35,278 nt of DNA from an uncultured Clostridia bacterium (GTDB lineage Bacteria; Bacillota; Clostridia; Oscillospirales; Oscillospiraceae): positions 1-35,278 of the forward strand of contig CAMFFO010000009.1 of NCBI GenBank assembly GCA_945949735.1, in the 5' to 3' direction. A program made the position numbers and the translations under genes. Within the stretch, counting starts at the first letter, position 1. The number at the start of each line of letters is the position of its first letter. Shown here in pieces: positions 1-35,278 of this stretch. The notes under the pieces were generated by a model that was not told where the DNA came from, searched no databases, and worked only from the letters and a program-made list of their open reading frames with translations.

Positions 1-53
1 ATTTCATTTTACAATGTTTATTTCCAGATATTTATGATTAAATCAGCAGACAC
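1..53. other. Divergent leader sequence before the terminal repeat
   Basis: These 53 AT-rich bases differ from the 53 bases that precede the same 55-bp repeat at the other end (35171-35223). Read in the frame of the giant gene they contain an in-frame TGA at 35-37, followed by codons for LNQQTLNRVITGYEI. The copy at the other end reads GQTRINRVITGYEI, so the two upstream flanks look related at protein level although different in DNA. The simplest reading is an assembly branch from a variant allele or a related element. A real second allele of this domain is possible. I see no gene that lies wholly inside it. Confidence 0.6.
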
Positions 54-108
54 TAAATAGAGTAATCACAGGATATGAAATAGTGACGGATGGTCAATCC
101 GGTGCTGT
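54..108. repeat. 55-bp terminal direct repeat, left copy
   Basis: Bases 54-108 are identical to 35224-35278. The repeat lies inside one continuous reading frame: in both copies base 54/35224 is the second base of a codon. Joining the copies therefore restores an unbroken protein. An exact overlap of 55 bases is what a k=55 assembly graph leaves on a circular molecule, so this is best read as circularisation overlap and not as a biological terminal repeat. Confidence 0.9.
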
Positions 109-3100
109 TAGACGGTCGGAAAGCCTACTATCTCAACCTCACGTCAGCTCAGAAGAGATAGTTGCCGCACTGAAGGATAAGATAGCCCAGCGGGAAGCTA
201 CTTCAAGCCGGGAGGAAATTTTCTCCCTTTCTGACCAGTCTGGGGAGTATTCTCCCACGTCGGACGGGGAGCCCCCCCGTCTCATCTCCGCCGCCTACAG
301 TCCCCTGCAGCAGGAGCAAATCGTGAAGATGCTCAAGCCGGTGATGGAGGGGGAGATGGAGGGGGACTCCAGGGCCCTGGCGGAATACCTGGAGATTTGC
401 GGGGTGAAGCTGGCCAGGACGGAAGACGCCCTCTATTTCGCCAGACTGGCCCGCCAGGAATTGGACCAGGACGCCGCCTCCGACGCCAAGCTCCGCCTGG
501 AAGAGGCGGCCAAGCCCGGGGCGAAGCTGACCAAGGAGCAGATCCGGGAGGTGTCCCGTCTTCTCGTCCCCCTGGTCAAGGACGGGAAGGGGGAGAAGGA
601 GGCCAAGGAGCTATTGGCCCAAAACGGCATCTCCGCCACGGACAAGGGCGTATCCGCCTATCTGGAGAGGGCGAAGGAGATGGCAAGAAAAGGCAGGAAG
701 GATCCCAGGCGGCAGAAGGTGCGGGAGTGGCTTTTCGGCAGGACGAACTTCTTCCGCATCATGGAGCAGGCGGGGGAATACGGGAAAATCGTCCCCTCCG
801 AGCGCTTCATGGGGCAGGAGTTCTCCGGCTCCTTCATCGACCCAGTCTGGATCCGATATTCCGGGAAGAAGTTCTCCAGCCTCTCCAGGGAGCAGGTCAA
901 GGGGAGGCTGAGGGCGGCCGCCAGCGCCCATCCCGCGTTCAACTCAGACGTCCTGGCCAAGATGTTCGTGGACGCCTTCGGTGGGGACGAGGTGGACGTG
1001 GAGGAGGCGATGCTCGCCTACTTCAACGGGAAGACCTGGCAGTCCTTCGAGGAGGAGATGCTGGAGGAGGGGAAACTGGAGGAGGACCAGTGGCGCTATC
1101 TTGCGGAAACCGAATACACCGCATGGCTGGAGAAGGCCATGCCGGAGGCCCTGGCCCATGTCAAGGCCAAGCGTCCCCTCACCCGCGAGATGATCCAGGA
1201 GGAGCCGGACATGGCCCGCCTTGTGCTGGAGCTCTACACCGGGCAGGAGGAAAAGCCACTTTCCAGCGGATTCCCCTATCCGGAAATGACGGACTCCGAG
1301 CTCCAGGGGTTCCACTATGCCGTCCTCCACGGCATGCGCAAGGACGCCGTCGCCTTCGCCATGGCCTATGGGGAGGCGGCCAGAACCCACGTTTCCGGGG
1401 ACAACCGGAGCCTGGAGACCCGCGCCGTGGAGATCATGTCCAGGAACGCCATGAAGGCGAAGAATGCGGAGCTGAGGAAGGAAATCGGAGCCCAGAGGAA
1501 GCGGATCTCCTCCATGGAGGACGAGGCGGAGACGGCCAGGAAGATGCTGGAGTCCGCCAAGGAGCAGATCCGGCAGGGGGACATGGAGAGGCTCCGTCAA
1601 GTGCGGGAGCTTCGCACCCAGATCGACTTCCTCCAGAGGCCGGGATTCGGATTCACCGAAGAGCAGCAGGAGAAAATCCGGCAGATGGCGGAGTCCGTCC
1701 TTTCCGGAATGCCGGAGGGAATGGCCAGGGAGACCATCTCCCGGATTCTCCAGCTGGGAAGCCTGCCTGTCCATGGGACGAAGGAAGATCCGAGATCCAG
1801 AAGGACTGCCTTGGAGGAGATTCTTTCCGACGTGGCCAGGGAGGAAAAGCGCCAGGCCGTGGAGAGCATCAAGCAGGGGCTTCTGGAAAGAACCCGCCGA
1901 TGGAGAACCAGGACGACCAGGAAGGGAATCCCCGTGGGATTCGCAGCGGAAGGCCAGGCGAAAATCGACCGCATCGCCGCCATTCTCAGGATGGGGCAGG
2001 AGACGGTGGAGGCCCTGGTCTCGGAGACGGCATCTGTCATGGCGGGACTGGATGAAGGAGAAGCCGGCACGACCGGGCGCGTCTTCAACTCCAGGCCGAT
2101 GACAAGGAGCGAGCTCATGGAGGACATCCATCTCCTCCAGACCTTCTCCTTCCCCAAGGAAACCACGCCGGAGCAGGCCAAGGCCGCCCTGGAGGAGTTC
2201 GACCAGATCCTGGAGAAGGGTAGATCCCAATACGACGAGATGATCTCCCGCCGACTGGACGAAAACAAGAGGGCGGGGGCTGAGATCAAGACCGCCCTGA
2301 ATGGGACGCGTGACATTGTCGGAAGGGGCGCCGCCCAGGGGAACGACGGGGAGAAGCTGGCCAACCCCCTTCTCCTCCATTCCATGGATGCCCTGTCCCT
2401 CCTCTACCATCTCTCCGGAACTTCCGTGGATGATTTCCGGAACACCTGGCTGGGCAGGGCATGGGAAAGGGTGGAGGACGCCGCCTACAAGGAGAGCGAG
2501 GATTCCGCAAAGGCAACCCGCGCCTTCAACGAGGCCGTGTCCCTGCTCACGGGAAACTCCTCCAGATCTTCCCTGGCCAGATTCTGGGCGGATTCCAAGA
2601 AAGAGATGCCAACGGGCGCCTCCATTACCCAGTATTACGCAAAGGTGGGACCGGATCAAAGCCCGACCAGATACCTGGAGGACGGACGACGCTCCGCCGT
2701 CCGCATCAAGACCACAGTGGAGACGGCGCGGAAACTCCTGGAGAAATACGACGCAGGGCTTCAGCCTACCATCTCAGACCCGGACAACGGGATCGTCACC
2801 ATCCACGAGATGAACGCGGAGTTCCTGCGCCGCCAGCTTTCCGACTACGACGCAAGGGTGGAGACCACCTTCGAGCCCTTCACCGACGAGCGCCTCAACC
2901 AGGAGTTCCGCCAGCAGATGGAGACCGCCCGGGCCAACGGGGAGGTGTATCTCCTCTATTCCAGCCCGAAGGAGCAGTCGCGACAGGTTCCGCTGACAAT
3001 GTCCAAAGGCCAGGCGCTCCAGGCCATCCTCACATGGGAGCAGCCTGACGCACAGATGATCATGCGCTGGAACGGATGGAGCGACGAGACCATCGATGCC

Positions 3101-4702
3101 CTTCGCAAGTTCGTGGGGAAGGAGATCCTTGCCGTGGGTGACTGGATGCGACAAAGCCTCCTGGAGATGCGGGACGACCTGGATGCCGTGGCCTTCCGAA
3201 GATACGGCGCACATCTTCCCAATGTGGAGAACTATTTCCCCACAAGATACGCCACGGCAACCAGGGCGGGGAACGACACCTCCGCGACCCGGGACACGCC
3301 GAAGAGCCTGGCCACCGGATTCCTTGTCCAGAGAAGGTTCCACCTCCGCCCCCTGGACCTGAAGGCGGACGCCTTCGAGACATACCTGGGTGCCGTGGGG
3401 GATCAGATCCACTATGTCACCCACGCAGAAGTCATGGCGGACATGCGGGATGTACTCATGGCGCCGGATGTGAAGGACGCCATCGTGAACCGCTACAGCA
3501 GGAACTTCCTCCATGAACTACAGGACCGTCTCCGCGTCATCGAGGGAGGGGGAAGGAACGGGGACGTCGTCCCCCTGGTATCCACCGTGATGCGCGTCTA
3601 CGTGAACAAGGCCCTGGCATTCAATGTCGTCTCCTCCATGAAGCAGGCATTCTCATCCTTCGCCTACATGAATCGCGTCCCTGTCTCTGACTTCTTCAAG
3701 AACATCGCCAGGATCGGAGGAGGGGAGTATCGAGCATGGGCGAAGGAGGCATGGAACAGCGAATACATGAAGTCCAGAATGGGAGGAGGCTACGACGCCA
3801 ACATCTCCTATCTGAGAACGCACACGGAGAGCGGAAAAGCCGGGCAGTTTGCGAACCGCCTGGCGTCCGCTGGATACTCCTTCTTGGCATACGGCGACGC
3901 CATCTCCGTCATGACCGGCGGATGGGCCGTCTGGAAATACAACTACGACCAGGCAAAGGCAAGCGGACTGGGAGAGCCGGAGGCAAGGAAGAAGGCATGG
4001 CGCGCATGGATGGCCGCAACGGACACAACCCAGCAGGGCTCCTACGCCAAGGACCTGAACTACTGGCAGAGTTCCAAGGGAATGGGAAGACTCTTCTCCA
4101 TGTTCATGAACAACCCCATGCAGGTTCTCAACAACGAATACCGGGAGTTCCTGGTGGCCGCCCAGGAATACAAAACAGGGAACAAGAAAAAGGCGGCAAG
4201 GAGAGCCCTGCGCCAGGCGGCCGTGAACCACTTCCTCATTCCCACGCTGATGCTCTTCGTCGCCGACATGTTCAAGGCAGGATTCATCCCGGACGACTGG
4301 TGGGAAGACACCGACATGGAGGACTACATCGTCGCCTGGCTCATGGGCCCGTTCGAGGCCGTCCCCGTCATCGGCTCCGCCCTCTCCTCCGCATCCACCG
4401 CATTCTTCCGATGGATTTCCGGAAAGCCGCAGGCCCCGCAATTCGTAGGAAGGGACGCCATGGACGTGGCTTCCCAGCTCGGTCAGGACATGAAGGCGCT
4501 ATCCGACGGAGATCTCTCTGAAAAGGATGCGGAGGCCATCACGGACATGGCCGCAGCCGCTGCCACATCACTGGCAGCCTTCTCTCCAACCACGGGAGAA
4601 CCTTTGGCGGACATCGCCAGCCTGGCCAATGCGGCAGTGAGACAGGCGAACCGGGCGGCGGAAACGGCAGGAGTCAAAGAGAAGAAAACCAAAAAGAAAT
4701 AA
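83..4702 (+). CDS. Giant internal virion / polyvalent protein, C-terminal half (continues from 29739)
   Basis: This is the C-terminal 1539 residues (1839-3377) of the protein that begins at 29739. The GTG at 83 is only the first start-like codon after an in-frame stop at 35-37 in the divergent leader; the true frame enters from the window's other end. Seen here are the end of a nuclease-like domain (TGYE motif), charged helical repeats, a long coiled coil at about 2290-2360, and a block with the motif HLPNVENYFPTRY near 2882, typical of giant proteins of podoviruses. A C-terminal region follows with several hydrophobic helices (for example around 3221-3240), an NNPMQ motif and a lysine-rich tail. 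It resembles the LPD38-type C-terminus of phage polyvalent proteins. By position it corresponds to T7 gp16, the ejected core protein that spans the host membrane. The assignment is strong by context and moderate for individual domains. Confidence 0.8.
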   Translation: MTDGQSGAVRRSESLLSQPHVSSEEIVAALKDKIAQREATSSREEIFSLSDQSGEYSPTSDGEPPRLISAAYSPLQQEQIVKMLKPVMEGEMEGDSRALAEYLEICGVKLARTEDALYFARLARQELDQDAASDAKLRLEEAAKPGAKLTKEQIREVSRLLVPLVKDGKGEKEAKELLAQNGISATDKGVSAYLERAKEMARKGRKDPRRQKVREWLFGRTNFFRIMEQAGEYGKIVPSERFMGQEFSGSFIDPVWIRYSGKKFSSLSREQVKGRLRAAASAHPAFNSDVLAKMFVDAFGGDEVDVEEAMLAYFNGKTWQSFEEEMLEEGKLEEDQWRYLAETEYTAWLEKAMPEALAHVKAKRPLTREMIQEEPDMARLVLELYTGQEEKPLSSGFPYPEMTDSELQGFHYAVLHGMRKDAVAFAMAYGEAARTHVSGDNRSLETRAVEIMSRNAMKAKNAELRKEIGAQRKRISSMEDEAETARKMLESAKEQIRQGDMERLRQVRELRTQIDFLQRPGFGFTEEQQEKIRQMAESVLSGMPEGMARETISRILQLGSLPVHGTKEDPRSRRTALEEILSDVAREEKRQAVESIKQGLLERTRRWRTRTTRKGIPVGFAAEGQAKIDRIAAILRMGQETVEALVSETASVMAGLDEGEAGTTGRVFNSRPMTRSELMEDIHLLQTFSFPKETTPEQAKAALEEFDQILEKGRSQYDEMISRRLDENKRAGAEIKTALNGTRDIVGRGAAQGNDGEKLANPLLLHSMDALSLLYHLSGTSVDDFRNTWLGRAWERVEDAAYKESEDSAKATRAFNEAVSLLTGNSSRSSLARFWADSKKEMPTGASITQYYAKVGPDQSPTRYLEDGRRSAVRIKTTVETARKLLEKYDAGLQPTISDPDNGIVTIHEMNAEFLRRQLSDYDARVETTFEPFTDERLNQEFRQQMETARANGEVYLLYSSPKEQSRQVPLTMSKGQALQAILTWEQPDAQMIMRWNGWSDETIDALRKFVGKEILAVGDWMRQSLLEMRDDLDAVAFRRYGAHLPNVENYFPTRYATATRAGNDTSATRDTPKSLATGFLVQRRFHLRPLDLKADAFETYLGAVGDQIHYVTHAEVMADMRDVLMAPDVKDAIVNRYSRNFLHELQDRLRVIEGGGRNGDVVPLVSTVMRVYVNKALAFNVVSSMKQAFSSFAYMNRVPVSDFFKNIARIGGGEYRAWAKEAWNSEYMKSRMGGGYDANISYLRTHTESGKAGQFANRLASAGYSFLAYGDAISVMTGGWAVWKYNYDQAKASGLGEPEARKKAWRAWMAATDTTQQGSYAKDLNYWQSSKGMGRLFSMFMNNPMQVLNNEYREFLVAAQEYKTGNKKKAARRALRQAAVNHFLIPTLMLFVADMFKAGFIPDDWWEDTDMEDYIVAWLMGPFEAVPVIGSALSSASTAFFRWISGKPQAPQFVGRDAMDVASQLGQDMKALSDGDLSEKDAEAITDMAAAAATSLAAFSPTTGEPLADIASLANAAVRQANRAAETAGVKEKKTKKK

Positions 4703-4748
4703 CAGGTTACCTTAAGTGATGTAACGAGATGTAACAGAGGAGTAACCC

Positions 4749-6644
4749 ATGCTAGACCAGACCCAGAACAAGATCGACTACATCATCAGCGAAGCGAACC
4801 TCTACTACCCATTCCCCTATGCCTTGTATAACCCGGAGGAGGACATCCGGGTGTTTGTCAGGGACGAGGAGGCGGGGACTACAGAGGAGCTTCTCTCCGG
4901 CTTCTCTGTCCCCGTTCAGTCCTCCTATTCAGACGGGTGCGTGGTCAAGCTGGATGCGTCCACCGCATGCGAAAAGCAAGGGAAGACCCTGGTGATCATA
5001 CGGAGCCTGAAGCTGAGACAGACTCTCTCCCTCCCCATATACGGGAAACTCTCACCCGTGGAGATGGAGCACGCGCTGGACCGCCTGGTCATGGTTGCCC
5101 AGCAGCTGCAGGAGCAGGTGTCCCGCTCCATGCAGGTTCCCATTGGGGACAAGACCGACATGGGAAAGGCGTACAGTGATTTCCGCAACGTCGCGGAAAA
5201 CGCTGAGTCATGGGCGGAAAGGGCGGAGAAGTCCGCTTCCAGCGCATGGGATAGCGCCTCAAAGGCACAGACTGAAGCATCCCGTGTGGATGCCGTGGCC
5301 TCCCAGATCCATTCCCTGGAAATCGGAAGCGTCCAGGCAGGTGAATCCCCGGCCGTCACACTGAGAGACGGACATATCCTGGATTTCACACTGCAGAAAG
5401 GCCCAAAGGGCGATGATGGCGGGACGGTTGTGGTTCCCACGAAATGGGGGGCGATCACCGGGACGCTTTCCGACCAGTCCGATTTAGCGTCCGTCCTGGC
5501 ATCCAAGGCGGACGCCTCCCATGACCATGACGACACCTATGTCAAAAAGGGGGAGATCCCGTCAGGCACTGAGGGAACCGTGCCATGGGGAGCCATCACA
5601 GGCTCCCTTGCGGACCAGATCGACCTGTCGGCCGCCATCGAGGCGAAGGCGGATGCGGAGCAGGTCCAGTCAGCCCTTGATTCAAAGGCCAATTCCTCCC
5701 ACTCCCACGTAATTGAAGACGTGGCAGGGATAGCCTCAGTCCTTGCGTCAAAGGCGAATTCCAGCCACTCTCACAGTATTTCAGACATATCAACACTTCA
5801 GTCTTCCCTTGAAGGAAAGGCCGCAAAGTCACATACCCACGTATCCTCCGACATTACTGACCTTCAGACGGGAGGAGGGGTGGAGGAATTTTCAGACGCC
5901 AGCAAGGAATGGTCTGCAAGCGACATTGGAAAGATTTTTATTTACAAGGGCTTGACGCAAGGAAAGTTTATAAATGGTAGACTATACCATTGCTTGAAAT
6001 ACACCCATGTCATTTCAAGCGGAGCGTCTGAAGCCTATCTAATGTTGACATTGAGTCAAACAACATCAGATACATTTGTCAATGCTCTAGCCGGTAGGTA
6101 TGACCTTACATCCGGGACAGTAGGAACAACGAATGCTGTTTATACTAACTCAAACGGTGCTGAAGTTTATTACAATTCTACAACCTCAAGATGGGCAATA
6201 AGGTATCAAACCTCTATAGAGGCTTTTATCATGCAGTCTGGAGGCCCCGAAGGGGATTATCAATGCTGGGATTACGAAACGAGTGTTTCCATTACTGCCA
6301 CAAAATATGAGACGGCAGGGGGAGACCCTGTTACGGAGGATAGATATTGCGCCGTAATCATTGACACTTCCCCTCTGCCAATAATAGAATCAACCGGAGA
6401 CCTTACTGTATACCCTGGGATTTCATATAAATTGAATCTTTCCGGGGACGTCACGTTGTCTGCGGACGGAGGAGTGGAAGGGATGAGCGGTGAGTGTGAA
6501 ATCTACATAAGCACATCAACGTATTCCGTCACGGCTGGCACTAACATCACATTCGTTGACACTCTGTTTTCAAACACAACAAATCATTGTGTCATAAAGT
6601 GGGACGGAGAATCGGCAAAACTTTACGTCTGCGAGGTGCGATGA
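4749..6644 (+). CDS. Tail fibre protein
   Basis: A 631-residue protein likely to form the tail fibre that binds the host surface. The N-terminus resembles the T7 gp17-type attachment domain that docks fibres on the tail, followed by an alanine-rich helical stretch (about 130-190), a short collagen-like GPKGDDGG piece near 217, and three spaced repeats with histidine pairs (SHSH, SHSH, SHTH near 317, 339 and 361), a common fibre-shaft signature. The last third, from about nt 5900, is noticeably AT-richer than neighbouring genes, as expected for an exchanged receptor-binding tip. The start is preceded by AGGAG at good spacing. The gene follows the giant virion gene by 46 bp and overlaps the next gene by ATGA. 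Confidence 0.85.
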   Translation: MLDQTQNKIDYIISEANLYYPFPYALYNPEEDIRVFVRDEEAGTTEELLSGFSVPVQSSYSDGCVVKLDASTACEKQGKTLVIIRSLKLRQTLSLPIYGKLSPVEMEHALDRLVMVAQQLQEQVSRSMQVPIGDKTDMGKAYSDFRNVAENAESWAERAEKSASSAWDSASKAQTEASRVDAVASQIHSLEIGSVQAGESPAVTLRDGHILDFTLQKGPKGDDGGTVVVPTKWGAITGTLSDQSDLASVLASKADASHDHDDTYVKKGEIPSGTEGTVPWGAITGSLADQIDLSAAIEAKADAEQVQSALDSKANSSHSHVIEDVAGIASVLASKANSSHSHSISDISTLQSSLEGKAAKSHTHVSSDITDLQTGGGVEEFSDASKEWSASDIGKIFIYKGLTQGKFINGRLYHCLKYTHVISSGASEAYLMLTLSQTTSDTFVNALAGRYDLTSGTVGTTNAVYTNSNGAEVYYNSTTSRWAIRYQTSIEAFIMQSGGPEGDYQCWDYETSVSITATKYETAGGDPVTEDRYCAVIIDTSPLPIIESTGDLTVYPGISYKLNLSGDVTLSADGGVEGMSGECEIYISTSTYSVTAGTNITFVDTLFSNTTNHCVIKWDGESAKLYVCEVR

Positions 6645-7174
6645 AAACAGGATTGCTCCTAAATAAAAGGTGGAATTTTGGCGTTGGAACAGAAGACGCA
6701 ATTCTTGTAAAGGAGGCGTCAACGTCAACAACAGGACTACGCTTCAAGGCGCTGGCGGCTGGAGAATATGTCGTAGACTGGGGAGATGGAAACGTAGAAA
6801 CGAGGACTATAGATTCTGGGACTGTTGGACAATACTATTATAACACACACAAATATTCAAAGGCTGGAAGATACAAGATATCATTCTTCGGGATAGACGG
6901 GAAGGCGGCAATATATCAACTTGCTTATATGTCTTTAATAGACACTACTTCAGCAAAATTCATGGAAGGATATGTGCATTCTGGTTTTTCCTTTTCATCA
7001 GAAACAAAACTTGAGGAGATATGGTTGCCGTCATCAATAACGCCAACTTCTGGTCAATTTTCACATTGCGCAAGCCTTAAAAACATATATTGCAATTTCT
7101 CCAGCTCCTCCACTAACGCAGCAGGCGCACCGTGGGGAGCGACAAACGCAACAGTCCACTATTTGAGGGTTTGA
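6641..7174 (+). CDS. PKD/BspA-like fibre-associated protein
   Basis: This 177-residue protein starts at the ATG that overlaps the tail fibre stop codon (ATGA), so translation is probably coupled. The N-terminal half contains a PKD-like signature: DWGDG near residue 47, then a beta strand ending in KYSKAGRYKISF. The second half has BspA/LRR-like spacing (LEEIWLPSSI, CASLKNIYC). Such folds occur in bacterial and phage surface-binding proteins. The gene is AT-rich like the fibre tip, so the two probably moved together as a host-range cassette. A role in adhesion or as a fibre tip subunit is inferred from position. No catalytic motif is visible. Confidence 0.6.
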   Translation: MKTGLLLNKRWNFGVGTEDAILVKEASTSTTGLRFKALAAGEYVVDWGDGNVETRTIDSGTVGQYYYNTHKYSKAGRYKISFFGIDGKAAIYQLAYMSLIDTTSAKFMEGYVHSGFSFSSETKLEEIWLPSSITPTSGQFSHCASLKNIYCNFSSSSTNAAGAPWGATNATVHYLRV

Positions 7175-7176
7175 AA

Positions 7177-7536
7177 ATGAAGGTTACATACTGGACATCT
7201 CCTCTTGGGAAAATAAAATTTTACTCTCTGCCTGGTCAGTGGAGGAACATTTCTCCGTTCACTGAAGAAATTGCAATATCAAAAGGGTGGACAAAGCACG
7301 AGGAGGAATACATACCCACCACCTGCACGAAGTATCAGTTCCTGAACTCCCTCAGAAAGAATGGGAAGGAGCTCTACGAGCGCTTCGCCTCCGCCTACAG
7401 CTCGAATCCCGAGTTCTCCATGTTCTGGAACAGCGTCCTGGATCTGGACAGGGAGAATGCGGATTTCCTCCGATTCTGCGAAGAGCTGGGAGTATCCCCC
7501 GAACAGGTGGAGGCAGTATTCAGCGCCATCGATTAG
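7177..7536 (+). CDS. Small tail-associated protein
   Basis: A 119-residue protein starting two bases after the preceding stop. The N-terminus is short and beta-rich. The C-terminus (KYQFLNSLRKNG ... LGVSPEQVEAVF) resembles small proteins often found just downstream of phage fibre genes, which end in a helical region with a tryptophan and a final 'LGls..qvd.lF' pattern. Function is unknown; fibre assembly or a fibre-linked structural role is only suggested by position. Its first part is AT-rich, and composition returns to the GC-rich phage norm from about nt 7300, which marks the right edge of the exchanged cassette. Confidence 0.6.
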   Translation: MKVTYWTSPLGKIKFYSLPGQWRNISPFTEEIAISKGWTKHEEEYIPTTCTKYQFLNSLRKNGKELYERFASAYSSNPEFSMFWNSVLDLDRENADFLRFCEELGVSPEQVEAVFSAID

Positions 7537-7544
7537 GAGGCCAT

Positions 7545-7934
7545 ATGAAACCCACATCACTTATCCTGGGCACCATCTCCATCTGCCTCGGCCTTGCATC
7601 CTGCATGACTGACAGGGAGTACCAGCTGCGCCGGGCGGACATCCGCGCCAAGGCCGCCCACGCACCCACCTACCAGCCCCTCGTCCTCCAGGGGCCCCTC
7701 TCCCTGGAGGATGGGGCCTCCCTGGCCGTCACCGTCCCCTCCCAGCCCTTCTCCCCGGCGGAGATTCCCTCCGATGCCGACTCCATCCGCCAGGCCATCC
7801 AAGGCACGGTCACCACCGGGGCGCTCCTGGGAGGGGCCATGTACGGCATCCACCACGCCACGGGAGACACCCGCATCACCACAACCCCCGCCACCACGGA
7901 GACCCCCGCCACCACGGAGACCCCCGCCCCATGA
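7545..7934 (+). CDS. Predicted lipoprotein with TTETPA repeats
   Basis: A 129-residue secreted lipoprotein. The signal peptide has a lysine, a hydrophobic core and a lipobox LAS-C with the acylated cysteine at residue 20. A glycine/alanine-rich hydrophobic stretch lies near residues 85-100 (TTGALLGGAMYGI). The C-terminus is threonine- and proline-rich and contains two exact 18-bp repeats at 7891-7926 encoding ATTETP. The start follows an AGGAGG site by 5 bases. It overlaps the next lipoprotein gene by four bases. Position just before attP, where lysis genes usually sit, makes an outer spanin or a superinfection-exclusion lipoprotein plausible. Neither is proven. Confidence 0.7.
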   Translation: MKPTSLILGTISICLGLASCMTDREYQLRRADIRAKAAHAPTYQPLVLQGPLSLEDGASLAVTVPSQPFSPAEIPSDADSIRQAIQGTVTTGALLGGAMYGIHHATGDTRITTTPATTETPATTETPAP

Positions 7935-8185
7935 AGCACCGACACCTCATCCTGGCCAGCGGAGCCGCCATCCTGTCCCTGGCCGCCACATCCTGCATCG
8001 CCACCGCCCCCGTCTCCATCGCATGGCGGAGCAACGCCAGCCAGCAGTACGCCACCACGGAGGGGCGGACGGACATCCAGGAAGGCTCCCCCGCGGTGAA
8101 CGCAGACAAGACCACCGAGGCGGCCACCTCTGTCAACACCTCATCCGGAGCCGCGACTGCGTCGCAGGGAGAAATGCATGATTGA
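7931..8185 (+). CDS. Second small predicted lipoprotein
   Basis: An 84-residue protein with a signal peptide and a lipobox-like LAATS-C, cysteine at residue 22. The mature part is short, polar and rich in Thr, Ser and Ala with no hydrophobic segment. It starts inside the stop codon of the preceding lipoprotein gene (ATGA) and overlaps the next gene by 8 bp, so four genes here form one translationally coupled string. Two adjacent lipoproteins followed by a one-helix membrane protein fit a spanin/holin-like lysis cassette. The sequence alone does not settle which role each plays. Confidence 0.65.
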   Translation: MKHRHLILASGAAILSLAATSCIATAPVSIAWRSNASQQYATTEGRTDIQEGSPAVNADKTTEAATSVNTSSGAATASQGEMHD

Positions 8186-8369
8186 CATCACGACCTTGAT
8201 CGCCATCGTCGCCACGCTCTTTACGGGCGCGGCATGGATTGTGTCGCGCCTTGACAAGATCACCGCGGAACTCTCCGCCATGCGCGCCGACGCCAAGGAC
8301 TACGTCACGCATGAAGTATGCCACCGCCGCCGCCTGGAAATCGAGGCAAAGCAGTTTTGCGACAAATGA
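8178..8369 (+). CDS. Small one-helix membrane protein, holin-like candidate
   Basis: A 63-residue protein with one N-terminal transmembrane helix (residues about 3-22, IDITTLIAIVATLFTGAAWI) and a charged, helical, probably cytoplasmic tail. An AGGGAG site precedes the start. Architecture suits a class III-type holin, an inner-membrane spanin or a pinholin, but no family is recognised. Context between two lipoproteins and the DUF1353 gene supports a lysis role by position only. Overlaps the next gene by ATGA. Confidence 0.55.
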   Translation: MIDITTLIAIVATLFTGAAWIVSRLDKITAELSAMRADAKDYVTHEVCHRRRLEIEAKQFCDK

Positions 8370-8722
8370 CCCCCTATCTCACCATCCCGTGCGCCGTGAA
8401 GGACGAGGGCGGCGTGCTGACGCTCCATGTTCTTCGCGACTTCGCCCTCCGCCCCTTCGGCATCAATGCGACGATACCGGAGGGGTTCACTTCCGACGGC
8501 ATGAGCGTCCCCCGCTTCTTCTGGCGCTGGATAGGCCCACCCGTGGATGGACGCACCCTGTCCGCCTCCGTGGCCCACGACTGGCTCTACACCGCCAAGC
8601 CCGTCTCCCGGGCAGAAGCCGATGCCTGGTATCGGCGCCAGCTCATCGCCGCCGGATACCCCGCCCCAAAGGCATGGGCCGCCTGGGCCGGGATCCGGCT
8701 CTTTGGAGGATGGCATTGGTAG
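8366..8722 (+). CDS. DUF1353 family protein
   Basis: A 118-residue protein matching the DUF1353 pattern of phage and prophage proteins: a beta-rich N-terminus, then IPEGFTSDGMSVPR (near residue 38-51), and a helical part with VAHDWLY and a conserved tryptophan-rich end. DUF1353 proteins are widespread in tailed phages and often lie by tail or lysis genes; their biochemical role is not established. As no classic endolysin motif is visible elsewhere, this is a candidate for the missing cell-wall function, on positional grounds only. It is the last rightward gene before attP. The start overlaps the upstream stop by ATGA. Confidence 0.75.
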   Translation: MTPYLTIPCAVKDEGGVLTLHVLRDFALRPFGINATIPEGFTSDGMSVPRFFWRWIGPPVDGRTLSASVAHDWLYTAKPVSRAEADAWYRRQLIAAGYPAPKAWAAWAGIRLFGGWHW

Positions 8723-8948
8723 ACTTTTCCCTTTCAAAAACGGGGACAAAATGCCAAGTCAGAACATCCAATAAAAAGTTATAACTGGCGGAGAGAGAGG
8801 GATTTGAACCCCCGGGCCTGTTGCCAGGCCAGCGGTTTTCGAGACCCTGTTTTTGGGCGTTTCCTAGGTAAAAAGCAAAATTCCTTCCCTGGGTAAATGC
8901 GGTTTTACGTTGCAAAAACGGGGACTATTTGCCCAGGGTGGGGAAAGG
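8723..8948. other. attP: attP region (integrase attachment site)
   Basis: This intergenic stretch between the last rightward gene and the 3' end of the leftward integrase holds the tRNA-derived core (8786-8844). It is flanked by short repeats that could be integrase arm sites: CAAAAACGGGGAC occurs at 8735-8747 and again at 8913-8925, and a related inverted element (CGCCCAAAAACAGGG on the minus strand) lies at 8845-8859. CCTAGGTAAA (8863-8872) and CCTGGGTAAA (8888-8897) form another pair. Core plus flanking arm repeats is the usual arrangement of a tyrosine-integrase attP. The arm assignment is inference. Confidence 0.75.
8786..8844 (-). other. tRNA-Ser(CGA) 3' fragment, attP core
   Basis: On the minus strand this reads as the last three quarters of a serine tRNA: anticodon loop CTCGAAA (anticodon CGA), the 3' side of the anticodon stem, a long variable arm with a perfect stem (GGCCTG-GCAA-CAGGCC), a T arm with GGTTCAAATCC, the acceptor strand TCTCTCC, discriminator G and encoded CCA. 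The 5' half is absent: upstream of the anticodon loop the phage sequence no longer pairs with the stem. It is therefore not a functional tRNA but the segment that restores the host gene after integration. Confidence 0.85.
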
Positions 8949-10109
8949 CTAGATGGGAGCCATTCCGGGAAGGGAGACCCGGCGTCTCCCGTGATAGTAG
9001 AATTCCCCCGTGGTGGATGTGGAGACGTGGCCCACGGCGGCGGATACGTCCTCCAGGTCCGCGCCGGAGTCGATCTGGCAGGTCACGAAATTGTGGCGGA
9101 GCGCATAGAGCTGCATGGATCCGCTGGGGAGCCCCGCCTTTTGAAGAAGGGAGGAGAAGCCTGCTGTGAGGGCGGAGTTGTTTTTCCGGAAGAGCGCGGC
9201 GAAATCCGGGAAGAAAAGGCCGGACGGGTCTTCCGGCAGGGCATCCAGGACGGGGAGGAGGGACGGATCCGCCAGGAAGGAGACTTTCTTCCTGGCCCTG
9301 CTGGTCTTTTCCGGCATAAGCTCCACGGCTCCGTTTTTCACCTCCGAGCGGGAGAGGAGGCAGGCGTCGGATGGACGGAGGCCCGTGTAGTACAGGACGC
9401 GGATGAAGGAGGCCCAGCGGAAGGCGGGGATTCCCGAGGCGAGGACGTCCGGGTTGTCGTTGCACCAGGCAAGGAGACGGCGCGCCGTTTCCATGTCCAG
9501 AGGCTTCCTCTCCTTGTGGGATGCCGGCTCCCTGAGTTTCTTCCATGGCGCATCGATTCCGGCGCGGGAGAAGACCACGGAGAGGTCGGAGATGTAGTTG
9601 TTCCTTGTCTGGCCGGAAAGTCCGAGGTCATCCAGCGCCTTCCGGCACATGGCCACGTCCATCGTTCCCACGTCCCTGTCCTTCGCCCATTTTGCGAAGG
9701 CGGCGAAATGCGCCTCCCGCCCCTTGATGGTGCGTTCCTTCGCCCGGTCTTCCAGCGGGCATGCCTTGTATGCCTCGAACACCTCCGAGGCGGTGGTGAC
9801 GCTCCTGGGGAATATTTGCGAGATAATGTCCAGGCATCTCTGATACTCCCTTCTCTCCATCGTCCCGAGAGGGCCGGTCAGTTCCTCCATGGCCACCTCT
9901 CCCCTGGCCAGCTCCACGGCATAGCGGCACACGAGGGAGGAAAGCGCCCTGGCGGTCTTTTCCGCGTCAAGCTCCGAGAGGATTCTTCTGGCGGCCGCCT
10001 CCGCAGAGCGGCGGGATGTCTGGCCAGTGGACACCAGGTTGTCCCATCCGCATCTCCTTATCCTTAGATAATAGACTCCTCCCTTCTTCCTGAGAGCGGG
10101 ATTGCTCAC
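8949..10109 (-). CDS. int: Tyrosine recombinase / phage integrase
   Basis: A 386-residue integrase that inserts and excises the phage at attP. Catalytic residues are visible: R245 (TGLRPSDA), a lysine at 274/275 (RARKK), R338 in LYALRH, H361 in VGH and the nucleophile Y371 in EFYYH. The first histidine of the usual HxxR box II is replaced by tyrosine (Y335), a known natural variant in the family. The N-terminal half contains an arm-binding region and a SAM-like core-binding domain (about 100-200). The GTG start overlaps the stop of the upstream regulator gene (GTGA), so the two are coupled. The 3' end faces attP, the normal arrangement. Confidence 0.92.
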   Translation of the reverse strand: MSNPALRKKGGVYYLRIRRCGWDNLVSTGQTSRRSAEAAARRILSELDAEKTARALSSLVCRYAVELARGEVAMEELTGPLGTMERREYQRCLDIISQIFPRSVTTASEVFEAYKACPLEDRAKERTIKGREAHFAAFAKWAKDRDVGTMDVAMCRKALDDLGLSGQTRNNYISDLSVVFSRAGIDAPWKKLREPASHKERKPLDMETARRLLAWCNDNPDVLASGIPAFRWASFIRVLYYTGLRPSDACLLSRSEVKNGAVELMPEKTSRARKKVSFLADPSLLPVLDALPEDPSGLFFPDFAALFRKNNSALTAGFSSLLQKAGLPSGSMQLYALRHNFVTCQIDSGADLEDVSAAVGHVSTSTTGEFYYHGRRRVSLPGMAPI

Positions 10110-10435
10110 GTCCTGGCCTCCTGAAGGATGGAGAGGAACTCCGCCAGCGTCTCCTTGGGAAGATTCCTGGACATGGCGATGTCCACCGCCCGGAGGCGGT
10201 ATGCGTCCTCCGGAGAGGGGGGAAGGGGACGGGAAGGGCTTCCCATGGCGGGGATGGCCGCGCAAAGGCGGTCCCACGTGGCCCCGTTCACCCGGGGATG
10301 TGTCCCCTTGGCGATCTGGTAAAGAAGCTGGGGGGAAAGCCCGCACGCCCTGGCCAGGCCTGGCATACCGCCGGGCGTCTTCTCCGCCGCCTCCGTGATG
10401 GCGCGCCTCTCCTTCTCTGTCAACCCGCGGATCAT
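10106..10435 (-). CDS. HTH regulator, paralogue of the adjacent repressor
   Basis: A 109-residue DNA-binding protein with an XRE/Cro-type helix-turn-helix at about 25-60 (LARACGLSPQLLYQIAKG) and a C-terminal helical tail (DAYRLRAVDIAMSRNLPKET). The same architecture and clear similarity occur in the next leftward gene (10445-10876), so the two arose by duplication. A GAGGA site precedes the ATG. It lies between the repressor and the integrase in one leftward operon and overlaps int by four bases. It could tune lysogeny or integrase expression. The specific role is not visible from sequence. Confidence 0.7.
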   Translation of the reverse strand: MIRGLTEKERRAITEAAEKTPGGMPGLARACGLSPQLLYQIAKGTHPRVNGATWDRLCAAIPAMGSPSRPLPPSPEDAYRLRAVDIAMSRNLPKETLAEFLSILQEART

Positions 10436-10444
10436 GTTTATTCC

Positions 10445-10876
10445 TCACTTCCCTTGCAGTCGTTCCGCCTCTTCTCGAAGGACATCGACGACTTTTCTCA
10501 TTGTTTCTGGATCCAGCCCCAGAGCCAGCAGCCTGTCTTGGCATCTGAGGCGATAGGTATCCAGGGGAAAAGCTGCCCCGGCTATAGCCGTAGCCGGCGA
10601 GTTGCATCCACTCCCAGTCCGTGCGATAGCTATGGGCGTCTGCTGCCTGCCTGAGGTATTTCCTAGCGGGGATGCAAGTTCAGATAGTCCTTTCACGCTG
10701 GCGCAAAGCCTAAGCCATGTGTCCTCCTGGACAGCGGGATATTCACCCCTGAGGATTTTTGATATTGCCTGTGGTGCAATCCCTGTATCCCTTGCCAGAC
10801 GAGCGGAGGCCCCTCTGGCAGACCCTATGGCAGAGTTTATGTATTCTGAAATCTTGCTTGTGATCCTGAACCGCAT
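10445..10876 (-). CDS. HTH repressor-like regulator (CI-type candidate)
   Basis: A 143-residue protein with an XRE-type helix-turn-helix near residues 17-55 (LARDTGIAPQAISKILRG), a low-complexity linker, and a C-terminal tail (DTYRLRCQDRLLALGLDPET) paralogous to that of the downstream gene. The chosen ATG at 10876 has an AAGGAG site at ideal spacing; an ATG 14 codons upstream has none. It is the first gene of the leftward operon, divergent from the early rightward genes across a repeat-rich control region, the usual position of a lysogeny repressor. It lacks a LexA-like peptidase domain, so induction would not use RecA-stimulated self-cleavage. Confidence 0.72.
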   Translation of the reverse strand: MRFRITSKISEYINSAIGSARGASARLARDTGIAPQAISKILRGEYPAVQEDTWLRLCASVKGLSELASPLGNTSGRQQTPIAIARTGSGCNSPATAIAGAAFPLDTYRLRCQDRLLALGLDPETMRKVVDVLREEAERLQGK

Positions 10877-10996
10877 GTCCGCTCCTTGCGTTACTGTCAA
10901 GAATATGCAGGGTATCAAGAAAAAATCAAGAAAAAATCAAGAAATCAACTTGCAGAAGTAAATTGGAATGATAAATTCTCTTGCGGAGGTGATCCC
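10877..10996. promoter_or_regulatory. Divergent lysogeny control region with operator-like repeats
   Basis: Between the leftward repressor and the rightward RHH gene lie three copies of ATCAAGAAAA at 10914, 10925 and 10936, an 11-bp period that places each on the same face of the helix. A related GTCAAGAATA begins at 10897. A rightward promoter is plausible with TTGCAG at 10950-10955, a 16-base spacer and TAAATT at 10972-10977. A leftward promoter is plausible with TTGATT (10929-10924, minus strand), an 18-base spacer and TATTCT (10905-10900). The repeats overlap the leftward -35 and lie next to the rightward one, as expected of operators. Promoter calls are by eye. Confidence 0.6.
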
Positions 10997-11179
10997 ATGA
11001 AACCACGTAAGAAGTTCAAGACCTACGCACTAGAGGAAAACGCTGCCAACATGGTGGATCGGCTTTCCGACTCATTCAACCAGGCGAAGAGTGAAATCAT
11101 TCGCCAGGCTGTGCTCTCTTTTTTTAGGAAAAAAATCACTCTAAATGATAAAATAAAAAATCATGCCCACACCCGCTGA
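10997..11179 (+). CDS. Ribbon-helix-helix DNA-binding protein (Cro-like role)
   Basis: A 60-residue basic protein with the ribbon-helix-helix pattern: a short strand (KFKTYALEE), helix 1 (NAANMVDRLSDSF), turn, and helix 2 (AKSEIIRQAVLSFFRK). GGAGGT lies 7 bases before the ATG. As the first rightward gene opposite the repressor it is in the place of Cro/Arc-type regulators and probably acts on the repeats upstream. The gene is AT-richer than its neighbours. It overlaps the next gene by 17 bp if that gene uses its first ATG. Confidence 0.7.
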   Translation: MKPRKKFKTYALEENAANMVDRLSDSFNQAKSEIIRQAVLSFFRKKITLNDKIKNHAHTR

Positions 11180-11402
11180 CATGATTGACCGTGACGAGTT
11201 GACTCTTGGACAGAAGCTTCTCCTGGCTCTTCTAGGCCTTCTTGCCTTCCTTGCCTTCTACTGGATGACGGTGGACGCCCTGGACTGGCAGTGGGAGAGG
11301 TACGAAGAGGAGGCGGCGGAGTTCCGGGAGAAGTTCGAGGAGCAAGGCGACGACTGGTACGCCGTGATGTACGGAGAAGAAGAAGAGGAGGAAGAGAGAT
11401 GA
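11163..11402 (+). CDS. Small membrane protein with acidic tail
   Basis: A 79-residue protein with one strong transmembrane helix (KLLLALLGLLAFLAFYWM, about residues 18-35) and a very acidic C-terminus ending in a run of seven glutamates and an arginine. No ribosome site is obvious at 11163. ATG 11181, which avoids overlap with the previous gene, is an alternative start. Small membrane proteins in the early region of temperate phages sometimes act in superinfection exclusion or host takeover; nothing here identifies the function. It overlaps the next gene by ATGA. Confidence 0.55.
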   Translation: MPTPADMIDRDELTLGQKLLLALLGLLAFLAFYWMTVDALDWQWERYEEEAAEFREKFEEQGDDWYAVMYGEEEEEEER

Positions 11403-11626
11403 GACGCAACCCCACAATGACAATCGCCGCCGCCTGCGGACAGAGATGGCCCCGCGTGATGAACGCAATCCTGGCCTCCGCCTATTTGGGCATGACCGAG
11501 TACTACTTCAACAAGGACGAGTTCCTCCAGGGCCTTTCCTTCATGCGTGACGGCAAGAGATGGTGGGCAAGAGAGGACCTTGACGCGGCCGTGGACGACT
11601 GGAAGAGCGCCCAGGAATCCCGATGA
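11399..11626 (+). CDS. AlpA-like winged-HTH protein, probable excisionase
   Basis: A 75-residue protein whose second half (ASAYLGMTEYYFNKDE ... GKRWWAREDLDAAVDDW) follows the AlpA/excisionase pattern: an N-terminal helix-turn-helix with 'AxYLG', a wing, then a 'W.REDLDa' helix. Such proteins bend attP DNA and steer the integrase toward excision, or act as transcription activators. GAGGAAGAG precedes the ATG, which overlaps the upstream stop. Position in the rightward early operon, expressed when the repressor is off, agrees with excisionase. It is short, and homology is by pattern only. Confidence 0.6.
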   Translation: MRRNPTMTIAAACGQRWPRVMNAILASAYLGMTEYYFNKDEFLQGLSFMRDGKRWWAREDLDAAVDDWKSAQESR

Positions 11627-11639
11627 CATCCCGAGAAAA

Positions 11640-11690
11640 CCCCGGATTTACCCCTGTTTTACTCAGTTTTACCCTGTTTTAACCGCCTGA
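11640..11690. promoter_or_regulatory. Repeat-bearing intergenic spacer, possible operator
   Basis: The spacer before the recombination genes holds CCCTGTTTTAC at 11652-11662, CAGTTTTAC at 11664-11672 and CCCTGTTTTAAC at 11673-11684, two close copies and one partial in 33 bases, spaced 21 bp (two helical turns) between the close copies. This is the only AT-rich patch for about 3 kb. It could be a regulator-binding site or part of a promoter for the recombination/replication operon. No clear -35/-10 pair is assigned. Confidence 0.4.
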
Positions 11691-11719
11691 AACCCCAAGA
11701 AAAGAACAAGGAGCAAGAC

Positions 11720-12826
11720 ATGAACGAGACCCAGCCCCAGACCATGGCCCAGCAGGCCGCCCCCGTTTCCCCCGTCGCCACGGCATCCCCCGCAGACTCC
11801 CCGGCCGTCCAGGGAGAGCAGAGCCGCCTGGACATGATCCTGGCCAGCCACCAGGTTGACACGTCGCTTTTGGCCAGCATGGACAAGTGCGCGGAGATCG
11901 GGGCCTCCCTGGCCTGCCAGGGGGCCCGCTCCATCGGCGAGGAGTTCGCCCTGGTGTGCGCCTACGACGACCTCAAGGGGATGATGATGGGGAGCCGCCG
12001 CCTGGTGGACATCGCCATGAAGATGCAGAACAACCCCATGTACTTCAAGACCGACTCCCGGGAAGGCTACCCCGTCTCCACGGTGGTGGACTGCATGATC
12101 CAGGCCCGCCTCATGGGCCTCAAGTGGCGGGGGAACCAGTTCAACATCCTCCAGGGGAGACTCTACCTGACCAAGGAGGGGGCGGATTCCCTCATCTCCG
12201 CCATGGGGGTTCCCCATTCCGCCGTGGTGGGAAGCTTCACGTACGGCCCCGTCCTCAAGGGAGGGGTGGACCGGAACGGGCGGCAGATGGCGGACGTGGT
12301 GACGGTGGACGTGCCCGTCTCCGTCTACTGGCAGGAGGAGGGGAAGGAGATGCAGAAGGATCTCTCCTTCAACATCCGGATGAGCGCCAACAGCACCGTG
12401 GACGCCGTGAACGGGAAGGCGGAGAGCCACGCCGTCAAGTGGCTCTATAAATACCTCACCAGCAAGGCGGGCATCTCCTCCGCCGCCTTCGGGGAGGTGG
12501 ACGACTCCGCCAGCGCATCCCCCGTGGCTTCCCCCGTCTCCTCTCCTTCTCCCGCCATTGACAGCCGGAGAGCCGGAGCCCGCCGCCTTCCCGTTCGCGC
12601 CAAGAGCGAGGCGGAGATCCTGAAGGAGCAGATCCGGGAGAAGGTGCAGGATGCGCTGACCAAGGACGCCGAGTTCGAGATCCGTGCCTCCCAGCTTCTG
12701 GAGTGGCTGGAGAGACGGGGGACGCCCGTCTCCACCATGGAGGACTGCTCCGAGCTTCTGGATTGCCTACAAGGGACAGTGGCCGCCATGAGGGCGGAGA
12801 AGAATGCGGCAAATCTGGAGGGCTAG
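11720..12826 (+). CDS. Putative RecT-like single-strand annealing protein
   Basis: A 368-residue protein, the first of a recombination set. The N-terminal 40 residues are low-complexity (Pro, Ala, Ser). The core (about 60-260) contains a 'CMIQARLMGLKWRGNQFNI' block followed by GRLYLTKEGADSL, which resembles phage recombinases of the RecT/Red-beta type and related annealing-like families. A Ser/Pro-rich linker and a charged helical C-terminus follow. GGAG lies 7 bases before the ATG. Being followed by a RecB-like nuclease and an SSB strongly suggests a two-component recombination system. The annealing role is inferred. A different ssDNA-associated protein remains possible. Confidence 0.55.
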   Translation: MNETQPQTMAQQAAPVSPVATASPADSPAVQGEQSRLDMILASHQVDTSLLASMDKCAEIGASLACQGARSIGEEFALVCAYDDLKGMMMGSRRLVDIAMKMQNNPMYFKTDSREGYPVSTVVDCMIQARLMGLKWRGNQFNILQGRLYLTKEGADSLISAMGVPHSAVVGSFTYGPVLKGGVDRNGRQMADVVTVDVPVSVYWQEEGKEMQKDLSFNIRMSANSTVDAVNGKAESHAVKWLYKYLTSKAGISSAAFGEVDDSASASPVASPVSSPSPAIDSRRAGARRLPVRAKSEAEILKEQIREKVQDALTKDAEFEIRASQLLEWLERRGTPVSTMEDCSELLDCLQGTVAAMRAEKNAANLEG

Positions 12827-12830
12827 AAAG

Positions 12831-13952
12831 ATGAGAGACATGACCATGCATAGCGACTTCGCCCCCTCCTCCCTGGACCGCCTGGAGAAGTGCCCGGGAT
12901 CCTTCCGCGCCTGCCTTGGCATCCCGTCCCATGATACCGAGGCGAGCATCAGGGGGACGGACCTGCATGAGGCCATCGCCAAGGCCATCCGGGAAGGAGC
13001 GGAGGATCCCTCCGACCTTATCCCGGATGTCCGCCCCGCCTGGGACTTCTACCAGTCCCTCATCCGGGAGGACGACATCTCCCGGGAGACGGAGGTGCGG
13101 GTCTCCTACAAGACATTCTCCGGGGAGCTTTACTTCGGGACGGCCGACCTGGTGATCACCCGGGCGGACTCTTCCATCGTGCTGGTGGACTGGAAGTTCG
13201 GGCGGACCCTGGTCCCCGCCATCGGGAACCTCCAGATCGCCGCCTACGCCTGCGCCATCGCCCAGGAGAGGCGTCCTTCCCGGGTGGACGGTGTGATCTT
13301 CCAGCCCCTGGTCTCCGAGGAGCCTGCCGTGTGGGAGGACATCCCCTTGGAGGAGTCCAGGGACCGCATCCTCTCTGTCATCTCCGAAGCCAAGAGGGAA
13401 GACGCCCCCCTTTGCCCTGGGGAGCACTGCCGGTTCTGCCCCGCCTTCCAGGACGCCAGCTGCCCCGCCATCCGCACCTGCGCCAAGGCCATGGGGGAGG
13501 CCGTGTCCCGGCAGGATTCCCCCCTTGGGGAGTCCGCCATCGCCGAGGCGTCGGAGGAGCGCCTGGAGGCCTGGATGCGGGCGGTGCCCATGGTGGAGGC
13601 CTTCATTGGGAAACTGAAGGAGCGCGTCCTTTCCCTGGCAAAAGAGAACGGAGGGAAATATGCCGGATGCGCCATCAAGCGGACGAAGGGACGCCTGAAG
13701 GTCACCAATCCGGCAGGGCTTCTCCACGAGGTGCAGGCCCTCCCCGGGTTTTCCGAGAAGGACATCCTGGCCATCGTCGCCGGATGCGCCAGCGTCTCCG
13801 TCACCTCCCTCAAGGCCATGGCCAAGGAAGTCGCGGAAAGCAAGGAAGAGCGGAAGGAGCTGGACAGCGCCATCGCCGCTTTGGCGGAGGCATACGGGGA
13901 GAGAGGGGAGGACGCGGAGTCCCTTGTCCTTGTCCAGGAATCCCGGGAATAG
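12831..13952 (+). CDS. DUF2800-type RecB-like nuclease with Fe-S cysteines
   Basis: A 373-residue PD-(D/E)XK nuclease of the DUF2800 type found in phages. Visible are an early CP motif (C21), D106 in GTADLV and the DxK pair D120/K122 in VDWKFG. A cysteine cluster follows at C195, C200, C203 and C211 (CPGEHCRFCPAFQDASC). An N-terminal cysteine before and a cluster behind the nuclease core is the AddB/Cas4 layout that holds a 4Fe-4S cluster. The C-terminal 130 residues are helical and may form a partner-binding tail. GGAGG precedes the ATG by 8 bases. Likely a 5'-3' exonuclease paired with the upstream annealing protein for recombination or genome circularisation. Confidence 0.75.
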   Translation: MRDMTMHSDFAPSSLDRLEKCPGSFRACLGIPSHDTEASIRGTDLHEAIAKAIREGAEDPSDLIPDVRPAWDFYQSLIREDDISRETEVRVSYKTFSGELYFGTADLVITRADSSIVLVDWKFGRTLVPAIGNLQIAAYACAIAQERRPSRVDGVIFQPLVSEEPAVWEDIPLEESRDRILSVISEAKREDAPLCPGEHCRFCPAFQDASCPAIRTCAKAMGEAVSRQDSPLGESAIAEASEERLEAWMRAVPMVEAFIGKLKERVLSLAKENGGKYAGCAIKRTKGRLKVTNPAGLLHEVQALPGFSEKDILAIVAGCASVSVTSLKAMAKEVAESKEERKELDSAIAALAEAYGERGEDAESLVLVQESRE

Positions 13953-13966
13953 AGGAGGAGAAGAAG

Positions 13967-14377
13967 ATGGACATCAACAATGGAGCCATCACGGGGACGG
14001 TGAAGAACGTCCAGAGCCTCTCCACCAGGTCCGGGAGCCCGTACGCCGCCTTGGACCTTGAGATCCCGGAGTGGAACGGGAAGGAGAGAGTCCCTTCCAC
14101 GTACGGCTTCTCCTTCTTTGGAAAGGCGGCGGACGCCGTCCTTGCCTCCATCCGGCCGGGAGACTGCGCCATGGTCTCCTACAAGCTCCGCCACAACCGT
14201 AACGGGTATATGGACATCCAGGCCACCTCCGCCATGGTCATCCAGGCCAGGGACGAGAATCCTACGCCGTCCCAGCCTTCCAATGGAAGCGTCTCCTTCC
14301 CTTCCCAGGGAAGCGACCAGGCGCCTTCTCCCGTCCCTCCTCCCCCATCCCCCTACATGGAGCAGGATCTGTTCTAG
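13967..14377 (+). CDS. ssb: Single-stranded DNA-binding protein (SSB)
   Basis: A 136-residue OB-fold protein. The first 95 residues contain the strand pattern of SSB (GAITGTVKNVQSLSTRSG ... YGFSFFGKAADAVLA ... GDCAMVSYKL ... NGYMDIQAT). A Pro/Ser/Gln-rich linker leads to an acidic, aromatic tip, YMEQDLF, comparable to the DDIPF tip by which SSB recruits replication and repair proteins. A strong GAGGAG site lies before the ATG. It sits between the recombination nuclease and the replication initiator, serving both. Confidence 0.82.
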   Translation: MDINNGAITGTVKNVQSLSTRSGSPYAALDLEIPEWNGKERVPSTYGFSFFGKAADAVLASIRPGDCAMVSYKLRHNRNGYMDIQATSAMVIQARDENPTPSQPSNGSVSFPSQGSDQAPSPVPPPPSPYMEQDLF

Positions 14378-14398
14378 AGAGAAGAACGAGGCAAGGCC

Positions 14399-15325
14399 AT
14401 GAGCAGCGGATGGATCAAGATACACAGGAGAGTCCTTGGATGGCACCTTTACGGCGACATCCACTGCCGCCTCGTGTTCTTCCATCTCCTGCTCCTGGCC
14501 GACCGGACGGGGAAGGTCTCCCTGCCCCAGCGGAAGCTTGCGGAGGGGACTGGCATCACCCGCAAGGAACTCCGGGGAGCCCTGGCGAAGATGGCAGACA
14601 CCGGGGAGATCGACGTCATCCGGGGAGAGACTCCCATGGAGCCGGACACCTACATCATCCGCAAGTGGGTGGAATACCAAGGGAGAGAGGGAGATACGTG
14701 CGAAAGTTCAAAGGGCCCACGAAAGGGCCCACGAAAGGGCCCAGAAGAGAGCCTTGCAATGGAAGGACTTGGAGAAGAGGAGGGCCCTCAAAAAGGCCCG
14801 CAAAAGGGCCCATTTATAGGTACAAGAATAGTACAAGAAGTACAAGACTCTAAAGAGTCTTGTCCTGTCCTGTCCGCGCGCGTGCGCGAGGGACAGGACG
14901 ACAGGACAGGACAGGACATATCCGCAGGGGACGGAAAGCCCCTGGCGGGGCCGGGCGGACCGGCCGAGGCGGCGCGCGCATACCCCACCGCCCCGGAGGA
15001 GGTCGTCTGCATGGCCCGGGGGCTCGGCTACTCCATGTGCCTCAACGACGCGGCGGAGTGGCTCCGGATGAACTCCGCCTACGGATGGCGGGGGATGGAC
15101 GGGGAGCCCATCCGCACCTGGAAGAGGCTTCTGCGGGGATACCTGCGCCGGAACGACTTCCGCACCATGGCGCAGGTCGAGGCGGAGGAGAGGCTCCGCG
15201 CCGAGGAGGCCGCCAGGAGGCGGGCGCTCCTCGAGGAGAGGAGGCGGAGGGAACTGGAGGCGCGGGGGCCCATGGTCTCCGGCGAGGCGGCGACGGCCAT
15301 CCTCATGGGCGACGCGAAGGAATGA
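14399..15325 (+). CDS. Replication initiator / replisome organiser
   Basis: A 308-residue protein. The N-terminal 95 residues form a winged-helix DNA-binding domain (WIKIHRRVLGW ... LAEGTGITRKELRGALAKM) like phage replisome organisers. The middle is low-complexity with KGPRKGPRKGP and KGPQKGPQKGP repeats. The C-terminal part has the 'YGWRG..GEPIRTWKRLLRGY' pattern common in these initiators, then a long charged helix. Like lambda O, the gene carries DNA repeats that may be the origin itself (14710-14918). It follows ssb and overlaps the next short frame by ATGA. No helicase or helicase loader is evident nearby, so a host helicase would be recruited. Confidence 0.7.
   Translation: MSSGWIKIHRRVLGWHLYGDIHCRLVFFHLLLLADRTGKVSLPQRKLAEGTGITRKELRGALAKMADTGEIDVIRGETPMEPDTYIIRKWVEYQGREGDTCESSKGPRKGPRKGPEESLAMEGLGEEEGPQKGPQKGPFIGTRIVQEVQDSKESCPVLSARVREGQDDRTGQDISAGDGKPLAGPGGPAEAARAYPTAPEEVVCMARGLGYSMCLNDAAEWLRMNSAYGWRGMDGEPIRTWKRLLRGYLRRNDFRTMAQVEAEERLRAEEAARRRALLEERRRRELEARGPMVSGEAATAILMGDAKE
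14710..14918. repeat. Iteron cluster, AT-rich stretch and palindromes: candidate replication origin
   Basis: Inside the initiator gene are 12-bp direct repeats AAAGGGCCCACG at 14710-14721 and 14722-14733, with a variant at 14734-14745. Two further AAAGGCCC/AAAGGGCCC units lie at 14790-14812. An AT-richer stretch follows with three GTACAAGA repeats (14820, 14831, 14840). Next are a perfect 10-bp-arm hairpin with a 2-base loop (14842-14863) and a long inverted repeat of TGTCCTGTCCTGTCC (14861-14875) with its complement (14904-14918). Iterons, easily melted DNA and palindromes inside the initiator gene match the plan of the lambda origin. Origin activity is inferred. Confidence 0.6.
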
Positions 15326-15426
15326 GAACGCAGGAGAAGCAGATGGGAAACGGAATGCATCCATGCCCCGGGCCGCGCCCGGGGAATCCGGCCAGGGCCG
15401 CCAGCGGCGGGGAGGGCCACCGATGA
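15322..15426 (+). CDS. Possible 34-residue micro-ORF
   Basis: A short frame (MRTQEKQMGNGMHPCPG...) whose ATG overlaps the stop of the initiator gene and whose stop overlaps the ATG of the next gene, both by ATGA. It would tile the gap exactly and could mainly serve to couple translation. The product is proline/glycine-rich with no recognisable domain. It could equally be a chance frame in GC-rich DNA. Confidence 0.3.
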   Translation: MRTQEKQMGNGMHPCPGPRPGNPARAASGGEGHR

Positions 15427-15839
15427 AGGGGCGCCCGTCGATGCGGGACGTGGAGGCCGCCTTCGGGCTCCGCGTGGCCAGGTCATCCGGGGCCGGCGAG
15501 GTTCGGCGCAAGTCATCCCCCACGAAGGCGGAGGCCATGGTGGAGGGCTTCCTCCGGAGGGAGGGCTTCCTCACCATAGCCCAGCCCACCAGGCTCTTCC
15601 CCCTCCCCGGCTGGGGGACGTACACCCCGGACATCCTGGCCTGGAGGCCGGGTGAGCCCGGCGTGATGGTGGTGGAGGTCAAGGGCGGATACAGGGGCGC
15701 AGGATGGGAGCAGGGCATGGAGCGCTACGCCAGGGCGGCCGGGACCTACGACTGCCCCGCATGGCGCTTCGCCATGGCCACCTGCGACCGCAGGGCCGGG
15801 GAAATCCGGCTGGAGGAGTGGGGCGGAGCCAAGGGATGA
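15423..15839 (+). CDS. DUF1064-like PD-(D/E)XK nuclease
   Basis: A 138-residue protein with the small endonuclease-fold pattern seen in DUF1064 phage proteins: a glutamate-containing first helix (KAEAMVEGFLRREG), a 'YTPDILAW' strand with the catalytic aspartate, and 'MVVEVKGGYRGAGW' with the E-x-K pair. Proteins of this kind lie in phage replication regions and may act as structure-specific nucleases or resolvases. GGAGG precedes the ATG. Substrate unknown. It follows the replication initiator closely. Confidence 0.7.
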   Translation: MKGRPSMRDVEAAFGLRVARSSGAGEVRRKSSPTKAEAMVEGFLRREGFLTIAQPTRLFPLPGWGTYTPDILAWRPGEPGVMVVEVKGGYRGAGWEQGMERYARAAGTYDCPAWRFAMATCDRRAGEIRLEEWGGAKG

Positions 15840-15995
15840 GCCTCCGCCGCCCACGCGGAGGCGGACCGGAACCCCCCCGGAAACGCCCCGGATTTTGAAA
15901 GGGAAGCCGGAAGGCGGCAAAGACGCGAAGGAGCATGTTTTCGCGCGCCAGCGCGGAATTTGGCGGCATTCCGGCAAAAATTGGAGACAACGACG

Positions 15996-16262
15996 ATGGA
16001 AGAAAGCAAACCGAAACAACCGAAGCATACCCCCGGCCCGTGGGAAGAAAACTCGGCCTTGGCAGCAGCCGCTCCGGAGTTGCTGGAGTGCCTGAAGGAG
16101 GCGGTGCTGGAGTACGGCTGCGGGAATTGCATAGAGCAGGGGGACAGGGAGGTGGACTGCCCCTACTTCGAAGGGGAATCCTGGAGGTGCTCGTACGACA
16201 GCGAATGCTTTGGCCAGCAATGGCTGGCGGCAATCCGGAAGGCCGAGGGAATGGAGAGATGA
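15996..16262 (+). CDS. Small HTPGPWE-motif phage protein, cysteine-rich
   Basis: An 88-residue protein that begins with the motif KHTPGPWEENSALAAAAPEL, a pattern seen at the start of many small phage proteins of unknown role. Its C-terminal half holds several cysteines (CGNC, then DCPYFEG and RCSYDSEC), which suggests a metal site inserted into the otherwise helical protein. It starts 156 bp after the previous gene and overlaps the methyltransferase by ATGA. The gap before it (15840-15995) holds only a 20-codon frame and GC-rich inverted sequence with no supported gene. Confidence 0.6.
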   Translation: MEESKPKQPKHTPGPWEENSALAAAAPELLECLKEAVLEYGCGNCIEQGDREVDCPYFEGESWRCSYDSECFGQQWLAAIRKAEGMER

Positions 16263-17053
16263 CAAAATACAGACGGCAATTGGGCTTTGAGGACTGCAAC
16301 GAGGAGTACCGGGCATTCGTGGACAAATTCAAGCCCAAGAAGACCACGGACGACTGCTACACACCGAAGGAGGTCTTCGACTGCGTGGCCAACTGGGCGG
16401 CGAGAAAATACGGTTTCCCCCTCTCCTCCATCGTCCGCCCTTTCTGGCCTGGCGGAGACTACCAGGCCTTCGACTACCCGGACGGATGCGTGGTCTTGGA
16501 CAATCCCCCGTTTTCCATCTTGGCCAAAATCGTGGATTTTTACCAGGCGCATGGCGTCCGCTTTTTCCTCTTCTGCCCCGCGCTGGTGATAACGGCCTTA
16601 AGGCCAGGGACAACTCTAGTGGCGGGGTCTTGCGATGTAACCTACCAAAACGGGGCCAAGGTCAGAACGAATTTTATCACCAACCTCTCCCCGGAGATTG
16701 CGGCGGAGGACGCACCCGACCTCCACGAGAAGGTGGCGGAGATCTGCGCCAGGCTCAGAAAGGAGAAGGCAAAGAATGTGCGGAAGGTTGCGCTTCCTCC
16801 ACAAATCATTACAGCGGCGAGCCTTGGCTGGATCTGCGAAAAAGGGGTGAAACTTTCCATCCCGCGAAAGAGCGCCAGGATCGTCAGAAAGTGCAACGGC
16901 TACGCTGTATTCGGCGGTGCGTTTCTCCTTTCCCGCAAGCTTGCGGCGGAGCGTGCGGCGGCGGAGCGTGCGGCGGCGGAGCGTGCGGCGGCGGAGAAAA
17001 TCGAACTGGGCGAGGATGAACTGAGGATTTTGGAGGAACTTGGAGATGACTGA
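16259..17053 (+). CDS. Phage adenine-methyltransferase-like protein
   Basis: A 264-residue protein with LDNPPFS (N82-P83-P84-F85), the catalytic motif IV of N6-adenine DNA methyltransferases, preceded by 'TTDDCYTPKEVFDCVANW' and 'RPFWPGGDYQ', where the cofactor-binding region would be. The classic FxGxG motif is not clear, so activity is uncertain. No restriction enzyme is nearby: it would be an orphan enzyme protecting phage DNA or marking it for regulation. Near the C-terminus three exact 15-bp repeats (16943-16987) encode AAERA units. The ATG overlaps the previous stop. In-frame sequence upstream to 15935 is not needed. Confidence 0.6.
   Translation: MTKYRRQLGFEDCNEEYRAFVDKFKPKKTTDDCYTPKEVFDCVANWAARKYGFPLSSIVRPFWPGGDYQAFDYPDGCVVLDNPPFSILAKIVDFYQAHGVRFFLFCPALVITALRPGTTLVAGSCDVTYQNGAKVRTNFITNLSPEIAAEDAPDLHEKVAEICARLRKEKAKNVRKVALPPQIITAASLGWICEKGVKLSIPRKSARIVRKCNGYAVFGGAFLLSRKLAAERAAAERAAAERAAAEKIELGEDELRILEELGDD
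16943..16996. repeat. 15-bp tandem repeat inside the methyltransferase-like gene
   Basis: GCGGCGGAGCGTGCG occurs three times exactly (16943-16957, 16958-16972, 16973-16987) and then in part to 16996. The unit is a multiple of three, so copy-number change by slippage keeps the frame and lengthens or shortens an AAERA helix near the C-terminus. Confidence 0.9.
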
Positions 17054-17333
17054 GTCGCAGGCATTGGAGGAGCTTTCCCGGATGGGTTTCAAGGTGGAGA
17101 TCGTGGCCTACCGCTACAGCCTGGAGGCCACGGCGTACATCGTCAGGCGGAAGGGGGCGAAGGATCTGAAGAGGCCCTCCTACGAGGACGAGCGCTTCGC
17201 ATGCGTGGCCGGCTACCCCTTCCAGGAAGATGGGATCCGCGCGGAGGGATACGGGACGCTCATGCGCCGGCTTCTCGAGGCCGTGGAGACCAAGCTGCAG
17301 AGGAGGAGCGAATCCAAAAGCGCCGGGAAATAG
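17046..17333 (+). CDS. Hypothetical protein
   Basis: A 95-residue alpha/beta protein (MTESQALEELSRMGFKVEIVAYRYSL by parts) with no recognised family. GGAG lies just before the ATG, which overlaps the methyltransferase stop by 8 bp, so it is translated with that gene. It ends the early/replication block: a possible terminator follows. Nothing in the sequence indicates a catalytic site. Confidence 0.55.
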   Translation: MTESQALEELSRMGFKVEIVAYRYSLEATAYIVRRKGAKDLKRPSYEDERFACVAGYPFQEDGIRAEGYGTLMRRLLEAVETKLQRRSESKSAGK

Positions 17334-17356
17334 CCATGTTTTCCGGTTGTGTTTTT
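17323..17356 (+). terminator. Possible rho-independent terminator
   Basis: CCGGGAAA (17323-17330) pairs with TTTTCCGG (17339-17346) around an 8-base loop, followed by TTGTGTTTTTT. The stem is eight pairs with one G-U. The hairpin overlaps the end of the upstream gene and stands at the boundary between early and packaging genes. The stem is only moderately stable and the T run is interrupted. Confidence 0.4.
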
Positions 17357-17384
17357 TGAGATTTTCATCATGGAAAAGGATTCG

Positions 17385-17792
17385 ATGAAGAAAGGCAGGG
17401 GCGGGAGGCCGCCCACGGAGAAGTGCGAGAAGTCGCGGATCCTGGCGGCCATCGCGGGATGCCACGGGATGAAGGGGGTCGTGGCGGCCCGCCTTGGCGT
17501 GCACAGGCAGACCCTGAACACGTATCTGAAGAGGGACCGCCAGCTGATGCAGGCCTTCGAGGATTCCGTCCTGGAGGCCCACGACGTGGCGGAGTCGGCG
17601 CTGATGGCGAACATCCAGGCGGGCAACGAGCGGGCGATCGAGTTCTACCTTGAGAGGCGGATGCCTGAGAAATACGGGAGGAGGCCGGACGCCATGATCG
17701 GGGTGAATGTGGAGGGGAACATCACCCTGGAGCAGATGATGCGCCGCGCAGGGGAATCCTGGGAGATAGGTGAGGGAGAAGGGGATGAGTGA
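17385..17792 (+). CDS. terS: Terminase small subunit
   Basis: A 135-residue DNA-recognition subunit of the packaging motor. The N-terminus is basic (KKGRGGRPP), followed by a helix-turn-helix (VVAARLGVHRQTLNTYLKRD) and a helical oligomerisation region with 'AESALMANIQAGNERAIEFYL' (in parts), typical of small terminases. ATG 17385 has AAGGA upstream; an ATG five codons earlier (17370) has no such site but cannot be excluded. It lies directly before the large subunit and overlaps it by 8 bp. Confidence 0.8.
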   Translation: MKKGRGGRPPTEKCEKSRILAAIAGCHGMKGVVAARLGVHRQTLNTYLKRDRQLMQAFEDSVLEAHDVAESALMANIQAGNERAIEFYLERRMPEKYGRRPDAMIGVNVEGNITLEQMMRRAGESWEIGEGEGDE

Positions 17793-19308
17793 CGGGAATG
17801 CATCGATGGTGGAGGCCTTTGGGAGCCTGGCGTGGCGGATGGACAACCTGTACTTCGTCGTGGACCAGGACGGGCGGGAGGTCCGTTTCCGCATGCGGGA
17901 CGCCCAGAGGAGGCTATTCTCCCGGATGCACACGCGGAACATCGTCCTCAAGGCGCGGCAGATGGGCTTCACGACCTTCATCGACCTTCTGGGGCTGGAC
18001 AGGGCGCTTTTCGTCCCCAACACGGTCTTCGCCATCGTGGCGGAATCCCTCCCCAAGGCGTCGGAGATCTTCGACAAGAAGATCAAGTATCCCTACGAGC
18101 GGCTCCCTTCCCCCATTCGGGATAAAGTGGGGATTGTCTCGGAGAGCGGGAGCCGTCTCGAGCTTTCCAACGGGAGCCGCATCAGCGTCACCGTCTCCGC
18201 CCGCTCCATGACTTGCAATTTCCTGCACATCTCCGAATACGGTCCAATCTCCGCAAGATACCCGGACAAGGCCATGGAGATCCTGACGGGCTCCTTCCCG
18301 TCCGTCCACGCCAGCGGGATCATCTTCGTGGAGAGCACGGCCATGGGGGCTTCCGGGTGCTTCTACGACATGGTCCGCCAGGCCATCCTCCGCCAGGGCA
18401 ACCCGGCCAGGCTTTCCCGGGACGAGTTCCGCCTCCACTTCTTTCCCTGGTTCGAGGACGGGACATATTCCAGCCAATCGGAGCTGGAGGTTCCGGCGCG
18501 GCTGGAGAGATACTTCGACGGCCTGGAGAAGCGCCTGGGGATCTCCCTGTCCCAGGGGCAGAGGAAGTGGTACGCCATGAAGGAGGCGACCCTCCACGAG
18601 GAAATGTGGCGGGAGTATCCATCCTTTGCGGACGAGGCCTTCCAGAGCGCCCAGGACGGGGCCTATTACAGGGAGCAGTTCGACCGCATCCTTTCCGGAC
18701 GCCGGATCACCATTGTCCCCTACGAGGAGGCCCTTCCCGTATACACCGGGTGGGACCTTGGAATCTCCGACGACATGAGCGTGTGGTTCGTCCAGTTCCA
18801 CGGGAGCCAGTGCAGGGTCATCGACTACTACGCCTCCAGCGGGGAGGGGATCCAGCACTACATCCGGGTTCTCCACGACAAGGGGTACCGCTATGGCGGG
18901 CACTTCGCCCCCCACGACATCTCCGTCAGGGAAATCGGCACGGGCCTTTCCAGGATGGAGGTGGCCTCGTCCCTAGGGCTGAGGTTCTCTAGAGTCCCGA
19001 CAAACCAGGACGTGATGGGAGGAATCCAGGCGGCGCGCGAGCTTCTGGAGTTCTGCTGGTTCGACGCATCCAAATGCGAGGAGGGGCTGAAATGCCTTCA
19101 GGCATACCGGAGGGAGTGGGACGACAGGCACGGGTGCTACAAGGACAGGCCTCTCCACGACTGGTCCAGCCACGGGGCGGACAGCTTCCGGACATTGGCG
19201 GCCGCGTGGAAAATGGGGCTCATCCGGGACGCAGGACTGGCGGGGACGCAGGGAAGCGTCTCCGAGACAGACCTCCATGTAACGGGAGGGATGCAGCCGC
19301 TATGGTGA
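17785..19308 (+). CDS. terL: Terminase large subunit
   Basis: A 507-residue packaging ATPase and nuclease. The ATPase half shows a variant Walker A, KARQMGFTT (56-64), and an acidic Walker B region ending HISEYG (S150, E151). The RNase H-like nuclease half shows D324 in GWDLGISDD and a C-terminal pair D459 and D466 in HDWSSHGADSF. Length and motif order fit the family. It cuts concatemeric DNA and pumps it into the prohead through the portal. GAGGGAGAAGGGG precedes the ATG. It overlaps the next gene by 7 bp. Confidence 0.92.
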   Translation: MSDGNASMVEAFGSLAWRMDNLYFVVDQDGREVRFRMRDAQRRLFSRMHTRNIVLKARQMGFTTFIDLLGLDRALFVPNTVFAIVAESLPKASEIFDKKIKYPYERLPSPIRDKVGIVSESGSRLELSNGSRISVTVSARSMTCNFLHISEYGPISARYPDKAMEILTGSFPSVHASGIIFVESTAMGASGCFYDMVRQAILRQGNPARLSRDEFRLHFFPWFEDGTYSSQSELEVPARLERYFDGLEKRLGISLSQGQRKWYAMKEATLHEEMWREYPSFADEAFQSAQDGAYYREQFDRILSGRRITIVPYEEALPVYTGWDLGISDDMSVWFVQFHGSQCRVIDYYASSGEGIQHYIRVLHDKGYRYGGHFAPHDISVREIGTGLSRMEVASSLGLRFSRVPTNQDVMGGIQAARELLEFCWFDASKCEEGLKCLQAYRREWDDRHGCYKDRPLHDWSSHGADSFRTLAAAWKMGLIRDAGLAGTQGSVSETDLHVTGGMQPLW

Positions 19309-19718
19309 AATTCGCACGGAGAAAGGGGACGACGGGAAGCGGCTGCTTCTGGACCGACCACGGCTTCGTCTACGACGCCATAGGAAGAGACGGGAAAGCC
19401 TTCGCCTCCCTTTACGGCGTGGAGCTGGGAAATGACGGGTGCTGGGTTCATCTGGCCATCCACGGGAAACCCTCTCCCCTTGAGTCCGCCTCCGCCATGC
19501 GAGAAGGGATGCGCCTTCTCCTGGAAAAATTTCCGATGATTCTTTGCCAGACGGACACCTCCTCCCGGATGCACCGCCTTCTCCTTGCCCTGGGATTCAG
19601 GGAGACAGGCAGGTATCTGGACACCGGATGCCAGGCGGACATGACGTTGCTGTGGCAAACATCGGATGCGTGCCCTATATTAAATCCGTTACCATTTTCA
19701 GAAAAATGCGATTCCTGA
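19302..19718 (+). CDS. GNAT-like acetyltransferase-type protein
   Basis: A 138-residue protein. The segment HRLLLALGFRETGRYLDTG (about 94-112) matches the C-terminal motif of GNAT folds, in which a helix is followed by 'GF...'. Helix SASAMREGMRLLLEKF is also consistent. The acetyl-CoA pyrophosphate loop (Q/RxxGxG/A) is not recognisable, so it may be a catalytically dead structural relative. It lies between terminase and portal, overlapping the terminase stop. A second GNAT-like gene sits at 27155-27565 in the tail region. Confidence 0.5.
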   Translation: MVKFARRKGTTGSGCFWTDHGFVYDAIGRDGKAFASLYGVELGNDGCWVHLAIHGKPSPLESASAMREGMRLLLEKFPMILCQTDTSSRMHRLLLALGFRETGRYLDTGCQADMTLLWQTSDACPILNPLPFSEKCDS

Positions 19719-19726
19719 AAGAGAAC

Positions 19727-19924
19727 ATGGGAAGCCACAAGACACCGAAAGTCGCCTCTCCTGATCCGACGCCTACGGCCGTCACGGCAGACGGGCAGGA
19801 GGCAAGCGCCGCCGAGCAGACGGAGAGGCGGAGAATCCAGACGCAGTACGGACGTCAGAAGACGATTCTTGCGGGAGACCAGGAGCAGCCGCAGGGGGGG
19901 CGCACCCTCCTTGGAGGACAGTGA
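19727..19924 (+). CDS. Small protein upstream of the portal
   Basis: A 65-residue polar protein ending RQKTILAGD ... GGRTLLGGQ. The 'TLLGG' tail after a short repeated 'TIL/TLL' element resembles small proteins placed just before portal genes in podovirus-like phages. An ATG at 19706 is a longer alternative; the chosen start has a purine-rich AAAGAGA before it. The stop overlaps the portal ATG (ATG/TGA). Function unknown. Confidence 0.55.
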   Translation: MGSHKTPKVASPDPTPTAVTADGQEASAAEQTERRRIQTQYGRQKTILAGDQEQPQGGRTLLGGQ

Positions 19925-21582
19925 TGGCGTCGGAAGCGGAATCCATCGTCAGGCGCTACAACGCCCTCAAGTCCGTGCGCGACGGCTACTGGAAGAGCCT
20001 ATGGGACAGCGTCCGCCGGTATGTCATGCCGGACGAGAAGAGCGATCTTCCCGAGGGTGCGCAGACCAGATGCCGGATTTACGACACCACGGCCATCGAG
20101 GCGCGCGGGCGACTGGCCAGCGGCATGTATACCTGGATGGCCCCAGGCGACAGGAAGTGGTTCCGCCTTGTCCCCATGGACCGACGCCTGTCCGGGAATC
20201 CCAAAGTGGAGGCCTGGTTCAGGAGCGCGACGGAGCTTCTTTCCGAGGCCCTGGCGGACAGCAACTTCCCCGGCGAGCTTGTCAAGTCCTTAAACGACCT
20301 TGCCTGCGGAATCGACGCCGTCCTCTACTGCGAGGAGGACCCAAAGAGCAGGGGGCTTGTCTTCCGCTGCTATCCCGTCGAGTCCGTTTGCTGCCAGAGG
20401 GATTCCCGCGACAGGCTGGACACGGTCTTCCGGGAGTTCTCCATGACCAGCCGGCAGGCCGCGGAGTATTTCTCCGCCAGGGACGACAACCTTCCCTCCT
20501 CCATCCGGGAGGAGGCGGAATCCGACGACCGGTGCGACCGCCAGAACTGCATTCTCCACGCCGTGTTTCCCCGGCGCGTGCGGCAGGAAAAGGCCATCGG
20601 CCAGGAGCGGATGCCCTTCAAGTCCGTCTTCATCGACCTGAAGACCAGGACGGCGATCCGGGAAGGCGGCTACGAGGAGTTTCCGTACGCCGTATGCCGG
20701 TTCCGCAAGTCCGTGCGCGAATCCTACGGGAGAGGCCCCGGCATTGACGCCCTCCCGGACATCCGGATGCTCAACCGGATGCGGGAGGGATTCCTGCGGA
20801 ACTGCGACTTCGCCGCCGACCCATCCTGGATGATTCCGGAGGGAAGCCTTGTCTCCCGTAACTTCAACCGCGCCCCCGGAGGGGTGATCTTCTACCGACC
20901 GGGGCTTTCCGGAGCCCGCCCGGAGCCCGTTCCCCGGGGGAACAACCCGTCCCTGGACTCCGAGCTCATCGAGATGGAGAGGCGGAGAATCCGCAACATG
21001 TTCTACTGGGACGTCTTCGACCCCCTGGGAGACCTTCGGAACATGACGGCCCAGGAGGCCACCATCCGCAACGAGAGCAAGCTCATCCCCTTCGGGCCCA
21101 TCGCCTGCAACATCCACAACGACCTCCTCCAGCCCATGCTGGAGCGCGCATTTGGAATCCTGGCCAGAAGCGGAATGCTGGACGCCCCTCCTCCCGAGCT
21201 TCAGAACGGGGGAGGATACAAGGTGGAGTTCATGAGCCGGATCGCCCTTTCCATGAAGCGCCAGAGCGCCATGGGATGGATCCAGACCGAGGGCACCATC
21301 CAGGGCATCGCCGCTTCCCGCCCGGATGTCCTGGACAACTTCGACGCCGACCGCATCGTCCGGGACATTGCGGAGTCAAACGGGTGCGACGGCGCCTGGT
21401 TCCGCCGGACGGACGAGCGGGACCGCATCCGGGAGGACCGCCAGAAGGCCCTCATGGAGCAGCAGCAGCAGGAGCAGGCCAAGGCGGTGATGTCCTCCGC
21501 AGGGCAGCTTGGCAAGCGTCCGGAGGCGGGAAGCCCCATGCAGGGGCTTCTCTCCTCCCTTGCGTCCCAGGCGGGGGAGTGA
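19924..21582 (+). CDS. Portal protein (T7-type head-tail connector)
   Basis: A 552-residue connector that forms the dodecameric channel for DNA. It fits the T7-type head-tail connector family in length and pattern: an N-terminal helical region (SIVRRYNALKSVRDGYWKSL), RGRLASGMYTWMAPG near residue 62, a stem region with multiple charged strands, and a Gln-rich C-terminus (EQQQQEQAKAV). This type pairs with tubular tail proteins in podoviruses, in agreement with the genes downstream. Its ATG overlaps the upstream stop. Confidence 0.9.
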   Translation: MASEAESIVRRYNALKSVRDGYWKSLWDSVRRYVMPDEKSDLPEGAQTRCRIYDTTAIEARGRLASGMYTWMAPGDRKWFRLVPMDRRLSGNPKVEAWFRSATELLSEALADSNFPGELVKSLNDLACGIDAVLYCEEDPKSRGLVFRCYPVESVCCQRDSRDRLDTVFREFSMTSRQAAEYFSARDDNLPSSIREEAESDDRCDRQNCILHAVFPRRVRQEKAIGQERMPFKSVFIDLKTRTAIREGGYEEFPYAVCRFRKSVRESYGRGPGIDALPDIRMLNRMREGFLRNCDFAADPSWMIPEGSLVSRNFNRAPGGVIFYRPGLSGARPEPVPRGNNPSLDSELIEMERRRIRNMFYWDVFDPLGDLRNMTAQEATIRNESKLIPFGPIACNIHNDLLQPMLERAFGILARSGMLDAPPPELQNGGGYKVEFMSRIALSMKRQSAMGWIQTEGTIQGIAASRPDVLDNFDADRIVRDIAESNGCDGAWFRRTDERDRIREDRQKALMEQQQQEQAKAVMSSAGQLGKRPEAGSPMQGLLSSLASQAGE

Positions 21583-21585
21583 TCC

Positions 21586-21822
21586 ATGGAGAGGGACGAG
21601 ATGCTGGAGAAGTCCAGACTGGTGCGGGACGTCTTCCGTGGCGAGACCGGCAGAAAGGCCCTTTCCGCCATCGGGGAACTTTGCGGGAGCGGGGCGGACC
21701 TTTACGCCCAGGCGCCGACGGACAGGGATCTCGCCTATCTGTCCGGCCGTCTTTCCGCATACCTTGGAATTTGCAGGATGATCGAGGAGGCCGACAATGC
21801 CGACAAGGAAGAAGAAGCCTAG
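21586..21822 (+). CDS. Bbp19-like small structural protein
   Basis: A 78-residue helical protein three bases after the portal gene. The pattern 'VFRGETGRKALSAIGELCG' followed by 'DLAYLSGRLSAYLGICRMIEEA' resembles the Bbp19 family, short proteins next to portal and scaffold genes in temperate podoviruses such as BPP-1. Precise function is unknown; an assembly role is likely from position. It overlaps the next gene by 26 bp. Confidence 0.6.
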   Translation: MERDEMLEKSRLVRDVFRGETGRKALSAIGELCGSGADLYAQAPTDRDLAYLSGRLSAYLGICRMIEEADNADKEEEA

Positions 21823-21991
21823 CCAGGACACGAGGATGGATGCTTCCCCTTCCCCTTTGCCGGATCTTCCTCCCTACGATCCGGAGAAGGGGGACTTGAC
21901 GCCCGGATTCCGGGAGTGGTTCGAGGCCAATCCCAAGGCCGAATACAAAGAGGTGATGCAGAGGATTTTCAAGGAGCAGTACAATGGATGA
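21797..21991 (+). CDS. Small conserved head-region protein
   Basis: A 64-residue protein with a basic N-terminus, a proline-rich middle (PSPLPDLPPYDPEKG) and a helical C-terminus (REWFEANPKAEYKEVMQRIFKEQY). It overlaps the Bbp19-like gene by 26 bp and the scaffold gene by 8 bp, a tightly coupled arrangement. No family is assigned. Confidence 0.55.
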   Translation: MPTRKKKPSQDTRMDASPSPLPDLPPYDPEKGDLTPGFREWFEANPKAEYKEVMQRIFKEQYNG

Positions 21992-22850
21992 AGGACAGAA
22001 AATGATTCTTGGAGGAGCCGAGGATTCCGGCGCCATTTCAGAGCCCAAGGCTTCCGGCGCCCCTCAGTCTGCCGGCGCGTCTCAGGCGTCAGGGGGCCAG
22101 AATCCCCCCGCCCTGGAGTATATGGCGGACAAGGACGGAAACCTCCCCGAAGGATGGAGGGGACGCCTTCCCGAGGCAATCCGGGACGCCAAGTGCCTGG
22201 ACACCATGTCCAGCGTGCAGGCCCTGGCCACCTCCTACGTGAACGCCCAGCGGATGATCGGGGCCAACAAGATGGTGGTCCCCACGGAGAAGAGCAGCGC
22301 CGAGGAATGGGGGGCGGCCTATGACGCCATGGGGCGCCCGAAGGAGGCGAAGGACTACGATGTGCCTGATGGCTTCCAGTGGGACAGCGACGCCCAGCGG
22401 GACGCCGTCCTGAAGAGCTTCCACGACGCCGGGCTCAACAAGGCTCAGGGCGCCGCCATGCTGGGGGTCTACAGACAGGTCGTCTCCCAGGCGGGGGAGG
22501 AGCTGGAGAGGCGGAAGGCGGAGAGCGAGGGAATCCTCCGCCGGGAGTGGGGGCTTTCCTACGAGGCCAACATCGCCAAGGCGAACCGCGCCCTGTCCCA
22601 GCTGGGAATTCTGGAGCCCCTGCGCGGGAACCCCGTCCTCAACGACGCGGGATTCATCCGGGCCCTGGCCGACATCGGCGGGAGAACCGGGGAGACAAGC
22701 CTGGGAGGGCTGATCAACACGCCGTCCCAGACGGAGGGGAGACTTGACGCCATCCTGAACGACAGGAGCTCCCCCTACTACGACGCAAGCCATCCCCTCC
22801 ACGGGAAGACCGTGGCGGAGGTGGCCCGCCTCATGTCCCAGATGGGATAG
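21984..22850 (+). CDS. Scaffolding protein
   Basis: A 288-residue protein that guides prohead assembly. The N-terminus is low-complexity (Ala, Ser, Gly), followed by 'LPEGWRGRLPEAI', 'ATSYVNAQRMIGANKM' and 'EEWGAAYDAMGRP', the usual core of podovirus scaffolds, then a long charged helix and a C-terminal basic/helical end (HGKTVAEVARLM). It directly precedes the capsid gene. AAGGAG lies 7 bases before the ATG. The family is commonly lost or cleaved from mature heads. Confidence 0.8.
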   Translation: MDEGQKMILGGAEDSGAISEPKASGAPQSAGASQASGGQNPPALEYMADKDGNLPEGWRGRLPEAIRDAKCLDTMSSVQALATSYVNAQRMIGANKMVVPTEKSSAEEWGAAYDAMGRPKEAKDYDVPDGFQWDSDAQRDAVLKSFHDAGLNKAQGAAMLGVYRQVVSQAGEELERRKAESEGILRREWGLSYEANIAKANRALSQLGILEPLRGNPVLNDAGFIRALADIGGRTGETSLGGLINTPSQTEGRLDAILNDRSSPYYDASHPLHGKTVAEVARLMSQMG

Positions 22851-23063
22851 GCATTTCCGGCGCGCGGGGTTTTTCCGGCTCCATGTTCCTCCCCGCGCCG
22901 CCGGAATCTTTGAACATGGAGCCATGCGCGCCGTTCCGGGCAATCCCCGCGGGATCCGGGGCAGGCGCGCGCCAGCCGGGGCACGCCATCCCGGCGGCGA
23001 TCCGCACGCGCGGGCAATCGCTTTCATCGACGAGCAAGCAAGCCAGAACAGGAGAAAGCGAAG
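22851..23063. promoter_or_regulatory. Structured spacer before the capsid gene
   Basis: This 213-bp gap, unusual in a genome of overlapping genes, holds two long inverted repeats that interleave. Arm A (22855-22869, TTCCGGCGCGCGGGG) pairs with 22891-22906 through 15 pairs and one bulge. Arm B (22877-22888, GGCTCCATGTTC) pairs perfectly with 22912-22923 through 12 pairs. The connecting loops are too short for both helices at full length, so they probably exclude each other. GC-rich repeats follow, and a ribosome site (GGAG) precedes the capsid ATG. This could be a transcript attenuator, stabiliser or processing site that sets capsid level. Confidence 0.55.
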
Positions 23064-24002
23064 ATGCCCGAACTGAAAGCAATCTACGCGACTACCTACG
23101 CGAACAACGTGTATAACATGGCCCAGCAGCAGGGCAGCCTGCTCTATGGCCACGTGACCCACATCGACATGAAGGGGGAGAAGCGCACCATCGAGCGCGC
23201 CCACCCCACCAAGGCCGTCCGCTTCGAGGGGACCGCCGGGGACACTCCCAACATCCAGACCAAGTTCAGCCGCCGGATTCTCTACGCCCACCAGTACCAC
23301 TGGGGCGAGATGCTGGACTGGACCGAGGAGCAGGGGATGAACCCCATCGTGGATCCCACCGGCCCCATCACCATGAACGGCGCCTACGCCATGGGGAGAT
23401 GCCTGGACGAGATCATCATCTCCCGAGGCCTCAACGGGATTTCCTACGAGCTCACCGAGACCAGCGGAGTCGTCTCCGACGAGACCCCCGTGGAGCTTCC
23501 CGCCTCCCAGAAGGTTGCGGCAAGCTACAGGGACGCGGGAGAGTCTGGGACCGGGAACACCGGCCTCACCCTCTCCAAGCTCATCAAGGCCCGCTCCATC
23601 CTTGGCAAGTCCATGATTCCCATGAACATGCCCGGGCAGGAGGTGTGCTTCGCCGTATGCCAGAGCCAGCTGGACGACCTTCTCAAGTCGGACAAGGTCC
23701 AGTCCAGCGAATACAACACCATCCGCGCCCTGGTCACCGGGGAGATCGACACCTTCATGGGCTTCAAGTTCATCAAGATGGCCGAGGATCTCCTGCCCCT
23801 GGCCGAGGATGGCGCATCCGGCGTCCGCAGCTGCTTCGCCTGGCTCAGGAGCAACGTGGTCATGGCCGAGCCCCAGGCCGTCAGCACCACCATCAACACC
23901 CGGCCCGACAAGTGCAACGCCTGGCAGGTCTACTCCAAGCTCAAGGCGGGGTCCACCCGCTACGAGGACGGAGGCGTGGTGAAGATTCTGTGCGCCGAAT
24001 AG
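23064..24002 (+). CDS. Major capsid protein
   Basis: A 312-residue protein that fits the HK97-fold capsid family found in temperate podoviruses with T7-type connectors: 'ATTYANNVYNMAQQQ' at the N-terminus, 'RAHPTKAVRFEG', 'AYAMGRCLDEIIIS', and the P-domain 'LSKLIKARSILGK' with 'TGEIDTFMGFKFIKM' near the end. Codon use is the most biased in the window (strong preference for C-ending codons), as expected of a highly expressed gene. Located between scaffold and tubular tail genes. A GGAG site precedes the ATG. Confidence 0.88.
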   Translation: MPELKAIYATTYANNVYNMAQQQGSLLYGHVTHIDMKGEKRTIERAHPTKAVRFEGTAGDTPNIQTKFSRRILYAHQYHWGEMLDWTEEQGMNPIVDPTGPITMNGAYAMGRCLDEIIISRGLNGISYELTETSGVVSDETPVELPASQKVAASYRDAGESGTGNTGLTLSKLIKARSILGKSMIPMNMPGQEVCFAVCQSQLDDLLKSDKVQSSEYNTIRALVTGEIDTFMGFKFIKMAEDLLPLAEDGASGVRSCFAWLRSNVVMAEPQAVSTTINTRPDKCNAWQVYSKLKAGSTRYEDGGVVKILCAE

Positions 24003-24015
24003 CCGGAGGGGGAAG

Positions 24016-24594
24016 ATGCGGAGCGTCACGTCTGTCTGCAACATGGCCCTGGGCTACCTGAACCATCCGCCATTGTCAAGTCTTGACGAGGAGGGGCGCC
24101 CTGAGGCGGAGCTCCTGCGCCGCATCTTCCCCGATGTCCGGGACAGAGTCCTGGGAGAGCATCCATGGAGTTTCGCCACCAGGCGTGAGAAACTTGCGGA
24201 GCTCTCCCAGGACTCACCATATCCTGACTGTTCCAAGGCATACGGCCTCCCCCATTCCTGCCTCCGCGTCCTGGACGTTGGCGACGGAAGCCGCTACATC
24301 AGGGAAGGAGGAAGGATCTACACTTCCCATCCCCGTCCGTCCATCGAGTATGTCAAGAGGGTGGAGGAGATGGACGACTGGCCTCCCAAGGTCATCTCCG
24401 CCCTGTGCTTCCTTCTCGCCTCGGAGATGGCCCTCCCGCTTTCCGGGGACGCCAATCTGTTCAATGCGATGTACAACCGCTTCCGCATGGAGATCGACTC
24501 CGCAAAGTCCGAGGACTACATCGAGAATTTCCACGCATCCCAGCCGGAGAGGACGCAGGGAAGCTTCCTCTCCTCCCGTTTCGGAGGAAACTGA
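24016..24594 (+). CDS. Tail tubular protein A (T7 gp11-like)
   Basis: A 192-residue adaptor that joins portal to nozzle. The motifs 'VCNMALGYLNHPP', 'VLGEHPWSFATRRE', 'YGLPHSCLRVLDVG' and 'FLLASEMALPLSGD' are typical of the gp11-type family, and the length fits. The next gene is the expected partner, tubular protein B, and overlaps by a single base (TGATG). A GGAGGGGGA site lies before the ATG. Confidence 0.88.
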   Translation: MRSVTSVCNMALGYLNHPPLSSLDEEGRPEAELLRRIFPDVRDRVLGEHPWSFATRREKLAELSQDSPYPDCSKAYGLPHSCLRVLDVGDGSRYIREGGRIYTSHPRPSIEYVKRVEEMDDWPPKVISALCFLLASEMALPLSGDANLFNAMYNRFRMEIDSAKSEDYIENFHASQPERTQGSFLSSRFGGN

Positions 24595-27158
24595 TGCCCG
24601 TCCATTCCATCGTGAACTCCTTCAATGCGGGAGAGCTTTCCCCACGTCTCCTCGCCAGGCCGGACCTTGACGCCTACCCAAGAGGATGCCGGACCATGGA
24701 GAACTTCCTTCCAACCCCGTACGGGAGCGCGGAGAGACGGCCGGGAACTGAACTTTTTGGATATAGCAGCTACGGATCCAGCGGGCGCCTTGTCAGCTTC
24801 GTCTTCAACGACGTCAACGCCTACATCCTTGTCTTCCGGTTCGACGGAGGCGTGTCCGTCCGGCGCTTCGCTGACACACCGGAGGACAGGACATACACCT
24901 ATGCCTCCGTCCCCGGCGAATACGAGCCGGACCCGGGCGCCCCTGTCCCTGAGGAAGGAGAGGAGGACACCAGGGAAATGGTTCCCAAGAGATTCTTCTT
25001 TCCCCTTGCCGAGGACGAGTGGATCGATCCCTGGAAATTCCAGTTCGTCCAGTCCGCCGACGTGGTTTTCATCGTCCACCCGGACTATCCGCCGCACCGT
25101 CTGTCCCGCACGGGAAAGGACGTCTTCCAGATGGAGGAGATGCCATTCCGCTATCCTCCGTCCCTGGATATAGACACATCGGGCACGCGCCTCAAGTGCA
25201 TAAACAAGCCAGGGACAGGAGGAGGAACGAGGCCGCCGGAGCCTGGAGAGACGGGGACCCTCTATGCGGACAAGGAGATTTTCAAGGAGTCCGACGTGGG
25301 AAAGAGATACCTCCTTACCTACAGGAACAGCACGAAGGGAACTCTGACCATCGCCAAGACAGCCGCAGGCGACACGGGCGGATTCGAGAAGAGGCTCTCC
25401 TGGACAAGGGTGAAAGGGGCGTATACCGTCACCAGCCACGGCACATGGACGGGAACCCTTTCCGTACAGAGAAAATACAGCGACACGCAGCCGACCTCCT
25501 ACGAAGGAGCGGAGACCATCGCCGTCTATTCCAGCGAGAACGACTTCAATGTCTCCCTTTCCGGGGACGAGCCGGAGGATGACGCCTGGTATTCCGTCTA
25601 TTGGAGCGGAAGCCTTGCCAAGACGGAAAGCACCCTCAACTTCATGAACCCCGGCTTCTCCATGACCGGCGTGGTCCGGGCGACATCCTTCACGGACGCA
25701 AAGCAAATGGACTGCGTCTGCGAGAAACGCCTATACTCCTACGGCTACGCATCATCCTGGAGAGAGGGGGCGTTCTCCCCGGAAAAGGGATACCCCCAGG
25801 CCGTGGCCATCTACCAGGAGAGGCTTTTCCTTGGCGGAACGTCCGCCCACAGAAACCGGATCTGGGGAAGCCGGACGAACGACTGGAACAATTTCGAGGT
25901 GGTAGGCCAGGAGGACGACAGCGCCCTGGATCTCACCATGTGCTCCCCCACCGTCTCCAGGATCTGCTGGATGCAGGACAAGGACGCCCTCATCGTGGGC
26001 ACCACGGAGGACGAGTGGGCCGTCTCCTCCAGCAACGGACAGAACGCCCTCTCCGCCTCAAATCTCCGAATCCGCCGGAACTCCGCCTTCGGCAGCTGCT
26101 TCCCCGCCTTGTCCATCATGGCCCAGGACATCCTGGTATTCGTCCAGAAGGACAGGAAGAAGGTCAGGAGCCTCTTCTACTCCTGGGAGCAGGACGCCTT
26201 CAAGAGCGAGGAGATGACCCTTCTCGCGGAGCATGTCTGCCGGGCAGGCGTCAGGGAGATCCACCTCCAGAAGTCCCCGGAGACGGTCCTCTGGGCCGTC
26301 CTCATGGACGGATCCGTGGCATCGGCCACCATCGACACGTCCCAGAACGTCACCGCCTGGGCTCGCTTTTCCACTTCATCCCGCGGAAAGGGCGTTGTCT
26401 CCATGTGCATTCTACCGGGGGCGGACGGGGAGGACAGGGTCTATATGCTGGTCCAGAGGAACAAACTCGTTTCCAAGATAGACGGAAACCAGGAGCAGCC
26501 ATGTTTCTCCCTTGAGAGAATGTTCCCGAGGAAAGGATGGAGCGCCCTGGACACACCCATGCTGGACATGGCCATCCGAATCGAGGCGCATGGAGACGCC
26601 GAACCATACTGGGGAAGGACCCATGGATCCTCAGACTGCCCGATATCCAACATCGCGAGAATCAACCCCACGGGGAATAATGCTCTTTCCGTAAAATTCC
26701 CTTCGATAACCGTTCCCGCGCCTTCCCTAGTCCTTCTCACGGACGACGGGGAGTGCTTTCCCGTCTCCCTGGATTCCATCGATGCCCAAAGTCACACTTT
26801 CACCCTGCCCAAGGAGATTTCCGGGGGATGGATAGGCTGCCTGTACACCTCAGAGCTCTCCCCCATGCCGGCGGAATACGGGATGCAGGACGGGCACTCC
26901 ATGCTCCGGAAGAAGACGGTCCACCGCGTCCTTGTGGATGTCTACGACTCCATGGGAGGGGAGGTGCAGGTGAATGGCGGACCCGTCTCCCGCATCTGTC
27001 CCAGAAATTCCGGAGATTCCTGGGACGCTCCTGTTCCCCAGGGAAGCATCGAGGTGTCCGCGCCATTCTCGGGGCACGAGAGGAGAGTGGAGACCGTGGT
27101 CAGGCAGAGGGAGCCATGGCCCCTCAACGTTTCGGCGATTGCCCAGATAATGCAATGA
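24594..27158 (+). CDS. Tail tubular protein B-like nozzle / stabilisation protein
   Basis: An 854-residue tail nozzle protein. The start MPVHSIVNSFNAGELSPRL and 'RRPGTELFG' are hallmarks of the large stabilisation/tubular protein family in podoviruses. The body is a series of beta-rich domains: a beta-propeller-like region with 'YQERLFLGGTSAHRNRIWGS' near 420, and a C-terminal beta sandwich. Its ATG overlaps the tubular A stop. T7 gp12 (about 790 residues) is similar in size. It probably forms the hexameric nozzle that carries the fibres. Confidence 0.88.
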   Translation: MPVHSIVNSFNAGELSPRLLARPDLDAYPRGCRTMENFLPTPYGSAERRPGTELFGYSSYGSSGRLVSFVFNDVNAYILVFRFDGGVSVRRFADTPEDRTYTYASVPGEYEPDPGAPVPEEGEEDTREMVPKRFFFPLAEDEWIDPWKFQFVQSADVVFIVHPDYPPHRLSRTGKDVFQMEEMPFRYPPSLDIDTSGTRLKCINKPGTGGGTRPPEPGETGTLYADKEIFKESDVGKRYLLTYRNSTKGTLTIAKTAAGDTGGFEKRLSWTRVKGAYTVTSHGTWTGTLSVQRKYSDTQPTSYEGAETIAVYSSENDFNVSLSGDEPEDDAWYSVYWSGSLAKTESTLNFMNPGFSMTGVVRATSFTDAKQMDCVCEKRLYSYGYASSWREGAFSPEKGYPQAVAIYQERLFLGGTSAHRNRIWGSRTNDWNNFEVVGQEDDSALDLTMCSPTVSRICWMQDKDALIVGTTEDEWAVSSSNGQNALSASNLRIRRNSAFGSCFPALSIMAQDILVFVQKDRKKVRSLFYSWEQDAFKSEEMTLLAEHVCRAGVREIHLQKSPETVLWAVLMDGSVASATIDTSQNVTAWARFSTSSRGKGVVSMCILPGADGEDRVYMLVQRNKLVSKIDGNQEQPCFSLERMFPRKGWSALDTPMLDMAIRIEAHGDAEPYWGRTHGSSDCPISNIARINPTGNNALSVKFPSITVPAPSLVLLTDDGECFPVSLDSIDAQSHTFTLPKEISGGWIGCLYTSELSPMPAEYGMQDGHSMLRKKTVHRVLVDVYDSMGGEVQVNGGPVSRICPRNSGDSWDAPVPQGSIEVSAPFSGHERRVETVVRQREPWPLNVSAIAQIMQ

Positions 27159-27565
27159 AGACGAGATTCCTTTTTCCAAACGAGACCGAGAAAGTCATCG
27201 ACTGGCTCATGGCGTGGAGAGGGCACCCCATGGAGGCCAGGGACGCGGAGCGCCTTTTCGTCCCCAGGGACTGGACGATCGGGGTCTTCTCCGAAGACGG
27301 CCGCCTCCTGGCCGGCGGCGCCATCTATCCTTCCATCCAGGGAGACATCGGCTTCATGGGAAAAGTGATCGCCAGCCCGGAAGGGAAGCGCATGGAGAAC
27401 GCGGCGGCCCTGAGGGTCCTCGTGCGAGAGATGAAGAAAGAGCTGGCCAAAACCGGGGCGAAGGTCGCCATTTCCATCTATGACGAGGAGCCATTGGCCA
27501 GGATCGCCGCCCAAGGCGTTCCCGCCACTCCCGTTTTCCTTGTCTATTCGCCAACGGAGGAATAG
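27155..27565 (+). CDS. GNAT-like acyltransferase-type virion-region protein
   Basis: A 136-residue protein with the strand-helix order of GNAT enzymes: 'WTIGVFSEDGRLLAGGAIYP', then 'IGFMGKVIASPEGKRMENAAAL' with a helix 'RVLVREMKKELAK' and a final 'VFLVYSP' strand. The loop PEGKRMENAA stands where acetyl-CoA would bind but does not match the consensus well. Similar small proteins are often found between tubular and internal virion proteins in podoviruses. The ATG overlaps the upstream stop (ATGA). Catalysis is not established. Confidence 0.55.
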   Translation: MKTRFLFPNETEKVIDWLMAWRGHPMEARDAERLFVPRDWTIGVFSEDGRLLAGGAIYPSIQGDIGFMGKVIASPEGKRMENAAALRVLVREMKKELAKTGAKVAISIYDEEPLARIAAQGVPATPVFLVYSPTEE

Positions 27566-27567
27566 AG

Positions 27568-28107
27568 ATGGCCGTACCAACGATGCTTATTGCCACCGCA
27601 GTTTCGGCGGCCGCAGCCACCTATGGGGCTGTGGACTCCCACCAGCAGCAGAAGGCAAACGCGAAATACAACGCGAAAGTGGCGGAAGCCAACGCCAAGG
27701 CCGCGGAATTGCAGGGGAGGTCAGAGGAGGAGCAGGCGGCGGAGAACGCCCGTCGCCAGCAGATCGAGAAGCGAAGGGCCCTTTCCGCCATGCGGGCGCA
27801 ATACGGAGCCTCCGGGGCCGCCCTTTCCAGCGGGAGCCCCCTGGCCCAGTTGGGGCAGGCCGCGTCGGACATGACCCTTGCCTCCAACGACACCCTTCGC
27901 GCCGGCGTCATCGGGCGCTCCTCCGCCATGACCCAGGCGTCCCTGTTCAGAGCCCAGGGGCAGATGGCCAAGATGTCCGCTCCCAGCACGGCGTCCCTTG
28001 CGGGGAACATCACGGGAATCTGGGCAAACGCCACGGCGAATGCAGCTATGGCATACTCCGTGATGAATCCCTCCGAAAACTCTCCGAAAACACCACCAAA
28101 AAAATAA
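27568..28107 (+). CDS. Internal virion protein (T7 gp14-like)
   Basis: A 179-residue protein with a hydrophobic, alanine-rich N-terminus (MLIATAVSAAAATYGAV), a charged helical middle (KAAELQGRSEEEQAAE) and a 'SGAALSSGSPLAQL' motif typical of gp14-type core proteins. In T7, gp14 leaves the head first and inserts in the outer membrane to begin the ejection channel. Placement just before gp15-like and giant gp16-like genes agrees. GGAGG precedes the ATG. Confidence 0.8.
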   Translation: MAVPTMLIATAVSAAAATYGAVDSHQQQKANAKYNAKVAEANAKAAELQGRSEEEQAAENARRQQIEKRRALSAMRAQYGASGAALSSGSPLAQLGQAASDMTLASNDTLRAGVIGRSSAMTQASLFRAQGQMAKMSAPSTASLAGNITGIWANATANAAMAYSVMNPSENSPKTPPKK

Positions 28108-28146
28108 CGGCGGACCATCCGGATCCGGCGGAAAAAGAGGCAAACC

Positions 28147-29742
28147 ATGCCAGTGATACCGAAGACACAACTGACGATGGCGTCCGGAGCCGTGCCGAGA
28201 TACGGAACCCAGCAGATGCTCCCGAAGGACTTCAACGTGGGAAATTCCCTGGGAGCCGGAATCGCCAAGGGGATCGGAAGCATAGCGGACGCCGTCGCCT
28301 CCATTGCGACCATGAAGGGGAAGGAGGAGAGGCTCAAGAAGGAGGCGGACGAGAAGCTCGCCCAGGCCAACGAGGAGTTCACCCTGCGGGAGATGATGCT
28401 GGACGCCAACGCCAGGTTCCAGGCCAGCTTCGAGGACATGAAGAGAAACCCCGGCTCCTACGAGGAGTTCCGGGAGATTGCGGACGACGCCGTGGGCACC
28501 GTCCGCATTGCCAACGACGAGAGGTACCAGGGGCTTTCCGAACTTGGCAAACGGAAATACGACCTTTTCCAGAAGGAGGCGGAGCTGGGATTCTACCAGA
28601 AGGCGGAGAATCTCCAATACCAGGCGACGGTGAGCCACATGCTGGAGAAGACGAACCATCAGATCCAGGACGCCCTTTCCGGGGAAGAGCCGGACTTCAT
28701 CCTGGCCAGGGACACCGTGAATTTCCAGCTGGAGAACGGGCTTGTCACGGACATCGGCGCCGAGGAGATGCTCAAGAAGATCGGCGTCCAGGAACAGGTC
28801 CACGCCGCCTCCCTGGAAATGCAGGAGAACCCGAAGGCGTTCCTGGCCAATGTTGCCGGAGGAAAGTTCGGCGAACTCCCAGGGAAGGAGAGGGCGTCCC
28901 TTTGCCGCGACGCCCAGGGGATTCTCAACGCTGGAGAGACGCGCCTCATGGATTCCCTCTCTGTCCGCATGGCGGAAGGGGCGGAAATCTCCCAGGAGGA
29001 GCTTTCCGCCCTTCATGAAACGGGGACCATAGGGGACAGGAACTATTCCAAGCTTCTTTCCATGGTGAAGGAGGACGCCGAGAGGAAGGAAAGCGCATAC
29101 AGGAAGGCCTCCGAGAACGAGAGGAAGCAGGCGGAGGAGAGAAAGGCAATGGAGGACAGGGTTGCCGTTTCCGAAGCCAGGCGAAAGGTCTACGCCATGA
29201 GATGGGATGAGGATCCCATCGAGCGGGGAAGGCAGTACAACGACATTTGCGCCGACATCATGGAGCGCTTCTGGGTGAAGGATCGCCAGGCATGCAGCGA
29301 CCTTCTCGCCTACCTGAAGCAGACGGCCTATCCGGAGAAGGCGGCCAATCCCATGCTGGTCAGGCAATACGAGCAGGAATTCGGAGAAGGGCCGGACGCA
29401 TCCCTCCTCTCTGTGGCGGATCCGGAGAGGGACGGCAAGTGGTGGAGAGACAGCCGGGGGAACGAGGACGAGGTGACTCAACAGACCGGCGCCTTCTTCG
29501 ACATGGCGATGCGGAAATACATCGACATGAACCCGGAGGCAACCATCGACGACCTTCGCAGTTACTCCGTCTCCCTGGGAAAGAGAATCAACGCGTGGAC
29601 CATTGACAACTACATGGCCAAGCTGGCAGAGGCGTCCGCAAAGGCCAATGCGAAGAGCATCCCGGTGGAACTCCGGAAATACGACGACAAGGAAGGGAAC
29701 AGATGGATTTTTCAGGACGGAGCATGGGGAGTGATGAAATGA
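28147..29742 (+). CDS. Internal virion protein (T7 gp15-like)
   Basis: A 531-residue, mostly helical protein with a glycine-rich segment (VGNSLGAGIAKGIGSIADAV, near 30-50), then long charged helices and coiled coil (about 310-350, KASENERKQAEERKAME). It lies between the gp14-like and giant gp16-like genes, in the same order as the T7 core proteins 14-15-16, and would form the periplasmic part of the ejection tube. Sequence similarity to T7 gp15 itself is not evident; the call rests mainly on order and helical character. It overlaps the next gene by ATGA. Confidence 0.7.
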   Translation: MPVIPKTQLTMASGAVPRYGTQQMLPKDFNVGNSLGAGIAKGIGSIADAVASIATMKGKEERLKKEADEKLAQANEEFTLREMMLDANARFQASFEDMKRNPGSYEEFREIADDAVGTVRIANDERYQGLSELGKRKYDLFQKEAELGFYQKAENLQYQATVSHMLEKTNHQIQDALSGEEPDFILARDTVNFQLENGLVTDIGAEEMLKKIGVQEQVHAASLEMQENPKAFLANVAGGKFGELPGKERASLCRDAQGILNAGETRLMDSLSVRMAEGAEISQEELSALHETGTIGDRNYSKLLSMVKEDAERKESAYRKASENERKQAEERKAMEDRVAVSEARRKVYAMRWDEDPIERGRQYNDICADIMERFWVKDRQACSDLLAYLKQTAYPEKAANPMLVRQYEQEFGEGPDASLLSVADPERDGKWWRDSRGNEDEVTQQTGAFFDMAMRKYIDMNPEATIDDLRSYSVSLGKRINAWTIDNYMAKLAEASAKANAKSIPVELRKYDDKEGNRWIFQDGAWGVMK

Positions 29743-32700
29743 AGGGCGCAGCCTTCGAACTTGGCGTCTTCGACGACGACGGTACCCGTCTGGACAGAAG
29801 CCAGTGGGACGGCAAGCCCCAGGAGTGGATCGACTCCCATTCCCGCCTTGTGAGATACGGAGAGCAGGAGATTCCGCAAGGCGGACGCCTGACTCCCGAC
29901 GGAAGGCTCGTCCCATGGGACGACTGGAACTCCATGTTTCCCAGCAGAGAGTTTCAGAAAGAGGAGAAGACAGCGGAGGAGGATCCGCTTCCTCAATCCC
30001 TTGGCTACCGGATGCGCAACGACGTGCTATTCATGCTGGCCAATGGAGACGAGTTCGCCTTCGCTCCGGAAGAGCAGAGGGATGGCCTGAAAAACTGGTG
30101 CATCCAGAGGGCGAAGCTTGACGGGGAGGACTACGAGACGGTCAGGGACCGGCTCTATTATTCCGTCTATCTTTCCAACGTCGCCCTGAAGAACGCCAGG
30201 CTTTCCACCATCTACAACATCGCCGACACCTATGCCGTGGAGAAGATGAAGGAAGGCAAGGGGAAGAACGCGGCCGAGGCATGGCGTGCCTTCACGGACA
30301 AGTTCAGGATCCACAAGCAGGGAGAAGGAGGATGGGCTAGCGCGGCGAAGGCGTCTGGCACCCAGGCGCTAGGCCATGTCCTCAATGCGGGAACTGCCGT
30401 GCTGGAAGGCGCCTACATGGCGGGAAACGCCGTTGGCGCCGTGGACGACGAAACCCTGGAGGCATTCCGCCAGTACACGGGGGACGCCCTCGGCTATCTC
30501 AGGGAGAAGGACATGGAGTACCAGCAGGGGGCCATTTCCGACCCAGACTTCTGGAAGAGCCTATGGCGGCCTTCCTCTCTGAACGACCTGGCCAAGTTCC
30601 TGGCCATCCAGACCCCGAGGCAGATCCTGCAGGTCGCCGAGGCGGCATACATGGGGCCCCTTGCCTCCGCATCATTCGTGGGGCTGGAAAGCGGATACGG
30701 CAAGCTGGCGCAGCTGAGGGAGGAAAACCCGGAGATGTCGGAAGAGCAACGGGCGGTCAATGCCCTGGCCACGGGAGTCATCAATTCCGGCGCACAATGG
30801 CTCCTGGCCGGCATCGCCGCTGGAAAGCTGTTCAAATACAATCCGAAGATCGCAAACCCTTACCTTCAGGTGGCCGCATATCTTGCAAAATCCGCCGCTT
30901 CAGAGGCTGGCCAGGAGGCTGCGGAACAGGCGACGGAGAACCTGGTGGACATCTACACGGGGGCAAGGGGGGATATTTCCCAATGGACGAGGAAGGACTA
31001 TCTGGAGAATATCTCCGACGGCGTTGCCCTTTCCGCCATCGCCGGAGGCTTCTTGGGGACCATGGGATCGGCCGTCAGGATGCCAGGGCATAGATCCGCC
31101 CTGTACACCGTATTCACGGAACAGCGCATCGCGAATGACACCATCGCCGACGCCCAGAGAATCCATGCGGATCTCCATGGACGGGACAGGCTAACCCCCG
31201 CCCAGGCCAACCTGCTGAACGCGGCCTCGGACGTCCTCTCCAGGACATACGCGGACAATTGGCAAGAGACTTTCTTCCTGAGAAAGCTGGCCCTGGAGAA
31301 CGCAAAGGCGCAATACAACGAATCCCTGACCCGCGCCGTGGATCTTGCCTCTTATCTGGATCCCGACTATCACCTGGAGGCGGAGCCTCCCGCCTATGCA
31401 GGCCTTACGGACGAGGGTGCGAAGGCGAGGGCAAGATACGAGGCGCATGCGGCCGCCATCGATTTCGCATTGGCGAAGAAGGCGCCCCATGACCCTGCGG
31501 ATACCTTCGAGGCCGTGAAACAAGTCTTCCAGGATGTGCGAATCGAAGGGTCATCCGTCTCCTGCGACTCTGGCTCCACCTGGGAACGGCTCCCCCCGGA
31601 AGTCAAGGCCATCGCCTCTCTCCAGGGGTTCGGCCCTGGAAACCTGCCGCGTTTCGTAAAGTCGCGGGACGGCGGATCCCTATGGCTCAACGCCGACAGC
31701 GTCACCCCTTCCGAGGCGCGGATGATCTGTCTCCAATACATGGCGGAGAAGGGATTCAGAAACCTGTTCGGGAATCGGTTCGACGAGGTCATGGAATCCG
31801 TCTACTCCTCCATATCCCGAACGGAGGAGGCTGGCCAGCTCGTCCAGGAGATCCTGGGAAGGGATCCCGGAGAAGACTTGGGGGCGGTGCCCAAGGAGGT
31901 CAAGTCCCTGGTTGCCCAGGAGTTTCTGGCCAGGCGCGCGGCCGACGGCCTGGAGAAGCTTCCGGGAATCGTCTCCCGGGGCGTCCAGGCCATGCGCCAG
32001 CTCATCCTGGGCGCAAAGGCATTTGCCTCCGCCGGCATCTCCGACAAGGACATTCTCACCCTGGTATCCCGCTCCTTGGATGCCGCCAAGGGAGGCAAGG
32101 GGAACCCCGTGGAGCTCAAGGCAGGACAGGCGAAGGAGGCCTGGGACGCCGTGGAGACCGTGGCCAACGGCATCGGCCTGGAATTCACCCTGGCCACCGA
32201 CCAGGAATGGAAGGCGGAGATGAAGAAGGCGGCAGAGGCAAAGGGAATCCCCCTGGCGGAGTTCGAGAGAAAGTACAGGGTCAACGGATGGTACGCCGAC
32301 GGGGACCGTGTGATGATCGCCCCCGGCGTCTCCCCCAGGTTCGCCTTCGCCCACGAGATGGGGCACTGGCTCAGGAAGAGCCACGCCGACGTGTGGAATG
32401 CATTGGCCAGCCTTGCCAATGAGGCGCTGACAGAGACCGGGAAGGCCGGGATGGAGGCGGAGGAAAGGCGCTATCAAGGAATCCAGGCCGACGTGGCCGA
32501 GGAGTTCCTCTGCGACCGCATCGCCGAGGCCATGGAGAACCCCGCCCTGGTCCGCTCCTTCGTCCGAACCCTGGAGGCCAGGAAGGCGGGACTGGGGAAG
32601 CGCGTCCTCTACGCCATCCGGGACTTCCTGGAATATGTCCTGGACTTCTTCTCAGGCAACGCCAGGAAGAACCCCAGCTTCCGGAACATCGACGCCTTCT

Positions 32701-35278
32701 CCCGGGAGGTGGGGCGAACCCTGGCGGGATTGAAGGCAGGGGAAGGGATGGAAACAGCGGTTTTTGATGCAAACGGAAAGTCCGCATATTCCATCGTGAC
32801 AAGGCCGGACGGAAGCAAATATGTGAAGCTGGATGTCGACCAGGATTTGTTCGATGGGCTTTCCCCTATGGAATGCCTCAAACAGGCGAGAAAGGTTATC
32901 CTGAATAAGTTCAGAGGAAAGGTGATTGGCGAAAAGCCAAACAATGCGTATGTGGACAACAAAGCAGCTGGAGAATACGCCTATCCCGCAAAGAAATATG
33001 ACAAGAAGAATCCCAAGGATCTGGAATTGGCGGAGGCCAAAGGTCGCGCGTCAACAGAACTGGATTCGCTCATGGAGGCCGCTGTTTTCCTTGAACATAA
33101 GAATGATGACGGACGACACGAAAATGCAATCGGAGGATGGAACTACTACAGAGTGGAGTTTGAAGGCCCCTATGGTAGAGTTTTCGAGGGGGTTATCAAT
33201 GTCAAGATAGGAGAGGATGGTAGAAGAATCTTCCACGATTTCAATAAAATAAAAGAGACCACTGCCAGTGGGTATAAGCGGTCAAGCCGCATCCTTAGCA
33301 GTGATCTCAAGGATACTATATCCCCGGAAGAGAAATTTTCCATCACGTCCGTGGCGGAAAGGCGGAAAGATCTGATTGCGCTGCACAATCTCTCGGAGGA
33401 GAAGCTCGTCTCCGCGGGAGAGCTTGGCGGCTTCCCCATGCCGTCCATCGCCGTGGTGAAGGACTCCATGGATCATTCGGGGTACGGTCCCATCTCCCTC
33501 CTCTTCCCCTCCTCCTCCATCGACCCGAAGAGAAACAAGGCAAACCGCATCTACTCCGGCGACGCCTGGACGCCCACCTTCCCGAGAATCGAATACGAGG
33601 CGAGCGAGGAGACAGAGGAGCGGATAGGCGCCAGATACAGGGATCTGAAAGCCAGATTCGGCGATGAAAATTCCAGACCCCTCTATGACTACTATTCGGA
33701 TCTGCAGGACCGTCTAAACCATCTGGGAGGCGTGGAGGGCATCCTGGAAAAGGAGATGCGAAACACCGGCATGATGAAGCTGTTCCTCCTGGACCAGGGG
33801 CTGGAGGTTCCCGCCCCCGTGGAGGAGGTCAGGACGGTGAGGCCGTACACGGAGGAGACCCTGGGGCTTTTCGACGACATCGTCTCCATGCTCGGCCGGG
33901 ATTTCTTCCGGTGGGACGAGGAGCATTCCAGCTTCAGGGAATGGAAGGAATCCCACCTGGAGGAATTCAATAAGGCGTATGCCGAGGCCCGGGAGCGTCA
34001 TCCCCGCGCCATGAATCGTCCGCTAGCGAGTATGGCCTTCAATGTCGCCTCATACGTCAAGAACGGGCCTGAGATGACAAATAGGACCGTGGACATAATG
34101 AAGACGGGCGAAGCAATCCGTAAGGCAACGGACGGCGGGAAGTACCGGAAATGGCTTTCCGATCTGTTCGCCGGGGCCGAGAAATCCCGCGGGATCCGCA
34201 ACGGCAGGGACACTTTCACCCCTTCCGGCACCCGGAGAAGTTTCTCCGCGACCCACGACCCAGTTACCCTGGCCAACGCCGTGCGCGCCATGCTCATGGA
34301 GAAGGAGAAGGGCGGGATACTGGGAACCAATCCCTACGCGGCCGCCACAGAAATGTACAAGTCCCTGAATGACGTGATCAAGGACGAGGGAAGGCTCCAG
34401 AGAATGGACGACTCCAAGCTCTCGGAGATCCAGGAGAAGAAGGACGCGGCCTGTGGCGTCATCCAGGAGATTGCCAATGTCCTTGTCTCAAGAAGGGGGG
34501 TGAAGGGCTATGGGAACCCGCTCTTAGTCTATGCCGATGCCCGCGAAGCCATGCTGGATGCCTATGCAAAAGGGAAAGGGAATCCCGAAAAGGTTCTCGG
34601 TGAGATGAACCGGGAAGGATTCTACCAGGCGACAAAGGAGGAGATCCAGAGGTTCTGCCAGGCCATGAAGGAGCTGCGGAACCTTCCCACGAAGTATCTC
34701 GAGGCGAAGCCCGCCCGGGCCGTCGCCTTTGACGAAGTCGCCGCCGCCATCGTCCCCGAGGACATTTCCCGGGAGGCCATGGATGTCCTGCGCAGGAACC
34801 GGGTGAAGGCCTACACCTACAAGCCAGGGGACAAGGAAGACCGCATCCGGGCCGTGAACCAGGCCGCCGACGAAAGCCAGGGCACGAGATTCCTCATTTC
34901 TGAAAATCACGCATACAACGCCCTTCGTGACATTGCCGAGGGGAAAGAATACGGCATCCTTCACAATGCCAAATACGGGGAAATCCGGTATCCTCTGGGA
35001 AGAATGGGAAAGCATGGAATGGGATTCCTTCACATTGTGGAATCCAGGATGCGGAAGGATCACGCCAGCCTACAGGAAGCGCTGGACATTGCCATAAAGG
35101 TCGGAATCGCCGCAGAAATCGGAGAGGAGGTGGAGGCAAGATTAAATACCCGCCACTTCCAATACGAGAATGTCAAGGCAATTATCGCTCTTGAAAGTCT
35201 AGAAGAAAATGGTCAAACCAGGATAAATAGAGTAATCACAGGATATGAAATAGTGACGGATGGTCAATCCGGTGCTGT
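29739..35278 (+). CDS. Giant internal virion / polyvalent protein, N-terminal half (continues at 54)
   Basis: The frame is open to the window's end and, through the 55-bp repeat, joins 54-4702 to give about 3377 residues. Domains in order: an acidic N-terminus; a region with hydrophobic segments and 'SEAGQEAAEQATENLVDIYTG' (about 390-410); a zincin metallopeptidase with HEMGH (H872, E873, H876) and a possible third ligand E921/E922; a nuclease-like or LPD-type module (about 1010-1150, with HENAIGGWNYYRVEFEG at 1127); an 'LHNLS..GGFPMPSIAV' module (from 1215) with YSGDAWTPTFP; helical linkers; and a barnase/EndoU/RelE-like (PBECR-type) module with GMGFLHIVESR (H1765) and ending ITGYE (1833-1837). 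Such mosaics are the phage polyvalent proteins, thought to be delivered with DNA. No T7-type transglycosylase is seen. The ATG overlaps the gp15-like stop. Confidence 0.82.
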   Translation, partial: MKGAAFELGVFDDDGTRLDRSQWDGKPQEWIDSHSRLVRYGEQEIPQGGRLTPDGRLVPWDDWNSMFPSREFQKEEKTAEEDPLPQSLGYRMRNDVLFMLANGDEFAFAPEEQRDGLKNWCIQRAKLDGEDYETVRDRLYYSVYLSNVALKNARLSTIYNIADTYAVEKMKEGKGKNAAEAWRAFTDKFRIHKQGEGGWASAAKASGTQALGHVLNAGTAVLEGAYMAGNAVGAVDDETLEAFRQYTGDALGYLREKDMEYQQGAISDPDFWKSLWRPSSLNDLAKFLAIQTPRQILQVAEAAYMGPLASASFVGLESGYGKLAQLREENPEMSEEQRAVNALATGVINSGAQWLLAGIAAGKLFKYNPKIANPYLQVAAYLAKSAASEAGQEAAEQATENLVDIYTGARGDISQWTRKDYLENISDGVALSAIAGGFLGTMGSAVRMPGHRSALYTVFTEQRIANDTIADAQRIHADLHGRDRLTPAQANLLNAASDVLSRTYADNWQETFFLRKLALENAKAQYNESLTRAVDLASYLDPDYHLEAEPPAYAGLTDEGAKARARYEAHAAAIDFALAKKAPHDPADTFEAVKQVFQDVRIEGSSVSCDSGSTWERLPPEVKAIASLQGFGPGNLPRFVKSRDGGSLWLNADSVTPSEARMICLQYMAEKGFRNLFGNRFDEVMESVYSSISRTEEAGQLVQEILGRDPGEDLGAVPKEVKSLVAQEFLARRAADGLEKLPGIVSRGVQAMRQLILGAKAFASAGISDKDILTLVSRSLDAAKGGKGNPVELKAGQAKEAWDAVETVANGIGLEFTLATDQEWKAEMKKAAEAKGIPLAEFERKYRVNGWYADGDRVMIAPGVSPRFAFAHEMGHWLRKSHADVWNALASLANEALTETGKAGMEAEERRYQGIQADVAEEFLCDRIAEAMENPALVRSFVRTLEARKAGLGKRVLYAIRDFLEYVLDFFSGNARKNPSFRNIDAFSREVGRTLAGLKAGEGMETAVFDANGKSAYSIVTRPDGSKYVKLDVDQDLFDGLSPMECLKQARKVILNKFRGKVIGEKPNNAYVDNKAAGEYAYPAKKYDKKNPKDLELAEAKGRASTELDSLMEAAVFLEHKNDDGRHENAIGGWNYYRVEFEGPYGRVFEGVINVKIGEDGRRIFHDFNKIKETTASGYKRSSRILSSDLKDTISPEEKFSITSVAERRKDLIALHNLSEEKLVSAGELGGFPMPSIAVVKDSMDHSGYGPISLLFPSSSIDPKRNKANRIYSGDAWTPTFPRIEYEASEETEERIGARYRDLKARFGDENSRPLYDYYSDLQDRLNHLGGVEGILEKEMRNTGMMKLFLLDQGLEVPAPVEEVRTVRPYTEETLGLFDDIVSMLGRDFFRWDEEHSSFREWKESHLEEFNKAYAEARERHPRAMNRPLASMAFNVASYVKNGPEMTNRTVDIMKTGEAIRKATDGGKYRKWLSDLFAGAEKSRGIRNGRDTFTPSGTRRSFSATHDPVTLANAVRAMLMEKEKGGILGTNPYAAATEMYKSLNDVIKDEGRLQRMDDSKLSEIQEKKDAACGVIQEIANVLVSRRGVKGYGNPLLVYADAREAMLDAYAKGKGNPEKVLGEMNREGFYQATKEEIQRFCQAMKELRNLPTKYLEAKPARAVAFDEVAAAIVPEDISREAMDVLRRNRVKAYTYKPGDKEDRIRAVNQAADESQGTRFLISENHAYNALRDIAEGKEYGILHNAKYGEIRYPLGRMGKHGMGFLHIVESRMRKDHASLQEALDIAIKVGIAAEIGEEVEARLNTRHFQYENVKAIIALESLEENGQTRINRVITGYEIVTDGQSGA
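35224..35278. repeat. 55-bp terminal direct repeat, right copy
   Basis: Identical to 54-108 and in the same codon phase. The window stops exactly at the end of this copy, as expected where an assembler closes a circle at k=55. Confidence 0.9.

What the first reader, a model, noticed from the sequence alone, without database searches (positions are those of the whole stretch)
29739..35278. One gene crosses the circle junction and encodes a protein of about 3,377 residues
The frame opened at 29739 runs off the window at 35278. The 55 bases at its end recur at 54-108 in the same codon phase and lead without a stop to 4702. The joined gene is 10,134 nt, an exact multiple of three, about 29% of the genome. 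Treated as a linear record it would be split into two unrelated-looking proteins, and the N-terminal part could be missed altogether. A phage spending nearly a third of its DNA on one ejected protein is notable.
Basis: seen in the sequence. Interest (0 to 1): 0.8.

Follow-up and report, generated by a model that had tools for sequence, protein, structure and literature searches.

The report
Giant phage protein with swappable modules
Two apparent gene fragments at the ends of this bacterial-virus sequence are one giant gene, 29% of the genome, and its protein, likely injected into the bacterium, has middle modules that differ between close relatives, with changeovers that cluster at a short recurring tag that would be a cutting site.

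Summary
The last 55 bases (35224-35278) equal bases 54-108, in the same codon phase. The joined frame from 29739 is 10,134 nt (3,377 aa, no internal stop), 28.8% of a 35,170-bp circle. It does not rest on the overlap alone: a database protein of 3,377 aa from a 35,002-nt contig is uninterrupted and differs at 8 of 3,377 residues, none near the junction. Seven further full-length relatives (3,303-3,376 aa) also run through.

The gene stands where T7 gene 16 would stand, after a gp14 homologue. By content it is a phage 'polyvalent protein': an HExxH metallopeptidase motif, Pfam PBECR5, and a second nuclease-like module through which the junction runs. Such giants are common (782 proteins in one capped search), so size alone is ordinary.

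More interesting: close relatives share 96-98% of the backbone but carry different cassettes in two internal slots. Changeovers cluster at a short tag, [FY]S[IL]: 37 of 110 within five residues, 5.0 expected. One cassette family occurs in slot 1 of some relatives and slot 2 of another. A few other giants repeat tags of their own (FDTPEL, RFKR). I infer that the tags are cut sites for the built-in peptidase; this is untested.

The parts
29739..35278 (+). 5' part of the giant gene (residues 1-1846 and the first two bases of 1847)
   Evidence: ATGA overlap with the upstream stop at 29742
109..4702 (+). 3' part of the giant gene (rest of residue 1847 to 3377, stop at 4700-4702)
   Evidence: uninterrupted in P0121-P0128
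54..108 (+). copy of the last 55 bases of the contig: terminal overlap
35224..35278 (+). terminal overlap, identical to 54-108
1..53 (.). AT-rich 53 bases that do not belong to the gene; likely a stray assembly tip or a minor variant
   Evidence: in-frame stop; no second place in own assembly (bases 2-53); no exact match of bases 1-44 in viral contigs or genome contigs
32352..32366 (+). HEMGH motif, residues 872-876, predicted zincin metallopeptidase
   Evidence: the HExxH column is shared by 30 of 34 aligned relatives
32787..33335 (+). slot 1 (residues 1017-1199), opens with tag YSI
33330..33908 (+). Pfam PF18814 PBECR5 match
   Evidence: E 1.3e-47, 163.1 bits against a cut-off of 25
33336..34889 (+). 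mid module (residues 1200-1717), opens with tag FSI; named PBECR5, its model resembles ADP-ribosyltransferases
34890..35278 (+). slot 2, part before the junction (from residue 1718), nuclease-like cassette X
109..220 (+). slot 2, part after the junction (to residue 1884)
221..229 (+). tag FSL (residues 1885-1887) that closes slot 2
28147..29742 (+). 531-aa gene in the gp15 position
   Evidence: no Pfam family at E<=0.01
27568..28107 (+). T7 gp14 family internal virion protein
   Evidence: PF24072, E 1.1e-8
24405..27158 (+). tail protein, gp12-like position
   Evidence: phrog_376, E 2.3e-133
24016..24594 (+). tail protein, gp11-like position
   Evidence: phrog_394, E 1.7e-42
23064..24002 (+). 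major capsid protein
   Evidence: PF19821, E 1.5e-63
19921..21582 (+). head-tail connector (portal)
   Evidence: PF12236, E 4.8e-102
17770..19308 (+). terminase large subunit
   Evidence: phrog_2, E 8.6e-25
8949..10607 (-). integrase (predicted temperate phage)
   Evidence: phrog_1, PF00589
4749..6644 (+). tail-fibre-like gene after the giant gene
   Evidence: PF12789, E 4.6e-16

Best explanation
The two contig ends carry the halves of one 10,134-nt gene whose 3,377-residue protein has a backbone shared at 96-98% with nine relatives and middle modules that differ between them, and the protein is likely packaged and ejected with the phage DNA so that its modules would act as effectors inside the host cell. 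Shown: the uninterrupted gene in eight other full-length database proteins; its place after the gp14-like gene; the HExxH motif, the PBECR5 match and the slot-2 module; the difference in modules between close relatives, with changeovers clustered at [FY]S[IL] tags. Predicted: nuclease-like fold of slot 2, and an ADP-ribosyltransferase-like fold for the module that Pfam names PBECR5. Inferred and untested: packaging, ejection, and that the built-in metallopeptidase cuts at the tags to free the modules, as a viral polyprotein does. On this view phages replace an effector by exchanging the cassette between two tags and keep the structural backbone.
Against: No virion or cleavage data. 46 of 110 switches lie more than 31 residues from any tag, inside modules, e.g. 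at 1258-1306 and 1473 in the mid module. The left edge of slot 1 in this phage's own five pairs is 23 residues from the tag. About 8% of alignment ends over the giants have the tag near. The tag that opens slot 2 here is degenerate (RFLIS). In other giants the slot-2 module is flanked by strict [FY]S[LI] in only 3 of 21, all close kin. A shared flank 4-mer is seen in 6 of 16 (expected 1.07), but two of the six words are not tags, this phage's own protein shares none, and the 3-mer version is weak, 12 against 9.13. Own-word giants are few: two or more FD[TS]PE in 5 of 151, RFK[RK] in 2 of 151, [RK]FS[LI] in 15 of 151. The backbone is not constant throughout: residues 2550-3377 are only 88% identical in four of seven full-length relatives. 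The tags may be mere linkers. N4 virion RNA polymerase is packaged unprocessed although it has such a peptidase domain (PMC5512222).
Confidence: 0.64

Rival explanations
1. The tags are only flexible linkers or recombination-tolerant spots: modules are exchanged there because junctions between domains are harmless, and nothing is cut.
For: Cassette exchange explains the data without cleavage. N4 virion RNA polymerase carries a metallopeptidase domain and is packaged unprocessed (PMC5512222, passage).
Against: Linkers need no fixed aromatic word, yet words recur within some proteins: FDTPE up to four times exactly, FD[TS]PE up to six, and [DG]I[RKMNQ][FY][SDK] is five times over shuffles while its reverse is not.
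Confidence: 0.42
2. The two ends are separate genes that look joined because of a 55-base repeat.
For: The shared stretch is only 55 bases, and 53 unrelated bases precede it at the left end.
Against: P0128 and seven further full-length proteins run through the position.
Confidence: 0.02
3. It is a true T7 gp16-type ejection motor enlarged by insertions, the modules being structural.
For: Same place after a gp14-family gene; hydrophobic peaks at 3222 and 3254.
Against: No transglycosylase or gp16 family in Pfam at E<=1; gp16 homologues span 609-1337 residues (PMC8954989, passage); the middle modules look like toxin or effector folds.
Confidence: 0.2

Closest known systems
Phage polyvalent proteins (Iyer et al. 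2017, PMC5512222)
   Same: Giant multidomain protein coded among virion genes, HExxH metallopeptidase motif, PBECR and LPD-type modules, mosaic architecture.
   Different: Exchange seen here between backbones 96-98% alike, at fixed slots edged by a short repeated tag. The strings 'FSL', 'linker' and 'boundar' do not occur in that paper's main text.
T7 gp16 ejection protein
   Same: Gene position after a gp14 homologue; likely internal virion protein.
   Different: 3,377 against 609-1337 residues (PMC8954989, passage); no transglycosylase domain found.
N4 virion RNA polymerase
   Same: About 3,500 residues, ejected (PMC12633501, abstract start in search listing); carries a metallopeptidase domain (PMC5512222).
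   Different: No polymerase family in Pfam at E<=1.
Helicobacter jhp1044 polyvalent proteins
   Same: PBECR-bearing orthologues with up to 50 domain combinations (PMC5512222, passages).
   Different: No tag reported in the passages that I saw; different phages.
Acinetobacter phage Ab9 giant CDS (PP763254)
   Same: 8,520-nt CDS after internal virion protein and endolysin genes in a 38.7-kb circular phage; short PBECR5-region match.
   Different: Only 78 residues match, at 41%.

Membership tests
Phage polyvalent protein | several unlike catalytic domains in one large polypeptide | tested here: met
   HExxH motif, PBECR5 and the slot-2 module in one 3,377-aa frame; activities predicted only
Phage polyvalent protein | zincin-like peptidase: HExxH and a downstream glutamate | tested here: met
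   HEMGH at 872 with a DVAEE stretch downstream; HExxH column in 30 of 34 relatives. Motif only, fold not modelled; the glutamate column was not counted
Phage polyvalent protein | PBECR or LPD domain | tested here: met
   PF18814 above cut-off; LPD3 in relatives P0001, P0002, P0122, P0125
Phage polyvalent protein | coded among virion genes | tested here: met
Phage polyvalent protein | enters the host with the DNA | not testable with these tools
   needs virion and infection proteomics
T7 gp16 ejection protein | gene follows gp14- and gp15-like genes | tested here: inconclusive
   gp14 family found; the 531-aa gene has no Pfam family at E<=0.01 and no PDB sequence match at E<=1
T7 gp16 ejection protein | N-terminal lytic transglycosylase | tested here: not met
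   Pfam at E<=1 on both halves; P22 and Sf6 homologues lack it too (PMC8954989)
T7 gp16 ejection protein | transmembrane helices in the C-terminal part | tested here: inconclusive
   hydropathy 1.74 at 3222 and 1.58 at 3254
N4 virion RNA polymerase | RNA polymerase domain | tested here: not met
   none in Pfam at E<=1
BECR-fold nuclease (slot 2) | BECR fold | tested here: inconclusive
ADP-ribosyltransferase (mid module) | ART fold | tested here: inconclusive

The most novel reading that the evidence does not exclude
Giant phage polyvalent proteins are injected polyproteins with a plug-in system: each protein repeats its own short aromatic cut tag at module edges, its built-in metallopeptidase releases the modules at these tags in the host, and phages re-arm by swapping cassettes, even between slots, while the backbone stays almost unchanged.
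Probability: 0.3. Interest if true: 0.82.

Novelty: new variant of a known kind. Interest (0 to 1): 0.57.

Why it matters
Polyvalent proteins were proposed in 2017 to be cut by their own peptidases, but the passages that I read name no cut sites. The repeated tags give specific predicted sites, and the slots give natural swaps on a nearly constant backbone, so the polyprotein idea can be tested directly. For annotation: linear gene calling on this contig splits a gene of 29% of the genome in two, inside its variable slot.

Tried and rejected
Searches for relatives in viral contigs with three pieces of the giant gene and in genome contigs with one found none; the tail gene 24405-27158 gave five distant viral loci. 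No match in the 59 other genomes searched as relatives with one piece or the 135 other genomes of the genus with another. The phages collection gave 3 records for the first half and 1 for the second, none covering 80%. No tRNA in the window. ORF 27480-29018 was rejected as spurious: it overlaps the 28147-29742 gene, matches no PHROGs or Pfam family, and its translation is of biased composition. PDB sequence search of the second half at E<=0.1 and of the 531-aa gene at E<=1: nothing.

The recount does not bear that out (51 of 110 within 11 residues), so the wording was changed and the odds were moved a little (best explanation 0.66 to 0.64, novel case 0.33 to 0.30, linker rival 0.40 to 0.42).

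Fold of the mid module: Foldseek alone gives nothing at E<=0.001; the ADP-ribosyltransferase likeness comes from the second look. Profile comparison of the mid module with 11 of 15 DarT loci and 23 of 25 ParE loci gave at most 2.3% probability, the highest for a C-terminal piece against ParE. Dropped before it: DarT L020 (stop) and L023, L027, L031 (short matches), ParE L035 and L049 (different offsets). A first run was spoiled because minus-strand loci had not been turned. The slot-2 profile matched neither ParE nor DarT, so its nuclease fold rests on structure alone.

Literature: ten searches showed me no paper on cut tags in these proteins; most subscription papers are not held. Seen: PMC5512222 (outline, passages, section 34) and PMC8954989 (passages); all others only in search listings.

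Full report
CHECK. The window is a whole contig (C9) of a 289-contig assembly. Its last 55 bases equal bases 54-108 and occur nowhere else in it. The frame that leaves at 35278 enters at 109 in the same phase: 10,134 nt from 29739, 3,377 residues, one stop at the end. Without the overlap and the 53 leading bases the circle has 35,170 bp, so the gene is 28.8% of it. Start 29739 is preferred to the first ATG at 29703 because it overlaps the upstream stop as ATGA and because P0001 and P0002 start at the same residue.

The join does not rest on the overlap. A search with the first 1,000 residues of the relative P0001 gave 12 proteins: ten close ones, P0001 included, and two distant ones. Eight of the ten are full length, 3,303-3,377 aa, and run through the position. 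P0128 (3,377 aa, contig 35,002 nt) differs from the joined protein at 8 of 3,377 residues, none nearer than 248 residues to the junction residue 1847, and is identical over 1821-1880. Its source is not disclosed and may be the same sample. The other two, P0001 and P0002, also run through the position but have a foreign tail further on.

WHAT IT IS. Gene order is that of a T7-type short-tailed phage: terminase subunits, head-tail connector, capsid, two tail proteins, a T7_gp14 family protein, a 531-aa gene, the giant gene, then a tail-fibre-like gene. An integrase on the other strand suggests a temperate phage. The connector's best named matches are Pelagibacter and Vibrio podoviruses at about 30% (40 of 183 records listed). 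The giant protein has Pfam PBECR5 (E 1.3e-47) and an HEMGH motif at 872. HExxH occurs somewhere in 44 of 51 non-redundant proteins, this one included, and in one alignment column in 30 of 34 relatives. This fits the polyvalent proteins of Iyer et al. (PMC5512222). The PBECR5 part has 782 relatives at E<=0.001 in a search limited to 1,022-3,251 aa and to the 7,987 candidates that shared most words; 111 of the 120 listed have 2,500 aa or more. Giants of this kind are common.

CASSETTES. Against nine relatives (P0121-P0127, P0001, P0002) residues below 1000 and 1901-2549 are 96.0-98.2% identical, while residues 1017-1884 differ. The C-terminal part, 2550-3377, is 98.1-100% identical in three of the seven full-length relatives but 88% in P0122, P0124, P0125 and P0127. 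Slot 1 (1017-1199) holds three families: this phage's with P0122, P0123, P0124, P0126 and P0127 (49-52% to this phage); P0121 with P0001; P0125 with P0002. Slot 2 (1718-1884) holds three: this phage's; an LPD3 type in eight relatives; another in P0123. The cassette of P0123 slot 2 matches that of P0121/P0001 slot 1 at 80% over 230 aa. In P0125 the mid module keeps only its first 65 residues, and an ART-PolyVal domain follows between two tags. The slot-2 cassette of this phage also occurs in 21 other giants of 1,926-4,321 aa at 49-57%. The contig broke inside slot 2, and variants there may be why (inference).

TAGS. Slot edges carry [FY]S[IL] in the proteins compared, with two degenerate forms: RFLIS here and LSITD in P0123. 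In 15 pairwise identity tracks of six proteins, 37 of 110 switches lie within 5 residues of a tag (5.0 expected from tag positions), 51 within 11 (10.4 expected), 13 at 12-31, and 46 further away. The far ones are mostly inside modules, such as 1258-1306 and 1473-1476, and in the diverged slot-1 family; the left edge of slot 1 lies 23 residues off in the five pairs with this phage. Over 51 non-redundant giants with 913 alignment ends, counts within 20 residues against expectation were: [FY]S[LI] 72/33.7, FS[LI] 50/19.7, [KR]FS[LI] 41/15.2, [FY]S[VM] 34/19.9, [WH]S[LI] 12/8.4; and for controls reversed [LI]S[FY] 12/15.3, [FY]T[LI] 7/9.9, [FY]A[LI] 11/15.9, [LV]S[LI] 28/32.0. An earlier count of the words alone in 33 proteins gave FS[LI] 50 against 19.6 in shuffles and the reverse 10 against 19.1. 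A few other giants use other words: FD[TS]PE up to six times, RFK-type words up to six, YSLSM/FSLSM; two or more FD[TS]PE are found in 5 of 151 proteins, RFK[RK] in 2, [RK]FS[LI] in 15. Five-letter words used three or more times: 16 over 52 proteins against 1.4 in shuffles; tag words in five of the proteins, other words in four. The flanks of the slot-2 cassette share a 4-letter word in 6 of 16 non-redundant proteins (expected 1.07); four of these words are tags, and P0128 itself shares none; with 3-letter words it is 12 against 9.13. Strict [FY]S[LI] flanks it in 3 of 21, close kin. A wider form, [DG]I[RKMNQ][FY][SDK], occurs 22 times against 4.0 (reversed 2 against 3.6).

MECHANISM. Shown: one gene, its neighbours, motifs, cassette differences and tag positions. 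Inferred: the protein is packaged and ejected like T7 internal proteins; the peptidase cuts at the tags and releases modules that act on host RNA or other targets; recombination between phages changes the modules. Iyer et al. compare such proteins with viral polyproteins (section 34), but also note that N4 virion RNA polymerase is packaged unprocessed, so cutting could come late or never.

NOVELTY. Class and mosaicism are known. A repeated edge tag and two-slot exchange on a nearly constant backbone I did not find in the papers seen (searches).

Noticed in passing
window 33303-34881: The model of the module that Pfam names PBECR5 (a nuclease) resembles ADP-ribosyltransferases (DarT, CteC, Tpt1), so the family name may be wrong (not supported).
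   Followed up: partly
window 2353-8771; proteins P0001, P0002: In two relatives the giant frame ends in a foreign tail that matches window 7834-8064 (P0001) and 8640-8771 (P0002), as if about 5.5-6 kb with the gene's end and the tail-fibre region were lost, or misassembled.
   Followed up: partly
window 1-53: 53 AT-rich bases before the overlap, with a stop in the gene's frame; no second place found.
   Followed up: partly
L006:14803-20541: An IMG/VR podovirus-like contig (33,969 bp) has a 1,913-aa open frame running off its end; possibly the same kind of split giant gene.
   Followed up: no
P0132, P0135, P0141, P0018 and P0125: Stretches of the form RFNP/RFDx followed by DIRF recur before the tag in several giants, e.g. 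at the end of an ART-type domain.
   Followed up: partly
window, whole contig: GC is 60.4% against 53-59% in four stretches of the same assembly, and none of the 135 other genomes of the genus matches the conserved piece at 209-2491, so the link of phage to host is weak.
   Followed up: partly
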